Shown: in pieces, positions 1 through 64,000 of the stretch | How positions within the stretch are numbered: the stretch's first letter is position 1 | Layout: every line of letters begins with the position of its first letter | Assembly (NCBI RefSeq): GCF_002914585.1 | Contig: NZ_PDDM01000004.1 | Coordinates: 186,001-250,000 of the forward strand | Origin: Pseudanabaena sp. BC1403 | Lineage (GTDB): Bacteria; Cyanobacteriota; Cyanobacteriia; Pseudanabaenales; Pseudanabaenaceae | Length of the DNA: 64,000 nucleotides | Reading direction: 5' to 3' | Notes under the pieces: generated by a model | Told to the model about the DNA's origin: nothing | Databases searched by the model: none | The model's input: only the letters and a program-made list of their open reading frames with translations | Made by a program: the position numbers and the translations under genes

Positions 1-484
1 TGTTTTCTTCGAGAGAGAGATTATCCAGTGCGAGGCGATGAGCGGCGGAAAAGTGAGTGCTAATCGTTAAATATGCTTGCATGTCGTTACCTTTGTAATC
101 AGCCCAGAGTTCAGGTTGTTCGTATAAGCGAATATTGACCAATGGCAGATACGATTCTAGTCGCTGCCAAATGACGCGGGCAATATTTTCGGTAGTTGGT
201 AAAGTCTGCTGAAACTCTTCCCATGCTTGGTTTAGATAGGAAAAATTTAGTTGAGTCGTGACTTCACGGGCGATCGTTTGCTTGACATCTGAGAGGTTAA
301 GTACCATGCCAGTGTTATCAATCTCTCCTTGCATCCCAACGTACAGAACATAGTTATGACCGTGTGGTGGGAAGTTGGTACATGCTCCGAATTTCGCCAG
401 ATTTTCTTCGTCTGGGATTTCGGGCAGCCAGTAACGATGACTAGCAGAAAACTCGGCACGGCGATTAATTACACATTTAGCCAT
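1..484 (-). CDS. 6-pyruvoyl-tetrahydropterin/6-carboxytetrahydropterin synthase family protein, 3' end cut by window edge
   Basis: The reading frame starts at the ATG complementary to 482-484 and runs off the left edge without a stop. The protein begins MAKCVINRRAEFSASHRYW and then has HGHNYVLYVG, the zinc-binding histidines of the PTPS/QueD fold. About residue 135 a second copy begins (QAYLTISTHFSAAHRLALDN), again with FSAAHR, so this is the tandem two-domain form found in cyanobacteria. The family converts dihydroneopterin triphosphate to a 6-substituted tetrahydropterin in queuosine or pterin pathways; which product is made cannot be read from the sequence. The upstream region contains HIP1 sites and no clear promoter. 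Confidence 0.8.
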   Translation of the reverse strand, partial: MAKCVINRRAEFSASHRYWLPEIPDEENLAKFGACTNFPPHGHNYVLYVGMQGEIDNTGMVLNLSDVKQTIAREVTTQLNFSYLNQAWEEFQQTLPTTENIARVIWQRLESYLPLVNIRLYEQPELWADYKGNDMQAYLTISTHFSAAHRLALDNLSLEEN

Positions 485-687
485 CAGGAATTAGCCATTA
501 AAAACAAGGCTTAGTGAATTGTAAATTTCTCTTAATACGTTAACATTTTCAGCGATCGCATCGAAACTAAGTATATTTGCTACTTTAAAATTGCTTGCGA
601 TCAAAATTGCCGATTTGTTGCGATCGCTATAATTAAAAAATATCTTTAAAAGTCCCCTGCTGTCAGTGCGATCGCATTGTTTGAGCT

Positions 688-1419
688 ATGACACCAATTA
701 TTGCCCCCGATCTTGAGTCTGTTCCAAAAATTCAAGAAATACAAAAAGAAATATTTTATCCTTCTGAGGATGGTGAACCCTTGGCAGAGACTTCTGTTCA
801 TGCTGATGCGATTATTGCGACGGTGGCGGTGTTACGCAATTACTTAGCCGAAAAATTTGCAGAGCGATCGCCTGTTGTCCTTGCCGATCAGTTTTTGTAT
901 TACGCGCAGGGTTTTCCTAGATTGCGGGTTGCGCCTGATGTGATGGTAATTTTTGATGTTCCGCAACAACCCTATGACAATTACAAAATTTGGGAAACGG
1001 GACAAGTTCCCAGTGTCATTTTTGAAATGACTTCTGCGAGTACACAAGCTCATGACCAAACGAAAAAGCGGGAGCTTTATGAAAGCATTGGAGTTCTAGA
1101 ATATTGGCTTTTCGATCCTAAAGGTGAATGGATTCCTGAAAAATTACGCGGTTATCGTCGTCAAGCGAATCTGCCAGAAAAGGAAGAAGATTCGCTGGTT
1201 TATGAGGCGATCGCTGATGGCTTGAGTCAAGTTTTAGGATTGCGTCTTGAAGTCGAAGGCTCTCTGATTAATTTCTATCGACAAGATAACGGTGAAAAGT
1301 TGTTAATCCCCAGTGAGTTATTTACTGCTTTGCAAGTACAAACTCAGAGAGCAGAAATTGCTGAGCAGGAGGTGCAAAAATTGCGCGATCGCTTAGCTAC
1401 ATTAGGTATCGAACCATAA
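688..1419 (+). CDS. Uma2 family (DUF820) putative restriction-endonuclease-fold protein
   Basis: 243 aa. The central part has the Uma2 signature, with RVAPDVMVIFDVP and, about 30 residues on, VIFEMTSAST followed by KKRELYESIGVLEYWLFDP. The PD and E residues fit the PD-(D/E)xK nuclease-like core of this large cyanobacterial family. A short charged coiled coil (about residues 210-243, EIAEQEVQKLRDRLATLGIEP-like) closes the protein, which is usual for longer family members. The cellular role of Uma2 proteins is not established. It stands alone. A second, shorter Uma2 gene lies at 11936-12499. Confidence 0.8.
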   Translation: MTPIIAPDLESVPKIQEIQKEIFYPSEDGEPLAETSVHADAIIATVAVLRNYLAEKFAERSPVVLADQFLYYAQGFPRLRVAPDVMVIFDVPQQPYDNYKIWETGQVPSVIFEMTSASTQAHDQTKKRELYESIGVLEYWLFDPKGEWIPEKLRGYRRQANLPEKEEDSLVYEAIADGLSQVLGLRLEVEGSLINFYRQDNGEKLLIPSELFTALQVQTQRAEIAEQEVQKLRDRLATLGIEP

Positions 1420-1443
1420 ATGATTTCATCACCATGTACCACC

Positions 1444-1628
1444 TGTAGGGGTTTAGCATTTGCGCCACTATTTTCAAACTCACCACGAAAATCTCGATCC
1501 GCAAATGCTAAATCCTCTTCGCTTACACCGATAAATTGTCCCTGCGCTGTGAGGTTTAGGGCATAGCATTCCCATAGATTTGGAATCTGAGAATTTATAA
1601 ATCTCTGCGGCAATGCAATGCCCCTACA
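1444..1628. repeat. Imperfect terminal inverted repeat of the GTAGGGGC type
   Basis: The left end reads TGTAGGGGTTTAGCATTTGC (1444-1463). The right end, on the opposite strand, reads TGTAGGGGCATTGCATTGCC (1628-1609). They match at most positions, so the segment is bounded by inverted ends about 185 bp apart. It belongs with the GTAGGGGC...GCCCCTAC elements at 16979-17176 and 63573-63600. No convincing gene is inside; a minus-strand open frame is judged a by-product of the repeat. Confidence 0.55.
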
Positions 1629-1672
1629 GCTATTTATCGTAAGATTAATCCAAATTTCTGGAAGTTAAGGCT

Positions 1673-2956
1673 ATGACCTCTACGGCGAAAAACTTTGCTG
1701 GGCAAAACTTGCGGGGCAGGTCTTTTAGAGGGCAAGACCTCTCAGGCTCAGACTTTAGCGACACCGATCTGCGGGGCGCAAATTTTACAGGTGCGACTTT
1801 AATCGGCGCAAATTTCTCTAAGGCTGAGACTGGCGTACAAAAGCGATGGGTGGCATTTCAGTTAGTTATTTCCTTCTTTCTGTCGGAATTAGCAGGAATT
1901 TTTGTTGCTTATACTGGTGCATGGGTAACCATTTTTTTCGCCCCTCGCTATATTCTAAGCTCTAGGATCGCCACTGGCATAGCAATGATCATCACTCTTA
2001 TGATCATCATCTTTGCAATTGTTCAACAGGGATTTACGGTGAAGGCTTTCGGTACAATGACATGGGCATTTGCCTTAGTAGCATTTGCCTTAGCATTGTC
2101 AGGTGCAGATCCCTTGGTAGTATTATTTGCAGGGGCAGTAGTAGCATTTGCAGTAGTGGTATTTTCAGTGGCTTTGGCATTGTCCGATGCAGGATCATTT
2201 GTAGCGTGGTTAGGGTCATTTTTAGGAATATTGCAAGGAGCATTGGTCGGCGCAGTGGCAGTGTCATGGTCAGGGGCTGGGTCATTTGATTTTGCATTGG
2301 TAGGGGCTGGGGTAGGGGCAGTGGTGATGGTGTTACTCAGTGTTTATACTTCTGGGAGAGCTTTAAAAGGCGATCCTAAGTTCGACGAATTACTGAAGTT
2401 TATTGTTGGCTTTGCTAGCATCGGCGGTACAAGTTTTCGTGGTGCAGATTTAACTAAAGCTAACTTTACGAAGGCGTATCTCAAAAGTAGCGATTTTCGC
2501 AATTCTCGCAAGCAGAGGACAAACTTGACTCGCACCATTTGGAAGCAAGCAAAAGAGCTAGACCGATCGCGTTTAGGAACATCAATTCTTGCTAACCCCG
2601 AAGTACGTGAACTATTAGTCACAGGCAAACCCAACCAAACCCAATCCTACGAAGGCTTAAACCTACGTGGCGCAAACCTTGATGGAGCTTATTTAAAAGA
2701 AGTCAACTTTAAACGTGCCATTCTCAGCGAAGCCAGTGTTCGTAATGCAAATCTCGAATCGGTAAACTTCACCGAAGCCCAAGTGATTGGCACAGATTTT
2801 ACTGGCGCACAAATGACAGGGGTTTGTCTAGAAGGTTGGAGCTACGACCACACCACCAAACTCGATGATGTCGATTCTCTAGAGCTTCTCAACACCAAAG
2901 GCGAGCGCTGTCGCCGCGATCCAGACAACAATTTTGAGCATAGTGATTTTACTTAA
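1673..2956 (+). CDS. Pentapeptide-repeat protein with a central multi-pass membrane region
   Basis: 427 aa. Residues about 8-50 are A(D/N)LXX/F-type pentapeptides (NLRGRSFRGQDLSGSDFSDT). They are interrupted by a long hydrophobic stretch (about 57-235) that can form five or six membrane helices rich in A, V, G, L and F. Pentapeptides resume at about 253-280 (SFRGADLTKANFTKAYLKSS) and 327-380. Pentapeptide repeats form a right-handed quadrilateral beta-helix; here the helix seems split across a membrane module. The DNA of the hydrophobic part (2060-2340) is repetitive, with GCATTTG/GCAGTGG-like units, and leaves open frames in other phases that are not genes. The function is unknown. Confidence 0.8.
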   Translation: MTSTAKNFAGQNLRGRSFRGQDLSGSDFSDTDLRGANFTGATLIGANFSKAETGVQKRWVAFQLVISFFLSELAGIFVAYTGAWVTIFFAPRYILSSRIATGIAMIITLMIIIFAIVQQGFTVKAFGTMTWAFALVAFALALSGADPLVVLFAGAVVAFAVVVFSVALALSDAGSFVAWLGSFLGILQGALVGAVAVSWSGAGSFDFALVGAGVGAVVMVLLSVYTSGRALKGDPKFDELLKFIVGFASIGGTSFRGADLTKANFTKAYLKSSDFRNSRKQRTNLTRTIWKQAKELDRSRLGTSILANPEVRELLVTGKPNQTQSYEGLNLRGANLDGAYLKEVNFKRAILSEASVRNANLESVNFTEAQVIGTDFTGAQMTGVCLEGWSYDHTTKLDDVDSLELLNTKGERCRRDPDNNFEHSDFT

Positions 2957-3169
2957 AGACACATTGTCGAAACCATTAGCAAGTTTTTTGGTGTTTAGTC
3001 AAATCTAAAGATCCACGACTTTTTCTATATCAGCACAGATAGCTGTTTCTCTTCACAAAAAAGCTGGGGATCTGGACATTCACAGATTTCTTTCTTTTGC
3101 CTTTACTTAACCTACATCTCATAGCTATCGCGCTATTATTAACGTGAGTTAAAGCAACGATGAAAAAAA

Positions 3170-4141
3170 ATGATTGACTTATTTTTTAGCTTTGCGATCG
3201 GTGCGGGCGTATTCTTTGGCATCGGTAGTTCCTCATTTAAAATAGTTAACCAAGGCGAAGAAGCATTAGTTGCCTCCTTTGGTAAATACAAACGTAAACT
3301 GCCTGCTGGCCCCCACTTTATCTTGCCCTTTATTGATACCGTCAGCTACAAAGGGTCGATTAAAGAGCAGGTTTTAGATATTCCACCACAACAATGTATT
3401 ACTCGCGATAACGTGTCGATTACCGCCGATGCAGTAGTCTACTGGCGTGTAGTTGACATGGAAAAAGCCTTTTATCGTGTAGAAAATTTGCGTCAAGCGA
3501 TGGCAAATATCGTCTTGACTCAGATTCGTGCCGAACTAGGTAGTTTAGAGCTTGATGAAACTTTTACTGCCAGAAACAAAATCAATGAAGTTCTGTTACG
3601 GGATTTAGATGATGCCACCGATCCTTGGGGCGTGAAGGTAACAAGGGTCGAGTTGCGGGACATCTTACCTGCAAAAGCTGTGCAGGAAGCTATGGAAATG
3701 CAAATGACAGCGGAGCGCAGAAAAAGGGCAGCAATTCTTAATTCTGAAGGTGAGCGCGAAGCTGCTGTTAACCAAGCGAAGGGCTTGGCAGAGTCGCAGT
3801 TACTTAATGCTGAGGCTTCACAAAAATCCGCCATTTTAGAAGCAGAGGGGCAGAAACAATCCCGCATTTTACGTGCTGAAGCAGAACGCCAAGAGCAGGT
3901 GTTAAAAGCTCAAGGTACATCTCAGGCTATGCAAGTGTTATTGCAGTCTATGAAAGGTAATCCTCAAGCAAACGAGGCTCTACAATTTTTGTTAGCTCAG
4001 AACTATATTTCGATGGGTACGACGATTGGCTCCAGTGGCAGTAGCAAAGTGATGTTTATGGATCCGCGATCGCTGCCTTCAACTCTAGAAGGGCTTAAAT
4101 CAATTGTTGATAGTCCAGAGACTGGAGATTGGACTAAATAA
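3170..4141 (+). CDS. SPFH/Band 7 (stomatin-prohibitin-flotillin) membrane protein
   Basis: 323 aa. An N-terminal membrane anchor (about 2-22) is followed by the SPFH domain (about 25-195; [19 protein letters not shown]-like start, then [27 protein letters not shown]) and a long Ala/Glu/Gln-rich coiled coil (about 180-260). This is the stomatin layout found in most cyanobacteria. Such proteins oligomerise into membrane rings or microdomains and often affect FtsH proteases; no partner is encoded nearby. The start is preceded by an in-frame-incompatible mini frame (ATG at 3160, an A8 tract, stop at 3175-3177) overlapping the ATG at 3170. Confidence 0.9.
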
Positions 4142-4171
4142 AAAAAGGCTCGCTTTGCGAGCCTTTTTTTT
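4140..4171. terminator. Bidirectional intrinsic terminator
   Basis: GC stem GGCTCGC-TTT-GCGAGCC flanked by A and T runs. It lies between the stop of the SPFH gene and the stop of the convergent cyanophycinase gene, so it can serve both. Confidence 0.9.
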
Positions 4172-5109
4172 TATACCGATGGACTAATGGGAATGCGCTT
4201 GAGCATGTGATATTTACAGCCTGCGGCAAGAATATGTACTCGCAAGTTATGGATTGTTAAAGGTGCAGCACCACTAACCCATAGTTGATTGCTGTAGGAA
4301 ACCTCACCAGGATCGACTACGGTGACAGTCCCACGTCCCAAAACGCGCATAGTATTATTTGGCTCAAAGATTGCCACCGTATCTTCATCGATACCGATGC
4401 CAATTTTGTCTGGATGTGCCGCGATCGCAGTCATTAGACGAGCCATGCGATTACGGTTATGAAAATGCTGATCAACAATAATTTCAGGCAGTATGTTTAA
4501 GCCAGTACTCATGTTTACGAGTTCTTTGTGAGGTGACTCGCCACTACTGCCTCCTGAAATCATGTGATAGCCCATAGCCGCAGCACCAGCACTTGTACCA
4601 GCTAAAACCATCCGATGCTGATCAATGCGCTTAGCGATCGTGATTGCAAAGGGAGTATCAGCAATCAAGCCACATAAACGCAACTGGTCACCGCCAGTCA
4701 TGAAAATGCCTGTAAACCGATCTACTAGAGCCTCGGCTTCGGGATAGTCATCATGAGGACGTTCACGAATATCTAATACTTCAACTACACTTGCACCGAG
4801 TTCAGTAAAAATATCATGATAAATTCTCCCGATAATATCAGGTTCTCTTGAGGCGCACGGAATTATAGCAATGCGAGCTTGGGAGCCACCAGAACTTTCT
4901 ACAAAGGCTTTGAGAATTTTGCGGTCTTGGACTTTATCCTCTCCACCACCAATTACCATTACCGCCGACTTAATAATTTGAGTCATGCCCCTATCTATTG
5001 CCACATCTTCATCTAAATTCAGCATATTAGCAGATTGGTCAACAAATTTTTTGAGGCGGTTGATTAGGCTAATGCCTTGACTCAGTTTTTGCGCTTGCTG
5101 ACTCGCCAA
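4171..5109 (-). CDS. cphB: Cyanophycinase
   Basis: 312 aa. It carries the family landmarks in order: VIGGGEDKV near residue 52, IFMTGGDQLRL, the nucleophile motif GTSAGAAAMG (Ser of G-T-S-A-G), then DQHFHNRNRMARL. This Ser-type exopeptidase hydrolyses cyanophycin to beta-Asp-Arg dipeptides. No cyanophycin synthetase (cphA) is nearby. The longest frame opens with a TTG at 5107-5109 about 13 nt after GGAGG; ATG codons at 5025 and 4986 are alternatives, so the first 30-40 residues are uncertain. Confidence 0.88.
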   Translation of the reverse strand: MASQQAQKLSQGISLINRLKKFVDQSANMLNLDEDVAIDRGMTQIIKSAVMVIGGGEDKVQDRKILKAFVESSGGSQARIAIIPCASREPDIIGRIYHDIFTELGASVVEVLDIRERPHDDYPEAEALVDRFTGIFMTGGDQLRLCGLIADTPFAITIAKRIDQHRMVLAGTSAGAAAMGYHMISGGSSGESPHKELVNMSTGLNILPEIIVDQHFHNRNRMARLMTAIAAHPDKIGIGIDEDTVAIFEPNNTMRVLGRGTVTVVDPGEVSYSNQLWVSGAAPLTIHNLRVHILAAGCKYHMLKRIPISPSV

Positions 5110-5256
5110 TGGTTTGAATTACCTCCATTGATGCTTACATGGTTAGCAATCAGGCTAAACCTTGTCAGATTGTATAACTTTTGTGCAGCTAAAGACCAGT
5201 ATTTCATCAAGTCACTACAAAATAAGTGGAGGCTTAGTCCCTTATTTTGTAATTAC

Positions 5257-5478
5257 TTAATCACTTTGCCAACATTCATGACTAACTAAATCGCAAATAC
5301 GATCGCGCAATAGGTATTGATTGTTTTCTAGTTCTCGTTCGATTTGACACCATTCGCGATCGCGAAAGAAACGACAAAGAGTGTGAATGGGTTGACTTCG
5401 CGTGAGTCGTCCGCTTTCGAGTAAATGTCTTGCTTCGTCTTGAATAGCGCTGATGGAATAATAAAGTGAGTGCAACAT
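5257..5478 (-). CDS. DUF4327 family small cyanobacterial protein
   Basis: 73 aa from the ATG at 5476-5478, which has AGAGGA seven bases upstream. An in-frame TTG two codons earlier is less likely. The sequence has the DUF4327 pattern: YSISAIQDEARHLLESG, then QPIHTLCRFFRDREW, then LLRDRICDLVSHECW. The family is confined to cyanobacteria and has no known function. The gene stands alone. Confidence 0.82.
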   Translation of the reverse strand: MLHSLYYSISAIQDEARHLLESGRLTRSQPIHTLCRFFRDREWCQIERELENNQYLLRDRICDLVSHECWQSD

Positions 5479-5654
5479 AACCAAATCCTCTGTATAGGCT
5501 TTTGCTTAATAATTTGCTTGAAGCTTTGAAATTATCTAAAAACAATCTATGTCTGTGACGTAGAATACAGACTCTAATTATCTTCTCACGGAGTTTTAGT
5601 TAATACATAAAAGTAAATGAAACTCAAAAGAAAAAAACATTTCTTGTTAAGCTC

Positions 5655-5682
5655 AAAAAGCGGTGCTTAGAGCCGTTTTTTT
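5655..5682 (-). terminator. Probable terminator of the permease gene
   Basis: Short stem AAGCGG...CCGTTT (with one G-T pair) followed on the minus strand by a T run, just downstream of the permease stop at 5698. A direct repeat of TTCTCTAGACTTT lies between the two. Confidence 0.5.
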
Positions 5683-5697
5683 CTCTAGACTTTTTCT

Positions 5698-6654
5698 CTA
5701 GACTTTCTGGACGAAGATTTTGCCGAGAAGTCCTTGGGGGCGGACAAGTAGGACGATAAATAGTAAAGCAAAGGCTACGGCATCTTTGTATGCTGACTGT
5801 TCGGACGGCACAAAGGACTCTGCTAGTCCTAAGATAATCCCTCCAACGACGGCTCCAGGAATATTGCCTAGTCCGCCCAAGACGATTACAGCTAGACCTT
5901 TTAAGCCAAATCCGATGCCAAAATAGGGACCAGCAATACTGACGCTGGAGCCAACTAGAGTTCCTGCTAGTCCAGCCAAGAATCCTGACACGAAAAAGGT
6001 GAGCAGAATGAAAAAATCGGTATTAATGCCCAAAAGGCTAGCGGTGGTAGAATCTTCAGCTACGGCTTTCATCGCTTTGCCTAGCTTGGTGAAGTTAATC
6101 CCATAGGTGAGAATTGCTAAAATAATCCCTGATACACCAAAAATAACAATTTGGACGGTGCGAATGTTGATTGGTTTGTCGATTGTGCCGAAATTTATCG
6201 CTGGTGGTAGGCTGCCGTAAATATTGGCGGGGAAGTTATAACTCTCAGCTCCCACAAAATATTGGATCGTGTTGACGATGACTACAGCTACGCCCAAACT
6301 GGAAACTAAGGTGAGTAAAGGGTCGGCTTGGCGATCGCGTAAAGGTCGAAAAGCGATCCGCTCAATTAGTATGCTTACGAATCCTGCAAGAATACTGCTG
6401 ATGAAAATGGCAACAAAAAAGGGTAAATGTAGTTCTTTAGGTAAGGATAGGTTAGCAAGTATGCCATTGAATCCAAATGCGCCGCCACAGAGTACATAGG
6501 TAAAATATGCTCCAAGCGTAAACACAGCACCGTGAGCAAAGTTAATAATTCCTAAAATCGAGAATACTAATGTGTATCCAAGAGCAAAGATGGCGTAGAC
6601 ACTGCCAATCGATAAGCCATTCAAAAATTGCTGTAAAAATACCGAAAAGTCCAT
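5698..6654 (-). CDS. LivH-type branched-chain/neutral amino-acid ABC transporter permease
   Basis: 318 aa from the ATG at 6652-6654 (MDFSVFLQQFLNGLSIGSVYAIFALGYTLVFSILG), the standard start of LivH-like permeases; an upstream in-frame start would add 34 residues not normally present. Around eight membrane helices, with the family motif INFAHGAVFTLGAYF early and the EAA-like region GKAMKAVAEDSTTASLLGI late. In cyanobacteria the homologous permease belongs to the N-I system for neutral amino acids; the LivM, ATPase and binding-protein genes are not adjacent. Its start codon overlaps the start of the divergent peptidase gene. Confidence 0.88.
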   Translation of the reverse strand: MDFSVFLQQFLNGLSIGSVYAIFALGYTLVFSILGIINFAHGAVFTLGAYFTYVLCGGAFGFNGILANLSLPKELHLPFFVAIFISSILAGFVSILIERIAFRPLRDRQADPLLTLVSSLGVAVVIVNTIQYFVGAESYNFPANIYGSLPPAINFGTIDKPINIRTVQIVIFGVSGIILAILTYGINFTKLGKAMKAVAEDSTTASLLGINTDFFILLTFFVSGFLAGLAGTLVGSSVSIAGPYFGIGFGLKGLAVIVLGGLGNIPGAVVGGIILGLAESFVPSEQSAYKDAVAFALLFIVLLVRPQGLLGKIFVQKV

Positions 6655-7405
6655 GCGAGGTTTTATGGGTTTTTTAAAAAATTCTACACTTGCGATCGCG
6701 ATAGTTGCGATCGCTGTAACAGTCACGCCAGCAATATCAGCGATTACCACGCTCAATCGTCCTCATGGAGTATCAAAAAAATCTCAGGATAAATCTCAGG
6801 ATTTAGTTGCTACTAATGACTCATCTGAACCAATTCAGCTGCCCGATACAGGCGCACAGAACGATAGTTGGAGCTGTGGACCAAATTCGGCGGCGCGGAT
6901 ATTACGTTATTACGGTCATGATGTTAACTATGCAACAGTTCGAGCCGCGACTGACAAAAAACTATTTTTGCCACAAAAATTCCGTAATCCTTTGAATAAT
7001 CAATGGGTTGAGGTGCGAACTGGTACGCCGCCGCAGACCTTGCAACAGGTTATGCAACGATGGGAAGGCAATCGCGTCAGGAGATCTCCACAAACTAACT
7101 TTAATAAGTTAATTAAGCTAGTGCAATCAGGTAAACCTGCGATCGCTTTAGTTAGGGTCGGCGGTTTAACTATTCCCTATGTTGGAGCGATTCCTTACTT
7201 GCATTGGATCGCAGTGACAGGATCTAATTCACAAAGTCAACAAATTTATTACACAGATACTAATAGCCAAACTTATTCTTTGTCCTACCAAGATTTTCAG
7301 ACAATGTGGAATTTGGGCTTGGATCGAGATGTAAGCGGTGCGATCGCAAGTGTTCTTAAAAGTAATGGTGTAGAGGCAAGAACAATCGTTTGGGTAGATA
7401 AATAA
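6653..7405 (+). CDS. Secreted C39-like (papain-fold) cysteine peptidase domain protein
   Basis: 250 aa, with a basic N-terminus and hydrophobic signal peptide ending about residue 30 (AISA). The mature part begins near QLPDTGAQNDSWSCGPNSAARIL, where Cys in SCGPNS is the expected nucleophile. The His is in PYLHWIAVTG and the third catalytic position in YYTDTNSQTY. This matches bacteriocin-processing-like C39 folds found in exported cyanobacterial proteins; substrate unknown. Start at 6653 (MRGFMGFLKN) or 6665 (MGFLKN). The former overlaps the permease start codon by two bases on the other strand; even the latter leaves no independent intergenic promoter space. Confidence 0.72.
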   Translation: MRGFMGFLKNSTLAIAIVAIAVTVTPAISAITTLNRPHGVSKKSQDKSQDLVATNDSSEPIQLPDTGAQNDSWSCGPNSAARILRYYGHDVNYATVRAATDKKLFLPQKFRNPLNNQWVEVRTGTPPQTLQQVMQRWEGNRVRRSPQTNFNKLIKLVQSGKPAIALVRVGGLTIPYVGAIPYLHWIAVTGSNSQSQQIYYTDTNSQTYSLSYQDFQTMWNLGLDRDVSGAIASVLKSNGVEARTIVWVDK

Positions 7406-7408
7406 ATC

Positions 7409-7469
7409 CCGAACCGATAAATTTTTTAAAGTGTTGCGAAGCAACACTTTAAAAAATTTATCGGTTCGG
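7409..7469. terminator. Long perfect hairpin, loop GAA
   Basis: Arms 7409-7437 and 7441-7469 are perfect reverse complements (29 bp) around a GAA loop with the core GTGTTGC-GAA-GCAACAC. It sits four bases after the peptidase stop and probably ends its transcript. The rest of the 301-bp gap to 7707 is AT-rich and shows no gene or clear promoter. Confidence 0.8.
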
Positions 7470-7706
7470 TTTTGAGATTTACGCCGTTCGACTCATCATC
7501 TTAAGATGACATTGCAAATACGATAAATAATTGAAATCTACAATTTGATAGGTTTCCTTGCTAAAGTCATTGATGTGGTGTGATGGATCAAGACTTAGCT
7601 CTTCTATTTTGTTCTTCTAATTTATAAATCTACTGCTCATTCTCATTTCTGCGTTACAAACTCATAACTTTATGATCGCGGAAACAAGCTAAAAGCAATA
7701 TTAACT

Positions 7707-9269
7707 ATGATCAAAACCGCAATGACGAAGATCGCACTAGTAGGGTTTCTTCCGCTAATATGCAGTCTCGCTCCTGCTCTTGCCCCGATCGCCTTAGCTC
7801 AGACATCATCGACTGCTACAAGTGAGATTACTCAAAAAATTTCTCAGAGTGATCCACTTGCCAATACACCACTCAAGCTGGTTGAACGTGCCAACTCTCT
7901 AAGAGAGCAAAATCAGCTTGATCGCGCCCTTGCTTTGTATCGCCAAGCGATAGCCGCGAGTCCAGAGTTAGTTCCTGCTTACTATGGTTTGGGGGTGGCT
8001 TTGCGCCAAAAGGGGGATATCCAAGGTGCAATCGAAGCTCACCGCCAAGCGATTTTAATCGATAAAAGCTATACGCCTGCCTATTATGGTTTGGGGATTG
8101 CCCTTTATCAAAAGGGTGATGCCAATGGGGCAATCGATGCTTACAACCAGTTTGTGCAGCTCAGCAAAGCGGATACTAACCTTGCGCCTGTTTATTACAA
8201 TTTGGGGTTGGCTCATGAACGCAAAAATAATATTCAGGGAGCGATCGATTCTTTTCGCAAGGCGATCGAGTTTGATCCTAAATATGCTCTTGCCCATAAC
8301 GGTCTAGGCACTGTCCTGCGTCGCCAAGGCAATCGTCAAGAGGCGATCGCATCTTATCGCAAGGCGATCGAGCTTGCTCCGCAGTATGCAGTAGCCCATT
8401 TTGCGCTGGGAATTTCGCTGTATGAAGAGCGTGACTATGCAGGATCAATCGATGCTTATAAACGAGTAACTACAATTGATCCTAATTTTCCGAATGTTTA
8501 TTACAATCTTGGCTTGGCATACAACCAACTCGATGATCGGCAAAAGGCGATCGCGACTTTCCGCAAAGCATCCGAACAAGATCCCCGTAATGCCGATATC
8601 TATGCGGCACTTGGTAGTGCTCTATTGCGAGAGGGAAATATTCCTGAAGCGGCGGAAGCCTTTAAACGAAGTACAGAAATCAATCCGAGGGTTGCGAGCA
8701 CTTTCAATGGTTTAGGGCTTGCTCTGCGTCGGCAAGGCGATCTCGAAGGGGCGATCGCAGCCTATGAAAAATCGATCACGATTAATCCTAGATATGCAGC
8801 GGCTTATAACAATCTTGGGCGGGTTTTGTCTGATCAAAACCGTAACGCTGATGCAATTACCGCGTTTCGACAGGCGATCGCGATTGATACCAAGAATGCA
8901 GTTGCCTATAGTAATCTTGGCAATTTATTACGCGCTCAGGGCAATAGTGATGAGGCGATTGATGCTTTCCAAAAAACTATTGCGATCGGTAAAGAAGATT
9001 TATGGGTGGACTATACCAGTTTGGGGCTTGCCTATGCCGATCGTGGCAGACTTGGTGAAGCTCAAACTGCCTATTTTAAGGCACTATCTTTAAATCCCAC
9101 TTTTGCCAAGGCACATTTTGGACTGGGGGCTTTGTATACGCTGAAGGGGGAAGTCAGCAATGCGATTCGCTCTTACCAAGAAGCCTTGAAGTTATACGAA
9201 GAAAATCGTGATGCCGAATGGATTAAGCGCACTCAACAAGCAATCCAAGCCTTGCAGGGAATTACATAA
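7707..9269 (+). CDS. Exported TPR-repeat protein
   Basis: 520 aa. A signal peptide (about 1-31, ending ALA-QTSS) is followed by about twelve to thirteen 34-residue TPR units from residue 55 to 515, e.g. PAYYGLGVALRQKGDIQGAI and PAYYGLGIALYQKGDANGAI. These pack into a superhelical protein-binding scaffold, here probably periplasmic. Many repeats end with the OGT-like AHFxLGxxLxxxG pattern. No enzymatic domain is visible. The gene is monocistronic, bounded by hairpins. A scaffold for a secreted or envelope complex is possible but not shown. Confidence 0.88.
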   Translation: MIKTAMTKIALVGFLPLICSLAPALAPIALAQTSSTATSEITQKISQSDPLANTPLKLVERANSLREQNQLDRALALYRQAIAASPELVPAYYGLGVALRQKGDIQGAIEAHRQAILIDKSYTPAYYGLGIALYQKGDANGAIDAYNQFVQLSKADTNLAPVYYNLGLAHERKNNIQGAIDSFRKAIEFDPKYALAHNGLGTVLRRQGNRQEAIASYRKAIELAPQYAVAHFALGISLYEERDYAGSIDAYKRVTTIDPNFPNVYYNLGLAYNQLDDRQKAIATFRKASEQDPRNADIYAALGSALLREGNIPEAAEAFKRSTEINPRVASTFNGLGLALRRQGDLEGAIAAYEKSITINPRYAAAYNNLGRVLSDQNRNADAITAFRQAIAIDTKNAVAYSNLGNLLRAQGNSDEAIDAFQKTIAIGKEDLWVDYTSLGLAYADRGRLGEAQTAYFKALSLNPTFAKAHFGLGALYTLKGEVSNAIRSYQEALKLYEENRDAEWIKRTQQAIQALQGIT

Positions 9270-9302
9270 AAACAGGCTGTGCATAGCACAGCCTGTTTTT
9301 AT
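9266..9302 (+). terminator. Intrinsic terminator of the TPR gene
   Basis: A perfect 17-bp stem (9266-9282 / 9286-9302) with an ATA loop and T run. The TPR stop codon lies inside the left arm. Confidence 0.88.
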
Positions 9303-9309
9303 GTGTTAA

Positions 9310-10140
<831 letters not shown>

Positions 10141-10143
<3 letters not shown>

Positions 10144-10179
10144 TTTTTGTGGCGCGGCGAAGCTGCGCCACAAAAATTA
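10141..10179 (+). terminator. Hairpin terminator of fabG, loop GAA
   Basis: Arms 10141-10155 and 10165-10179 are perfect. The inner GGC-GAA-GCT extends the stem with one G-T pair to a GAA loop. The stem begins with the fabG stop codon. Confidence 0.8.
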
Positions 10180-10222
10180 AATTGCCGCGTCCTACAATTC
10201 TGTTGTTTTTTGAGAGAGCTAT

Positions 10223-10714
10223 ATGCGCCGCACCTTTAAAATTTTCAGACAAGTTTTGAGCATTTGGATATTTGCGATTTGCATTTTGGTGATTTGTCCA
10301 AATTTGGCGATCGCAGCTCCAGACAAATTAGCAGCAGTCGATTTTACGAAACAAACTGCGATCGAAGTTAAGGTTAGTCTGAGCAACAATGCCAATGAAC
10401 TAAAATTCTTCCCCGATCGCTTCACTTTTGAATCTGGTAAACGTTATAAGTTATTACTCAGTAACGCCAGTGGGATGAAGCATTATTTCACCAGCAAAGA
10501 TTTTGCTGATGCGATCTGGACGCAAAATGTGGTGGCAGGCAATGTGGAAGTTAAAGGCAATATTCGCGAATTAGAATTACGTCCGAATACAACTGCTACA
10601 TGGACTTTTATCCCGATTAAGTCTGGTACTTACGAATTGCATTGCGCGATCGCTGGTCATACCGAAGCAGGAATGCGAGGTCTCATCACAATTCAACCTA
10701 GTGTAGTAGATTGA
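10223..10714 (+). CDS. Exported cupredoxin-domain (type 1 copper) protein
   Basis: 163 aa with a signal peptide (about 1-32, ending AIA-AP). The cupredoxin barrel has the type-1 copper ligands: His in GMKHYFTS, then Cys, His and Met in YELHCAIAGHTEAGM. It is therefore a predicted electron carrier or copper-binding protein in the periplasm or lumen, distinct from plastocyanin. Its stop overlaps the start of the glycosyltransferase gene by four bases (TTGA), so the two are probably co-transcribed although their functions look unrelated. Confidence 0.82.
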   Translation: MRRTFKIFRQVLSIWIFAICILVICPNLAIAAPDKLAAVDFTKQTAIEVKVSLSNNANELKFFPDRFTFESGKRYKLLLSNASGMKHYFTSKDFADAIWTQNVVAGNVEVKGNIRELELRPNTTATWTFIPIKSGTYELHCAIAGHTEAGMRGLITIQPSVVD

Positions 10715-11910
10715 AAGTCCTTCATATTATTCCTTCGGTAGCATCAGTACGCGGAGGGACAAGCCAAGCTGTGATTGAAATAGTAGTTGCTTTGCGATCG
10801 CAAGGTGTGGATGCAGAAATTGCCACCACTAATGATAATGGCAAAGACTTGCTAGATGTGCCTCTGTACAAGCTAACTGATCAGCTAGCAGAATATGGAA
10901 ATATACCGATTCGCTTCTTTCCCAGATTTTCACCAAATATCAATGCTATACGTGAGTTTGCCTTCTCGCGATCGCTGACAACTTGGCTATGGAAACATAT
11001 CGCTGAATATGATCTAGTGCATGTACATGCACTTTTTTCCTATGCTTCAACGATCGCGATGGTGATCGCCCGTATTCGGAAAGTTCCTTACATAAATATG
11101 CCCCATGGAATGCTATGCAAATGGTCGTTGCAACAAAGTAAGTTCCGCAAACAAACATATCTGAATGTGATTGAACGTTCCAATTTATTGCATAGTCAAT
11201 CGCTCTACTTCACGACTCAGCAAGAACAAGAAGAATTCAATCTATTAGATCTAAATATTCCTAATTTTATTTTGCCGCACGGAGTGCAGATCCCGACTTT
11301 AATTCCTTATGCTCAAGCTCAACTAAGAGAACTTCTGCAAATTCCCACTCACTTTCCTATCCTTCTATTTATGTCACGTATTCATCCTAAAAAAGGATTG
11401 GAATATCTAATCGAGTCTCTGGGTAAATTAAAAGAATATAATTTTGCTTTAGTAATCGCAGGTAGTGGTGAACCTGATTATGTAAACCAAATTCAAGATT
11501 TATTGGTTACTCAGGGCATCAGCGATCGCACTCATCTAGTGGGCTTTGTAGAAGGCGAAATCAAAAATCTCTATCTCCAAGGTGCGGATCTTTTTACGCT
11601 CACTTCTCATTCCGAGAATTTTGGTATCGCTGTGATGGAGTCACTTGCGGCTGGCACGCCTGTGCTAATTACTGATGGAGTTGCGATCGCACCTATGGTA
11701 AAAGAACAAGCGATCGGCTATGTCACTAAATTAGAGATTAATGTGATCGTGACAGCATTAGAAAATTTCTTTCAAAATTTTGACAACGATCTATTCAGTA
11801 GACTAAAAACTCAACAAATTATTGCTGAAAACTATAGTTGGCAATCTATCAGTGCTCAACTTGTTACAATTTATCAATCAATCGTCAATGAGTTTATTGC
11901 TTTAGCCTAA
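10711..11910 (+). CDS. Glycosyltransferase family 4 (GT-B) protein
   Basis: 399 aa starting at a TTG that overlaps the cupredoxin stop (TTGA), consistent with translational coupling. N-terminal acceptor domain: KVLHIIPSVASVRGGTSQAV. C-terminal donor domain: LFMSRIHPKKGLEYLI (sugar-nucleotide-binding loop), and GADLFTLTSHSENFGIAVMESLAAGTPVLITD with the E-x7-E signature of GT4. It probably adds a sugar to a cell-surface polysaccharide or glycolipid. It begins a run with a Uma2 gene and a GT2 gene. Confidence 0.88.
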   Translation: MKVLHIIPSVASVRGGTSQAVIEIVVALRSQGVDAEIATTNDNGKDLLDVPLYKLTDQLAEYGNIPIRFFPRFSPNINAIREFAFSRSLTTWLWKHIAEYDLVHVHALFSYASTIAMVIARIRKVPYINMPHGMLCKWSLQQSKFRKQTYLNVIERSNLLHSQSLYFTTQQEQEEFNLLDLNIPNFILPHGVQIPTLIPYAQAQLRELLQIPTHFPILLFMSRIHPKKGLEYLIESLGKLKEYNFALVIAGSGEPDYVNQIQDLLVTQGISDRTHLVGFVEGEIKNLYLQGADLFTLTSHSENFGIAVMESLAAGTPVLITDGVAIAPMVKEQAIGYVTKLEINVIVTALENFFQNFDNDLFSRLKTQQIIAENYSWQSISAQLVTIYQSIVNEFIALA

Positions 11911-11935
11911 AAATATTCTAAAACAACTAAATATT

Positions 11936-12499
11936 ATGATCGCAACACCTGTTAAAACTCCAACTTTAGATGCATTTCTGCAATTGCCAGAGACTGAACC
12001 TGCTAGCGAATATATCAACAATAGGATTACTCAAAAAATTATGCCAAAAGGTAAACATAGTTTTTTACAATACGAAATCTGCAATGTTGTCAATCAAATA
12101 ACAAAAGCTAAAAAAATTGCCTATGCTTTCCCAGAGCTAAGATGTACCTTTGATGGTCGTTCAATTGTTCCAGATATTGCAGTGTTTGAATGGCAAAATA
12201 TTCCATTTCTCGCGGACGGAGAAATTCCAGATAACTTTAATATTGCGCCCGACTGGATTATTGAGATTCTCTCGCCAGATCAAAATGCAAATAAAGTTAT
12301 TGGCAAGATTTTGCATAGTCTTCAGCATGGCTGCAAATTAGGTTGGTTTCTCGATCCTAGCGATCGCAGTATTTTGACATTTCAGCCCAATCAACAACCT
12401 ATATTAATGGTCAATAGCGATCGCTTACCCAGTTTAGAGATAATTCCTTTAGCGCTAACAGTTGAAGCTCTATTTAGCTGGCTAAAAATGGAAAGTTAG
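11936..12499 (+). CDS. Uma2 family (DUF820) protein
   Basis: 187 aa. Family landmarks: NRITQKIMPKGKHS near residue 30, ALRCTF-like FPELRCTFDGRSIVPDIAVFEW (PD), then APDWIIEILSPDQN (E...SP) and GCKLGWFLDP. This is the short Uma2 form without a coiled-coil tail. It lies between two glycosyltransferase genes in the same direction, 25 bp after one and 7 bp before the next. Role unknown. Confidence 0.82.
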   Translation: MIATPVKTPTLDAFLQLPETEPASEYINNRITQKIMPKGKHSFLQYEICNVVNQITKAKKIAYAFPELRCTFDGRSIVPDIAVFEWQNIPFLADGEIPDNFNIAPDWIIEILSPDQNANKVIGKILHSLQHGCKLGWFLDPSDRSILTFQPNQQPILMVNSDRLPSLEIIPLALTVEALFSWLKMES

Positions 12500-12506
12500 A
12501 TTTTAG

Positions 12507-13280
12507 ATGCTAGAACAAATTACCCCATTAATTCTCACTTATAACGAAGTTCCAAATATTGGACGTACATTAGAGCGGTTAACTTGGGCAAAAAGAATTG
12601 TTGTAATTGATAGTTTTAGTGATGATGAAACTCTAGAGATTTTGGCTGGCTATCCACAAGTAGAAGTATGGCAACGTAAGTTTGATACGCATACAGAGCA
12701 ATGGAACTATGGCTTAAAACATGTCAATTCTGAATGGGTACTTGCGCTTGATGCTGATTATGTATTGTCGGAAGAATTAATCGAAGAAATTCAGTCAACG
12801 ATTGAGAATAAAAAAGTTGAATTGCTGGATGGATATTTTGTTCGATTTCGATATTGTGTATTTGGGAAGCCATTGAGAGCGACCTTGTTGCCACCCCGTC
12901 AAGTACTATTCCGCAAAGATAAATCTATATATATTGATGATGGGCATACACAATTGCTGCAAGTGAACGGTAAGTCTGGAGGTCTTCAGGCTTATATTGA
13001 TCACGATGATCGCAAGTCATTAAGTCGTTGGCTTTGGGCGCAAGATCGTTACTTATTAATTGAAGCTCAGAAATTATTGGCTACACCAAACAGTGAATTA
13101 AGTTTTGGCGATCGCCTTCGCAAGCAAAAAGTGATTGCGCCAATTGTGATTTTGCTTTACTGCCTGATTCTTAAAGGTGGAATTTTGGATGGATGGGCTG
13201 GTTGGTATTATGCGTGGCAAAGAACATTAGCTGAAATTTTATTGGCAATTCGGTTGATTGAGTTAGAACGCAATAAATAA
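12507..13280 (+). CDS. Glycosyltransferase family 2 (GT-A) protein
   Basis: 257 aa. The start ITPLILTYNEVPNIGRTLERL is the GT2 nucleotide-binding segment; the metal-binding motif is LALDADYVLS (DAD). The overall layout, with WNYGLKHVNSEWV and a late hydrophobic segment (PIVILLYCLILKGGILDGWAGWYYAWQR), resembles the WaaE/KdtX-like branch. Seven bases separate it from the preceding Uma2 gene. Donor and acceptor are unknown; a surface-glycan function is inferred from the neighbouring GT4. Confidence 0.85.
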   Translation: MLEQITPLILTYNEVPNIGRTLERLTWAKRIVVIDSFSDDETLEILAGYPQVEVWQRKFDTHTEQWNYGLKHVNSEWVLALDADYVLSEELIEEIQSTIENKKVELLDGYFVRFRYCVFGKPLRATLLPPRQVLFRKDKSIYIDDGHTQLLQVNGKSGGLQAYIDHDDRKSLSRWLWAQDRYLLIEAQKLLATPNSELSFGDRLRKQKVIAPIVILLYCLILKGGILDGWAGWYYAWQRTLAEILLAIRLIELERNK

Positions 13281-13312
13281 AAGGCGGCGTGAAGCGCCGC
13301 CTTTTATTTATT
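13272..13312. terminator. Bidirectional terminator, loop GAA
   Basis: A 19-bp stem (one G-T pair) with GGCGGCGT-GAA-GCGCCGCC at its tip and A/T flanks. It contains the GT2 stop codon and abuts the stop of the convergent minus-strand gene. Confidence 0.88.
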
Positions 13313-13887
13313 TACCGATTGTTATACTTTTGAGCAGTAGTGGTGGTGGGCATTACGCCATCAGTATCAGTATTGGGTGAGGCGACCTCAGACGGATCGA
13401 GCAGTTTAATCGTCACTTGATTATTTTTGATCCAACCCTGCTTTCTTAATAGCATTTCTTGAGATTTCCCCGAGTTTAAAGTTTGGGGCAATTTTTCGCG
13501 CAACCCGTTCACCCGTTGCTCGACTGAGTTTACCTCTGTTGTAATCTCATCGAGACGATCTTTTTGTGAGGATTGGTAGGGAAGTAATTTGGTGACCGCT
13601 GCGATCGCGGCAATGGACAAAGCAACATTAACTGCAATTACGATGATTGCTTCAGTTGCTTTCGCTCGGCAATACTGCTCTCGTTTACGTTGGACATTCT
13701 GAGCAACTGCTTCACTGTAGTTGTCAGAACCATTTAAAGCAGATGTAAGACCTTCAGCAGAGGTAGAATGGCTGCTTCGTGAATGCATACTCACGACATC
13801 ACTTCTCCCGTACTGACTCTGCGATCGCGGGGTCTGTTTTTGTACTTGTGGAGAAAAACGTGGAGATAAGTCTCGTTTGGCAACCAT
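13312..13887 (-). CDS. Single-pass membrane protein with coiled coil, unrecognised
   Basis: 191 aa from the ATG at 13885-13887, which has AGAGG upstream; an in-frame TTG six bases earlier is less likely. A polar, Ser/Arg/Gln-rich N-terminus (about 1-80) precedes one membrane helix (about 82-105, EAIIVIAVNVALSIAAIAAV). A charged coiled coil follows (about 112-145, DRLDEITTEVNSVEQRVNGLREKL), and then a small polar tail. The layout recalls FtsL/DivIC-type bitopic proteins but the cytoplasmic part is much longer. It lies 35 bp after psaM on the same strand. Confidence 0.6.
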   Translation of the reverse strand: MVAKRDLSPRFSPQVQKQTPRSQSQYGRSDVVSMHSRSSHSTSAEGLTSALNGSDNYSEAVAQNVQRKREQYCRAKATEAIIVIAVNVALSIAAIAAVTKLLPYQSSQKDRLDEITTEVNSVEQRVNGLREKLPQTLNSGKSQEMLLRKQGWIKNNQVTIKLLDPSEVASPNTDTDGVMPTTTTAQKYNNR

Positions 13888-13922
13888 TCGCAACCTCTAG
13901 GCTGTAAAAATAGATATGATGA

Positions 13923-14021
13923 CTAGGAATTGGAAAGAGCAGAACCTAATAGGGCTGCCATTACTGCTGGAAAAAGTGAGACTATCAAAGCGGTAAAAAC
14001 TTGACCATCTGAAAGATTCAT
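13923..14021 (-). CDS. psaM: Photosystem I reaction centre subunit XII (PsaM)-like
   Basis: 32 aa: MNLSDGQVFTALIVSLFPAV followed by MAALLGSALSNS. One membrane helix preceded by an LSDxQV segment, as in PsaM (typically 31 aa). The C-terminal LSTELYK of typical PsaM is replaced by GSALSNS. A strong AGGAG lies eight bases before the ATG, which supports translation. PsaM is a peripheral single-helix subunit that helps trimer formation of photosystem I in thylakoids. Identification is by pattern only; another tiny thylakoid subunit cannot be excluded. Confidence 0.72.
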   Translation of the reverse strand: MNLSDGQVFTALIVSLFPAVMAALLGSALSNS

Positions 14022-14108
14022 ACAATATCTCCTTATATAGTGCTTATTTCGATCTTAACAATACACTGTCAGATCAAAAATTGACTAGTAATTAGCAAAA
14101 AAAGTAGC

Positions 14109-14232
14109 AATTCTAATCATAAAAATCGTTTTTGAAATTCCGCCTACTGCGGGATTTCAAAAACGATTTTGGTGTTTTCATTGGCAAAGGCTCTGGAAAC
14201 ACCAAAATCGTTTTCATAATGAGAATTGCTGT
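14109..14232. repeat. Nested inverted-repeat element with two competing hairpins
   Basis: The ends are imperfect inverted repeats (AGCAATTCTAATCATAAAA at the left; AGCAATTCTCATTATGAAAA on the other strand at the right). Inside, 14122-14138 pairs with 14154-14170 around the core CGC-CTACT-GCG. The segment 14161-14177 can instead pair perfectly (17 bp) with 14197-14213. The right flank TTTCATAATGAGAATTGC recurs after the hairpins at 15026 and 18701. Confidence 0.65.
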
Positions 14233-14240
14233 CTCTATAA

Positions 14241-14287
14241 ACATCAAACATAAATTAAGTAAATTTTGCTTAATTTATGTTTGATGT
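14241..14287 (-). terminator. Perfect 19-bp hairpin overlapping the esterase stop
   Basis: Arms 14241-14259 and 14269-14287 are perfect complements, with a 9-base loop. The right arm encodes the last residues (HQT) and stop of the esterase gene, so the hairpin lies inside the 3' end of its mRNA. Confidence 0.7.
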
Positions 14288-14901
14288 TGCAAGATAAATT
14301 CTTGGATGCGATCGCAAGTTTCAGGACGGATTTCATGGGACATCTCATATTCTTCATATTCCACGGTTACACCTAAACGCTCAAAGACCTCCCTAGTATT
14401 ACGCGCTACACCGATTGGAACAACAGTATCCTCTGTCCCATGAGCGATCAAAATTGGCGGGAATGAGTGGTCTGAAAGTTCTTGCAATTCTTCTTCCGTG
14501 ATATGCAAGTAGCCGCTCAGGGCTATTAATCCTGCTAATGGGAATGCCAAACCTACGTCCAAGGTCATTGCCCCACCCTGTGAAAACCCTAACAAAAAAG
14601 TTTTCTCTAAAGGGATGCCCGTCATTGCTGGTAAATCTTCAAGAAACTGGCTGAGTAGTTCACAGCTTTTGGCTAAACCCTCAATATCCAGACTTTGCAG
14701 GTCATACCACATCTTGCCATTGGGCATTGGATGGTTAAATGGAGCTTCAGGACAAATCCATTGATAATTGGCGAGTCCAACCATAGGCGCAAGCGAGATC
14801 AAATCATCACAGTTTGCGCCCCAACCATGTAGGGCAACGATTACGCCTTTGGCATCAGGATTGGGTAATTTTGAAGGAAGCGATCGGTAATTTAAGGTCA
14901 T
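14275..14901 (-). CDS. Phospholipase/carboxylesterase family alpha/beta hydrolase
   Basis: 208 aa from the ATG at 14899-14901 (MTLNYRSLPSKLPNPDAKGV); an upstream start would add 16 unrelated residues. Catalytic triad by motif: Ser in LLGFSQGGAMTL, Asp in IAHGTEDTVVP, His in YEMSHEI. The oxyanion region is VALHGWGANCDD. This is the acyl-protein-thioesterase/lysophospholipase-like family that hydrolyses short acyl or carboxyl esters in the cytoplasm; the natural substrate is unknown. Confidence 0.87.
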   Translation of the reverse strand: MTLNYRSLPSKLPNPDAKGVIVALHGWGANCDDLISLAPMVGLANYQWICPEAPFNHPMPNGKMWYDLQSLDIEGLAKSCELLSQFLEDLPAMTGIPLEKTFLLGFSQGGAMTLDVGLAFPLAGLIALSGYLHITEEELQELSDHSFPPILIAHGTEDTVVPIGVARNTREVFERLGVTVEYEEYEMSHEIRPETCDRIQEFILQHQT

Positions 14902-15025
14902 GAGCAAAATTATATATTTGTATAGCGATCGCAGTAGTCCTGCCCTCAAGTACGGACTAAAAGCTCACACCCTTTGTAAAGGGTTGCTTAGAAGTTTTTT
15001 AGCCTGCTTCAGCAGACTTGCCTCA

Positions 15026-15098
15026 AAACCGATTGTAGAGTTTGCCGCGCCTACTGCGTGGCAAACTCTACAATCGGTTTCATAATTAGAATTGCAGC
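15026..15098. repeat. Perfect hairpin with loop CTACT plus shared flank
   Basis: Arms 15026-15046 and 15060-15080 are perfect. The inner GCGC-CTACT-GCGT (one G-T pair) gives a 25-bp stem. The loop and core match the hairpin at 14122-14170. The right flank (TTTCATAATTAGAATTGC, 15078-15095) recurs at 14211 and 18753. It lies immediately 3' of the transglutaminase gene and may terminate it. Confidence 0.7.
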
Positions 15099-15099
15099 T

Positions 15100-15699
15100 T
15101 TACAATAAACCATAATTCTTGGCGGAATCTAGTGAAATATCTGGCAAGTTATGCAGCATATCATTCCATGTAGTTTGAGATTGCAGTGCATCTATGACTA
15201 TCTGCATTGGTTCGGCAAAAATTACTTGAAAATCTGCTTCTTCGGGTAACTGAGTTTTATACGCCAATTGCTCATGAGGTGGTTTGAACTGAGCGTTAAC
15301 GCCCGCTTTGTTGCCTCTGGCATCAACCCGATACCAACCAATTTCGGGCAAGTAGATGGCATTGAAACCATGCAAACTGTATGGTGCACCTCGATCATCA
15401 ATGCTTAATCGCTGATAACAAAATCCTGCTGGAATCTGGTTTGCACGTAGTAGGGCGGCGAGCAAATGACTCTTCGCGAAGCAGTAACCAGTTTTATGTT
15501 GTAGAACATCTGACGCTCGACAGGTCACAGGATTCATGTGAAAGTCAAAACTGTGGCAGATATTGTCTCTTACCCATTCAAAGCAAGCTTTGGCGATCGC
15601 GTCTGGAGTCTTGTGTCCCGATGCGATTTGTTGGGAGCATTTAATAATTTCGGGATGCTGCCAATCGATAACTTCAGTAACTTGTAAATACTCTTCCAT
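15100..15699 (-). CDS. Transglutaminase-like (cysteine protease fold) protein
   Basis: 199 aa, no signal peptide. The transglutaminase core motif triad is complete: Cys in TGYCFAKSHLLAALLRA, His in YSLHGFNAIYL, Asp in WYRVDARGNK. The preceding segment ACFEWVRDNICHSFDFH is also family-typical. Bacterial members are usually proteases or hydrolases rather than crosslinking enzymes. Monocistronic. Confidence 0.85.
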   Translation of the reverse strand: MEEYLQVTEVIDWQHPEIIKCSQQIASGHKTPDAIAKACFEWVRDNICHSFDFHMNPVTCRASDVLQHKTGYCFAKSHLLAALLRANQIPAGFCYQRLSIDDRGAPYSLHGFNAIYLPEIGWYRVDARGNKAGVNAQFKPPHEQLAYKTQLPEEADFQVIFAEPMQIVIDALQSQTTWNDMLHNLPDISLDSAKNYGLL

Positions 15700-15746
15700 A
15701 TCAAAAAGCTTTAACTCTTATAGCCATCAATGTTTAGGATAAAACC

Positions 15747-15799
15747 AAAACTCAAGAGAGAGTTGCGGCGCTTAGCGCCGCAACTCTCTCTTGATTTTT
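15747..15799. repeat. Long hairpin, loop TTA
   Basis: Arms 15752-15771 and 15775-15794 form a perfect 20-bp stem ending GCGGCGC-TTA-GCGCCGC. It is extended by an A/T stretch after one mismatch. It lies in the divergent gap between the transglutaminase and ccsA starts, so it is not in a normal terminator position. Confidence 0.75.
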
Positions 15800-15916
15800 A
15801 TCTAAGTGACAAATGGTAAGGCTTAGCAACATCGCTTACAATGAAAACGCATAGGATATGCACCTTTAAAAATCAAATCATACAAACTTTTCAAAAATTG
15901 CTGGAGAATTGCCTGA

Positions 15917-16972
15917 ATGCAACTCGTCGCGCTTCAGAACTTACTGGACAACTCATCATTTGCCGTCCTCTTTGCGACCATGCTCGTTTTCTGGGTACAT
16001 GTCGCATTCCCTAACTTGCCATATTTGCGATCGCTTGGTAACGCAGGCATGGCGATCGCAAATCTCTGTATTGCTACATTACTGGGAGCGCGCTGGATTG
16101 ATGCAGGCTATTTCCCATTAAGCAATCTTTACGAGTCGTTATTTTTCTTAGCATGGGGTATTACCACCATGCATATCGTGGTTAATCGCATCGGCAATAA
16201 AAGCGCCAATGACACCGCCAAGCGTCTAGTTGGGGCTTTCACTTCACCCCTCGCAATGGGAATCACCGCTTTTGCTGCCCTAGCCCTGCCATCGGGGATG
16301 CAAGTTTCTGAGCCACTTGTCCCTGCACTGAAGTCTAACTGGTTGATGATGCATGTTAGCGTTATGCTGCTTAGTTATGCAGCTTTAATGACAGGTAGCA
16401 TTTTAGCGATCGCCTTTTTGATTGTTACCCGTGGTCAAGATGTGGTCTTACAGGGTAGTTCCTTCGGCACAAATCTCCGCAGTGTTGCTGATGGAAATAG
16501 CACTAATAATTCTAGCTCTGAGACATTTGCGGCTTTTGCGGTTGAGAGTATGGGCGGTATTTTGAATTCGGGAAATTTACAATCAGCGAATAGTATGACG
16601 CTGACCGCAGATGCGATCGCTACCCAAGCTAAGCCTCTATCTTTACGTCGTCTTACTATTGGCGAGACCTTAGATAATCTCAGTTATCGCGCGATCGGCT
16701 TAGGTTTTCCGCTGCTGACGATTGGGATCATTGCAGGCGGAGTATGGGCAAACGAAGCATGGGGTTCTTACTGGAGTTGGGATCCTAAGGAAACATGGTC
16801 TTTGATTACATGGTTAGTATTTGCGGCTTATTTGCATACGCGCATTACTAAGGGCTGGCAAGGACGCAAACCTGCGATTTTGGCTAGCGTTGGGCTATTA
16901 GTAGTCTGGACTTGCTATCTCGGCGTAAATCTTCTCGGTAAAGGTCTGCACAGTTACGGTTGGTTTCTTTAA
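15917..16972 (+). CDS. ccsA: Cytochrome c biogenesis protein CcsA (System II heme handling)
   Basis: 351 aa, about eight membrane helices. Near the C-terminus it has the tryptophan-rich WWD-type signature [18 protein letters not shown], followed by a conserved His in AAYLHTR. With CcsB it forms the thylakoid complex that delivers heme and attaches it to apocytochromes c. It is the homologue of chloroplast Ycf5. A loop at about residues 170-250 ([20 protein letters not shown] onward) is long and low in conservation. CTGGAGAATTGCCTGAATG gives an acceptable ribosome-binding site. Confidence 0.92.
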
Positions 16973-16978
16973 TAAAAA

Positions 16979-17176
16979 ATATACCCACTCGTAGGGGCAG
17001 GTTTTGGAATAAATCTATGGGTAAACCATTGAATTGTGGCTAAACCTGCCCCTACAAGGATTTTTCACTGGCAATCCCCTTGCAGAGAAAATATACCCAT
17101 GCGTAGGGGCAGGTTTTTGAATGAATCTATGGTTTAACTATAGGACTGTGACTAAACCTGCCCTTACAAAGATTTT
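16979..17176. repeat. Two tandem GTAGGGGC...GCCCCTAC inverted-repeat units
   Basis: Unit 1 (about 16979-17065) and unit 2 (about 17092-17176) are near-identical. Each has a left arm GTAGGGGCAGGTTT, a partly conserved 40-bp middle with AATCTATGG, and a right arm AAACCTGCCCCTAC (one change in unit 2), then ARGATTTTT. They fill the gap between ccsA and the next gene. Not a CRISPR: there are only two units, and the symmetry lies within each unit. Confidence 0.75.
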
Positions 17177-17192
17177 TTACTTTTTTGAGATT

Positions 17193-17831
17193 TTAGCGGT
17201 TGCTTAGCTCTTGCTCAAGTTTTGGGAGACTCTCCAACTCAAACACAGTAATTTGTCCAGAATTAGCGCTACCCTTGCCATTTTGTAATAACTCCACCCA
17301 GTAGCCGTACTTCTTGCCTTGACGTAATTCTCCTTGCAATGCACTGAGAATTGGCGAAGCATTCTTAGCTTGCGATCGCTGCACCATTGCTGCTGTCGGA
17401 TAGGCGTAAACCCGTTTAGCCATCGCATAGTCACGCATAATATCTGGCCCATAAATAGAGCGGAGCGACTCTTCTAGACGAGAGCGTGTCACCCCATTAA
17501 TAATGTCAAAAAATCTAATCTGCTCACTCCTAATGAGATTTGCATCGCTTTTCTGTATGGCGGCAATCCCTGGTAACACTACACTGGCTTGGAATTGAAA
17601 TCGTCTTGATGGCGTGTCACTTTTTCGCACGAGCAGACGCTCGCCATTCTCTGGTCGCAATGCTGGGTTAGTTCTAATCCAATCAATGACTTGATCGGGT
17701 GTTTGACCTGGCAAGGCGATCGCGGATGGCATGACTGATTGCCAAGTTGTTGGTATGGCAATACTGACGATCTGCGTCAAAAGCGTTGTGGCGATCGCAA
17801 TTTTGATGTTTGCGCTTTTAAAGCAATTCAT
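17193..17831 (-). CDS. Exported protein of unknown function
   Basis: 212 aa. A signal peptide of about 40 residues (NIKIAIATTLLTQIVSIAIP then PSAIA-LPG) is followed by a single soluble domain containing LPGQTPDQVIDWIRTNPALRP, ERLLVRKSDTPSRRFQFQAS and a C-terminal GQITVFELESLPKLEQEL. I do not recognise the domain. The gene is alone, between GTAGGGGC repeats and a hairpin. Confidence 0.65.
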   Translation of the reverse strand: MNCFKSANIKIAIATTLLTQIVSIAIPTTWQSVMPSAIALPGQTPDQVIDWIRTNPALRPENGERLLVRKSDTPSRRFQFQASVVLPGIAAIQKSDANLIRSEQIRFFDIINGVTRSRLEESLRSIYGPDIMRDYAMAKRVYAYPTAAMVQRSQAKNASPILSALQGELRQGKKYGYWVELLQNGKGSANSGQITVFELESLPKLEQELSNR

Positions 17832-17993
17832 GGGAGTCCTCTACACCAATTAAATCCTATTGGACAAATTTAGCTGGCAAATAATGGGTGACAGGATATC
17901 ACGGACGGGCATAATTGCAATGACTTTTTCAGTCTTTTTATGGCATTTTGGGAAGTTAGTATAGTGAATCGCCTGTCATATCAGACAAAATCA

Positions 17994-18046
17994 AAACCCA
18001 GTCACAGAGTTACAGCGCTTTGCGCTGCAACTCTGTGACTGGGTTT
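17994..18046. repeat. Long hairpin, loop TTT
   Basis: A 24-bp stem with one A-C mismatch, outer arms AAACCCAGTCACAGAGTT / AACTCTGTGACTGGGTTT, tip CAGCGC-TTT-GCGCTG. It lies upstream of the tRNA-Asp promoter in a 400-bp gap; the rest of 17832-18111 shows nothing else. Confidence 0.75.
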
Positions 18047-18111
18047 AATGCCTGAAAAAACTTGATTTTGGGTTTTTGTTAAAAAAATTTCAAAAAAATA
18101 TGCGTAGAGTA

Positions 18112-18140
18112 TTGACAAACGTCTTGTAAATCTACATAAT
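18112..18140 (+). promoter_or_regulatory. Predicted sigma-70 promoter of tRNA-Asp
   Basis: TTGACA (18112-18117), a 17-bp spacer, CATAAT (18135-18140), giving a start site near 18147. The consensus -35 and ideal spacing fit a strong stable-RNA promoter. A run of A and T upstream (18080-18100) could act as an UP-like element. Confidence 0.75.
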
Positions 18141-18228
18141 GAGGAGCGCTTAAATAAAGAAACGCAAAAAACGAGCTGCAAACCAGCTAGTCAAAAGCAA
18201 TCTTTAAAGTTGATTTAAGCAAAAATTT

Positions 18229-18302
18229 GGGTTCGTAGTTCAATTGGTTAGAGCACCGCCCTGTCACGGCGGAAGTTGCGGGTTCGAGCCCCGTCGAACC
18301 CG
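18229..18302 (+). tRNA. tRNA-Asp (GUC)
   Basis: 74 nt with acceptor stem GGGTTCG/CGAACCC and discriminator G. The anticodon stem-loop is CCGCC-CTGTCAC-GGCGG with anticodon GTC. The T arm is GCGGG-TTCGAGC-CCCGT with one weak pair. CCA is not encoded. Confidence 0.97.
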
Positions 18303-18313
18303 TTCTAATAACA

Positions 18314-18354
18314 AAAAAAAGAAAGTCGTTGTTTGTCAATGGCTTTCTTTTTTT
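18314..18354 (+). terminator. Terminator of tRNA-Asp
   Basis: A/G-rich left arm AAAAAAAGAAAG pairs with CTTTCTTTTTTT, which ends in a T run 50 bases past the tRNA. Confidence 0.7.
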
Positions 18355-18453
18355 GCTATTAGTTAGAATAGATTTTGCTAATAAGTGCCTTAAAAACGTC
18401 TATTCTCATTGCGAAAATTAGTTATAAGTAGCTAGGCATAATTAATTACACAC

Positions 18454-18502
18454 CCAAACCCATAGAGTTACCCCGCTGCGGGGCGCAACTTTACGGGTTT
18501 GG
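18454..18502. repeat. Degenerate long hairpin
   Basis: Outer arms CCAAACCC / GGGTTTGG with several internal mismatches, tip ACCCCGC-TGC-GGGGC. It looks like a decayed member of the locus-specific hairpin family. It lies in the 580-bp gap before the first kinase gene, which otherwise holds only the hairpins listed here. Confidence 0.6.
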
Positions 18503-18700
18503 ATAATTTATTTTGCACAAGTAATTAGCTTACGAAAATAAACCAAGAAATCAATTTCTTGACTCAAGTCTCAAGTCTGCTGGGAGATAAACCTGCTTGA
18601 AAAAAGAATACTTCTAAGCAAATCGGTTCAGATGGTTTGAGCTTTTAGAACGCACTTGAGTACAGTAGTTTTGATTGGCGACTATATTACCCTTTCATCA

Positions 18701-18768
18701 AAACCAATTTTGAGATTTTCAGCGCCTGCGGCGCTGAAAATCTCAAAATTGGTTTCATAATTACAATT
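18701..18768. repeat. Perfect 26-bp hairpin, loop TGC, plus shared flank
   Basis: Arms 18701-18726 and 18730-18755 are perfect, tip CAGCGCC-TGC-GGCGCTG. The right flank TTTCATAATTACAATTTC matches the flanks of the hairpins at 14109 and 15026. Confidence 0.8.
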
Positions 18769-18770
18769 TC

Positions 18771-18810
18771 TAGTGTGACAGATATAGCGATCGCTATATC
18801 TGTCACACTA
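18771..18810. repeat. 40-bp perfect palindrome centred on a HIP1 site
   Basis: The left half TAGTGTGACAGATATAGCGA is the exact reverse complement of the right half. The axis falls in the middle of GCGATCGC. There is no loop, so as DNA it is a two-fold operator-like site or a potential cruciform. It lies 73 bp upstream of the first kinase start. Confidence 0.8.
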
Positions 18811-18882
18811 AAAGAGCGAGCGCTATCCAATGATTTAAACTTTGTTGACTAAATTAGATATCTTTTGAATAAGTAAAATACG

Positions 18883-21800
18883 ATGATTGTTGCGAGTCTC
18901 CTAATCCGCGAAAAATTACTGTCAGCTATCGCAGTTCACCCACTGATAGTTACTGCGGATGCACTAGTCATGACTGCGATCACTGCTATGGGGGAAACAG
19001 GAGCTAGTTGTGGACTGGTGGTGAGCAATGCAGATCCTAAAGAGAATAGCTTAATCGGCATTCTTACTGAGAGTGATATTGTTCGTTTAGTTGCTCAGAG
19101 CATTCCCTTAGACCAACCGATCCATTCGGTAATGCAGTACCGTGTGGTTACTATTCAAGAATCAGCGCTGAGAGATATTCAATCAGTTTTAAATATATTC
19201 CAACAGCATCGAGTTCATCATTTGCCTGTACTAGATGGAGATCGCCTTGTCGGACTATTAACTCAAGATGTATTAACTGAGCTATTGTCAGAGATCGTTT
19301 TAAACGTTGATACTAGTACAAATATTGTCGATCAAACCGCATCTCTGCGTTACCGAGCTTTGATGGATGGGGCTAGTGATGCGATTTTGGTGGCAAATTC
19401 TCAAGGTAACTTGATCGAGGTCAATCAAAGAGCAGAAGCTCTCTTAGGCTATAGCCGAGAAGAACTGACTAGTCTACATATGTCTCAAATCCATCCACCC
19501 GAATCGCTGGAGGCGGCGCGAAACCATTTCCGAAATGTCGCTCAAAAGAATATTGGACCAAATCTTGACAGCATAGTCCTGCGAAAAGATGGAGATTTGA
19601 TTCCAGTCGAAATTACTGGTAGTCGTATTGAATTAAATGGTGAGTATTTTGCTCTGGGGATTTTTAGAGATATTAGCGATCTCAAACAAACAGAACTACT
19701 GCTACAAAATCTATCCACTCGATTAGAACTGGCGCTTCAATCTGCCCAAATTGGAACTTGGGAATGGGACGTTGTCACCAATGGACTGATTTGGGATGAG
19801 CGCATGTATGAACTCTATGGCGTGAATCCTGATGATTTCTCTGGAGCTTATGAAGCATGGATAAATGCTATGCATCCTGAAGATCTCCCAAACGCCTTAG
19901 AGGTTTCTCGGCAAGCCTTAGCAGGCGAAAAAGAATATAACACTGAGTTTCGAGTTGTCCTAAAAGATGGAGGCATTCGCGCCATCAAAGCCCATGCGAT
20001 CATTCAGTGGAATGAGCAAGGGGAACCTATGCGGATGATAGGAATTAATTACGATATTAGTGATCGCAAACAAGCCGAGTTGGATTTGCAACAGGAGGTA
20101 CTAAGGCGAGCCACTATATTCAATGCATCCTCAGATGGCATTCACATTTTAGACATAGAAGGCAATCTACTTGAATTCAATGATAAGTTTGCTCAAATGC
20201 TCGGTTATACATCTGCTGAAATTGCTGATTTTAATGTAGCTGACTGGGATGCTCAATGGACTCCTGAAGAGCTTCATGAAGTTATTAGGCAAAATATACT
20301 TAATGATAATATTTTTGAAACGCTACACCGCCGCAAGGACGGGTTGATATTTCCTGTTGAGATCTCTCGACGATTAATGGAGTGGCAAGGAGAATTTGCC
20401 CTTGTTTGTATTTCGCGTGATATCAGCGATCGCAAACAAGCAGAAATAGCCCTTCAAGAAAGCCAACATTTTATTCAACAAATTGCTGAAGCATCCCCCA
20501 ATATTCTTTATCTTTATGACATTCAAGAGCAGCGCAATGTCTATACCAATCGAGAAATATTTACAATCTTGGGCTATTCGTCCGAAGAAATTCAAGCAAT
20601 GGGAGAAAATTTTGTCCTAGATTTGATGCATCCTGACGATCAGAAATCTGCTCTTCTTAAATACTATGAAAAGGTTAAGGTGGCTCAGGATCGTGAAATT
20701 GTTGAAACAGAATATAGAATGCGACATGCGAATGGCGAATGGCGATGGCTTTATAGCCGCGATGTCGTATTTAGTCGCGATGTTAATGGACAGGTTAAGC
20801 AAACTATTGGTACGGCTCAGGATATTACGGAACGCAAACGATTGCAACAATCTCAAAACCGTTTGACTGCTATTTTAGAGGCTTCGACCGATTATATTAG
20901 TATGTCAGATGTCAAGGGTGTTATATTTTGGCAAAATGCCGAGTTGAAACGTTTGTGTGGCATCAATCTTAACGAAAATGCAATGCAATTTGGACTTGTC
21001 GATTGCCATCCCCAATGGGCGATTGATTTGTTAGAGCAGGAGGCAATTCCATTTGCGATCTCCAATGGAAGCTGGCTTGGCGAAACTGCATTATTAGATG
21101 CAGAAGGTAAAGAAATTCTTGTATCTCAATTAGTCCTTGTCCATAGATCATCGCAGGGAGAGATCGAGTTTTTCTCAAACATCATGCGTGATATGCGAGT
21201 TTACAAAGAATATGAACGGCAGCTAGAAAGAACAAACACCGATCTGATTCGTGCCACCAGCCTCAAGGATGAATTTCTAGCCAATATGAGCCATGAACTT
21301 CGCACTCCTCTCAATGCCATTTTAGGTATGACCGAAGGATTACAGGAGGGTGTTTTTGGAGCTGTGAATGAAAGGCAACTCAAAGCATTAAAGACCGTTG
21401 AGAGCAGCGGCTCTCATTTGTTAGAGTTAATTAACGATATTCTGGATGTTTCCAAAATTGAATCGGGTCAGATCTCACTAGACTATGCCTCTACTGATGC
21501 TATTGCGCTGTGTCAAGCTAGTCTCATCTTTATCAAGCAACAAGCGCTAAAAAAACACATCCAGATCGAGGCAAAACTGCCACAAAATCTCCCCAATTTA
21601 TGGGTTGATGAAAGGCGTATCCGTCAAGTCTTGATTAATCTACTCAATAATGCCGTCAAATTCACTTTAGAAGGAGGACTCATTACCCTAGAAGTTACCC
21701 AACTTCCCCCTGAACTAAGCACGACTGAATGTACATCACAAAGCTTTCTGAGAATTGCGGTGACTGATACTGGCATAGGTATTGCCCCTGAAAATATCCA

Positions 21801-22425
21801 TAAACTATTTCAGCCATTTATCCAAATCGATAGTGCTTTAAATCGCAAGTATACTGGTACTGGCTTGGGATTATCTCTCGTGAAGCGAATCGTCGAATTA
21901 CATGGCGGTAGAGTTGGACTAACGAGTGAGATAGGTGTTGGTAGTTGCTTTACGATCGAGCTACCATATACTCCTCTCTCGGCTGATCAATCCCGATCGC
22001 AAAATCTCATTACTAATTCTGAAGTAAACTTCCCAGTTGCCGACGCAACAGATGATATAAAATCGCCTCTAATATTATTAGCAGAAGATAATGAAGCGAA
22101 TATCACGACGCTTTCTAGTTACTTAATTGCTAAGGGGTATCATGTTGTCATAGCAAAAAATGGACTAGAGGCGATCGCCTTGGCTAAAGATCATCTTCCT
22201 CAGTTGATTTTGATGGATGTGCAAATGCCAGAAATGGATGGTCTGGAGGCTATCAAGCAAATTCGCCTTGATCCAGACATGGTAAAGATTCCGATTATTG
22301 CGTTGACAGCTCTAGCTATGGCAGGCGATCGCGAGAAATGTTTAGAAGTAGGCGCTAATGATTATTTGACGAAACCAGTTAAACTTAAGCAGTTGGTTGA
22401 AATTATTCAGCAGCTTTTAGTATAA
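18883..22425 (+). CDS. Hybrid histidine kinase: CBS pair, five PAS, HisKA, HATPase, receiver
   Basis: 1180 aa, no membrane segment. Domains in order, approximate: CBS pair 5-145 (IGILTESDIVRLV, RVHHLPVLDGDRLVGLLT); PAS domains near 155-275, 280-400, 405-525, 530-655 and 660-770, most ending in DISDRKQAE-type linkers. The HisKA dimerisation helix has phospho-acceptor His804 in NMSHELRTPLNAIL. The ATPase has LLNNAVKFT (N box), DTGIGI and GTGLGLSL. The receiver has phospho-acceptor Asp1112 in LILMDVQMP. CBS pairs bind adenosyl ligands, so a nucleotide signal to a soluble kinase is plausible. It leads an 18-kb kinase block, 13 bp before the next gene. Confidence 0.92.
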   Translation: MIVASLLIREKLLSAIAVHPLIVTADALVMTAITAMGETGASCGLVVSNADPKENSLIGILTESDIVRLVAQSIPLDQPIHSVMQYRVVTIQESALRDIQSVLNIFQQHRVHHLPVLDGDRLVGLLTQDVLTELLSEIVLNVDTSTNIVDQTASLRYRALMDGASDAILVANSQGNLIEVNQRAEALLGYSREELTSLHMSQIHPPESLEAARNHFRNVAQKNIGPNLDSIVLRKDGDLIPVEITGSRIELNGEYFALGIFRDISDLKQTELLLQNLSTRLELALQSAQIGTWEWDVVTNGLIWDERMYELYGVNPDDFSGAYEAWINAMHPEDLPNALEVSRQALAGEKEYNTEFRVVLKDGGIRAIKAHAIIQWNEQGEPMRMIGINYDISDRKQAELDLQQEVLRRATIFNASSDGIHILDIEGNLLEFNDKFAQMLGYTSAEIADFNVADWDAQWTPEELHEVIRQNILNDNIFETLHRRKDGLIFPVEISRRLMEWQGEFALVCISRDISDRKQAEIALQESQHFIQQIAEASPNILYLYDIQEQRNVYTNREIFTILGYSSEEIQAMGENFVLDLMHPDDQKSALLKYYEKVKVAQDREIVETEYRMRHANGEWRWLYSRDVVFSRDVNGQVKQTIGTAQDITERKRLQQSQNRLTAILEASTDYISMSDVKGVIFWQNAELKRLCGINLNENAMQFGLVDCHPQWAIDLLEQEAIPFAISNGSWLGETALLDAEGKEILVSQLVLVHRSSQGEIEFFSNIMRDMRVYKEYERQLERTNTDLIRATSLKDEFLANMSHELRTPLNAILGMTEGLQEGVFGAVNERQLKALKTVESSGSHLLELINDILDVSKIESGQISLDYASTDAIALCQASLIFIKQQALKKHIQIEAKLPQNLPNLWVDERRIRQVLINLLNNAVKFTLEGGLITLEVTQLPPELSTTECTSQSFLRIAVTDTGIGIAPENIHKLFQPFIQIDSALNRKYTGTGLGLSLVKRIVELHGGRVGLTSEIGVGSCFTIELPYTPLSADQSRSQNLITNSEVNFPVADATDDIKSPLILLAEDNEANITTLSSYLIAKGYHVVIAKNGLEAIALAKDHLPQLILMDVQMPEMDGLEAIKQIRLDPDMVKIPIIALTALAMAGDREKCLEVGANDYLTKPVKLKQLVEIIQQLLV

Positions 22426-22438
22426 GCTTTTATCCACA

Positions 22439-25400
22439 ATGTTTTTAAGCAACAAAATAGTTTATGGATATGCGATCGCTCTATGTATTACCTCATTAGG
22501 TACTGCATCTGGTCTGCTGCTGGGAAATTATTATCATCAAGAAGCATTACAAAAAAGCCAAACTATATCGCAAGAGCATCAATCACTAAATGCTCTTCAA
22601 TTAGATGTTTTATATAATCGCCCTGCCAAACAATTATCTTCCTATGTAAAAGAAGATCCACAGGATTTTCGGCGTGAGAGCGCCAAATTTTTGGAATCCA
22701 TTCAAACGACCTTAACCATTTTGGAAAATCATACTGCTTCAGGGAAGTTATCCAAGATCGAAGGTATTGAACCATTGATAAATGAACATAAGGTCTTTTT
22801 AAGAGAATTTAAACAAGAATCTCAAGACCTGATCGCGCGATTAGATCGATTAATTGCATCACCAAAAGCTCTCACAGAAGCAGAATCTCAGCTAGTTAAG
22901 TTTTTTAAGAGTAAAAAATTTCTGCGGTTTATTGAGTTTCCTAATCGCCTATCTTCCTTTGCCCAAACTATCTACAAATATGAAAAAGAAGCTGGCGATG
23001 AACTTAGTCAAGCTAAAGAACTTCGTCTTCAAATAAGTATCACTAGTTTTCTCATATCCGTCGCGATCGCGGCTTGGTTTATTAGGTTTATTAGCCGCGC
23101 GATCGCCATTGAGCAAGCTAACGACAAGCAAAAATTGCAAGATCAATTAATTGAACGTCAGCAAACAGAAGCTAAATTACTCAAGAGTGAATCTCATCAA
23201 CGCGCCATCCTTAGTGCACTTCCCGATATGATCATTCGCATAAATCGGGAAGGCTTTTACTCAGAATTTATTGCTAGTCCTAGCTTTCCTATGTTGGGGA
23301 TTGCGGCTGATCTCGTGGGAACCAATTTGTCTGAGACACTCCCTCCTGATGTAGTCCAACAACGGATGGAATATATCCAACTGACGTTGCAAACTAATTC
23401 TATCCAGATTTATGAACAAACTCTTTTTGTTAATGGAAGGGAGCAAGTCGAGGAGGTGCGAATTGTTCCTTATAGTGAAGATGAAGTCTTGCTGCTAGTG
23501 CGAGATATTAGCGAACAGTATTTTGCCCAGCGCGATCGCCAACAGGCTGAAATAGCACTAGCCGCCAGTGAAGCCAAAAGCCGCGCAATCCTATCGATGA
23601 TTCCTGAATTAATGTTTCGGGTGGGGAGAGACTTGGTTTATCGGGAATTTATCTCCCAGCCCAAGGATTTTGAGATGGCGTTACAAAATGTCAATATCAC
23701 TGGTAGATCGATGCTGGAAATGTTACCCGCAGATATTGCGGAAAGACATATTAGCTATCTGCAAAGAGCCTTGCAAACTGGCGAATTGCAATTCTATGAG
23801 CAAAAAATTCAAGATGGCGATCGCTTCTATTACGAAGAGGTTAGAGTGATTAAGATTAATGAAGACGAAGTCCTGTTTATGATTCGGGACATTAGCGATC
23901 GCAAACAGGCTGAATTAGCATTAGCTAAAAGCGAAGCCCATAGCAAAGCAATGCTCTCAGCAATTCCCGATCTGATGCTTCGAGTTGGAGCTGATGGAGT
24001 TTATCGAGAATTCGTCACGCAAAATCGTGGTTTTGCGATCGATACTCCCAAGATTGATCGCGCTGGTCAGTCGATGCTGGATGTGTTACCTGAAGCTATT
24101 GTCGAACGTCAGTTTTACTATTTACAGAAAGCTATAGAAACGGGAGGACTGCAAGTCTATGAGCAACAAGTTCAAGTAGCGGATCGCTTAATATATGAAG
24201 AAGTTAGAGTTGTGAAGAGTGGCGAAGATGAAGTTCTGTTTATGATCCGCGACATTAGCGATCGCAAACAAACAGAATTAGCTCTGGGAAAAGAACTTCG
24301 CCGCAGTGAAATGCTCTTTAACACTTCCTTAGATGGTCTATTGGTTTTAGATATTGAAGGTAAGATCATAGAAGCTAATCAGAGTTTTGCGGACATGTTA
24401 GGCTATAGCCTCGAAGAAGTTATGGCATTGCGTATCTACGACATTGATACCAGATGGACACCAGAAGAACTTAATAAGGGAGTTCATGAGTTTGGGCAAG
24501 ATAAAAGGGTAAAGTTTGAGACCTTACATCGTCGTAAGGATGGTTCGCTATGCACTGTAGAAATTGCTGCTAGTAGCGTTAGTTGGGCAGATGAGATCGT
24601 CCAGTTTGCTATTTGTCGGGATATCAGTGCGCGTAAGCAAGCCGAGCTAGAACTACTCCAACTCAATCAGTCCTTAGAGAGTAAAGTCAGAGAACGTACA
24701 GCAGAACTCCAACAAACTAATGAAGAATTGATCTGTGCTACAAGACTCAAGGATGAATTTCTTGCTAATATGAGCCACGAACTTCGCACGCCTCTTAATG
24801 CGATTCTGGGTATGACTGAGGGGCTACAAGAGCAGGTTTATGGCGATCTGAACGAGCGACAGCTAAAAGCATTGGAAACTGTTGAACGCAGTGGCTCTCA
24901 CCTGCTGGAGTTGATCAATGATATCCTCGATTTGGCGAAAATTGAAGCGGGACAAATCGAATTAGATTGCACCCCCACATCAATTAGTCATCTATGTCAA
25001 TCTAGCCTGTCATTTATCAGACAACATGCTTTGCAAAAAGGCATTCAGCTTGAAGTAAAAACTCCGCTAAATCTTCCTAGTCTGGTTGTTGATGAACGAC
25101 GTATTCGCCAAGTTTTGATTAATCTGCTGAACAATGCAGTCAAGTTCACACCAAAGGGAGGACGGGTTAATCTAGAAGTTGCGCAGTTGCCTCCTGATGT
25201 AGATACTAGCGATCGCTCTTCACTCCAATACTTACGCATTTCTGTGATTGATACTGGTATCGGTATCTCACCAGAAAATATCAAGAAATTATTTCAGCCC
25301 TTTATCCAAATTGATAGTGCTTTAAATCGCCAATATGAAGGAACGGGGCTAGGGCTTGCCCTCGTGAAGCGCATTATCGAACTTCATAATGGCAGAGTGG

Positions 25401-25918
25401 GACTAACTAGTGAGTTAGGTGTAGGAAGCTGTTTTACAGTCGATTTACCCCATGATTTTGCTTCTGATATAGTCGTCCGTAAACAACCAGAGACCACTTT
25501 ATTATTGGATGCTCCAATCACAAACGAGAACGATGATCAATTCCCACTCATTTTGTTAGTAGAAGACAACGAAGCTAATATCATTACCATTGTGAGTTAT
25601 CTAGAAGCTAAGCAATATCGCGTTTTGTTAGCAAAGAATGGTCAAGATGCGATCGCGATTGCCAAAGCTCATCAACCTGACATAATTTTGATGGATATTC
25701 AAATGCCTGTGATGGATGGCATAGAGGCGATTAGACAAATTCGCCTTGATCCTAACTTGATTAATATTCCAATTATTGCGATGACAGCATTAGCCATGTC
25801 AGGCGATCGCGATCGTTGTCTTGAGGCAGGAGCTAATGACTACTTGAGTAAGCCTCTAAAGCTAAAGCAATTAGTAACGATGATTCAAATACATGTGGAT
25901 CGGCTGAAGCGCGAATAA
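22439..25918 (+). CDS. Membrane-bound hybrid histidine kinase with four PAS domains and receiver
   Basis: 1159 aa. Membrane helices at about 7-27 and 202-222 enclose a helical extracytoplasmic sensor (about 28-200), without an obvious named domain. Then come three closely similar tandem PAS units (about 250-365, 370-490, 495-610), each with the pattern RVGxDxVYREF, MLxMLPxxIxERH/QxxYLQ and YEEVRV..EDEVLFMIRDIS. A fourth, different PAS (615-735), a short coiled coil, HisKA (His780), HATPase (LLNNAVKFT, DTGIGI, GTGLGLAL) and receiver (Asp1086) follow. The kinase-receiver half is highly similar to genes 18883 and 29823. It starts 13 bp after the previous stop and is probably co-transcribed with it. 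Confidence 0.9.
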   Translation: MFLSNKIVYGYAIALCITSLGTASGLLLGNYYHQEALQKSQTISQEHQSLNALQLDVLYNRPAKQLSSYVKEDPQDFRRESAKFLESIQTTLTILENHTASGKLSKIEGIEPLINEHKVFLREFKQESQDLIARLDRLIASPKALTEAESQLVKFFKSKKFLRFIEFPNRLSSFAQTIYKYEKEAGDELSQAKELRLQISITSFLISVAIAAWFIRFISRAIAIEQANDKQKLQDQLIERQQTEAKLLKSESHQRAILSALPDMIIRINREGFYSEFIASPSFPMLGIAADLVGTNLSETLPPDVVQQRMEYIQLTLQTNSIQIYEQTLFVNGREQVEEVRIVPYSEDEVLLLVRDISEQYFAQRDRQQAEIALAASEAKSRAILSMIPELMFRVGRDLVYREFISQPKDFEMALQNVNITGRSMLEMLPADIAERHISYLQRALQTGELQFYEQKIQDGDRFYYEEVRVIKINEDEVLFMIRDISDRKQAELALAKSEAHSKAMLSAIPDLMLRVGADGVYREFVTQNRGFAIDTPKIDRAGQSMLDVLPEAIVERQFYYLQKAIETGGLQVYEQQVQVADRLIYEEVRVVKSGEDEVLFMIRDISDRKQTELALGKELRRSEMLFNTSLDGLLVLDIEGKIIEANQSFADMLGYSLEEVMALRIYDIDTRWTPEELNKGVHEFGQDKRVKFETLHRRKDGSLCTVEIAASSVSWADEIVQFAICRDISARKQAELELLQLNQSLESKVRERTAELQQTNEELICATRLKDEFLANMSHELRTPLNAILGMTEGLQEQVYGDLNERQLKALETVERSGSHLLELINDILDLAKIEAGQIELDCTPTSISHLCQSSLSFIRQHALQKGIQLEVKTPLNLPSLVVDERRIRQVLINLLNNAVKFTPKGGRVNLEVAQLPPDVDTSDRSSLQYLRISVIDTGIGISPENIKKLFQPFIQIDSALNRQYEGTGLGLALVKRIIELHNGRVGLTSELGVGSCFTVDLPHDFASDIVVRKQPETTLLLDAPITNENDDQFPLILLVEDNEANIITIVSYLEAKQYRVLLAKNGQDAIAIAKAHQPDIILMDIQMPVMDGIEAIRQIRLDPNLINIPIIAMTALAMSGDRDRCLEAGANDYLSKPLKLKQLVTMIQIHVDRLKRE

Positions 25919-26050
25919 AGTGAAGACACTAATAGTAATAGTAACAATAAAAAAAATTCTTTGTTTTTTTCAGTTGAATGATGATGAAGAGGTTAATATA
26001 AGAGGTAACTTCTGACTTTTGCGTGTATTTTTTGGGATTACACAATATTT

Positions 26051-29000
26051 ATGTCTACTGATGTAAACGTCTTCACTACAAACGATCTGGGGGCAGTGAT
26101 AGTCCGTAACCCACTAGTTGTCAAGGCTGAAACTACAGTCATCGAAGCGATCTCCCAGATGAGCGATCGCAATGAGAATGTTATGCTCGCAAAGGTTCAA
26201 GCAAGCTGTGTGTTGGTGGTTGAAGAAGAAAAAGTCCTTGGTATTTTCACAGAACATGATGTGGTGCGTCTTATTGCCCAGTCGCGATCGCTAGAAACGT
26301 TGACTATGCAAGAGGTAATGACCTCGCCTGTGCTCACAATTCAGGAAACTGAATGTGCGGATTTATCCTCATTGATGAAGATGATGCAACAGCAGCACAT
26401 TCGCCATTTGCCGATCTTGAATGATGATAATCGGCTCTTGGGAATTGTCACCATCGAAAGCCTTTTGCAAGAGATGCATTCCTCATCTCAGCTTTTAAAA
26501 AAATCCTCCGAAGCAGAACTAAAACTGAGTGAACAAAGATTTAGGTCGGTGACAAAAGCTGCACCTGTGGGAATTTGTCGTACTGACAAGCTTGGTAACT
26601 GTATCTATATGAACGATCGATGGTGTCAGATTTCAGGATTAACGCCATCAGAGGCTGAGGGATTGGGTTGGATAAATGGCATTCATCCCTGCGATCGCGA
26701 ACTTCTTTCGAGAGAATGGAATGATTCCATGCAAGAAAATCGCCCCTTCAAACTTGAGTATCGGTTTCAAAATTTATCAGGGAGAATTACTTGGGCATAT
26801 GCAGAGGCTGTAGCTGAATATGATGAGTTGGGCGAAATTATTGGTTATGTTGGTACGATTACGGATATTAGCGATCGCAAAGCTACCGAACAAGCCCTGA
26901 AATTGCAGCGAGACTTGAATCAGCTAATTGCCGAAATCACCAGTCGATTCATTGATATTAGTCCAGAATATCTAGATGCGGAGATTAATCTCTCACTTCA
27001 ACTGATTGGCGAAGCGACCAACTCTGATACTAGCTATCTGATCAAATTTCTGGTGAAAGATCAAGATGACTCTCCGCTCCCAGAAGGAACTGTGAGCATG
27101 ACCCATGAATGGTGTAAGCCCAAATACCCTCGACAAATCGAACAAGTGCAGAATGTTCCTTTATCTGCATTCCCTTGGTCTAACACTAAACTCCTACAGC
27201 GAGAAGTTGTGAATATACCCAGAGTTATAGATGCACCTAGAGAGGCGATAATCGACCAAGCGAGTTGGCAAAGGTTTAACATCGTGTCCTCGTTATCGGT
27301 TCCCCTAATTCAAAAATCAGTTGTCACAGGAACGTTGGGATTTGCATCCTTCAGCGATGTCATCTATTGGGATGAGGAAATCATTAGGTTATTGCAAGTA
27401 ATGGCACAAACCATAGCCAATGCCCAACAACGCGCTCAAGATGAACAGCAGCTATATGAGAGCGAAGAACGGTTGCGTCTAGCCCTTAGAGCCGCAAATC
27501 AAGGGCTTTACGATCTTAATTTGCAAACTGGGGAAGTGATCGTCAGTCTCGAATATGCCACAATGCTAGGCCATAATCCTGCTACTTTTCAAGAGACTAA
27601 TGCTAAATGGATAGAACGTCTACATCCAGATGATCGTGAGCATGTTACTAAAGTGTATCAAGAATATGTGGCGGGGCTTTCTCCAGAATACAAAGTGGAA
27701 TTTCGGCAACTTACGCAAACGGGTGAATGGAAATGGATTCTTTCTCTTGGTAGAATTGTAGCTTGGGATGAGTCGGGTAATCCCTTACGGATGTTGGGAA
27801 CTCATACGGATATTAGCGATCGCAAAAAAGCCGAGGCAGAACGATTACTTGCCAAGCAGGTTCGCCAAGAATTAAAATTCCTAGAAAATATTCTTGATAT
27901 AGTCCTTGCAGGCTATTGGGATTGGGATCTGCAAACTAATGAGGAATATCTCAGTAAAGGACTAAAGCAAATGTTTGGCTATGAAGATGATGAGTTGCCA
28001 AATTCTCCTGAGACATGGCAACATCTGATCTTTGATGAAGATTTACCAATGGTTTTTGAGTGCTTTGACCAGCATGTCCAGAGCCACGGTGAAGTTCCAT
28101 TTTACAATGAAGTCAGGTATCGCCACAAAGATGGTTCTACAGTCTGGGTCAACTGTTCTGGCAAGGTGATCGAATGGGATCAAGAAGGTAAGCCACTGCG
28201 AATGATTGGTTGCCACATCGACATTACTAAACAAAAACAGGCTGAGAATAGCTTACGCAAAAGTGATATCCATTTAAAGACTGCTCAACGAATTGGTAGG
28301 CTAGGAAGTTGGGAATTTATCCTCGATCCTGAACAAGTCATTTGGTCAGATGAGTTGTTTCATATTTTTGGGCGTGATAGGACTATGGCTCCTCCCAATT
28401 TCGATGAACTCCAAGAATTATTACATCCTGACGATCGCGACCATCATCAGCAAACCGTACAGACAGCTATTGTCACTGGAAAACCCTTTGATATTGAATT
28501 CCGCTTCTTCCATCAAGATGGCAATATTAGATATATCCAAGCTAGGGGAGAACCAATTTTAGATGATTCTAATTGCGTCATTCAACTAATTGGCACTGCC
28601 CTAGATATTAGCGATCGCAAACAAGCCGAAGCAACCCTTATCCACACCACCACGCAGTTAGTTTCCTCTAACCGTGAACTAGAAGCCTTTGCTTACTCGG
28701 TTTCCCATGATTTGCGATCGCCTTTACGAGCAATTGACGGCTTTAGCCAAGCTCTAATCGAGGATTATGGCGACAAATTTGATAATGAGGGCAAGGATTA
28801 CTTTGATCGAATTCGTCGGAATATCAAACGTATGGGGATGTTGATTGATGACCTACTGCGCCTCTCCCGTGTGTCTCGCTCTGAGATGCGATACAGCAAG
28901 ATCAATCTCAGTATGCTAATTGCTGAACAGTTAAATGAACTGCAAACAGCAGAGCCAGAGAGACAAGTTAAGTTTGTGATAGCTCCAGATGTATTTGTCT

Positions 29001-29395
29001 CAGCTGATAGTACTCTAATGCAGATGGTGATCAGCAACTTGGTGCAAAATGCTTGGAAATTTACCAGTAATCATGCAACGGCGAGGATTGAATTTGGATT
29101 GATTCCATCTGAAAGCAACCAAAACACTCAATTTACCTATTTTGTTCGCGATGATGGAGCAGGATTTGATATGAACTATGCCGACATGTTGTTTGGGGTT
29201 TTTCAAAGACTTCACAACACCAATGAATTTGCAGGAACAGGTATCGGACTTGCCACTGTACAACGGGTAATTCATCGACATGGTGGACGTGTTTGGGCAG
29301 AGGGTGCGATCGAGCATGGTGCGACCATTTATTTCACCATACCTGATACCATGCCAAGTTCAGTGACTAATGTGCCAATCGGAAGAGGAGCTTAA
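26051..29395 (+). CDS. Histidine kinase: CBS pair, PAS, GAF, three PAS, phytochrome-type HisKA and HATPase
   Basis: 1114 aa, soluble, no receiver. Approximate order: CBS pair 10-150 (LGIFTEHDVVRLI, HIRHLPILNDDNRLLGIV), PAS 165-290, GAF 300-475, PAS 480-605, 610-740 and 745-865. The kinase core has His886 in YSVSHDLRSPLRAIDGF, the form seen in Cph1-like cyanobacterial kinases. The ATPase has NLVQNAWKFT, DDGAGF and GTGIGLATVQR. Its cognate receiver is probably the next gene, which begins four bases after the stop. The core belongs to a different subfamily from the neighbouring hybrid kinases. Confidence 0.92.
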   Translation: MSTDVNVFTTNDLGAVIVRNPLVVKAETTVIEAISQMSDRNENVMLAKVQASCVLVVEEEKVLGIFTEHDVVRLIAQSRSLETLTMQEVMTSPVLTIQETECADLSSLMKMMQQQHIRHLPILNDDNRLLGIVTIESLLQEMHSSSQLLKKSSEAELKLSEQRFRSVTKAAPVGICRTDKLGNCIYMNDRWCQISGLTPSEAEGLGWINGIHPCDRELLSREWNDSMQENRPFKLEYRFQNLSGRITWAYAEAVAEYDELGEIIGYVGTITDISDRKATEQALKLQRDLNQLIAEITSRFIDISPEYLDAEINLSLQLIGEATNSDTSYLIKFLVKDQDDSPLPEGTVSMTHEWCKPKYPRQIEQVQNVPLSAFPWSNTKLLQREVVNIPRVIDAPREAIIDQASWQRFNIVSSLSVPLIQKSVVTGTLGFASFSDVIYWDEEIIRLLQVMAQTIANAQQRAQDEQQLYESEERLRLALRAANQGLYDLNLQTGEVIVSLEYATMLGHNPATFQETNAKWIERLHPDDREHVTKVYQEYVAGLSPEYKVEFRQLTQTGEWKWILSLGRIVAWDESGNPLRMLGTHTDISDRKKAEAERLLAKQVRQELKFLENILDIVLAGYWDWDLQTNEEYLSKGLKQMFGYEDDELPNSPETWQHLIFDEDLPMVFECFDQHVQSHGEVPFYNEVRYRHKDGSTVWVNCSGKVIEWDQEGKPLRMIGCHIDITKQKQAENSLRKSDIHLKTAQRIGRLGSWEFILDPEQVIWSDELFHIFGRDRTMAPPNFDELQELLHPDDRDHHQQTVQTAIVTGKPFDIEFRFFHQDGNIRYIQARGEPILDDSNCVIQLIGTALDISDRKQAEATLIHTTTQLVSSNRELEAFAYSVSHDLRSPLRAIDGFSQALIEDYGDKFDNEGKDYFDRIRRNIKRMGMLIDDLLRLSRVSRSEMRYSKINLSMLIAEQLNELQTAEPERQVKFVIAPDVFVSADSTLMQMVISNLVQNAWKFTSNHATARIEFGLIPSESNQNTQFTYFVRDDGAGFDMNYADMLFGVFQRLHNTNEFAGTGIGLATVQRVIHRHGGRVWAEGAIEHGATIYFTIPDTMPSSVTNVPIGRGA

Positions 29396-29399
29396 AATC

Positions 29400-29819
29400 A
29401 TGGCTTTACGCCCAATTATACTGATTGAAGATAACCCTGACGATGAAAGATTAACAATTCGTGCCTTGCGGCGGGGCAATGTCGCCAATGAAATTTTCGT
29501 TGCCCACAATGGTGAGGAAGCATTGTCAATGGTGTTAAATGCTAATCCGTTACCAAGTGTAGTCTTATTAGATCTAAAGCTACCCAAGGTAGATGGATTA
29601 GAAGTATTACGACAGATTCGAGCTAATGCTCGCACACATTTACTCCCAGTGGTTGTGCTTACATCTTCCAGCGAAGATCGTGATATCATCGATAGTTACA
29701 ACTTGGGAGCGAATAGTTATGTACGAAAGCCAGTGGAAATCGAAAAATTCACGGAAGCAGTGCGTCAACTAGGGTTGTATTGGGCAGTCATTAATGAAAC
29801 TAGTCCAGGAGGTTTGTAA
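29400..29819 (+). CDS. Rcp1-like stand-alone response regulator
   Basis: 139 aa, a single receiver domain from the ATG at 29400; the open frame upstream overlaps the kinase gene and is unlikely. Acidic pocket IEDNPDDE, phospho-acceptor Asp58 in VVLLDLKLPKVDG, conserved Thr/Ser in VVLTSSSEDRD and Lys in SYVRKPVE. The EDNPDD/RALRRG and LGLYW features are those of Rcp1/RcpA regulators paired with phytochrome-type kinases. It is flanked by gaps of four and three bases, so the order kinase-Rcp-hybrid kinase looks operonic. Confidence 0.92.
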   Translation: MALRPIILIEDNPDDERLTIRALRRGNVANEIFVAHNGEEALSMVLNANPLPSVVLLDLKLPKVDGLEVLRQIRANARTHLLPVVVLTSSSEDRDIIDSYNLGANSYVRKPVEIEKFTEAVRQLGLYWAVINETSPGGL

Positions 29820-29822
29820 ACC

Positions 29823-32800
29823 ATGACTTACAGCCTAAAGGTCTTAAGTATTGAAGATTCAGAGGATGATGCGCTTTTAGTGATACGCGAACTGCGGCGT
29901 GGAGGATTTAATGTTGTTTGGGAACGAGTGGAGACAGCCGAAGATCTACGCACGGCACTAACTAGTCAAACTTGGGATGTGATCATTTCTGATTACCATT
30001 TACCGAAGTTCGATGCATCTAGAGCGCTGCAAATCGTTAAACAAGAATTTCCTGATCTTCCTTTTATTGTAGTCTCTGGATTAATTGGTGAGACTTCAGC
30101 TGTAGAACTGATGAAAGCAGGCGCTCAGGATTACCTAATGAAAGGGAACCTAGCTCGTTTAGCCGAAGCTGTGCGACGAGAAATTCGGGAAGCTCAGATT
30201 CGACTTGAGCGTCAACGTTCAAAACAGCAGCTAGAAAGCGCCCAAGAACGTCTGCAACTCGCCATTGAAGGTTCAGGCATTGGTCTATGGGACTGGAATA
30301 TTCAGACAGGGGCAGTAACGATCAATGAGCAATGGGCTAAAATTATCGGTTATTCTATTGAAGAGTTAGCACCAATCGGTTTTGAAACTTGGCAACAGCA
30401 TACCCATCCAGATGATTTTCAGAAGGTCAATTTTGCTTTGGAGCAATACCTTCACCACAAGACACAGAGCTATGAATGCGAACTACGAATGCTCCATAAA
30501 TCTGGTGCTTGGATCTGGTTATTGAGCAAAGGCAAAGTGGTCGAATGGGATGCCGCAAATAGACCATTACGGATGACAGCTACATATTTAGATATCTCTA
30601 CGCGCAAACAAGCTGAATTGCGAGTAGAGATGCAAAACCTGATCTTGGAGCGAATTGCCAAAGGAGAACCTTTGCCAGATATGCTGGATATGCTGGTACG
30701 TGCAACGGAAGATCAAATTGAAGGAGGGATCTGTTCTATTTTACTTTGCGATCACGATGGCATATTGCATCTTGGCGCAGCGCCTAATTTGCCCGATGAT
30801 TATAATCAAGCCATCGAAGGGCTAGTAATTAGCGAGGGTGTGGGTTCCTGTGGCACAGCCGCTTTTCGCAAAGAACCTGTGATTGTTACCGATATTACCA
30901 CCGATCCACTTTGGCGGGATTTTAAGGAATTAGCCTTGACTCATAATTTGCGATCATGCTGGTCATTTCCTGCGATCGCTAGTGATGGTTCGGTGCTAGC
31001 CACCTTTGCGGTTTATCACCCTGATATTCATATTCCACAGCCACGAGAACTGGAGGTGATTAGTCTTGCCGCAAATATTGTCAAAATTGCGATCGAGCGG
31101 GAACAAGCCACTAAAAAACTAGAGCAGTTAAATCGGGAATTGGAAGATCGGGTGGAACAACGCACCGATGCTTTGAGGCAGAGTGAAGCCCGCTTGCGAG
31201 AAGCTCAACAAATTGCTCATCTTGGTAGTTGGGAACTGGACGTAATCACCCAAAAAGTTACTTGGTCTGAGGAAATATTCACCATTCTTTCCCTCGATCC
31301 CCATAGATCTACATTAACCCATGAACAATTTGTCCAATTTTTGGCTCCTCATGAACAAGAGCGCTTAAAACTACTGAATAAAAGAGCAATTAGATATCGA
31401 GAATCCTTTACCCTTGATGCAGAGATTGTCTGTGCTGATGGTTCCATTGGTTATATTTTTATCAAAACTGAGCCGATCTGGGATGCGCTGGGAAAGGTAA
31501 CCCGATTGTTGGGAATTGTGATGGATATTAGCGATCGCTATGCCATGCAAGAAGCTCTACGACGCAGTGAAGAAAGAGCTAGAGCCACTCTCAAGGCTTT
31601 GCCCGATCTGGTGTTTCGAGTTGATCGCGAAGGAAAATATTTGGATTTTATGGTGTCACCTCAAGGTCGCTACCTTGTTGATCCGCAGCAACTAGTTGGA
31701 AAAAATATTCATGAGACTTTTCCCATACCGACTTCGACAATTTACGCAGAGCGCAAATATGCAGCTCTTCAGCAAGCACTTGTCACGCAGACTGTCCAAA
31801 TTTATGAACAGCAGATTGAGATTGGCGATCAATGCCGTTATGAGGAGATTCGGGTTGCTCCCAGTGGAAGTGATGAAGTGGTCTTTTTTATTCGAGATAT
31901 TAGCGATCGCAAGCGAGCAGAGGTACAACTGCACCAAACAAATCAAGAACTTGCCCGTGCCACGAGACTTAAGGATGAATTTCTGGCTAACATGAGTCAC
32001 GAACTTCGCACCCCTCTCAACGCAATTTTGGGAATGACTGAAGGCTTACAAGAACAAGTATTCGGTAAAATTAGCGATCGTCAACTAAAAGCCCTGCAAA
32101 CTATTGAGTCTAGTGGATCTCACCTATTGGAACTAATCAATGACATCCTTGATCTTTCTAAAATAGCCTCTGGACAAATCGAACTTGACTGTACCCTCAC
32201 TTCGATCAATCGTCTCTGTCAATCTAGTCTGACGTTTATTAGGCAGCAAGCCCTGCAAAAATGTATCCAAGTTCATACTAAAATCCAGATGGATTTGCCA
32301 GATTTGCTCGTGGATGAACGTCGCATCCGTCAGGTATTGATTAATCTTCTTAGCAATGCTGTCAAATTTACTCCAGCAGGAGGAACTATAACTTTGGAAG
32401 TTAGTCGCCTTCAGTTGATCACTTCTTTCCAAGAAGAAGCTAATGAAGAAGTAAAAGAATACTTGCAAATAGTGGTAATTGATACTGGCATTGGTATTGC
32501 CGAAGAAAACATTCAGAAATTATTTAAGCCTTTTGTCCAAATCGACAGTGCGTTGAATCGTCAATATGAAGGCACGGGTTTGGGTCTGTCTCTAGTTAAG
32601 CAAATGGTGGAACTTCATGGTGGCAAGGTAGGATTAACCAGCGAGCTTGGTGTAGGTAGTCGCTTCACCGTAGAGCTACCCTATGCTCCCAATGTTGAGT
32701 TCTCCTCTAAAGTACTCGACATTGATATAGCAACTACGAGTTCACAACTGGAATCTCCAGCCACAAGCAAGTTACAAGTTCCTTTGATTTTGATTGCCGA

Positions 32801-33140
32801 AGACAATGAAGCCAATATCATGACGCTTTCTAGTTATCTATTGGCAAAAGGCTATCGCATTGTATTAGCTAAAAATGGGGAGGAGGCGATCGCGATCGCA
32901 TTGTCGGCTAGACCTGATTTGATATTGATGGATGTGCAAATGCCATTAATGGATGGGTTAGAAGCAATTAGACGGATTCGGCAGATTACTAGTCTAGCCA
33001 ATGTCCCGATTATTGCTCTGACTGCTTTAGCAATGGCAACTGATCAAGATCGTTGTCTTGCCGCAGGTGCTAATGAGTATCTTCCGAAACCCATAAAATT
33101 AAAGGAACTTGTTGCAATGATTAAAAAAATATTAGTTTAA
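29823..33140 (+). CDS. Hybrid kinase with receivers at both ends: REC, PAS, GAF, two PAS, HisKA, HATPase, REC
   Basis: 1105 aa, soluble. N-terminal receiver 1-125 with Asp57 (VIISDYHLPKFD); PAS 145-270; GAF 285-430 with GVGSCGTAAFRKEPVIVTDI; coiled coil; PAS 455-580 and 585-700. HisKA has His726 in NMSHELRTPLNAIL, HATPase has LLSNAVKFT, DTGIGI and GTGLGLSL, and the C-terminal receiver has Asp1037. Two receivers plus one transmitter suggest a phosphorelay node. Three bases separate it from the Rcp1-like gene, which could exchange phosphate with it. Its C-terminal half is a close paralogue of those at 18883 and 22439. Confidence 0.9.
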   Translation: MTYSLKVLSIEDSEDDALLVIRELRRGGFNVVWERVETAEDLRTALTSQTWDVIISDYHLPKFDASRALQIVKQEFPDLPFIVVSGLIGETSAVELMKAGAQDYLMKGNLARLAEAVRREIREAQIRLERQRSKQQLESAQERLQLAIEGSGIGLWDWNIQTGAVTINEQWAKIIGYSIEELAPIGFETWQQHTHPDDFQKVNFALEQYLHHKTQSYECELRMLHKSGAWIWLLSKGKVVEWDAANRPLRMTATYLDISTRKQAELRVEMQNLILERIAKGEPLPDMLDMLVRATEDQIEGGICSILLCDHDGILHLGAAPNLPDDYNQAIEGLVISEGVGSCGTAAFRKEPVIVTDITTDPLWRDFKELALTHNLRSCWSFPAIASDGSVLATFAVYHPDIHIPQPRELEVISLAANIVKIAIEREQATKKLEQLNRELEDRVEQRTDALRQSEARLREAQQIAHLGSWELDVITQKVTWSEEIFTILSLDPHRSTLTHEQFVQFLAPHEQERLKLLNKRAIRYRESFTLDAEIVCADGSIGYIFIKTEPIWDALGKVTRLLGIVMDISDRYAMQEALRRSEERARATLKALPDLVFRVDREGKYLDFMVSPQGRYLVDPQQLVGKNIHETFPIPTSTIYAERKYAALQQALVTQTVQIYEQQIEIGDQCRYEEIRVAPSGSDEVVFFIRDISDRKRAEVQLHQTNQELARATRLKDEFLANMSHELRTPLNAILGMTEGLQEQVFGKISDRQLKALQTIESSGSHLLELINDILDLSKIASGQIELDCTLTSINRLCQSSLTFIRQQALQKCIQVHTKIQMDLPDLLVDERRIRQVLINLLSNAVKFTPAGGTITLEVSRLQLITSFQEEANEEVKEYLQIVVIDTGIGIAEENIQKLFKPFVQIDSALNRQYEGTGLGLSLVKQMVELHGGKVGLTSELGVGSRFTVELPYAPNVEFSSKVLDIDIATTSSQLESPATSKLQVPLILIAEDNEANIMTLSSYLLAKGYRIVLAKNGEEAIAIALSARPDLILMDVQMPLMDGLEAIRRIRQITSLANVPIIALTALAMATDQDRCLAAGANEYLPKPIKLKELVAMIKKILV

Positions 33141-33170
33141 GATTAAATAATGCTGATAGAGGGGGGTATA

Positions 33171-33248
33171 GCAAACCAAGGTTTGCTTATGACATAAAAC
33201 CAGAAGATGAGTGGCGGCGCGAAGCGCCGCCACTCATCTTCTGGTTTT
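33171..33248. repeat. Small hairpin followed by perfect 25-bp hairpin, loop GAA
   Basis: GCAAAC-CAAG-GTTTGC (33171-33186) is followed by arms 33196-33220 and 33224-33248, a perfect 25-bp stem with tip GGCGGCGC-GAA-GCGCCGCC. It lies 30-110 bp after the kinase stop and probably ends the kinase operon. The 617-bp gap to 33758 otherwise holds the composite repeat below and AT-rich sequence with no gene seen. Confidence 0.8.
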
Positions 33249-33409
33249 GGTTTGTACTAGCTAACTCTTTTTTTGCTATATATAGCAATCCAAAATATTT
33301 GATTTTATCCATGACTTACATTGCTATACCAATTCATATAGTTGCAGTCACTTGTCTTAGGACAAATCAATTCTTGGGTTTTATGCCTTAGTAAACTTGG
33401 CGATAGCTA

Positions 33410-33502
33410 TAAAAGTGTGACGATACTTTTGTGAATTAAAAACTAAGCTCAGTAAGGGTTTTAAAAGGACAAAATGGCATAGCCATTTTGTCTTTTGTGA
33501 TC
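33410..33502 (+). repeat. Composite double-hairpin repeat, copy A
   Basis: The order is ACTTTTGTGAATT, AAACTAAGCTCAGTAAGGGTTT, then hairpin ACAAAATGGC-ATA-GCCATTTTGT. It matches copies at 53210-53308 (same strand) and 55021-55125 (opposite strand). The leftmost arm (ATACCAATTCAC) is lost here and replaced by unrelated sequence. Confidence 0.75.
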
Positions 33503-33757
33503 ATAAAGATTTATTGTGGTTCGTTTGGCTGAAAAACTGCGGTAATTCTCAAAGTTGTAGTCATACTTTCAGGAGTTGCTATAATTCATACATAGTTATG
33601 CTTTTTATATACTGCGCTTTGCAATGATATAAAGGTTAATGTTTGGGTTAATAAAGTTAATTTGGAACTTTTTTAACCAGAATAATGTCTTAAGTCTTTT
33701 GACAAACTATCGATAATATCGCATATATCTAAGGCTCTAAGAGGTCTGAATAGCTGT

Positions 33758-36676
33758 ATGAGAGAGTTAATTCAAAGTAATTCAAACAGCCAAAATCAGG
33801 ACTTGATTAACGCCGAAGCATCTCGACTTGATTGGGGAAATCTGATAGCGACAATTGCTCTGGGGATTCAGCAATCTTTCGCTCTGTCAACAATTTTGCA
33901 AACAACTGCGGACGAAGTGCAGCAACTACTGCACTGCGATCGCGTATTGTTTTATCAGTTTGCCCCAGATCTGAGCGATCAAGATGAATTTCTTTCGGGG
34001 TTTCAGGAACCCGCTAATCTGGTGATTCCAGTATTAAATGCATCTCAGCGTTGGGGAGTCCTCATTGCCCATGTCCATAATGACAAAACACCCCGTCGTT
34101 GGCAGCCAGAAGAAATTCATGGATTGCGGCAAATCGCCGTTCATGTTGGCATTGCCATCCATCAGGCATCTTTGCTAGCACAATTGAAAGAAGCAAAAGA
34201 AGCGGTATCGGTTCAAATGGGGGGATTTGCTGAGCTAAACCAGACTAATCATCAGTTTTTACAAAGCGAAGAAAAATATCGACATCTGATTAATAATCTT
34301 CATGCTGGTTTCGTGGTTCATGCCCCAGACACAAGCGTCATTTTCTGCAACTCTAATGCCTGTGAGCTATTGGGACTAACTCCAGATCAGATGTTAGGAA
34401 AAACAGCGACCGACCCAACTTGGCATTTTGTTTATGAAGATGGAACTGCTATGCCATTTAAAGAATATCCAGTCAATCAAGTTCTCAGGACTGGTCTACC
34501 TCTGAGGAACTATGTAGTAGGAATCTATCAAGGCGAACAAACCCAAGTTTGGGTTTTGGTTAACGCATTTCCAGAGTTTGACGCTAACAAGCAAATTCAA
34601 CAAATTGTGATCACATTTATTGATATAAGCGATCGCAAAAAAGTCGAATTAGAAAATCGGGAAGCTCAGAATTTTCTCAATTCAATTATTGAAAATATCC
34701 CTAATATGCTCTTTGTTAAGGATGCTGAGAACCTAAGATTTGTGCGTTTCAACAAGGTTGGTGAAGAACTGCTTGGCTATTCCCGAGAATCATTAATCGG
34801 CAAAAGTGATTATGATTTTTTCCCGCCAGAGGAAGTAGATTTTTTCATCGCTAAAGATCGTGAGGTGTTGGCAAGTTGTAAGGTTCTCGATATTCCCGAA
34901 GAAGTTATTCAAACCAGAAATAAGGGTGCAAGAATTTTACATACTAAAAAAATTCCTATTTTTGATGAGTTTGGTCATCCTCAATACTTATTAGGCATTT
35001 CTGAAGATATTACTGAACGCAAACAAGCTGAACTAGCTCTGCAAGAAAGCGAATCTAGATTTCAGAAGATTGCCTTATCATCACCAGGAGCTATCTATAT
35101 TCTCGTGCGCAGTCTAGATGGCACAAACTACTTTGAATATGTAAGTGCAGCCTTTGAAGATATTTGCGAAGTTAGTGTTAAACAGTTACTAGAAAACTTC
35201 AACAACTATAAGACATTGATTCATCCTGAGGATCTGGCAGGTTATCAAGAAGCTGTTAAATATAGTATGCAAAATCTGTCACCTTTTAAACATAGTTGGC
35301 GGATTATTACCCCTATCCAAAAGCTAAAATGGGTACAGGTTAGCTCCCGCAACGAATGTCGTGATAATGGAGATATCGCTTGGTATGGAGTGATGTTAGA
35401 TATAACTGATCTTAAACAAACTGAAATAGCTTTAGCGAAAGCCAAGGAAGTCGCAGAAGCAGCGACTAAAGAGAAAAGTCAGTTTCTTGCTAACATGAGT
35501 CATGAAATTCGCACACCGATGAATGGTGTCTTAGGAATGGCTGAAATACTTGCAAATACTAAGCTTACTGAAGATCAGAAAGATATTCTGCAAACGATTC
35601 GAGATAGTGGTGATGCTCTTTTAGTAATAATCAACGATATTCTCGATTTCTCAAAAATAGAATCAGGAATGTTTCAATTAGAAGAGCATTCTTTTGTTCT
35701 AAAAGATTTAATTTTATCTGTTTGTAGTCTATTGAGTAAGCAAGCTCTAGCCAAAGATATTGTTGTTCAGTATGAAATTTCTCCTGATATTCCAACTAAT
35801 GTTTTAGGAGATAGCAATCGCCTACGTCAAATCCTCTTAAATTTAATTGGTAATTCAATTAAATTTACTCAAAATGGTAGTATTAATATTTCTATTACCA
35901 AGAATAGAACGGATGAGAATGGACTATTAGAACTAACTTTTTCTATTAAAGATACGGGAATTGGTATCGACTGCGATCGCATTGATCGGCTATTTCAGCC
36001 CTTTACCCAAGCTGACTCTTCCATTTCACGAAAATATGGTGGTACTGGCTTAGGTTTAGCGATTAGCGAAAGTTTAGTGAGATTAATGGGCGGGGACATT
36101 TGGGTAGAAAGCTTGGGCAATATTGGGGGAATACCTCCTGAGAGTTGGACTATAGATCCAGACTTAACTCAAGGTTCAGTCTTTTATTTTACGATTAACT
36201 TAAAAGTAGTTGCCGAAGCGAAAGCTATATCCCAAAAAACTTTAAGTGAACCCCAACTAGATGTGAAGACGGATCAATCCAAGTATCAAATCCTCCTCGC
36301 TGAAGATAATCTTGTCAATCAAAAAGTAGCGGCAATGATGCTCAAAAAGCTGGGATATATTGCTGACATTGCTAATAATGGCTTAGAAGTATTACGAATG
36401 GTAGAAATGCGAGTTTATGATCTCATTCTCATGGATATGCAAATGCCAGAAATGGATGGAGTTACGGCAACAAAGATTATTCGCCAGTCTAACCAACCGC
36501 AACCTCGGATTATTGCCGTAACAGCTAATGCTTTAGAAGAAGATCGTCAAAAATGCTTTGATGCAGGAATGAATGATTTTGTAACTAAACCGCTTCTAAT
36601 TCAAGAGCTGAATCGCATCATTTCAGAATATTCCCAAACAAGGCAGCTTAGCCAAAGGCAGATTGCCCATACCTAA
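33758..36676 (+). CDS. Hybrid histidine kinase: short GAF, three PAS, HisKA, HATPase, receiver
   Basis: 972 aa, soluble. The N-terminal GAF (about 25-150) has the phytochrome-family edges TTADEVQQLLHCDRVLFYQF and EIHGLRQIAVHVGIAIHQASLL, but lacks the central lobe with the bilin-binding Cys, so it should not bind a chromophore covalently. PAS domains at about 170-295, 300-425 and 430-560. HisKA has His582 in NMSHEIRTPMNGVLGMAE (BarA/ArcB-like), HATPase has NLIGNSIKFT and GTGLGLAISESLV, and the receiver has Asp893 in LILMDMQMPEMDG. The core is of a different type from the upstream kinases. Separated from them by 617 bp, it is probably transcribed independently. Confidence 0.92.
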   Translation: MRELIQSNSNSQNQDLINAEASRLDWGNLIATIALGIQQSFALSTILQTTADEVQQLLHCDRVLFYQFAPDLSDQDEFLSGFQEPANLVIPVLNASQRWGVLIAHVHNDKTPRRWQPEEIHGLRQIAVHVGIAIHQASLLAQLKEAKEAVSVQMGGFAELNQTNHQFLQSEEKYRHLINNLHAGFVVHAPDTSVIFCNSNACELLGLTPDQMLGKTATDPTWHFVYEDGTAMPFKEYPVNQVLRTGLPLRNYVVGIYQGEQTQVWVLVNAFPEFDANKQIQQIVITFIDISDRKKVELENREAQNFLNSIIENIPNMLFVKDAENLRFVRFNKVGEELLGYSRESLIGKSDYDFFPPEEVDFFIAKDREVLASCKVLDIPEEVIQTRNKGARILHTKKIPIFDEFGHPQYLLGISEDITERKQAELALQESESRFQKIALSSPGAIYILVRSLDGTNYFEYVSAAFEDICEVSVKQLLENFNNYKTLIHPEDLAGYQEAVKYSMQNLSPFKHSWRIITPIQKLKWVQVSSRNECRDNGDIAWYGVMLDITDLKQTEIALAKAKEVAEAATKEKSQFLANMSHEIRTPMNGVLGMAEILANTKLTEDQKDILQTIRDSGDALLVIINDILDFSKIESGMFQLEEHSFVLKDLILSVCSLLSKQALAKDIVVQYEISPDIPTNVLGDSNRLRQILLNLIGNSIKFTQNGSINISITKNRTDENGLLELTFSIKDTGIGIDCDRIDRLFQPFTQADSSISRKYGGTGLGLAISESLVRLMGGDIWVESLGNIGGIPPESWTIDPDLTQGSVFYFTINLKVVAEAKAISQKTLSEPQLDVKTDQSKYQILLAEDNLVNQKVAAMMLKKLGYIADIANNGLEVLRMVEMRVYDLILMDMQMPEMDGVTATKIIRQSNQPQPRIIAVTANALEEDRQKCFDAGMNDFVTKPLLIQELNRIISEYSQTRQLSQRQIAHT

Positions 36677-36727
36677 AGATTTAAATTCTGTATTGTCTGT
36701 GGATGGTGCTTGGTAGTCTCCCATACC

Positions 36728-36770
36728 GAAAATAGTAATGGCGGCGCTACGCGCCGCCATTACTATTTTC
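36728..36770. terminator. Perfect 20-bp hairpin, loop TAC
   Basis: Arms 36728-36747 and 36751-36770, tip GGCGGCGC-TAC-GCGCCGCC. It lies 50 bp after the kinase stop and before the convergent ctaB gene. Confidence 0.75.
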
Positions 36771-36784
36771 AGTTTTATTTCCTA

Positions 36785-36826
36785 ATACCAATTCACAAAA
36801 GTGCCGACACTTTTGTGAATTGGTAT
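36785..36826. repeat. Solo outer hairpin of the composite repeat
   Basis: Arms 36785-36803 and 36808-36826 are perfect (ATACCAATTCACAAAAGTG and complement) around CCGA. This is the first hairpin of the composite element found at 53210 and 55021, here alone. It lies seven bases from the ctaB stop and may terminate it. Confidence 0.75.
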
Positions 36827-36832
36827 GAATTT

Positions 36833-37858
36833 TTATGGATTTAGAATCGCGATTGTAGTTTGCAGTAAAGCGATCGCTTTCTCTCCAGAGATATGAGCAA
36901 CTGGCAAGCTATCAATTCCCATCGCTACACAAAGTAACCCTAGATAGAGAATCGAATATTTGAATACCGACCGAGCAACTGTGCGATCGCTTGGCTCTTT
37001 TAATAACTGCGTTGCTTTAAATATAAATGCACCACCTAATCCAACAGCCGACAATGCATAGACTAAACCCATGACATTGCAAGGATAAACTAGCAACAGC
37101 GACACAGGAACCAACAACAATGTGTAAAGCAAAATTTGATCAGCCGTCACCTCTGCGCCCTTGACGACAGGCAACATCGGTACGCCCACCTTGGCATATT
37201 CATCACGAATCATTAGTGCCAAAGCCCAGAAATGTGGTGGAGTCCATACAAAAATAATTGCAAATAAAACCCACGCTGCCCAACTTAGTTCACCAGTTAC
37301 TGCTGCCCAACCAACTAAGGGAGGGATTGCACCTGCTGCGCCACCGATGACAATATTTTGAGTACTGGAACGCTTGAGCCAAATCGTGTAAACGCCCACA
37401 TAGGTAGCGATCCCTGACATCGCTAGACAAGCGGCAAGGAGATTTGCATATACCGTTAGCAAGGTGAAGGAAATAATTGCTAAGACGATCGCAAAAATCA
37501 GCGCATTAAGAGGTTGAATTCTACCTGATGGAATTGGTCTCCAGCTAGTGCGCTCCATTTTGGCATCGATATCGCGATCGTATAAACAGTTAATCGCATT
37601 TGCTGAAGCTGCTGCGATCGCCCCTCCTAAAACTGTAATAAACATCAAAAATGCATCCACTTGTCCTTCAGAAGCAATCCACATCGCCCCTGCGGTGGTG
37701 ATTAGCAAAAGGACGATAATGCGGGGTTTCGTTAGCTCCGTATAATCTTGAATAGCTTCTCGCCAGTTGCGACTTAAAGATTGACTGGCTTTATCAATGA
37801 TATTTTCTGCGATCGCTGTTTCTGAGATATTCAATTCTTGAATTGCTGTTTCTTGCAT
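36833..37858 (-). CDS. ctaB: Protoheme IX farnesyltransferase (heme O synthase)
   Basis: 341 aa, about nine membrane helices, UbiA-type prenyltransferase. First Asp-rich motif is [15 protein letters not shown], preceded by [18 protein letters not shown]; a second conserved region contains [26 protein letters not shown]. It transfers farnesyl to protoheme to make heme O for cytochrome oxidase. It is 37 bp downstream of ctaA in the same direction, so the two steps to heme A are encoded together; the oxidase subunits are not in this window. Confidence 0.95.
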
Positions 37859-37895
37859 TGCGCTTAACTCCTAAAATATTTCGCAGTTATTACAG

Positions 37896-38900
37896 TTAGC
37901 GAATCGCAGGTTGCGCTTGATTCTGTTCTTGGATGAAAGATTGGTCTTGTCTGGCAGCTCTAAATGCTAACACAGAAAAACAAACGAGGGTTCCGAGCAG
38001 TGCTGAGCCTGTGGCTTGGTGAGCAATGGTGAGCGGTTCGACCTGTAGGTGTAGTTTATAAGTTGCATAGCCGATCGCTACCTGCACAATTACTAAACAA
38101 CCTGCGATCGTTGCCAAGCGGCGTAATTCAGGTGCGATATCCTTATTTAGCCATGCCGTCACCACCACCACGATACTTGCAAGGGTAGCTGGAATCACAC
38201 CAATCAAGTGTGCATTCAAAACAATGCACATATCCTGTGTAGCAAAGCATTGGTGTAATGCCCATTGAGAGGCAACCAATGCACCGAGAATACTTTGCAA
38301 ATAAACTAAAACTGCGGCTGTTAGACCAAGCCAAGGTAGTTTGGTTGACTTGCTTTGCAGATCAACCAAACTACCTTGATTGGTTAAAGCAGTAGCGATC
38401 GCTAACAAACTAGAGAAAAATAATAGCCCCGTTCCCAAATGAGCTGTGACAATATCAAACCTTAATAACTGCGTTACAGTCAGTCCGCCTAAAATCCCCT
38501 GAAAAACCACCAGAGATAATGATCCTGATGTCGCCCAAGGTAGCCATTTCGGCAAAGATTTGCGGAAGTACCAGCTTGCGCTAAACAAAACAATCGTGGC
38601 AAACCCAACCGAAGAGGCAACTAGACGATGAAACCATTCTAAAAATACTTGTAGATTCATTTGCTCTGCGGGCAGTACCGATCCATAGCACAGGGGCCAA
38701 TCGGGACAAGCTAAGCCTGCATTCATTACGCGAGTCGCACTACCGATCGCCATCACCATCCAAGTTGCGATCGCAATGCCAAGTGCCATGCGATGGATCA
38801 ATACAACTGGCTCTATAAATCGGTTTGTACTTTCAGAACTACTATGAGTAGAGGTTTCAGCAGCTTGCGCTGATTTATAAGAAGATAAAGAGTCAGTCAT
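37896..38900 (-). CDS. ctaA: Heme A synthase, COX15/CtaA family
   Basis: 334 aa, about eight membrane helices. Heme-ligand histidines sit in EWFHRLVAS, VTAHLGTG, LNAHLIGV and IAHQATGSA; an early Cys pair is in NAGLACPDWPLCYGS, typical of CtaA. It oxidises the methyl group of heme O to the formyl of heme A. First gene of a ctaA-ctaB pair. The N-terminus (about 35 polar residues, SAQAAETSTHSSSESTN) is longer than in most homologues. Confidence 0.94.
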   Translation of the reverse strand: MTDSLSSYKSAQAAETSTHSSSESTNRFIEPVVLIHRMALGIAIATWMVMAIGSATRVMNAGLACPDWPLCYGSVLPAEQMNLQVFLEWFHRLVASSVGFATIVLFSASWYFRKSLPKWLPWATSGSLSLVVFQGILGGLTVTQLLRFDIVTAHLGTGLLFFSSLLAIATALTNQGSLVDLQSKSTKLPWLGLTAAVLVYLQSILGALVASQWALHQCFATQDMCIVLNAHLIGVIPATLASIVVVVTAWLNKDIAPELRRLATIAGCLVIVQVAIGYATYKLHLQVEPLTIAHQATGSALLGTLVCFSVLAFRAARQDQSFIQEQNQAQPAIR

Positions 38901-39043
38901 GCAAATTTATGATGTTCAGGCTTTCTTCGTGAATCTTGATAAAACTCAACAGAAGTATTTGTAATAGTTAGAAATTATATTAAGAGCAGTTCTAGGTTTG
39001 GTTTGGAGATTTAACAATTTCTTCGCGTTAGGTATTTACACTG

Positions 39044-39080
39044 ATCTAAAAAAACACCGCAAAGCGGTGTTTTTTTAGAT
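39044..39080. terminator. Intrinsic terminator, loop AAA
   Basis: A perfect 17-bp stem, CACCGC-AAA-GCGGTG with seven A/T pairs, ending next to the stop of the Spy-like gene on the minus strand. Confidence 0.9.
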
Positions 39081-39081
39081 T

Positions 39082-39714
39082 TTATAGATTTGAGCGATCG
39101 CCTAGATTATCTAGACGTTTTTTTATACGATTTTCGATACGGTCTTTTATGCTCTCTTTGGGGCGATTTGACCGATCTTTTTGCATGATTTCATTGAGCT
39201 TCGAGCGCTGTTCTGGAGTCAAGATTTCGCGCATGGCTAACATTCTCTCGAAATGTTGCTTGCGTAATTCTTGTTGGAGGTTTAGCGCTTGATTATGCTT
39301 TGCCCGAATTACATCACTGCTTTCTGACCCTGCTAGTAAATCTCGTAACTCCGTATTCGCTTGACGGGATTGCTGCGCAAGCTCTCGAATACGAGTCAGA
39401 TCGCGATCTCGAATTGCCTTAAGCTTTTGTAACTGCTCAGTTGATAAATTTAATTGCTTGAGCATCCTGCCTGAAGGCATATCGCCACTTTCAGCACGAT
39501 CCTGACGATTTGGCATTTGGGCTAATATTTCCGAGTCTGATACTGGCTTGTTTTCAGGACTGGCTTGAGATTTAACTTGAGCTTTTTGAATTTGAGATTG
39601 CGCTGATTGCGCTGATTGCGATTGTAAGTTGGCATTACTAGCCCAAATAGCGCCACTAACTGCAACTACGGCGGAAGCGATCGCACAATATTGAAAAATT
39701 TTTGATTTAAACAT
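39082..39714 (-). CDS. Spy/CpxP-like (LTXXQ-motif) exported protein
   Basis: 210 aa from the ATG at 39712-39714, which has AGAGGAGA seven bases upstream; an earlier in-frame start would overlap the previous gene. A signal peptide (about 1-27) and a low-complexity Gln/Ser segment are followed by two LTxxQ-like repeats (LNLSTEQLQKL and ILTPEQRSKL). Most of the rest is long charged helices, with a basic C-terminus. The family acts as periplasmic stress chaperones or as sensors of envelope stress. Third gene of an ECF sigma operon, so probably its target or feedback component. Confidence 0.75.
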   Translation of the reverse strand: MFKSKIFQYCAIASAVVAVSGAIWASNANLQSQSAQSAQSQIQKAQVKSQASPENKPVSDSEILAQMPNRQDRAESGDMPSGRMLKQLNLSTEQLQKLKAIRDRDLTRIRELAQQSRQANTELRDLLAGSESSDVIRAKHNQALNLQQELRKQHFERMLAMREILTPEQRSKLNEIMQKDRSNRPKESIKDRIENRIKKRLDNLGDRSNL

Positions 39715-39730
39715 AATATTTCTCCTCTGT

Positions 39731-40177
39731 TTACTCATAGTCAAGAGGTGATAAATCACTCAAAAGCTGTGTATCTGTTGAAGTAGTTGCGGTATTAACC
39801 GCTTGATAGGTCGTGTCATCGGTCATATTCCAACTGCTGATCAGCGACTGCTCGATCTCAGTTTTTTCTGATTCACTAATACTGGCAACTTGATACTGTG
39901 AGCGATTAGTTACCCAATTAAACGTAATCCCTGTAGCGATCGCGACGGGGAGCAATAACGCCCAAGGTAGCCAACGCCGTAAATTTGCGTTAGAAGATTT
40001 TGGCGATCGCTGTGGATATTTACTGATTTCAGCAAATAGCTGTTTCTCAAAATTTGGGGCTGGAAGAGGGGCGATCGGTTTATTTTGTTTGAGAAAAGAC
40101 AATAAGGAGTCATCAGAATTTTCACTAGGGTCTTCGCCAAAGTGTTCTGGAAAATCTTGAGAATATTTGTTTTTCAT
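39731..40177 (-). CDS. Putative membrane anti-sigma factor
   Basis: 148 aa. A cytoplasmic acidic N-terminus (about 1-65), one membrane helix (about 69-88, LPWALLLPVAIATGITFNWV) and a short extracytoplasmic tail. No HxxxCxxC zinc motif. The four-base ATGA overlap with the ECF sigma gene and the single-helix topology are typical of anti-sigma factors; direct sequence evidence is weak. Confidence 0.65.
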   Translation of the reverse strand: MKNKYSQDFPEHFGEDPSENSDDSLLSFLKQNKPIAPLPAPNFEKQLFAEISKYPQRSPKSSNANLRRWLPWALLLPVAIATGITFNWVTNRSQYQVASISESEKTEIEQSLISSWNMTDDTTYQAVNTATTSTDTQLLSDLSPLDYE

Positions 40178-40785
40178 AACTCGACGCCTTGCGCTTCTAA
40201 AAACTTTTTGATGGCACTACGGGCATGAAATAACCGTGATTTCACCGTGCCGACAGGAATAGATAAAATTTCGGCGATATCTTTTTGCGGTAACTCCTCT
40301 AGATCATGCAGAACCAATACGGCGCGATGATCTTCGCTTAGTTTTGCTAAACCGCGTTGCATTAGGTCTTGATAATGCATTTGGGTTAAGCTCGGTTGCA
40401 AATCACTCTCACGGGCGATCGCATCGTCAGCAAGATTTTCTAGTTGCTCATCTTCGACAGAGATATTTCGCGATCGCATTTTGGCTAGAGCTTTACGGCG
40501 ATCGCTTGCCACATTAAATGCGATTCGATAGAGCCACGTCGAAAACTGGGCTGACTGCCGAAACTTAGATAGTCCTTTCCATGCCCGTAAAAACACATCC
40601 TGCACCAAATCATCTAGCCCATCGGAGCCACATAGCTGGTAGAGCGTTGAGCGCACCTTGTGATGATGACGTTGATACAGTTTTTTAAAACCATTGGGAT
40701 CACCCTGCAAACAAGCTTGCACAATCGCGAGATCGGGATCGGTCTGGGGTGATTCTCTGATATCTGTTTTTACCGCTCTGAACAT
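40174..40785 (-). CDS. ECF-type RNA polymerase sigma factor
   Basis: 203 aa. Sigma region 2 at about 35-100 (FKKLYQRHHHKVRSTLYQLC, DDLVQDVFLRAWKGLSKFRQ, FSTWLYRIAFNVASDRRK). Region 4 at about 140-195 (LSEDHRAVLVLHDLEELPQKDIAEILSIPVGTVKSRLFHARSAIK). It would direct polymerase to a stress regulon. The order sigma, membrane anti-sigma, Spy-like protein matches my recollection of the SigH-type locus in Synechocystis, but the symbol is not assigned here. Confidence 0.93.
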   Translation of the reverse strand: MFRAVKTDIRESPQTDPDLAIVQACLQGDPNGFKKLYQRHHHKVRSTLYQLCGSDGLDDLVQDVFLRAWKGLSKFRQSAQFSTWLYRIAFNVASDRRKALAKMRSRNISVEDEQLENLADDAIARESDLQPSLTQMHYQDLMQRGLAKLSEDHRAVLVLHDLEELPQKDIAEILSIPVGTVKSRLFHARSAIKKFLEAQGVEL

Positions 40786-40899
40786 CTATGGCGAACATCC
40801 ATATGAGCATCTATACTTATTTAGACAATATTGGCAGGTGTAACTTATTTCTAAGTTATTAGTTTTGACTGCCACAACCTTAAATAGGTTCAACCCACA

Positions 40900-41400
40900 A
40901 TGTCTGCTGTTAGTTCTGTATTAATTCCTATTATTAAACTATGGTTGCGATCACAGGTCGAGCATATCGAAACCATCGAAATTGCGATCGCTGGCAAAAG
41001 TCGTCAAATTTTAAGCGGTGATATCCCCAAAGCCACAGTCATCGGGGTGGGGGCTAAATATAAAGGCTTAGCGATCACCAATATTGATTTATGCGCCGAA
41101 GCTATTCATCTAAATATTTCTCAAATTATCAAAGGTGAGGCATTACGATTACTTGATCCCATCCACGTCACAATGGATGTAGAGCTTTCGTCCGAGGATC
41201 TGCAAAGTTGCCTCAAGTCACCGATTTTCTTAGAAGCGATCGCTACTGAGACACCTCCCGTAGCCAACAGCGATCAGGAGATTCACGCATTACTAGAAGC
41301 CCTTGTGCATAAACTTGGTGATGAATTTACACTCCATGAACTAGCGATCGCTGATGGCGGGGCAAGGTGTCGTGGTGAATTTGCGATCGCCGCAACTTAA
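40900..41400 (+). CDS. DUF2993 (LmeA-like) lipid-binding family protein
   Basis: 166 aa. IEIAIAGKSRQILSGDIPKATVIGVGAKYKGLAITNIDLCAEAIHLN is the recognisable DUF2993 core, followed by SSEDLQSCLKSP. The protein is shorter than the usual 220-250 aa, ending after the first half of the C-terminal beta region. No signal peptide. The family has a TULIP-like lipid-binding fold; the ligand is unknown. Divergent from the sigma operon, with about 115 bp between. Confidence 0.75.
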   Translation: MSAVSSVLIPIIKLWLRSQVEHIETIEIAIAGKSRQILSGDIPKATVIGVGAKYKGLAITNIDLCAEAIHLNISQIIKGEALRLLDPIHVTMDVELSSEDLQSCLKSPIFLEAIATETPPVANSDQEIHALLEALVHKLGDEFTLHELAIADGGARCRGEFAIAAT

Positions 41401-41465
41401 AGCCGAAAAAAGCCCGTGGCGGCGACAGCTATATGATTAATCTAAGCCCTCTGTACTCCCCATAA

Positions 41466-41987
41466 ATGTCCCTTGTCAATTTTGTAAATAAATTTCAGCA
41501 GTTTGTCTTGATTGTGGTCATCAACTTCGCATATATAGCGATCGCGATCCAGCCTACTTGGGCGGCAGAATTTGCAGTGAGAGTTTTTGACGGAGATAAC
41601 ATCACTCTTGTTGATCGCGGCATCAAAACTAAGGTTCACCTTGCCTGTATTGATGCGCCTGAATTAATGCAATCCGAGGGACAACATGCTCGCAAAGTGT
41701 TACAAAACATTCTTGACGATGAAGAGGTTTATATAAAAGTATTCAAAAAAGATAAATTTGGGCGTTATACTGCCGAAGTTTTAGCGGGTGGACAAAATGC
41801 TAACAAAGTTATGGTGTCTCTGGGGCTAGCCCATTATGATCCCCTTCAAGAAAAGGATTGCCAAGGCTATGAGGCGATCGAAGCACAAGCGCAGAGCGAT
41901 CGCTTAGGCGTTTGGGTAAATGGTACTAATGTGATGCTGCCAAGCCAATTTCGGCGCGAAAATAAATTATTAGGTGTTGGCTATTAA
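41466..41987 (+). CDS. Exported staphylococcal-nuclease-like (TNase) protein, catalytic Arg replaced
   Basis: 173 aa. A signal peptide or N-terminal anchor (about 1-35, ending WAAEF) is followed by an SNase domain: FAVRVFDGDNITLVD, KVHLACIDAPELMQ, KDKFGRYTAEVL and later AQAQSDRLGVWV. In active nucleases the third motif reads VRLxxIDAPE with a catalytic Arg; here it is His (CAC). The Arg of FGRYTAE is present. Activity is therefore uncertain. Start ATG at 41466. Confidence 0.8.
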   Translation: MSLVNFVNKFQQFVLIVVINFAYIAIAIQPTWAAEFAVRVFDGDNITLVDRGIKTKVHLACIDAPELMQSEGQHARKVLQNILDDEEVYIKVFKKDKFGRYTAEVLAGGQNANKVMVSLGLAHYDPLQEKDCQGYEAIEAQAQSDRLGVWVNGTNVMLPSQFRRENKLLGVGY

Positions 41988-41990
41988 CCA

Positions 41991-42021
41991 CAAAAAAAGG
42001 AGCGCATAACGCTCCTTTTTT
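41991..42021. terminator. Bidirectional terminator
   Basis: AAAAAAAGGAGCG-CATAA-CGCTCCTTTTTTT between the convergent nuclease-like gene and the bS21 gene. Confidence 0.92.
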
Positions 42022-42023
42022 TA

Positions 42024-42215
42024 TTAACTATCGCGACGGCGAAAACGACCTCTACGCTTAGCATTTTCAGCCTTACGCTTACGTTTCTCGCCTGCGGTCT
42101 CATGGTACTGACAGCGACGAATATCTGCTAGTAAGCCAGCTTTCTGGATTTTTTTCTTAAATCGACGCAGAGCCGATTCAATCCCTTCATTTTCACCAAC
42201 GATTATTTGAGTCAT
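42024..42215 (-). CDS. rpsU: Small ribosomal subunit protein bS21
   Basis: 63 aa: [20 protein letters not shown], then [18 protein letters not shown] and a very basic tail ([20 protein letters not shown]). This is the normal length and pattern. It binds the 30S platform near the 16S rRNA 3' end and helps initiation. Confidence 0.97.
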
Positions 42216-42354
42216 GCTTATTTGGGTAGCAAAGTATTGTTCTTAATTATGCTGTAGTTTGGCGCATTTTAATTTAGGCGACGGGTATCTAGTTTAGCAA
42301 ATCTAAGCCCAGATTGTAAAGTCTTATTTTTTTAGTCTCAAATCTAAGTTGGCT

Positions 42355-45108
42355 TTACGGCACAAAAATAGCTTTTAACATTCCTTCCTGCCGATCTGGA
42401 TGTAACTGAAATCCTAAATTGCGACAGATACTTTGCATTTTGTCATTGTTATTCAAGATATAACCAATGATCGCACTGAGTTTTTCTTCCTTACCAATCT
42501 CAATTAGTCTTCTTAACAACTCTGTGCCTAAGCCTTGATGCTGATAGCGATCGCTAACGATTAGTGCAAATTCGGCTTCGTTTGTACCATGTAACTTACT
42601 CAACCTTGCCACCGCCAAAATCTCATGCTCGGAAGTTTGCAGATTTTTAGAATCAGCGACTAAGAGCATTTCGCGATCGTAATCAATGAAGCAAATTCGA
42701 GTTAAGCGTTCATGAGCAATCCGCTGCTTGAGCTTAACCATGTGTGCATAACGCAAATAGACACTCTCTTCTGAAAGACTTTGGTGGAAATGCACCATAA
42801 GTGGCTCATCTTCAGGACGAATAGGGCGAATCGTGAGGCGATCGCCTTTTAGGGATTCCCACGGCTGCACATACTTAGAAGGATAGGGACGAATGGCAGG
42901 CGCAGGGCGTTTGGTAATATCTGCTGTGTGCATTACTACTCGCGCATCTAGAGCAATCATGCCATCAGGCGAAACCATGAGAGGATTGATATCAATTTCG
43001 CGAATCTGGGGCTGTTCAACGATTAATTGGCTGAAGTTAACCAATAATTGCTCAAGCTTTGCCAAATTAATCGCCTTTCTACCCCTAACTCCTTGCAAAG
43101 CTTGATAGATGCGAGTCTGTTCCATCATGCGCCTCGCAAGAGTTGTATTTAACGGTGGCAAGGCTAATGCGCGATCTTGAAAGATTTCTACAAGCTGACC
43201 ACCCATGCCAAAGAGCATCACTGCGCCAAACTGAGGATCAAGACTGCTACCTAAGATCAATTCATAGCCATCTGTCTTGACCATCGGTTGCACAGTTACA
43301 CCCAAAAAGGCTTGAGGATTTATAGCCCGAACTTTGGATGCGATCGCCATAAAAGCGCGAGTAACGGCTGCTGCATCTTCGAGATTAAGACGCACCCCAC
43401 CCACATCTGTCTTGTGAGTGATAATCTCGGAATGGAGTTTAAGAACAACAGGATAACCTAAACGATCAGCGATTTCTACAGCTTCCAGATCGCTCGTAGC
43501 GATTTCGGTTTGTACAGTGGGAATTCCATAGGCTGCGAGTAGTTTCTTGGATTCATACTCAGTTAACAGACTGCGATCGCTACTGATTGCTGGCGCTAAA
43601 ATCTGCTCGGCAAGAAGGCGATCGGGTGCGTACTGATCGGAATCCACAGGTAAAGAGGGAGTCTCATAAATACTACGCAGATTATAGGTATACCGCCACA
43701 TATAGTTAAACAGTCTGACGGCAGTATCTGGATAGGGATAGGTGGGAATATTGGCTTGATTGAGGATTTGCGTACCTGTGGCAATTTCGGCTCCGCCCAT
43801 CCAACTTGTTAAAACTGGTTTGCCTAATTGACTATAAGCCTTGAGCTTTTTCGCAGTCTGTGTAGGGTTTGTCATTGCTTGCGGAGTCAAGATTACGAGT
43901 AATCCATCGCTGTTGGGATCATTTGCCACAACCTCTAGGGTTTTAGCATAGCGATCGCTACTTGCATCGCCCAAAATATCGATGGGATTGTGATGGCTCC
44001 ATTGGGGAGGCAAAAATTGATCTAGCTGCTGCAATGTTTCTGGAGCTAGTTCAGACAATTCACCACCGCCACTGATCAGAGCATCCGTTGCGATCGCGCC
44101 AGGCCCCCCAGCATTGGTGACAATTGACAGACGATTTCCCTTAGGTCTTGGTTGTTTGGCGAGAATTTCTGCCATATCAAACAGATCAGAGATTGTATGT
44201 ACACGTAATACCCCACAACGACGAAATGCTGCATTTAGTACTTCATCGCTACCTGTCAAAGCACCAGTGTGTGAGGCGGCAGCTTTCGCCGCCGCTTCAG
44301 TATGCCCAACTTTCAATACAATAATCGGTTTATCCATCGCAACTTCACGGGCTGCCGATAGAAAGGCGTGAGCATCGCCAATTGATTCCATATATAAAAC
44401 TATACTGTGGGTATGAGGATCGTCACCGAGGTATTCAATCAAATCACCCCATCCTACATCCAGCATTGAGCCAATGGAAACGAAGGCACTAAATCCCACA
44501 TTTTCGCCTAGGCTCCAGTCCAAAATCGAAGTACAGAGCGCTCCACTTTGACTAATGAAAGCAACGTTACCCGCACGAGCGATCGTGCCCGCAAAGGTGG
44601 CATTTAGTCCTGCCAATGGATTCATGACTCCAAGACAATTCGGCCCAATAATTCGCATCCCCCCACTTCTTGCTTCAGTGAGAACTTGCTGTTCTAAAGC
44701 TGCTCCCGCCTCGCCAATTTCTTTGAACCCCGCTGAGACAATTATTGAGCCTTTTACCCCGACCGCCACACATTCACGAATCACCTGAGGAACTGTCGCC
44801 GCAGGTGTTGCAATTACAACTAGATCGACTACTTCGGGAACACTAGTGATATCTGGGTAGGACTTAATTCCCAATACGCTATGACGCTGCGGATTGACTG
44901 GAAAAACAGTGCCACCAAAGGGACTGCGTATTAAATTCCAAAGCAATGTTCTTCCTACACTTCCTTCTCGTTCACTTGCTCCAATCACAGCAACAGAGCG
45001 AGGACGAAAAATACAGTCAAGGGGATGCCGATGTCTTTTCCAAATATCATGTGCTGGATCGCCAGCACACATTTGATTTGTTAAATTATTTGTTGAAACT
45101 TTCTCCAT
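42355..45108 (-). CDS. Acyl/acetyl-CoA synthetase (ADP-forming) fused to GNAT acetyltransferase, Pat-like
   Basis: 917 aa. CoA-binding Rossmann domain about 30-160 ([22 protein letters not shown]); succinyl-CoA-ligase-like domains to about 480, with the phospho-His region [17 protein letters not shown]; an ATP-grasp domain about 510-720 ([25 protein letters not shown]-type); and a C-terminal GNAT domain about 755-917 ([20 protein letters not shown]). This is the architecture of bacterial protein acetyltransferases such as Pat/YfiQ, in which the synthetase part may be only regulatory. It probably acetylates lysines of metabolic enzymes with acetyl-CoA. Monocistronic. Confidence 0.9.
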
Positions 45109-45252
45109 GCCATTATCCTAAACCTAGATATCAATGCAATTTTCGCGATCAACAAATAGAAGTCAAGAAAAATCCCTACTCTATTTCTTTGACTTAGGAG
45201 AAAGGGCTAGGAGATAAGGGATTTTCTTGAGTCATTTAAGGCATGTTAAGTC

Positions 45253-45567
45253 TTAACTTACGACGAGAGCGATAAATATTGCCATTACTGTGAGCAAAAC
45301 AGCAAATACAAATTGAGATTTAGAGCGAAGTCTCTCTTCTGTAGTCAGAAGAGTAGGCTCTTCGACATACATCGGTGTCAGAATTGCGTAGTTATTCAGT
45401 AGTCCCTGATCATCTACGGTATAACCGCTTGAGATGGGAATACTTGGATTAGGGGTAGGTTCAAAAGTTGTTTCTGTAACTGCTTCTGGAACTTCTACGG
45501 AGGGTAGCTCACTGCTATCACTACGACTATCTGCTACCTTCATTTCTTTGCGATTGATGGTATACAT
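45253..45567 (-). CDS. Psb34/ssl1498-family light-harvesting-like membrane protein
   Basis: 104 aa. The C-terminal half GYTVDDQGLLNNYAILTPMY, then VEEPTLLTTEERLRSKSQFV and one membrane helix (about 80-103) ending LVVS, follows the pattern of the small ssl1498/Psb34 proteins that bind photosystem II assembly intermediates and share a site with Hlips. The N-terminal 45 residues (Ser/Glu/Pro-rich) are extra compared with the usual 55-60 aa. GAGGAA is ten bases before the ATG at 45565-45567. Identification is from memory of the family pattern. Confidence 0.62.
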   Translation of the reverse strand: MYTINRKEMKVADSRSDSSELPSVEVPEAVTETTFEPTPNPSIPISSGYTVDDQGLLNNYAILTPMYVEEPTLLTTEERLRSKSQFVFAVLLTVMAIFIALVVS

Positions 45568-45658
45568 ATCGGTGATTCCTCAATGAATAGTTTTATCTTT
45601 TCACTCTATAATTATACCATTTTCTCTGATGGCAGGATAAAAATAGACACTGAACAAA

Positions 45659-46462
45659 TCAAATATCGCTAGTTAAAATAAAGCGCCAATCACTTTCATC
45701 CATGCCATGACTGACCAAACTAGCGATCGCATTAGGAAACACACCCTGATTTGCAAGGGTAATCGCTAAATCATCACCCCTCGGCACACAGAACATATGG
45801 GTATATCCAGCGACGGGATCCGAAATCTCAGTAGGCAGACGATCGCCCCACTGTACATGTAGTAATGGCAATATGTCTCCATTACTTTTTAGTTTTAAAT
45901 CTTTAATACCTTTTAGAGAGAGATAGGAGATATTACCGCGATATTTAATGAGTATCGCTTCTAGCGATCGCATTACTTCCGCATCGACACTATAGATTCC
46001 CAATATAGACGAGCAGCGAAACCGCACTAGATTAAACTTCTCATAAACTCGCACAAGACGATTAGGTTTGCCATCACCTGCATTCATCGATATTGTATAA
46101 CCGCGATCGCATTCTCCTATACAGGAAGTCAAAGCATGATGCAAAATCCTCATCGAAAGATGTTGCCTCTGATAGTCAGGATGGACTTTTAAATCGCAGA
46201 GATACCAAGCTAAACGCACTGGTTGATCCTGACGGTAAGGCACTTGTCTTAATATTCCTGCGCCAACAGCCGCTACGCGATCGCCATCCAAAGCGGCAAA
46301 ATAATGGACATCGCCAAGGCGATCAAAAAAGGCAAAGTAATTATTTCCATGATCGAGTTGAAAGAAATCATTGGCCAAAGGGTAGAAAGCAGTTTGCTCG
46401 ATCGCTTCAATTCCCGATTGAAATAGAGAACGTTCTGCAAACTCAATGCGATGAAACTTCAT
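45659..46462 (-). CDS. GNAT-family acetyltransferase
   Basis: 267 aa. GNAT core at about 45-155: FAALDGDRVAAVGAGILRQV, then WYLCDLKVHPDYQRQHLSMRILHHAL (motif A, with QRQHLS in place of the usual Q/RxxGxG/A) and YEKFNLVRFR. The remaining 110 residues are not recognised. It overlaps the upstream DUF3419 gene by ATGA and is the last gene of the four-gene desaturase/HDO/BtaA-like operon. N-acylation of an amine made by the preceding transferase is an attractive but unproven role. Confidence 0.75.
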   Translation of the reverse strand: MKFHRIEFAERSLFQSGIEAIEQTAFYPLANDFFQLDHGNNYFAFFDRLGDVHYFAALDGDRVAAVGAGILRQVPYRQDQPVRLAWYLCDLKVHPDYQRQHLSMRILHHALTSCIGECDRGYTISMNAGDGKPNRLVRVYEKFNLVRFRCSSILGIYSVDAEVMRSLEAILIKYRGNISYLSLKGIKDLKLKSNGDILPLLHVQWGDRLPTEISDPVAGYTHMFCVPRGDDLAITLANQGVFPNAIASLVSHGMDESDWRFILTSDI

Positions 46463-47556
46463 GACTGAAACCCTACGACAACTTCACGATAGAAAAAAGA
46501 GCGATCGCTTGCAAGCAATTCCTGACTAAGTGAGCGATCAATCGTAATATGCTCTGCCATAATTGCTTCTAAATTATGATCGCCATTGAGTCTCCGTCCG
46601 ATGATCGCTCCGCCTGATTTTAGGCAAAGAACTATCTCATTCAGCATTTGATGGAGACTGCTCAGAGGCATCCAGTCTGAGATATTAGAAAACTGAATCA
46701 GGTCGAATTTTTCTGATGTGGCGAGTTGCTGAAGGCAATCAACAAAAGCGCCCTGATGTAGTTGCAATCGCTCTGTTCCTAATCTGTGAATATCATTTTG
46801 AGCAGATGCTTGGAGGTAAAGAGGAACTCCCTCGCCTGTGAGATTTGACGTATAGCGATCGCCACAGACTTGAGTTAAGAAATAATTCTCATTAGGGATA
46901 AAGCGCTGTAAGGCTTGGGCAAATACATCGGCAAAATGCTCGCCAAAGCTGCGATCCATCGAGTAGTTAACGGCAGCTTCGCCAAATGTCTGTATGAGGC
47001 GATCGCGCTCAAATACCTGCTCAAAAATATCGCGCCATCGTGGATGCTGAATAGCAACTAACGGTTCTTGCAAAGGTTCGATTCCAATCTGGGCAAACTT
47101 TTCTGCAAGTTGGTGAAATAGTTGCTCAAAACGTCCGACTCGGTTAACGCCAAACTCAATCTGTTCTGGTCTTACGTCCCAAAATGCCTTTGTGCTGAGT
47201 GGCAAATTTGAACTGAAGCTGGCATAGATGCTGAGCCAATCGCGATCGCTAGCAGATTTGTCAGCACCAATTAATTGCAATTGGTCATCTAAAGATAAAT
47301 GCAGTAAGGCTTGGCGACGTAGTTCGACGAGATGTAGTTGGGCGGGATTAAGATCTACTGCCTCGATTTTTGCGATCGCAGGGTTTGACAGCAAACTTAA
47401 GGCGGTGCAACCACCTGAAGCCACCAAAAGCACCCTTAATGGATTTTGTTGGCGCTTGGCTAACTCTTGGATTACGCGCAATTCAATCCGAGGATCTTCT
47501 CGCACTTGCGAGAAGGCTATTTCTGAGGTGATTTCCGAACTGGAGCTACAAGTCAC
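46459..47556 (-). CDS. DUF3419, BtaA-like S-adenosylmethionine 3-amino-3-carboxypropyl transferase
   Basis: 365 aa from the GTG at 47554-47556, which has GGAG eight bases upstream; a TTG ten codons earlier is a weaker alternative. Motifs: SEIAFSQVREDPRIELRVIQ, SAM loop VLLVASGGCTALSLL, acidic VDLNPAQLHLVELR, and late FDLIQFSNISDWM and GGAIIGRRLNGDH. BtaA moves the aminocarboxypropyl group of SAM to diacylglycerol in betaine-lipid synthesis, but no BtaB N-methyltransferase is here, so the product need not be DGTS. It overlaps the diiron oxidase gene by eleven bases and the GNAT gene by four. Confidence 0.8.
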   Translation of the reverse strand: MTCSSSSEITSEIAFSQVREDPRIELRVIQELAKRQQNPLRVLLVASGGCTALSLLSNPAIAKIEAVDLNPAQLHLVELRRQALLHLSLDDQLQLIGADKSASDRDWLSIYASFSSNLPLSTKAFWDVRPEQIEFGVNRVGRFEQLFHQLAEKFAQIGIEPLQEPLVAIQHPRWRDIFEQVFERDRLIQTFGEAAVNYSMDRSFGEHFADVFAQALQRFIPNENYFLTQVCGDRYTSNLTGEGVPLYLQASAQNDIHRLGTERLQLHQGAFVDCLQQLATSEKFDLIQFSNISDWMPLSSLHQMLNEIVLCLKSGGAIIGRRLNGDHNLEAIMAEHITIDRSLSQELLASDRSFFYREVVVGFQS

Positions 47557-48280
47557 GATATAAACTCCAGAAATAGTGAGCACCAAGCATTAAACCTTGC
47601 AATACTTGCCGACGAGTACGCAGATCTTCCCAACCTGCTTCTGCTAATAACAGCAAGTCTCTCGCATGTACAGTATCCAGTTTTTCATGGAATGCATAGT
47701 GTGATTGACTACCCGTCGCTGTCCAGCCTCGTTGATGTAAGGTTCTGGCGATCGCGGCACTGATGCCAATATAGAGATATTCAATCATGCCAAGCATCGC
47801 GGCTCCCGATTCTCCTGACTGCATTAGGCAATAGGTCAAAATCGATTGATTAAAAGCTAATACTGGCATCGTACAAGGTGAATTTAATTCGCATTCAGTT
47901 GCACCCAAAGCACGAAGATACTGCTGAAAAGTGTATTTGTGCGATCGCCAGCGATCTTCATGACCATGCTCTTCGGTAATATTTGCTAGTAATGGCAAGC
48001 GTGTCTCTAGAGTCTCCGTTCGGGCTAACACCGCAGCTAATGGCTGAGAAAAAGACTCAACAGCAAAACGAAATGGAAGTTGGCTGCGCCGAAAAGAATC
48101 GCGATCAGTTGTGGGATCTTCCATCCAGAGCATATAGGGATGGCTATTAAAGTCATAAACCTCTGCGATGCACAATACGGCTGATTGCAGAGATGGCAAC
48201 TTGCCTAAATCTTCGAGAGCCAATTCAGGATATTGCTGGATTCTCGGATTAGCGATCGGGTTTGCGATTAAAGTTTGCAT
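47546..48280 (-). CDS. Heme-oxygenase-like diiron oxidase/oxygenase (HDO/TenA-PqqC fold)
   Basis: 244 aa from the ATG at 48278-48280, with AGGA seven bases upstream; a TTG at 48296-48298 would overlap the desaturase stop. Candidate ligands for two irons are complete: Glu in NITEEHGHEDRW and His in RSHKYTF, Glu in GMIEYLYIGI, then HEKLDTVH (H-x3-D-x2-H). This is the pattern of CADD/UndA/BesC-type oxidases, which cleave or oxidise fatty acids and amino acids. Between a desaturase and a BtaA-like gene, its substrate may be an acyl chain or an amino-acid conjugate; that is inference. Confidence 0.8.
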   Translation of the reverse strand: MQTLIANPIANPRIQQYPELALEDLGKLPSLQSAVLCIAEVYDFNSHPYMLWMEDPTTDRDSFRRSQLPFRFAVESFSQPLAAVLARTETLETRLPLLANITEEHGHEDRWRSHKYTFQQYLRALGATECELNSPCTMPVLAFNQSILTYCLMQSGESGAAMLGMIEYLYIGISAAIARTLHQRGWTATGSQSHYAFHEKLDTVHARDLLLLAEAGWEDLRTRRQVLQGLMLGAHYFWSLYRDL

Positions 48281-48294
48281 ATTCATTTCCTGCG

Positions 48295-49287
48295 TCAATT
48301 AATCACCACAGTACCGACGGGCTGACGCTTCAAGCTGGCGGCGATAAAGTCTTGTACAAAAGAGAAATAAGAAGGAATGTATGGTGCTCCCTGTTGAATG
48401 AGATCTGACTTTAGCTCTTGATGAAGGCGTGGTAAATGATACCAAGGTACGGCGGGGTAAAGATGATGCTCTAAATGATAGTTTTCATTACACATAAAAA
48501 ATCTCACCAAAGGAATCGTCAAAATCGTGCGGGTTCCACGAACTAAATCTGCCTCATGTTCGAGCAATGTGTGCTGACTCATCCCGCGAATATTGACCAT
48601 TGTATTAATCCAAAGCATCGGAATCAACCAACCATGAATTAAGAATGCTTTAGGAATAGGCGATCGCAGCACCCCAATCACCAATAAGCCCAGCAAAGCT
48701 ACTTCGATCGCAATCCATACCCGTTCTGATTTATTTCCCTGCCAAAATCCAAGGATCGGAATCGCAATAATGTAAACAGGATAACCAATAATCAATCTAC
48801 CCCAATGCATCAAAAATGTTAGCCAGTTCCATTTGGTGTAGTTTTTGTAATGGTCGGGATCACCTTCTATACCTAAGTGTTTGTGATGCTTGAGATGTAA
48901 CACTTTGTAAGATGAGAAGTTTTGCCCAACGGGTAATGCGCAAAGAATACTCAGCCATCGATTCCAATGCAAATTACGACTTAGTACTCCATGTACGCCT
49001 TCGTGGGTGAACAGGCTAATACCATGTAAAGAAGCTGCTGCTAATAAATACAGAGGTAAACAGAGAATGTATACCCAAGGTATAGCGATCGCCTGTACCA
49101 AGACATACAATGCCAACGCTGCTGCCAAGTACAAAGCGATGAAGATTGGCAAGCGTTGAGGATGCTGATCAAGGCTATGCAATTGCTTGAGCAGTTCGGG
49201 ATCTAGCTTTGGCTTTTCTATCTCTTCACGAGTCTTATCCTGCTCAGGGCTAAGATTTTCCTTGTCTGAGAATTGTTGTGTTTTCAT
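48295..49287 (-). CDS. Membrane fatty acid desaturase/hydroxylase family protein
   Basis: 330 aa from the ATG at 49285-49287 (MKTQQFSDKENLSPE); a GTG six codons earlier is possible and neither has a strong ribosome-binding site. Histidine boxes: HEGVHGVL, HLKHHKHLG and NYHLEHHLYP. Four to six hydrophobic helices. The boxes fit diiron acyl-lipid desaturases and related hydroxylases or ketolases; regiospecificity cannot be read. It is the first gene of the overlapping operon that includes the HDO, BtaA-like and GNAT genes. Confidence 0.85.
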   Translation of the reverse strand: MKTQQFSDKENLSPEQDKTREEIEKPKLDPELLKQLHSLDQHPQRLPIFIALYLAAALALYVLVQAIAIPWVYILCLPLYLLAAASLHGISLFTHEGVHGVLSRNLHWNRWLSILCALPVGQNFSSYKVLHLKHHKHLGIEGDPDHYKNYTKWNWLTFLMHWGRLIIGYPVYIIAIPILGFWQGNKSERVWIAIEVALLGLLVIGVLRSPIPKAFLIHGWLIPMLWINTMVNIRGMSQHTLLEHEADLVRGTRTILTIPLVRFFMCNENYHLEHHLYPAVPWYHLPRLHQELKSDLIQQGAPYIPSYFSFVQDFIAASLKRQPVGTVVIN

Positions 49288-49419
49288 AGACCGAAGGATT
49301 TCCACAAAAAAGAATTAAAATGAGTTGCATTTATGAAATCTTATCTTTCATTCCTATTTTAATTGTGTTCGATCTAAGTTGACATAGTGGTGACTCTCAT
49401 CACAGGCGATCGATGATAT

Positions 49420-49629
49420 TTAACTAAACTTTTGCACTCGCTGCGATCGCAAAAAAAGTAAGGACAGAAATTCTGCTAAATCAATGAGTCCTTGTGCTTC
49501 TTGTGTTTCGTTTTGTGATAGCGTATGCCCTAAATCTTGGCAATCGAGTAAAAACTGTAGCCTTGTATGAACTGCTTCTGGAAGCTGAAATTTGGTTGGT
49601 TCGATGGGGATTTCTACAACTTCAGGCAT
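49420..49629 (-). CDS. Small conserved cyanobacterial protein, function unknown
   Basis: 69 aa: EIPIEPTKFQLPEAVHTRLQ, LLDCQDLGHTLSQNETQEAQ, GLIDLAEFLSLLFLRSQR. The pattern IPIEPxKFQLPxAVxxRLQxLLDxQDxGxxLxxxExxEAxGLxxLAExLSLL is one I associate with small cyanobacterial proteins near nuclease or toxin genes, but no partner lies beside it here. Mostly helical and acidic. An antitoxin-like role is conceivable, not supported. Confidence 0.55.
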   Translation of the reverse strand: MPEVVEIPIEPTKFQLPEAVHTRLQFLLDCQDLGHTLSQNETQEAQGLIDLAEFLSLLFLRSQRVQKFS

Positions 49630-49791
49630 AAAAGTAATGTACTAAGTGCAAGTTGATTGATTTAGTATGAGGTATTGTCAGAAGGCGCGATCGCCTCTCT
49701 CATAAAATCAGCTTACCAAAAGTGCGATCGCCTAATCTTGCAGCTAAAAGTGAGTTATGATTTATTTACAATCTAAAATCCTTCATGAATT

Positions 49792-49989
49792 GTGACAGAT
49801 AGTAAAGATAAAAGTAAAACATCACGGCATGGTGCTGTAAGTCCCGATGATTGTATAAAAATGGGTAGAAAGTATGAGTGGAAGCTTAAAGATATTGTTT
49901 TGAGAACCGATCGACCGATTTTAAAGGTGGATTGTGTGTTTGAAGGTGATACAGAATTTCCTAGTTACGGAGAGAAAGAAAATGAGTAA
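49792..49989 (+). CDS. Small unrecognised protein
   Basis: 65 aa from a GTG start. Charged N-terminus, then YEWKLKDIVLRTDRPILKVDCVFEGDTEFPSY. It overlaps the next gene by eight bases in another frame, suggesting coupling. No domain recognised. Confidence 0.5.
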   Translation: MTDSKDKSKTSRHGAVSPDDCIKMGRKYEWKLKDIVLRTDRPILKVDCVFEGDTEFPSYGEKENE

Positions 49990-50377
49990 ATATATTATCT
50001 ATCGGGCTGGTTGGGGACATGATTGGGACAAACGCAAGTTTGCTCATAGCAACTCTTTGACTGATATTCTTTGTGAAAATTTTGATGATTCTAATGCACC
50101 GATTCCACAGGTTGGCGATCGCCCAACGGTATTTGTGCGAGTTGCTGATGCTGTCGATCCTGTGATTCATGGTGAGGAGGGTAAAACCCATTCCCGTGAT
50201 GCGGATTGGATTGTTGATCGCGTTGATATTTTCGAGAGTAAGTCGGAGTCGTCTGAATACGATTTGGTGGTGATTTGCTATTGTAAGTACGATCCGATCG
50301 CTGCGGATTTGTATGTGATCGCTGAGGGTAATTTGGGAGATCGTTCTGAACAACAAAAGATTTTGGTTAATGTGTAA
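49982..50377 (+). CDS. Unrecognised soluble protein
   Basis: 131 aa from the ATG at 49982, preceded by GGAGAGAAAGAAA; an earlier in-frame ATG at 49934 is less likely. It starts MSKYIIYRAGWGHDWDKRKF, then GDRPTVFVRVADAVDPVIHG and a C-terminal YDLVVICYCKYDPIAADLYVIAEG. No signal peptide or membrane segment. No family recognised. With the overlapping small gene upstream it forms a two-gene unit of toxin-immunity-like size, but nothing in the residues shows that. Confidence 0.6.
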   Translation: MSKYIIYRAGWGHDWDKRKFAHSNSLTDILCENFDDSNAPIPQVGDRPTVFVRVADAVDPVIHGEEGKTHSRDADWIVDRVDIFESKSESSEYDLVVICYCKYDPIAADLYVIAEGNLGDRSEQQKILVNV

Positions 50378-50460
50378 ACAAGCTAAAAACTAGAGGTGAT
50401 TGTTTGAGATTTCTAAATTTAAGCGGCGATCGTCTTCTCCATAAAATAATCTAACTAAAA

Positions 50461-50490
50461 GGCAAGGGCAATTCATGAATTGCCCTTGCC
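50461..50490. terminator. 30-bp perfect palindrome serving as terminator of gap1
   Basis: The left half GGCAAGGGCAATTCA is exactly complementary to the right half, with A and T runs on the two sides. It lies eleven bases from the gap1 stop. Its centre GGGCAATTCATGAATTGCCC (50466-50485) recurs exactly at 63577-63596. Confidence 0.85.
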
Positions 50491-50500
50491 TTTTTAGGAT

Positions 50501-51562
<1,062 letters not shown>

Positions 51563-51755
51563 TTATGCTAACCCAAGTTCTATAGTCAAAAAACTCTAAA
51601 ACATTAATATGTCAGGATTTGAACATATAAATATAGCGATCCCCAGCCCTTATGTCAGCAATATCTCATTTACTTGGAGCTTTTAGTCTTAGACAAAGGG
51701 AAATTTTTTGGTTTAAAGTTGATACATCTTAACTTGTTAAATTCAGGTTACTTCT

Positions 51756-52328
51756 ATGAGCTTTTTTTATAATGCTTACTTTCTGAAAACCCAGCAGCCG
51801 ATCGCTAAAGTGCAAGAAAAACTTCCAAAGCCTGAGCCAATTCTTAATTCAGACTGGATTGTCTGTGATTTTGGCGATCGCTATATGGATGGAATATTCG
51901 AGGGAGAGGAATATTTAACCCAAGAGTTTTCAGAAGAATTTGGTGAGGTGATTTTCATTGCGATCGACACTAGCAATGATCAATTAGATTATGAACATTC
52001 TCTAGATGGCGTGATTTTGCGCAAACTGGCTTGGCTTTCCGATGGTTGCCAATCTACTTGGATGTGTGTAGAAGGTGAAATGGAAGATTGGGAACGAACT
52101 ACAGTCTTTTCTGCGAATAATTTAAATCGCACTAGAGAAATGATTCGCTACGATCGCCATTTACAATTGTTGCCTGCTGACGAACTTGAGGTCAAAGAGC
52201 AGGAATTGCAAACCATTTGGAATAATCATCAGTACATGCTTAACGGTCAATTGCCTTCGGGAGATGCCACCTTAGGGATGGTAATTCAACAACATTTCTT
52301 TGGTATTACATATCCCCAAAGAGTATGA
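51756..52328 (+). CDS. Unrecognised soluble protein
   Basis: 190 aa, acidic and rich in Trp. Segments: NSDWIVCDFGDRYMDGIFEGEEYLTQ, FGEVIFIAIDTSNDQLDYEH, LDGVILRKLAWLSDGCQSTWMCVEGEMEDWE. No signal peptide. No family recognised. The gene is alone, downstream of the divergent gap1. Confidence 0.6.
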   Translation: MSFFYNAYFLKTQQPIAKVQEKLPKPEPILNSDWIVCDFGDRYMDGIFEGEEYLTQEFSEEFGEVIFIAIDTSNDQLDYEHSLDGVILRKLAWLSDGCQSTWMCVEGEMEDWERTTVFSANNLNRTREMIRYDRHLQLLPADELEVKEQELQTIWNNHQYMLNGQLPSGDATLGMVIQQHFFGITYPQRV

Positions 52329-52418
52329 AGTGGTGCTTTGCACTCTTTTGGTTTTACGCAAAATCACGTTAAAGTAGTCCTACATCTAAATATTCAGTCT
52401 ATTAGGATGACAAATTTT

Positions 52419-53171
52419 ATGTCTCGTTTACCTCTTGCCTTAGCAACCGCCTTTAGCCGCCGCAACGCCCTCAAAATTATTAGCGGCATCCAAAACTTCG
52501 ATCGCAACTCCGTGAAAATGGTCGTGCAAGCAGCCGATCGCGGTGGCGCTACTTTTGTTGATATCGCTGCTGATGCTGAACTAATTGCGATCGCTAAGGC
52601 TAATTGCTCTTTGCCTATTTGTGTATCCGCAGTCGAAGCTCATAAGTTAGCAGAAGCTGTTGCTAATGGTGCAGATCTAGTCGAAATCGGTAACTACGAT
52701 AGTTTCTATGCGCAAGGTCGGATTTTTACCGCCGATGAAATCATTGCTTTGACTGCCGAAACTAGAGCATTATTGCCTCATACAGCCATCTCGGTAACAG
52801 TTCCTCACACCTTGCCTCTAGATGAGCAAGTCACTCTCGCTGAGAAACTCGAAGCGATCGGTGCTGACATCATTCAAACTGAAGGCGGCACAAGCTCGGC
52901 TCCAACTCATGCGGGTATCCTCGGTGCAATTGAAAAAGCATCACCTACTCTTGCTGCTGCCCATGCCATCAGCCGCGCTGTATCAATCCCCGTCCTTTGC
53001 GCTTCTGGCTTGAGCAATATCACTGCACCGATGGCGATCGCTGCTGGAGCTTCGGGTGTTGGTGTTGGTTCCGCAGTTAACCAATTGAATGATGTTGTTT
53101 CTATGATTGCGACTGTTCGCGCTCTGAAAGAATCATTGGGAGAAGTAATCAATAGTAATGTTTCAAAGTAA
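52419..53171 (+). CDS. ycf23: Ycf23/DUF561 family TIM-barrel protein
   Basis: 250 aa from the ATG at 52419 (MSRLPLALATAFSRRNALKI), with AGGA eleven bases upstream; an ATG at 52407 or the longer frame from 52338 adds non-family residues. Family segments: GISGIQNF-like IISGIQNFDRNSVKMVVQAA, FVDIAADAEL, PICVSAVE, LVEIGNYDSFYAQGR, and a phosphate-loop-like GASGVGVGSAVN. The protein is conserved in cyanobacteria and red-algal plastids; its reaction is unknown. Confidence 0.9.
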   Translation: MSRLPLALATAFSRRNALKIISGIQNFDRNSVKMVVQAADRGGATFVDIAADAELIAIAKANCSLPICVSAVEAHKLAEAVANGADLVEIGNYDSFYAQGRIFTADEIIALTAETRALLPHTAISVTVPHTLPLDEQVTLAEKLEAIGADIIQTEGGTSSAPTHAGILGAIEKASPTLAAAHAISRAVSIPVLCASGLSNITAPMAIAAGASGVGVGSAVNQLNDVVSMIATVRALKESLGEVINSNVSK

Positions 53172-53209
53172 GTGGCAAGTGAATAAATAAATTCCCTTCC
53201 CAGTGAATA

Positions 53210-53308
53210 ATACCAATTCACAAAAGTGTGGCAACACTTCTGTGAATTGAAAACCAAGCCCTGTAAGGGTTTTAAAACCACAAAATGGCTACGCCATTTT
53301 GTGGTTTG
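53210..53308 (+). repeat. Composite double-hairpin repeat, copy B (most complete)
   Basis: ATACCAATTCACAAAAGTG pairs with CACTTCTGTGAATT (one change). Then comes AAACCAAGCCCTGTAAGGGTTTT, then AACCACAAAATGGC-TAC-GCCATTTTGTGGTT. It occupies the gap between ycf23 and tRNA-Ala, directly followed by another hairpin. Confidence 0.8.
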
Positions 53309-53353
53309 GAATAATTAGGGGTGCATGGCTTTGCCGCGCACCCCTAATTATTC
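53309..53353. repeat. Long hairpin adjoining copy B
   Basis: Arms 53309-53324 and 53338-53353 are perfect; the inner ATGGC-TTT-GCCGC continues with two weak pairs. Confidence 0.72.
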
Positions 53354-53421
53354 ACTTCATAAAGCCGAAAAGCAAAAATAAGGTCTTACTCTAGTAATGT
53401 TTAATTCTTTGACGATCTCAT

Positions 53422-53450
53422 TTGACATAAACCTCGATTTGAGCGATTAT
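53422..53450 (+). promoter_or_regulatory. Predicted sigma-70 promoter of tRNA-Ala
   Basis: TTGACA (53422-53427), a 17-bp spacer and GATTAT (53445-53450) 29 bp upstream of the tRNA. Confidence 0.7.
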
Positions 53451-53478
53451 AGACAAGCTAATAAATTAGCAAATTTCT

Positions 53479-53551
53479 GGGGCTATAGCGCAGTTGGTAG
53501 CGCATCTCAATGGCATTGAGAGGGCCAGCGGTTCGAATCCGCTTAGCTCCA
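53479..53551 (+). tRNA. tRNA-Ala (GGC)
   Basis: 73 nt. Acceptor GGGGCTA/TAGCTCC (one G-T pair), discriminator A, D stem GCGC/GCGC, anticodon arm TCTCA-ATGGCAT-TGAGA with anticodon GGC, T arm AGCGG-TTCGAAT-CCGCT. CCA is not encoded. Confidence 0.96.
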
Positions 53552-53555
53552 TACT

Positions 53556-53590
53556 AAAATAGGGAAAGCACTTTGCGCTTTCCCTATTTT
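53556..53590 (+). terminator. Terminator of tRNA-Ala
   Basis: AAAATAGGGAAAGC / GCTTTCCCTATTTT, a perfect 14-bp stem followed by T residues, five bases past the tRNA. Confidence 0.88.
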
Positions 53591-53605
53591 TTGTGCTAAG
53601 AAATT

Positions 53606-55021
53606 ATGTATCAATTGATGTCTAGTGCTGCTGTGGCAGCGATCGCTTTTTTTGTTGCTGCACATCCGCCCCAACCAGTTAAAGCGCAAACGCCACCCCT
53701 TCGCGCTTACCAGCCTAAAGCCACAGCGAGCGCTAGGGATGCCCAGATACTTGACCAACAGCAGAAAGCGAATCCTAGCAGGTTTGATCTTAAGAAATAT
53801 CCTCTAACTGAAAGCAATGCCTCGCATTGGCAAGAATCTCTATGGGCGATCGGCGTTTTAGCCCCTGAACAAGACTATGCCCTGCAAGCCTTAGAAAATG
53901 TTTTGCAGATGACAACAGCCGCAAATCTCACCGACCCGCAAAAGGGGATTATTGACACGGCGATCCAAGTTGCCACACAGCTTTATACTCTCAAACCTGC
54001 GATTTATGGCAAGCTTAAGCCGCATTTTTTGCGCACCATTGATTATAGTAATGACCCACAGTGGGTGGCGATTTCTCTGGCAGCGATCGCAAAGTCAGTC
54101 ATTTATCCATCGGCAAATATCTCCCAAAGCCAAATCGATAAACTGATTCTCAAGGTGCAGCAACGCTTTCCTAACTGGTCGCAGGATCTCCATTTGCTAA
54201 CTACAATCAAAAATATTCAAGGCGATCGCCAACTTGCAAAAAAAATACCAATTCCCAATCTCACAGATTTATTGAAATGGCAAATCGCACCACAACAGGC
54301 GCATATGTATGTTCTTTGTCGTCCTAATCGCGATATTTTGTGCCTAGCAGTTTTAAAGGATCGTCAGGGGCAATTTGTTAGACAAAATAAGCAACTGTGG
54401 TCAGCACCGTTACTGCTTCAGTCTATTCATAATCTCGATTGGAATTTTAGCAATGGTCGTACTCCACAAGGGATTTATCGTATGGAGGGCATTTCTCGAC
54501 AACCAGATGATGAAGTGTTTCACGCCTATGGACAGTTTTCGCTGGTAAATTTATTTTTACCCTTTGAGGATGGCGTGAATGCTTTTTTGCCACAACAAAA
54601 AGGTAAGTTTACAGGTGATTTACAAGCCTATCAAATGCTTTTACCGCCCACATGGCGTACTTATGAGCCAATCCAGCAAGCTTATTTGGCTGGGACTATG
54701 GGGCGATCGCTATTTCGGATTCATGGCAGTGGTGCTGCGATCGACTTTTTCCGTAACAAACCCGCAGTGGTTAACCAAAAAAACTTTGATTGGAATGCTA
54801 CTCTTGGCTGTTTGTCGGCGCTAGAAATTTACGATGATCGCGGCAGTTTACTCAAAGCTGATATGCCAAAAATTCTCAATGCTTTAAATACTGTGGGCAA
54901 AGGCAAAATTGATGGCTATTTAATCGTTGTGGATGTCCCGAATCCATCGAATGAGCCAGTGACAATTGCTGAAGTTGCTAAATATCTAGCCCCCAGCGCT
55001 TTGCGCTCAAACCCGAACTAA
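53606..55021 (+). CDS. Exported L,D-transpeptidase-like (YkuD-type) protein, atypical
   Basis: 471 aa. A signal peptide (about 1-28, ending VKAQ) is followed by a largely helical region of about 220 residues of unknown kind and a C-terminal domain. In the latter GRTPQGIYRMEG, FRIHGSGAAIDFF and NATLGCLSALEIYDDRG resemble the YkuD core: GxTPxGxY, HG, and the catalytic Cys in the GC motif. The usual SxGCxR is here TLGCLSAL, so the Arg is missing. It may crosslink or trim peptidoglycan. The last residues are encoded by sequence (54993-55018) that also occurs at 61669-61695. Confidence 0.55.
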   Translation: MYQLMSSAAVAAIAFFVAAHPPQPVKAQTPPLRAYQPKATASARDAQILDQQQKANPSRFDLKKYPLTESNASHWQESLWAIGVLAPEQDYALQALENVLQMTTAANLTDPQKGIIDTAIQVATQLYTLKPAIYGKLKPHFLRTIDYSNDPQWVAISLAAIAKSVIYPSANISQSQIDKLILKVQQRFPNWSQDLHLLTTIKNIQGDRQLAKKIPIPNLTDLLKWQIAPQQAHMYVLCRPNRDILCLAVLKDRQGQFVRQNKQLWSAPLLLQSIHNLDWNFSNGRTPQGIYRMEGISRQPDDEVFHAYGQFSLVNLFLPFEDGVNAFLPQQKGKFTGDLQAYQMLLPPTWRTYEPIQQAYLAGTMGRSLFRIHGSGAAIDFFRNKPAVVNQKNFDWNATLGCLSALEIYDDRGSLLKADMPKILNALNTVGKGKIDGYLIVVDVPNPSNEPVTIAEVAKYLAPSALRSNPN

Positions 55022-55125
55022 TACCAAAACACAAAGTGGCGCAGCCATTTTGCGTTTTTACAACCCTTACATGTTCTGGGTTTTAATTCACAGAAGTGTT
55101 GTCACACTTTTGTGAATTGGTATAA
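55021..55125 (-). repeat. Composite double-hairpin repeat, copy C (inverted)
   Basis: Read on the minus strand it gives ATACCAATTCACAAAAGTG, then ACACTTCTGTGAATT, then AAACCCAGAACATGTAAGGGTT, then CGCAAAATGGCTGCGCCACTTTG. It begins immediately after the preceding stop codon and has drifted more than copy B in its second hairpin. Confidence 0.78.
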
Positions 55126-55172
55126 GAGATTTTGTAAAAGCGTTGCGAAGCAACGCTTTTACAAAATCTCTT
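55124..55172 (-). terminator. Perfect 23-bp hairpin, loop GAA
   Basis: Arms 55124-55146 and 55150-55172, tip GCGTTGC-GAA-GCAACGC. It lies four bases from the stop of the ABC ATPase gene and overlaps the end of repeat copy C. Confidence 0.82.
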
Positions 55173-55176
55173 AGGG

Positions 55177-56169
55177 TTACTTCTGCTCGACGCTACCAGC
55201 ACGAAAAACACGACCGATTACTTCTTCGATCGCAGGTTCGTTTACCGAGAGATCCAGAATTTCTAATTCGGCAAGAATTTGCGAAACAGCCTTAGTTAAT
55301 TTTTCTCGTGGCACTAAGAAACAAACTGCTTGACCATCAATATTTAAGATTTGACCATATTTCTGTAAACCTTCGGGATCGATAATTGGTTGGGATAGCT
55401 CCACGCGCACTTCTCGATAAGGTGCAAAATTATTATGCAGTCCTTCGAGGCTGCCATCATAGATCAGACCACCTTCATGGATCAGTAATACCCGCTTACA
55501 TAAAGCCGTAATGTCTGCCATATAGTGACTTGTTAATATAATCGTCGCTTGGTAGCGCTGATTATATTCCCGCAAAAATTCCCTCACACTTGCTTGAGCA
55601 TTCACATCTAAGCCCAAAGTTGGTTCATCTAAAAATAAAACTTGGGGCTGATGTAATAAAGCCGCTAATAATTCTGCCTTCATGCGCTCGCCGAGGGAGA
55701 GCTTGCGTATAGGCTGCGAGAGTTTACCTTCCAGCGATAGCATTTCTGTCAGCTCACCGAGGCGATGCTTAAATAATTTGTCAGGGATGTCATACACCGC
55801 CGCATTCATTTTTAAAGAATCTAGGGCTGGCAGATCCCAAATTAATTGTTGTTTCTGCCCCATGACTAAGGTGATTTTTTGCAAAAAACTCGTGTCTCGA
55901 TCAAAGGGAATATGCCCTGCCACTTGGACATGCCCTGATGATGGATGGATTAAGCCCGTTAGCATTTTTAGCGTCGTGGTTTTGCCTGCACCGTTTGGCC
56001 CCAAAAAGCCGACCATTTCCCCCGATGCGATCGCAAAGGAAATATCTTTAACTGCTGCGATCGATCGATATTGACGATGCCAAAAGTGTCTAAGAGTGCC
56101 AGCTATTCCCGCATCTTTGACCGCAATTTTATAAATTTTACTCAAACCCTCAACTGTAACCATTGCCAT
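55177..56169 (-). CDS. ABC-2-type transporter ATP-binding protein
   Basis: 330 aa. Walker A GPNGAGKTTTLKML (about 56-69), Q-loop VMGQKQQL, signature LSLGERMKAELLAALL, Walker B VLFLDEPTLGLD, switch His in ILTSHYM. The C-terminal 90 residues form the extension typical of ATPases paired with 6-helix ABC-2 permeases (DrrA/NatA-like). No permease gene is adjacent on this strand, so the partners are elsewhere. Export of a lipid, polysaccharide or drug is possible. Confidence 0.9.
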   Translation of the reverse strand: MAMVTVEGLSKIYKIAVKDAGIAGTLRHFWHRQYRSIAAVKDISFAIASGEMVGFLGPNGAGKTTTLKMLTGLIHPSSGHVQVAGHIPFDRDTSFLQKITLVMGQKQQLIWDLPALDSLKMNAAVYDIPDKLFKHRLGELTEMLSLEGKLSQPIRKLSLGERMKAELLAALLHQPQVLFLDEPTLGLDVNAQASVREFLREYNQRYQATIILTSHYMADITALCKRVLLIHEGGLIYDGSLEGLHNNFAPYREVRVELSQPIIDPEGLQKYGQILNIDGQAVCFLVPREKLTKAVSQILAELEILDLSVNEPAIEEVIGRVFRAGSVEQK

Positions 56170-56466
56170 AGCACTCTAACCAAGATGCATTCTGATATAC
56201 TGTCAACAATATCAATGTCTTTCATTAATATTGTTCATTGATTAAATTGATTAAGTAGAGTTGAATCAACAATTCTGTAAAGACACAATCAAAAAAGAGT
56301 TAATGTTGATTAGGCAAATATTCTTAACCTTATCCTACTATTAAGGTTTTAGAAATTTTATGATTGCATTAGCAATTGATCGTTCTAAATGGGCTTAATT
56401 CTCAAAGGTATTGAGTTTTGATGACGATTTACGCTAACGCACAACTGGAAAACAAGGAAAGCAGTC

Positions 56467-56838
56467 ATGGTAAAAGTCCTCGTAGTGGACGATAGTCCGA
56501 TGGTGTTGGAGATGGTCTCAGCACATTTGAAACAACACGGTATAGAAGTTACGGAAGCAAATAACGGTGCTGAGGCAGTTGAAAAGCTCAAAGCTTTTAC
56601 TCCCGATCTCGTTGTTACCGATGTGGTCATGCCTCAAATGAATGGGTATGAGTTATGCCGTTGGATAAAAAATAATGCCTCTACGAAGAATGTACCCGTA
56701 ATTATGTGTACAACCAAAAGTGAGGAATTTGATAAGTACTGGGGCATGAAGCAGGGGGCAGATGCTTACTTAACTAAGCCCTATCATCCACCTGAATTAA
56801 TCAAAACAATTAAGCAGTTACTTAACCAAATCAACTAA
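56467..56838 (+). CDS. PilH/CheY-like single-domain response regulator
   Basis: 123 aa. Acidic pocket VVDDSPMV, phospho-acceptor Asp in LVVTDVVMPQMNG (about residue 53), Thr in IMCTTKSEEFD, Lys in AYLTKPYHP. The MCTTKxxEFDKYWGMKQGADAYLTKPY stretch is typical of the PilH/PixH regulators that act in type IV pilus phototaxis systems. Partners (PilG, CheW, PilJ) are not adjacent. AAGGAA lies nine bases before the start. Confidence 0.88.
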   Translation: MVKVLVVDDSPMVLEMVSAHLKQHGIEVTEANNGAEAVEKLKAFTPDLVVTDVVMPQMNGYELCRWIKNNASTKNVPVIMCTTKSEEFDKYWGMKQGADAYLTKPYHPPELIKTIKQLLNQIN

Positions 56839-56874
56839 AAACATAGAGGGGCGCATTGCGCCCCTCTATGTTTT
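56838..56874. terminator. Bidirectional terminator, loop ATT
   Basis: A perfect 17-bp stem with tip GGGGCGC-ATT-GCGCCCC between the regulator stop and the psiE-like stop. Confidence 0.92.
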
Positions 56875-57391
56875 ATTCGGTAATTTTTTTGTCCCTGCGT
56901 CGTGCGGAGGCTATTTGTTGAGGATCAACGCCTTCAAATGTGGGCGGCAACCAAACCCTGACTACTAATAGTAGGGCTAGAGCAATTAAAAAAGCACATG
57001 TAGCCATGACTTGCTTCCATTCGACTTCTAACAATCCTTTAACAATCACTTCTCGCAATACAGAAACGATGGTGACTTCTACGGAAACTCCTATCGAAAC
57101 TCGCTGTTCTTGAAGATAAATAATTAATAGCCGAAATAATTCCACTAAAATGAGGATGAATAAAATATCTGCTGTGATGTCATGAAAGTGCAAGGTGGTT
57201 ATTAACGATAGAAAAATCTCTTTAAGTTGCAACACCATGACGCAAAACAGTCCAATACAAAGAGAGATCGCGATCGCGTCTTGTACCAACTCTAAAGTTT
57301 TGACAATTCGACTACGCACAACTTTGCCATCCCATGTAGTGATTAGCTGATCTTTATCTGGGTCAACTGAATGCTGCATATTTGATTCCAT
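56873..57391 (-). CDS. PsiE-family (phosphate-starvation-inducible E-like) membrane protein
   Basis: 172 aa, four membrane helices at about 38-60, 68-88, 100-118 and 128-148. The segment ILVELFRLLIIYLQEQRVSIGVSVEVTIVSVLREVI is characteristic of the family. Function unknown; linked to phosphate starvation in enterobacteria. An internal ATG at codon 5 is an alternative start. Confidence 0.8.
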   Translation of the reverse strand: MESNMQHSVDPDKDQLITTWDGKVVRSRIVKTLELVQDAIAISLCIGLFCVMVLQLKEIFLSLITTLHFHDITADILFILILVELFRLLIIYLQEQRVSIGVSVEVTIVSVLREVIVKGLLEVEWKQVMATCAFLIALALLLVVRVWLPPTFEGVDPQQIASARRRDKKITE

Positions 57392-57493
57392 TTATTATGA
57401 AACTTTGACACAAAGTATCATAGTTTATGCTTATAGGACAATTAATTTGCTATCAAATATTCATATATAGTAGAACTAATTCGCTTATGAGAT

Positions 57494-57545
57494 TAGATTG
57501 TTTGAGAGAGTGTGCCCCAAGGATCACACTCTCTCAAACAATCTA
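57494..57545. repeat. Perfect 21-bp hairpin, 10-base loop
   Basis: Arms 57494-57514 and 57525-57545 around CCCCAAGGAT. It lies in the divergent gap between the PsiE and DUF72 starts, so it is not a terminator in position. Confidence 0.72.
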
Positions 57546-57619
57546 GAATTAATCTCGTAATGTTCCAGTCGAAGATCATTAGCTCACAGTAGGTTTGCGC
57601 TTCTCTCGGTTTAAAAAAT

Positions 57620-58504
57620 ATGGACTTTAAATTTTATTTAGGCTGTGCGGTTTGGGCTTATAAAGGTTGGGTTGGTGATTTTTATCCTAGGGGGAGTCGC
57701 TCAACGGAGTTTTTACAGCTCTATAGCGATCGCTTAGTAACAGTAGAGGTAAATTCAACTTTTTATGTGATCCCCGATCGCCAAACTGTTGAGCGCTGGG
57801 CAAAGGATACTCCCGCAAATTTTAAGTTTTGCCCAAAGTTTCCAAAACAGTTAACCCATAATGGTTTGCTATTGCCATATCTGGATCAGGCGTTACATTT
57901 TTTAGGTTTAATGTCTGGATTTGGCGATCGCTTAGGTGTGCTATTTGTCCAACTGCCACCGAGCTATAGCCCAGTTAATTTTGTTGATTTAGAAAGTTTT
58001 CTCAGAGCTTTGCCGACAAAAAACTATCAAATTGCTCTAGAAGTCCGTCATGGGGATTGGTTTAAAGCGCCCCATTGCGATCGCCTGAATGCGCTATTAC
58101 AAAAACTTGGTATTGGTCGAGTGTTACTCGATTCTCGACCAATATACGATCTACCCTTAGGCGATGAAATTGATCCCGCGCTGTCGATACCTGTGCAGCA
58201 GGAACGTCGCAAGCCAAATTTACCTTTGCAACCATTGGTGACAGCCCCCTTTAGCATTGTGCGTTTTATTAGCCATCCCGATCGCGATTTAAATATTCGC
58301 TTTTGGCAAGAATGGGTGACTTATTTGCAAGAATGGTTAGCCAATGGAACTCAAATTTATTTTTTTATGCATTGTCCTATCGAAGAGCGATCGCCGCATA
58401 ATGCTAAATATTTTCAGGAAATGTTAGAAAAAGCAAATGTTCCTGTGCCAGCATTGCCTTGGAATGATCTAACTCCGCCACCGCAACAATTAACACTATT
58501 TTGA
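57620..58504 (+). CDS. DUF72 (YecE-like) TIM-barrel protein
   Basis: 294 aa. Family start FYLGCAVWAYKGWVGDFYP, then RLVTVEVNSTFYVIPDRQTVERWAKDTPANFKFCPKFP, ALEVRHGDWF, and late FFMHCPIEERSPHNAKYFQEML. The TIM-barrel family is widespread and its reaction unproven. One base separates it from the DoxX-like gene, suggesting an operon. Confidence 0.9.
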   Translation: MDFKFYLGCAVWAYKGWVGDFYPRGSRSTEFLQLYSDRLVTVEVNSTFYVIPDRQTVERWAKDTPANFKFCPKFPKQLTHNGLLLPYLDQALHFLGLMSGFGDRLGVLFVQLPPSYSPVNFVDLESFLRALPTKNYQIALEVRHGDWFKAPHCDRLNALLQKLGIGRVLLDSRPIYDLPLGDEIDPALSIPVQQERRKPNLPLQPLVTAPFSIVRFISHPDRDLNIRFWQEWVTYLQEWLANGTQIYFFMHCPIEERSPHNAKYFQEMLEKANVPVPALPWNDLTPPPQQLTLF

Positions 58505-58505
58505 T

Positions 58506-58880
58506 ATGCTCACAATTAAATCAGTTTTACGGGTCTTGCTTGCGATATTCATGATCACAGCAGGGACACTGCACTGGGTAACGCCCGATCCCTTTGTGAA
58601 GATCGTTCCTTCTTTTTTACCTTATCCTTTAGCTTTGGTTTACATTAGTGGCGTATTTGAAATTTTAGGTGGAGTTGGCTTGTTAGTTCCTCCAGTCAGT
58701 CAAGCCGCAGCATGGGGATTGATCGCCCTATTCATTGCTGTATTTCCTGCCAATATCAACATGGCAGTTAATCGTATTCAAATGGATGGAATTCCCGACT
58801 CAGACTTATTACGATGGGGGCGGTTGCCATTGCAAGCAGTCCTCATCGCATGGGCTTGGTGGTATACCAAGAAGATTTGA
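58506..58880 (+). CDS. DoxX-like four-helix membrane protein
   Basis: 124 aa, helices at about 5-25, 40-62, 66-86 and 100-120. FMITAGTLHWVTPDPFVKIVPSFLPYPLALVYISGVFEILGGVGLL fits the DoxX/DoxD-like family, including the His in TLHW. The family is sometimes tied to thiosulfate or redox stress. Probably co-transcribed with the DUF72 gene. Confidence 0.8.
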   Translation: MLTIKSVLRVLLAIFMITAGTLHWVTPDPFVKIVPSFLPYPLALVYISGVFEILGGVGLLVPPVSQAAAWGLIALFIAVFPANINMAVNRIQMDGIPDSDLLRWGRLPLQAVLIAWAWWYTKKI

Positions 58881-58912
58881 GAAGCGATACAAAGTATCGC
58901 TTCTCAAATCTT
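58872..58912 (+). terminator. Perfect 19-bp terminator, loop AAA
   Basis: Arms 58872-58890 and 58894-58912 with a following T run. The DoxX stop codon lies in the left arm. Confidence 0.88.
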
Positions 58913-59219
58913 TTTGTCTCGTACTTAGTGCTTAGCAATAAAAGTGATCAATTATTGGCGATTGCTTAATAATTAGCCCTGTTGGGCAATCAAAAAATCT
59001 TGTAACCTAGTCTGGGCAAAAGTTTCAATGACATTTAATCAAAAGGCTTGAAAGCTATTCTCTGTGCGAGTTTCAGCGATTCTAGTCGTTATTATCCAAC
59101 AGTGCTATTATTTGACTTTGCGATCGCCAATAACCTTTCGGAACTAAACAACGAAGTCAACCATTTTTGCTTGCCTATTTTCGTCTAAAGAAAGACAGCT
59201 TTAACGGGCGTGTCGATTC
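58913..59219. other. Gene-free segment with cassette-like remnants
   Basis: No open frame is convincing. The phrase AACCTTTCGGA (near 59132) recurs with one change as AACCTCTCGGA inside the attC-like site (59251), and TTAACGGGCGTGTCGATTCG abuts that site. This may be decayed cassette sequence. One HIP1 site is present. Confidence 0.35.
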
Positions 59220-59309
59220 GGTATAACGTTCCCGTTCACCCCCCGCTAGTAACCTCTCGGATTCAGCAACCAACTTTATACGGTCGGTGTGCAACGGGAT
59301 TGTTATGCC
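59220..59309 (-). other. attC-like recombination site candidate
   Basis: 90 bp with imperfect dyad symmetry. On the minus strand the outer arms are GGCATAACAATCCCGTTGCA and, at the other end, TGAACGGGAACGTTATACC. The inner arms CACCGACCG and CGGGGGGTG face a central spacer. Outer AAC...GTT boxes, paired inner boxes and a near match with unpaired bases are the plan of integron attC sites. The site starts twelve bases after the stop of the gene at 59321, the position attC has in a gene cassette. The outer boxes do not match the RYYYAAC/GTTRRRY consensus perfectly. No integrase gene is in the window. Confidence 0.45.
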
Positions 59310-59320
59310 GCAACTGCCGT

Positions 59321-60196
59321 CTAGAGAAATTTGGATGGGATACGCCTTAAAAAGCCTTCATAGCAAACTTGGGGTTGTCCTACAAATTCTCTATCAGGGT
59401 CTTGGTTATAAAATAGTAGCGCAATTCCAAATTCCTCGTCCCCAAACGTTCGTTGCAAATCTCTCCATCGCTCTGAGAGATAACGGGCACTACCTAACGT
59501 AGCGCTAGAACCAAGCCCAGCACAAATAAACACAGTAGTTTTGCAATCTACGTCATAAATTCGCTGGATGAATGCAGGTTCTACATGGCCATTGCGCCCT
59601 TCATCTATAGGTGAATCTTCAAAGCCTCTACGATGAATCCCCATAATGCGCTGTCCTTTATTGTCTTTGGCATGGTAAAAGTGCCAAGGATAAAGATCGG
59701 AATGCTTTAAGAAATATTCTTTTAGATAGTAATGAGACAAACTGTTATAGACACCAGTTCCTAAAATAATTAAATTATTATCAAATGCTGAATCTCTATT
59801 AGTAATTCTTGAAGGGCTTAGCTTAACAGGCACATCTACATTTCTTAATTCAATATTTTCTTGACCTAGCCAGTCTTGTAAATTTCTTGGTAGCAATGCT
59901 AAGGGCTTTGCCTTTAATTCACGTTGTATGAATAATGCGCCATCATACTCCAACTTGTTTATTGCTGCTCCAACGTATCCTTTGTCAATTGTCTCAATAC
60001 CTGTTGTGCCTCCAGGTTTAATATTCAACGCCGACAGATAGATAGAAACATTTGGCTTTACGTTACTAATGCCAAAGAAGTGTAGGATTTCTCTCCTATT
60101 TTTCCAATAAAGAAATGCGTAGATAATGAAGCCTATTAGAGCAAGAATTAGTGTGGAAACTATATTTACCGCTACATTAATCCAAAATTCAATCAT
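59321..60196 (-). CDS. Membrane-anchored protein of unknown function, possible cassette gene
   Basis: 291 aa. One N-terminal membrane helix (about 7-31, VNIVSTLILALIGFIIYAFLYW) and a large cytosolic domain. The latter contains NVSIYLSALNIKPGGTTGIE, FDNNLIILGTGVYNSLSHYYL, IMGIHRRGF and TTVFICAGLGSSATLGSARYLSERWRDLQRTFG. The beta-strand/glycine turns (IILGTG, ICAGLGSSAT) suggest a Rossmann-like nucleotide-binding fold. A membrane anchor plus such a domain is a layout common to sensor-effector proteins, but the function is not known. Followed by the attC-like site; 34 bp separate it from the trehalose-phosphatase gene upstream. Confidence 0.65.
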   Translation of the reverse strand: MIEFWINVAVNIVSTLILALIGFIIYAFLYWKNRREILHFFGISNVKPNVSIYLSALNIKPGGTTGIETIDKGYVGAAINKLEYDGALFIQRELKAKPLALLPRNLQDWLGQENIELRNVDVPVKLSPSRITNRDSAFDNNLIILGTGVYNSLSHYYLKEYFLKHSDLYPWHFYHAKDNKGQRIMGIHRRGFEDSPIDEGRNGHVEPAFIQRIYDVDCKTTVFICAGLGSSATLGSARYLSERWRDLQRTFGDEEFGIALLFYNQDPDREFVGQPQVCYEGFLRRIPSKFL

Positions 60197-60230
60197 ATCG
60201 CTTTAATACCTAATTCTGTGCTAGTGATGT

Positions 60231-61025
60231 TCAAGATAGAGCTAAACAAGCTTGTCTCCATCTTGTCAAAAACTCAATGAGTTCATCAGGTGGCTTGATC
60301 CACAAATCAGCATCAGTTGAACGTAATTCTTCACGTACTAAAACACTCAGCCCCTTGGTTTTTAGTGCCCTAAATGCATCTTCATCTGTAGCATCATCTC
60401 CAAGATAAGCAATTTTAGCTCCTTCATTTAAATTACAAATAATTGACTCTACTGATGTGCCTTTATCTTTACCTGAAATACGTAGCTCTACTCCACCATC
60501 GAAGGAATGTATCTTAAGATTTGATTTCTTTTCTAGTTCTTTCCACCTCTCTTCAACTTGCCTTTGTATTGAACTCATGGACTCTGATTGTAAACCTCGC
60601 CAGTGAATTGCTAAACTAACAGGCTTTTGTTCACAAAAACTCATTAGACCTAACGAATTAATGCTGTCTTTCGCTTCAGAGAGTGCTTCACTCGTAGCTT
60701 CATCAAACAGTGAAATTGTGTATTTACCGTTGGTATCTAAATGTTCCCAACCATGAGATCCCCAAATTTCTGGGAGAGGGGCTAAATTCAAGAGTGGGAT
60801 AAGATCTTGGATTGCACGTCCACTAATGATAACTATCTGTGTCTTTTGAGTTTGACGAATATCGTTTAGCAATTCTGTAACACCTGGATAGGGAAAAGCT
60901 TGATCTCTCTTAATACGGAAAGGTGCAAGAGTCCCATCATAATCTAGCAATAGAAAACGCTCTTGAGCCTGTGCAAGGCTGTCAAAAAACGAATCCAAGT
61001 CAAGTTTCGACGACAAAAACTTCAT
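60231..61025 (-). CDS. otsB: Trehalose-6-phosphate phosphatase (HAD superfamily)
   Basis: 264 aa. HAD motif I LLLDYDGTLAPF, motif II IVIISGRAIQDL, the family GSHGWEHL, then GVELRISGKDKGTSVE and motif IV YLGDDATDEDAFRAL. The set GSHG, GKDKG and DDATDEDAF is specific to OtsB-type phosphatases. It removes phosphate from trehalose 6-phosphate. No trehalose-6-phosphate synthase gene is nearby, so its substrate source, or even its substrate, is uncertain. Upstream of the membrane-anchored gene in the same direction. Confidence 0.88.
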   Translation of the reverse strand: MKFLSSKLDLDSFFDSLAQAQERFLLLDYDGTLAPFRIKRDQAFPYPGVTELLNDIRQTQKTQIVIISGRAIQDLIPLLNLAPLPEIWGSHGWEHLDTNGKYTISLFDEATSEALSEAKDSINSLGLMSFCEQKPVSLAIHWRGLQSESMSSIQRQVEERWKELEKKSNLKIHSFDGGVELRISGKDKGTSVESIICNLNEGAKIAYLGDDATDEDAFRALKTKGLSVLVREELRSTDADLWIKPPDELIEFLTRWRQACLALS

Positions 61026-61782
61026 GCTTTCAATTTTCTACTACTTACTCTACCTACATCTTCCATAATGTAGACCGTTTACCTGAAACACTTTGACCTT
61101 TATCTGGAGGACTGGCAGCATAACTAGTAAGTTGAACCGCAGCAGCTACGCTACGCGGTTAACGGGTTTTCGTTTTGTCGGTTCCAACGAAAAGTTCTTT
61201 TGCTGCACTTTCAGGATTTTATCATATGATGTCAAGACCTTATTGAAGTGCTGTCAATAGAACTTATGATTCATATGCAAATGCGGCACAAAACATTGAT
61301 TTAACCTCAAACTACCGCAAAACCCTATATCTATTGAATAAATTTAAAAATCTCGTATTTTAAAATTTATTCATCATGATTTTACCTATATTAAGCTCTT
61401 GCTTTTACCAGCAGCGTCACAAATTTTCACAATTTGCATTACTTACGTCAATTTATTCTCAATATACTACTAAAATCCAGATTAGTTCTGGACTGACTTT
61501 ACAACGTGCTTTGTTCTTAAATGAAAAATCTAAGTACAGGACAAAAAACTTGAAATACCCTCCCAGCAACGATTTTAGCTTTCAAGCCCAAAATAGCTAC
61601 TGGATAAAACTTTTAGGCTGATTTAGCGTTCTATTTTTTGATTTTTTTCCTGTGCTTATACTTGAACTACAGCGTTTTGCGCTCAAACCTGAATCAATAA
61701 ACTTGTGAAAAGTCTCGCGAAGTAACACTTTTCACAAGTTTATTGATTCGTTTTACTTAATTTAATCAGCAGTATCAAAGTC
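61026..61782. other. 757-bp gene-free region with hairpins
   Basis: AT-rich. Contents: an inverted repeat GTTGAACCGC / GCGGTTAAC (61131-61163); a minus-strand TTGACA near 61230 without a convincing -10; and, at 61691-61749, a hairpin of 23 perfect pairs with a decayed tip and loop GAA just before the flavoprotein gene. CAGCGTTTTGCGCTCAAACC (61670-61689) nearly repeats sequence at 54994-55013. An 81-codon frame at 61376 shows no coding character. Confidence 0.6.
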
Positions 61783-63342
61783 ATGACTCAATCTCAATCA
61801 TATTCAAGCGATCGCTATGAAGATTTCATTCAGCCCGTGGATGCTTATAATCGTGATTTGATTGCAAATGTACATCCTCTTGATTGGGTAAATCCTCAAC
61901 CAGCAGCTATTTACGATTTGGTCGTGATTGGTGCGGGAACGGCGGGATTAGTCGTAGCAGCAGGAGCAGCGGGTTTAGGCTTGGGATTAAAAGTCGCCTT
62001 GATTGAGAAAAACTTGATGGGTGGTGATTGCCTAAATGTCGGCTGCGTTCCTTCTAAATGTGTGATTCGTTCGTCGAGGGTTGTTGCGGATATGCGCGAC
62101 GCGGCTCCCTTTGGCATTAACCCACCGAGCCACATTGATATTGACTTTGCAGCAGTTATGGAAAGAATGCGCAAAATCCGTGCGGGTATTAGTCACCATG
62201 ACTCCGCCGAGCGATTTCGTAATCTTGGTGTGGATGTGTTTCTAGGCTCGGCACAATTTATTAATGAGAAGGCGATCGCAGTTAATAATATACAATTACG
62301 CTTTAAAAAAGCCGTAATTGCAACAGGTGCAAGGGCTGCCGATCCTCAAATTACTGGGCTAGCCGAAGCTGGATATTTAACCAATGAGACTGTATTCTCG
62401 TTGACCGATCGCCCTAAAAGATTGGCGGTGATCGGCGGTGGCCCAATTGGTTGTGAATTAGCCCAAGCTTTTCACCGCTTAGGCTGTGAAGTGACATTAC
62501 TGCATAAAAATCGGCATTTACTCGATCGCGAAGATGCTGACGCAGCGGAAATTGTCCAACAGAAATTTATACGTGATGGCTTAAATTTAGTGCTTGGTTG
62601 TGCGATCGCTAAAGTCGAAAAAACTAACACTGGTAAAGTCATCTATTATCAACAAAATGGAATTATTAACCAGATTGAAGTTGATGAAATTCTCGTCGGT
62701 GCAGGGCGATCGCCAAATGTGGGATTGAATCTGGAAGCTGTGGGCGTGGACTACGACAAGCGGCGTGGCGTAATCGTGAATGATTATCTCCAGACTACGA
62801 ACCCACGTATTTTTGCCGCAGGAGATATTTGCATGAATTGGAAATTTACCCATGCCGCTGATGCCGCTGCGAGAATCGTGATTAAAAACACGTTATTTGC
62901 TCCCTTTGGTTTGGGCAAAAGCAAACTCAGTGATTTGGTAATGCCTTGGGTGACTTATACCGATCCCGAAATTGCCCATGTGGGCTTATATGCCGAAGAA
63001 GCTAAAGCGAAAGGTTTAGAAACCAGTGAGATTAAAATTCCTTTCTCTTCCGTCGATCGGGCTATTTATGATGGAGAAACGGAAGGGTTTGTCAAAATCT
63101 TGCATCAGCGTGGCTCAGATCGGATTCTCGGGGCAACAATTGTGGCGCGTCATGCTGGCGAAATGATTAGCGAAATCACTTTAGCGATCGCGACAAAACA
63201 GGGCTTAAATGCACTTTCTGGGGTGATCCATTCCTATCCCACTCAAGCTGATGCGATTAAGAAAGCCGCTGATGTCTATCGTAAAACTTTGCTCACTCCA
63301 CGTACGCAGTCATTTTTAAAGTTCTTAACTAAATTTAGCTAA
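61783..63342 (+). CDS. MerA/dihydrolipoamide-dehydrogenase-like FAD disulfide oxidoreductase
   Basis: 519 aa. FAD fold YDLVVIGAGTAGLVVAAGAAG, redox-active disulfide GGDCLNVGCVPSK, NAD(P) fold RLAVIGGGPIGCELAQAF, second FAD site TTNPRIFAAGDICMN, dimerisation domain ending SYPTQADAIKKAAD. An N-terminal extension of about 40 residues replaces the HMA domain of true MerA. The C-terminal vicinal Cys pair needed for Hg(II) is absent, so mercuric reductase activity is unlikely. The physiological substrate is unknown. Monocistronic. Confidence 0.85.
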   Translation: MTQSQSYSSDRYEDFIQPVDAYNRDLIANVHPLDWVNPQPAAIYDLVVIGAGTAGLVVAAGAAGLGLGLKVALIEKNLMGGDCLNVGCVPSKCVIRSSRVVADMRDAAPFGINPPSHIDIDFAAVMERMRKIRAGISHHDSAERFRNLGVDVFLGSAQFINEKAIAVNNIQLRFKKAVIATGARAADPQITGLAEAGYLTNETVFSLTDRPKRLAVIGGGPIGCELAQAFHRLGCEVTLLHKNRHLLDREDADAAEIVQQKFIRDGLNLVLGCAIAKVEKTNTGKVIYYQQNGIINQIEVDEILVGAGRSPNVGLNLEAVGVDYDKRRGVIVNDYLQTTNPRIFAAGDICMNWKFTHAADAAARIVIKNTLFAPFGLGKSKLSDLVMPWVTYTDPEIAHVGLYAEEAKAKGLETSEIKIPFSSVDRAIYDGETEGFVKILHQRGSDRILGATIVARHAGEMISEITLAIATKQGLNALSGVIHSYPTQADAIKKAADVYRKTLLTPRTQSFLKFLTKFS

Positions 63343-63375
63343 AGATTTAACTGATGTTACGTGGAAGTTTCTAAA

Positions 63376-63469
63376 ACCTCACCCCTAGCCCCTCTCCTTG
63401 CAAAGGAGAGGGGAACAAGAAAAAGCTCTGGCTCCCCTTCTCCTTGCAAGGAGAAGGGGTTGGGGGATG
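63376..63469. repeat. CCCCTCTCC-type cyanobacterial intergenic repeat
   Basis: Two hairpins, CCCCTCTCCTTGCAAAGGAGAGGGG and its near copy with CTTCTCC (each symmetrical about TTGCAA), are flanked by ACCTCACCCCTAGC and GGGTTGGGGGATG, which are also inverted. A short open frame across it is repeat-derived. Confidence 0.75.
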
Positions 63470-63499
63470 TGGTGCATTTTTCTTTCCACGTAACATCAC

Positions 63500-63528
63500 A
63501 TTTAAGTAGCGCTTCGCGCTACTTAAAT
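63500..63528. repeat. Perfect 13-bp hairpin, loop TTC
   Basis: ATTTAAGTAGCGC-TTC-GCGCTACTTAAAT; a short member of the locus-specific hairpin family. Confidence 0.7.
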
Positions 63529-63572
63529 CTTTTAGGAATGACGCAAAAATGGCTTAAAACATACATTTCATC

Positions 63573-63600
63573 GTAGGGGCAATTCATGAATTGCCCCTAC
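63573..63600. repeat. 28-bp perfect palindrome of the GTAGGGGC type
   Basis: The left half GTAGGGGCAATTCA is exactly complementary to the right half. It contains the same 20-bp core as the gap1 terminator (50466-50485) and the ends of the GTAGGGGC elements at 1444 and 16979. It lies 35 bp from the stop of the convergent methyltransferase gene. Confidence 0.8.
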
Positions 63601-63634
63601 ATTTAGTTCTTTTGCGTAAGTCCTATCTTTGAAA

Positions 63635-64000
63635 TTATGCTTTAGTCAGCAGATATTGACCATTGCCATTGTATTCACCATCGCAAGTCACAAAAATTGT
63701 ACCTAGCAACAGTAAATAGAACCGCCAGATGCGACGGAACTTGGCGTAGTCCATGCCATAATCTAGAGACCTAGCAACATCTTGAGAAGCGTCAAACCGC
63801 TCTAACCAAGCTGTCAATGTTTTGTGATAATTGATGCCATTCATGTACCAGCGATCGATGGTTTTAAGATCATGGTTATGATTAGGAACTGCGTCATAAT
63901 TCCAGTAGCGCCCGTGAGGAAAAATATACTTGTGAGTGAAACCAGAAGACATATGATTTGGAGTACGCACGGTAATGATGTGAATGAATACCTTGCCATC
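63635..64000 (-). CDS. Cyclopropane-fatty-acyl-phospholipid-synthase-like methyltransferase, 5' part beyond window
   Basis: The frame is open to the right edge (first visible residues DGKVFIHIITVRTPNHMSSG), so only about 121 C-terminal residues are seen. SGFTHKYIFPHGRYWNYDAV, DRWYMNGINYHKTLTAWLERFD, YAKFRRIWRFYLLLLGTIFVT and NGQYLLTK follow the end of the CFA synthase / coclaurine N-methyltransferase-like family, SAM-dependent enzymes acting on lipids or amines. The SAM-binding half is outside, so the exact family is inferred. Confidence 0.72.
   Translation of the reverse strand, partial: DGKVFIHIITVRTPNHMSSGFTHKYIFPHGRYWNYDAVPNHNHDLKTIDRWYMNGINYHKTLTAWLERFDASQDVARSLDYGMDYAKFRRIWRFYLLLLGTIFVTCDGEYNGNGQYLLTKA

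Follow-up and report, generated by a model that had tools for sequence, protein, structure and literature searches.

What might four tightly packed enzyme genes of Pseudanabaena sp. BC1403 make together? The locus lies in the window, by which we mean the whole 64,000 nucleotide stretch of DNA that was analysed. An earlier note, made from the sequence alone, had claimed four minus-strand genes at positions 45659–49305 of the window, and both the ORF list and the Pfam families agree:

48295..49305, minus strand: desaturase-family membrane protein (FA_desaturase; Pfam 132.6 bits, cut-off 29.7)
47546..48298, minus strand: HDO, a predicted heme-oxygenase-like diiron oxidase (Haem_oxygenas_2; Pfam 58.3 bits, cut-off 28.9)
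46459..47586, minus strand: DUF3419 protein, putative 3-amino-3-carboxypropyl transferase (DUF3419; Pfam 128.7 bits, cut-off 28.2)
45659..46462, minus strand: putative GNAT-type N-acyltransferase (Acetyltransf_1; Pfam 22.6 bits, cut-off 20.7, marginal)

The HDO probably starts at ATG 48280 and the DUF3419 protein possibly at GTG 47556; with these starts and ATG 46462 for the GNAT, the junctions given in the earlier note (a 14 bp gap, then overlaps of 11 and 4 bp) are exact. An alternative possible start of the desaturase is ATG 49287. None of the four proteins was matched in a scan with a defence-system library.

A scattered cassette with a conserved gene order

Profile matches to the HDO were found in 19 of 426 cyanobacterial genomes (two orders). 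Conservation of the gene order had been proposed as a check of the locus, and the order is kept: 13 of the 19 genomes carry all four genes in full order, two copies are cut by contig ends, one is decayed and three genomes have a lone HDO. The full cassettes recur in five cyanobacterial families with differing flanking genes, which argues that the arrangement is more than chance. The GNAT gave seven full-length matches in 376 genomes of one order, all of them in cassettes, one decayed. Outside the cyanobacteria, a plasmid of Mycobacterium riyadhense encodes a DUF3419-HDO-GNAT triad adjoining an MMPL-type transporter gene, with the desaturase absent and the genes in a different order. All four genes are under purifying selection, with dN/dS of 0.07–0.20 in the 16 of 24 comparisons that were used, the other eight having saturated dS.

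It could be argued that four unrelated genes became neighbours by chance, and the existence of lone HDOs and the marginal Pfam score of the GNAT would fit such a view. However, it is contradicted by the identical order in 13 genomes spread over five families, by a GNAT confined to cassettes in the order searched and by the occurrence of the triad in another phylum, and we regard it as extremely improbable.

Most genomes searched lack the cassette, and it has decayed in G476 (locus L089), in G417, where a 34-residue GNAT relic is left, and in G694, where the desaturase and HDO are gone; it is therefore dispensable. The lone HDOs suggest that this enzyme may also have a separate use. A phylum-wide search with the HDO of the window as query matched 13 of 386 genomes at E ≤ 0.001, five with close (55–100% identity) and eight with distant (26–31%) relatives, and no further cassette gene was present at the two distant loci inspected (L063 and L064). 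With the DUF3419 protein as query, 23 of 386 genomes were matched, four of them through cassettes. Profiles of the HDO and the DUF3419 protein found no relatives among viral contigs.

The four enzymes and the readings they allow

Pfam labels DUF3419 a protein of unknown function; the family is familiar chiefly from betaine-lipid synthesis. The Pseudanabaena genome holds one DUF3419 gene, whose product scores 128.7 bits on the DUF3419 profile versus 382.2 for a BtaA-type protein, which we take to be such from its gene arrangement. In a tree with eight cassettes, this single BtaA-type row formed a group with 16 other rows (14 distinct, two rows being duplicates) at support of 100/99, whereas the rows of the cassettes, of locus L053 and of Mycobacterium fell outside that group; the tree has long branches. 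Of the rows in this tree, 14 were picked by script as a subset of the phylum-wide DUF3419 matches, and one (ot_L022) is a wrong 54-residue fragment that splits the cassette group. An N-terminal ED motif is present in 26 of the 28 DUF3419 rows and absent from the Mycobacterium protein. When solved structures were compared with the DUF3419 profile, one methyltransferase matched at E 3e-4, followed by weaker matches.

The earlier note had seen no BtaB methyltransferase; we found none in the Pseudanabaena genome with one BtaB-type query, which was chosen by its place beside the BtaA-type gene and which Pfam assigns to the generic class-I methyltransferases. The best match to this query scored 26.8 bits and covered roughly 120 of 219 residues. 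The described chemistry of BtaA is aminocarboxypropyl transfer, according to the part of the source available (PMC10491745), and by analogy with this distant relative we consider the cassette protein a putative 3-amino-3-carboxypropyl transferase using SAM as presumed donor. In its differences from the BtaA/BtaB (DGTS) system, namely three extra enzymes, no BtaB found and a DUF3419 protein outside the BtaA-type group, the cassette does not resemble a plain betaine-lipid pathway.

The desaturase is 66–96% identical to those of nine other cassettes, with which it forms a clade of its own in our trees. It was split at 100/100 from 15 cyanobacterial rows that we take to be DesA-like; one such row was scanned and scored 84.3 bits to DesA (cut-off 500). 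The split argues against placing it among the DesA-like acyl-lipid desaturases. The earlier reading is partly supported: the operon and the HDO ligands are borne out, while a lipid product, a desaturase acting on acyl chains and a GNAT transferring a long acyl group are no more than possibilities. The conserved operon, the full HDO ligand set and a DUF3419 protein for which no BtaB was found together make plain betaine lipid unlikely.

A modified betaine-type lipid is a different proposal, in which the DUF3419 protein, acting like BtaA, would make diacylglyceryl-homoserine, whose head group the remaining three enzymes would oxidise and N-acylate to give a phosphorus-free membrane aminolipid. 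Consistent with this are the superfamily of the DUF3419 protein, the membrane-bound family of the desaturase, the MMPL transporter gene beside the Mycobacterium triad and a 35%-identical desaturase gene elsewhere that adjoins a GH3 gene with a weak OlsH match (51.6 bits, cut-off 620). However, the position of the DUF3419 protein outside the BtaA-type group, the lack of a BtaB match to the one query in the Pseudanabaena genome and the separation of the desaturase from DesA-like rows all argue against it, as does a scan for the tandem Pho box (8 nt units, 3 apart), which was found upstream of none of 15 loci, although single Pho-like octamers are present and occur as pairs 9 nt apart in three related loci (L044, L045 and L097). 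On balance, we find this alternative doubtful. OlsH is a lyso-ornithine lipid synthetase, and the locus of the related desaturase also holds ORFs without a Pfam family.

The relatives of the desaturase are of interest for a second alternative. Its first tree, in which 15 minus-strand rows were missing, grouped it with CrtR-type rows (84/86). In successive later trees, from which 4, 11 and 10 rows respectively were excluded, mostly as long branches, it was sister to RTX rows at 97/92, 89/79 and 64/28; an 8-residue misread (cy_L110) was dropped by the program in the 97/92 tree, and the rows of these trees were matches with loci assigned, a subset of all matches. In the last of these trees, CrtR was an equally good sister (p-AU 0.455). 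The GntB model (cut-off 380) scored the cassette desaturase at 72.6 bits, which is weak given that genuine CrtR scores 60.9; the desaturase of a putative rhizobitoxine operon in P. phymatum scored 304.8, also below the cut-off. Among solved structures, nothing matched the profile of the desaturase at E 0.1 or better.

Like the cassette, the rhizobitoxine operon (rtxACD) places an FA_desaturase-family enzyme beside an aminocarboxypropyl-type transferase gene. That transferase is PLP-dependent, whereas the cassette has DUF3419; the P. phymatum stretch has no adjoining HDO or GNAT, and its desaturase is 29% identical to that of the cassette over 241 residues. Five RTX-type desaturase genes adjoin a gene for a PLP-dependent transferase, which carries the annotation O-acetylhomoserine aminocarboxypropyltransferase in two cases; they thus provide a precedent for the pairing of such a transferase with a desaturase. 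It is conceivable that a non-lipid DUF3419 enzyme makes an O-aminocarboxypropyl (homoserine) ether, that a desaturase on the CrtR/RtxC side adds a Cβ–Cγ double bond, as RtxC does on dihydrorhizobitoxine, with the HDO sharing in the oxidation, and that the GNAT masks the amine by acylation. The product would be an enol-ether (vinylglycine-type) or otherwise oxidised amino acid, and the first such route from the aminocarboxypropyl group of SAM. The DUF3419-HDO-GNAT triad would in that case mark out a new class of N-acylated metabolites derived from SAM, common to cyanobacteria and actinobacteria. The 97/92 tree favours this, but the support drops to 64/28 with more rows, where CrtR does as well, the GntB score is weak, and other RTX-type genes lie in different surroundings, two of them beside a proline dehydrogenase gene, for example. 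We consider the enol-ether quite unlikely, and the wider route to an oxidised amino acid no less so.

For the HDO, the earlier note had claimed a full ligand set, and all six residues (E110, H120, E173, H204, D208 and H211) are present and invariant in the 8 of 8 aligned HDOs, which include one Mycobacterium and one Streptomyces protein; E109 is likewise invariant. The six positions align with columns 81, 88, 142, 174, 178 and 181 of CADD, which we take to be its metal ligands. The HDO profile matches CADD at E 2e-14, and CADD is the single Foldseek match to the HDO model at E ≤ 0.001. It is also the closest structure (Z 13.6, rmsd 4.0, 184 aligned), ahead of TenA (Z 12.6) and PqqC (11.9), although helical bundles reach such Z by arrangement alone. 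The model is metal-free, with a mean pLDDT of 67 and values below 50 in residues 84–122, which include E110 and H120. From its predicted heme-oxygenase-like fold and its ligand set, the protein appears to belong to the HDO superfamily.

The fold and the six ligand positions are common to CADD, HrmI, BesC and UndA, whose partner genes are unlike those of the cassette. CADD is a self-sacrificing pABA synthase with Tyr27 and Lys152 as its sacrificial residues, according to the part of the source available (PMC11965152). Neither is kept in the HDO, where the aligned profile consensus has L and I, and a CADD-type activity was rejected for this reason; an invariant tyrosine (Y55) sits one column before the Tyr27 position.

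The GNAT is assigned to its Pfam family by a marginal score. Among solved structures compared with its profile there was no convincing acyltransferase, one ribosomal-protein acetyltransferase appearing at E 0.99, and its AlphaFold2 model (from six rows of 78–93% identity) has a pLDDT of 37.8. The joining of a SAM-derived aminocarboxypropyl group with N-acylation is the logic of LuxI, and the cassette could resemble it by a split route to an N-acyl-homoserine or homoserine-lactone-like signal: the GNAT would acylate the amine, the DUF3419 enzyme would remove methylthioadenosine and the oxidases would trim the acyl chain. Mycobacterial TyzA and TyzC offer a parallel, as the accessible part of the source describes them: TyzA, whose fold neighbours are AHL-synthase-like, N-acylates amino acids, and the acylated product is desaturated by its partner TyzC (PMC10404671). 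The tyz acyl-oxazolone clusters thus share with the cassette an N-acyltransferase and an oxidase acting on an acylated amino acid, but there the oxidase is flavin-dependent and the cyclase ThiF-like, and that part of the source mentions no DUF3419 (PMC10404671). Against a signal, no regulator or receptor gene is conserved beside the cassette across the loci compared, and the structure model of the GNAT is of very low confidence; we think such a product very unlikely.

A proposed pathway

We favour a reading, with a probability of about 0.5, in which the scattered, self-contained cassette makes an oxidised, N-acylated amino compound derived from SAM. Methylthioadenosine would be released as the DUF3419 enzyme cleaves SAM and passes its 3-amino-3-carboxypropyl group to a nucleophile that differs from, or goes beyond, ordinary diacylglycerol. 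Two putative diiron enzymes, the soluble HDO and the membrane-bound desaturase/hydroxylase, would oxidise this product, not necessarily in gene order, by desaturation, hydroxylation, or C–C or N oxidation, and the GNAT would N-acylate the amine. The outcome would be an oxidised compound, either an N-acyl amino acid or one resembling an aminolipid. We infer every chemical step, as well as the acceptor, the acyl donor and its acyl group, and the product.

This pathway is suggested by the order conserved among different flanks and the triad in M. riyadhense; by the cassette-only GNAT, the low dN/dS and the invariant HDO ligands; and by a DUF3419 protein that lies outside the BtaA-type group, scores far below the BtaA-type protein and has no BtaB found. 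It also draws on the aminocarboxypropyl transfer of BtaA and on the substrates of characterised HDOs, mostly fatty or amino acids in the accessible part of a 2026 review that counted about a dozen validated members of the superfamily (PMC13108848). Other observations speak against it: the activity assigned to the DUF3419 protein is carried over from BtaA, to which it is only distantly related, the Mycobacterium triad differs in its order, its missing desaturase and its missing ED motif, and the cassette is dispensable, with lone HDOs in 3 of 19 genomes.

The cassette looks like an apparently complete, undescribed pathway. No title or abstract in the literature searched, a scope that most subscription papers fell outside, joined DUF3419 or BtaA with an HDO, and the main text of the FVG-cluster paper (PMC8064604) contains neither heme nor desaturase as a word. 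If the reading is correct, a DUF3419 branch without BtaB, together with a diiron HDO and a GNAT of its own, would widen the aminocarboxypropyl chemistry of SAM into other biosynthesis, and a further branch of the HDO superfamily would gain a function. Since the cassette consists of four genes and no additional partner is conserved alongside them, it should be possible to transfer the pathway whole to a laboratory host, where its product could be found by comparison of extracts.

Candidate regulatory sites

Two candidate elements lie upstream of the operon:

49389..49404, minus strand: candidate CRP-type palindrome TGTGATGAGAGTCACC
49356..49385, minus strand: sigma-70-like promoter match (9/12 consensus), just downstream of the CRP-type site

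Upstream stretches of 15 loci were scanned; that of L095 precedes the HDO, because the contig is cut before the desaturase. Sigma-70-like matches were no commoner than chance (8 in the stretch versus a shuffle mean of 12.9). NtcA-type sites with at most one mismatch showed no enrichment (10 of 15 loci versus a shuffle mean of 11.4), and one locus (L092) had an exact match. The CRP-type consensus TGTGAN6TCACA was found with at most one mismatch at 5 of 15 loci (shuffle mean 0.195); two mismatches gave the same five loci, a small excess over a shuffle mean of 2.2 with a maximum of 7. All five loci belong to one genus and three are at the same chromosomal place, and we treat the predicted CRP-type site as a lead only.

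Arrangement, conservation and turnover of the cassette

The four genes and the site that precedes them are arranged as follows.

Within 45659-49305, minus strand, first in order: FA_desaturase-family membrane protein gene
Within 45659-49305, minus strand, second: Haem_oxygenas_2 protein gene (heme-oxygenase-like diiron oxidase, HDO)
Within 45659-49305, minus strand, third: DUF3419 protein gene
Within 45659-49305, minus strand, fourth: GNAT gene
49389-49404, upstream of the operon: CRP-type palindrome

The junctions of 14, -11 and -4 bp claimed in the earlier note were reproduced exactly with starts at 48280, 47556 and 46462, and the cassette-bearing Pseudanabaena genome contains one DUF3419 gene. 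Conservation of the gene order, proposed there as a check, was examined by searching two cyanobacterial orders with an HDO profile (E ≤1e-15) and reading the matched loci; six genomes already among those matched (L043-L048) were each counted once. Matches came from 8 of the 38 genomes searched in the window's order, all from its genus, and from 11 of the 388 in the second. The order desaturase-HDO-DUF3419-GNAT was complete in 13 of these 19 HDO-positive genomes, seven inside the genus and six outside it, spanning five families. Two further cassettes are interrupted by a contig end (G696, first three genes visible; G494, last three visible). In G476 the cassette has decayed: a fragment of the desaturase is fused to the frame of the HDO, and DUF3419 has lost an internal part. 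Intergenic spacing was tight in most cassettes, with exceptions such as L090 (432 bp ahead of GNAT), and the proteins outside the genus showed ~55-73% identity to those of the window.

The other three genomes (G062, G403 and G416) carry a lone HDO adjoining a very large kinase-type gene. The lone HDOs of L052, L093 and L094 (~55% identical) each lie directly 3' of a gene of ~1,800 residues; that of L052, the one scanned, encodes protein kinase, AAA, GAF and histidine-kinase ATPase domains. This arrangement hints that the HDO is also put to a separate, regulated use.

Across unrelated cassette loci, the neighbours that recurred beyond the four genes were limited to large kinase genes, whose domains are widespread ones, and a single gene several kb away that the window shares with L052. 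Flanks were common to close relatives. The window's genome is that of a Pseudanabaena relative, its GAPDH being 97-98% identical to that of Pseudanabaena sp. lw0831 (L048) and UWO311 (L043). Cassette positions differ within the genus: a GAPDH/psb34-like site is common to three genomes and a second site to L097, L098 and L100, while L096 and L101 lie at differing places. Where the cassette occupies the GAPDH/psb34-like site (three genomes), a gene for an ADP-forming acyl-CoA synthetase with a fused C-terminal GNAT domain (window 42355-45108) lies downstream of it. Elsewhere in the window (18883-36676) are five large plus-strand ORFs in a row, and the four scanned encode PAS hybrid histidine kinases that carry receiver domains and, in two cases, GAF.

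In one order (376 genomes), a GNAT profile gave seven full-length matches, all of them within cassettes (including the decayed one of G476), and G417, a congener of G476, retains a GNAT relic of 34 residues. G694 is closely related to the genome of the window, with a GAPDH 98.5% identical. At the corresponding chromosomal position (L159) it has neither desaturase nor HDO, and its DUF3419 is without the start; the remainder of DUF3419 and the whole GNAT are retained. The cassette is therefore a dispensable unit that comes and goes. Where the cassette is retained, purifying selection acts on it, with dN/dS of 0.07-0.20 for all four genes (window versus four Pseudanabaena loci).

Of the 15 loci tested, five have the CRP-type palindrome upstream, all of them in one genus and two at other chromosomal places. 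These five, at one mismatch, compare with 0.195 in shuffles; at two mismatches the shuffle mean was 2.2, reaching 7. No tandem phosphate box of the scanned pattern was seen in the loci tested.

Affinities of the component enzymes

The top NCBIfam model for the desaturase was that of the arginine hydroxylase GntB, which it matched with 72.6 bits (cut-off 380), a weak score given that a true CrtR reaches 60.9 and the desaturase of the putative rhizobitoxine operon of P. phymatum 304.8. The largest tree separated the cassette desaturases, as a clade, from 15 DesA-like rows (branch supports 100/100) and grouped them with CrtR and RtxC/GntB rows (95/88). RtxC was a tentative sister at 64/28, and neither CrtR (p-AU 0.455) nor the MocD group (p-AU 0.157) was rejected in that position. 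Earlier trees had placed RtxC as sister at 97/92 and 89/79, and the first, with 15 rows missing, grouped the cassette with CrtR-type rows (84/86). Priestia and Peribacillus genes are labelled gntB (guanitoxin arginine hydroxylase) in plasmid records; as the Peribacillus protein falls with RtxC-type rows in the largest tree, the GntB model may reach beyond guanitoxin.

An aminolipid role for the cassette desaturase is kept open by a 35% identical desaturase in G062 that adjoins a GH3-family gene weakly similar to OlsH. The run containing this pair (L154:5294-11390) also includes ORFs without a Pfam family, and two ORFs GNAT-like by eye, and is possibly another aminolipid or N-acyl operon.

The earlier note described the HDO ligand set as complete, and all six positions were invariant in the eight HDOs aligned. 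They fall on CADD columns 81, 88, 142, 174, 178 and 181, which we take to be the CADD metal-ligand numbers. The HDO structure model was of modest quality (pLDDT 67, <50 at residues 84-122). Its nearest solved folds were CADD (Z 13.6), HrmI (12.8), a TenA homologue (12.6) and PqqC (11.9), followed by BesC and RohS (both 11.4) and UndA (10.5), and CADD was the sole Foldseek match passing E 0.001. CADD is described as consuming its own Tyr27 and Lys152 (PMC11965152), whereas the aligned consensus of the cassette HDO has L and I; a pABA synthase of the CADD type was ruled out for this reason.

The cassette DUF3419 protein scored 128.7 bits on the family profile, above the cut-off. A Sinorhizobium plasmid protein, presumably of BtaA type from its gene arrangement, scored 382.2 bits; its gene adjoins a methyltransferase gene in a btaAB-like layout, in a stretch of the record without annotation. 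In a tree of 28 rows, this protein shared a group with 16 others (14 distinct rows; support 100/99). Outside that group fell the proteins of the cassettes, with that of Mycobacterium and one deep-branching protein. The absence of a BtaB partner, also claimed previously, agrees with a one-query search of the window's own genome, which returned generic methyltransferase similarity at most. Several enzymes unrelated to one another, BtaA among them, are described as transferring the aminocarboxypropyl group from SAM (PMC10491745). The natural inference is that the cassette DUF3419 protein would transfer this group to an acceptor other than that of BtaA.

Other DUF3419 neighbourhoods were observed. 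On a Roseinatronobacter plasmid (L068:523-8507) the gene belongs to a run that also encodes UbiA prenyltransferase and PEP/pyruvate-binding and AMP-binding proteins. In two cyanobacterial loci (L058:5156-10310 and L054:3994-8958) it lies near AMP-ligase-like genes, and in L058 also near a Rieske-like gene, as judged by eye from translations.

Proposed pathway and relatives on plasmids

We regard the cassette as a small biosynthetic cluster. In the most economical reading, DUF3419 would supply an aminocarboxypropyl unit taken from SAM, the HDO and the desaturase, as the two diiron enzymes, would oxidize this unit or its carrier, and the GNAT would acylate the amine; the product may be a lipid. 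Mycobacterial tyz clusters, described as pairing an N-acyltransferase with an oxidase acting on the acylated amino acid (PMC10404671), offer an analogy of the same logic with other enzymes. RTX-type operons offer another, in which a PLP-dependent transferase gene adjoins a desaturase related to that of the cassette; other members of this desaturase clade have different neighbours. Among the titles and abstracts listed from an open-licence library, none linked DUF3419 or BtaA to an HDO, and the combination of the four families and its conservation appear undescribed, each family being already known.

In another phylum, DUF3419, HDO and GNAT genes lie next to one another on a Mycobacterium riyadhense plasmid, with an MMPL-type transporter gene after them and no desaturase. 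Identities to the window's proteins were 25% over 334 residues (DUF3419), 35% over 223 (HDO) and 27% over 115 (GNAT, E 2e-10). DUF3419 precedes the other genes here, an order unlike that of the cyanobacterial cassette, and its product has no N-terminal ED motif. It may therefore have diverged or be worn.

Similar HDOs (~35%) occur on six Streptomyces plasmids; the neighbourhoods of two were read, and neither has DUF3419 close to the HDO. In L066 and L067 (11253-12651) the Streptomyces plasmid HDO gene lies directly 3' of a gene annotated as an EF-hand protein, with transposase genes close by; EF-hand matches were obtained in L066.
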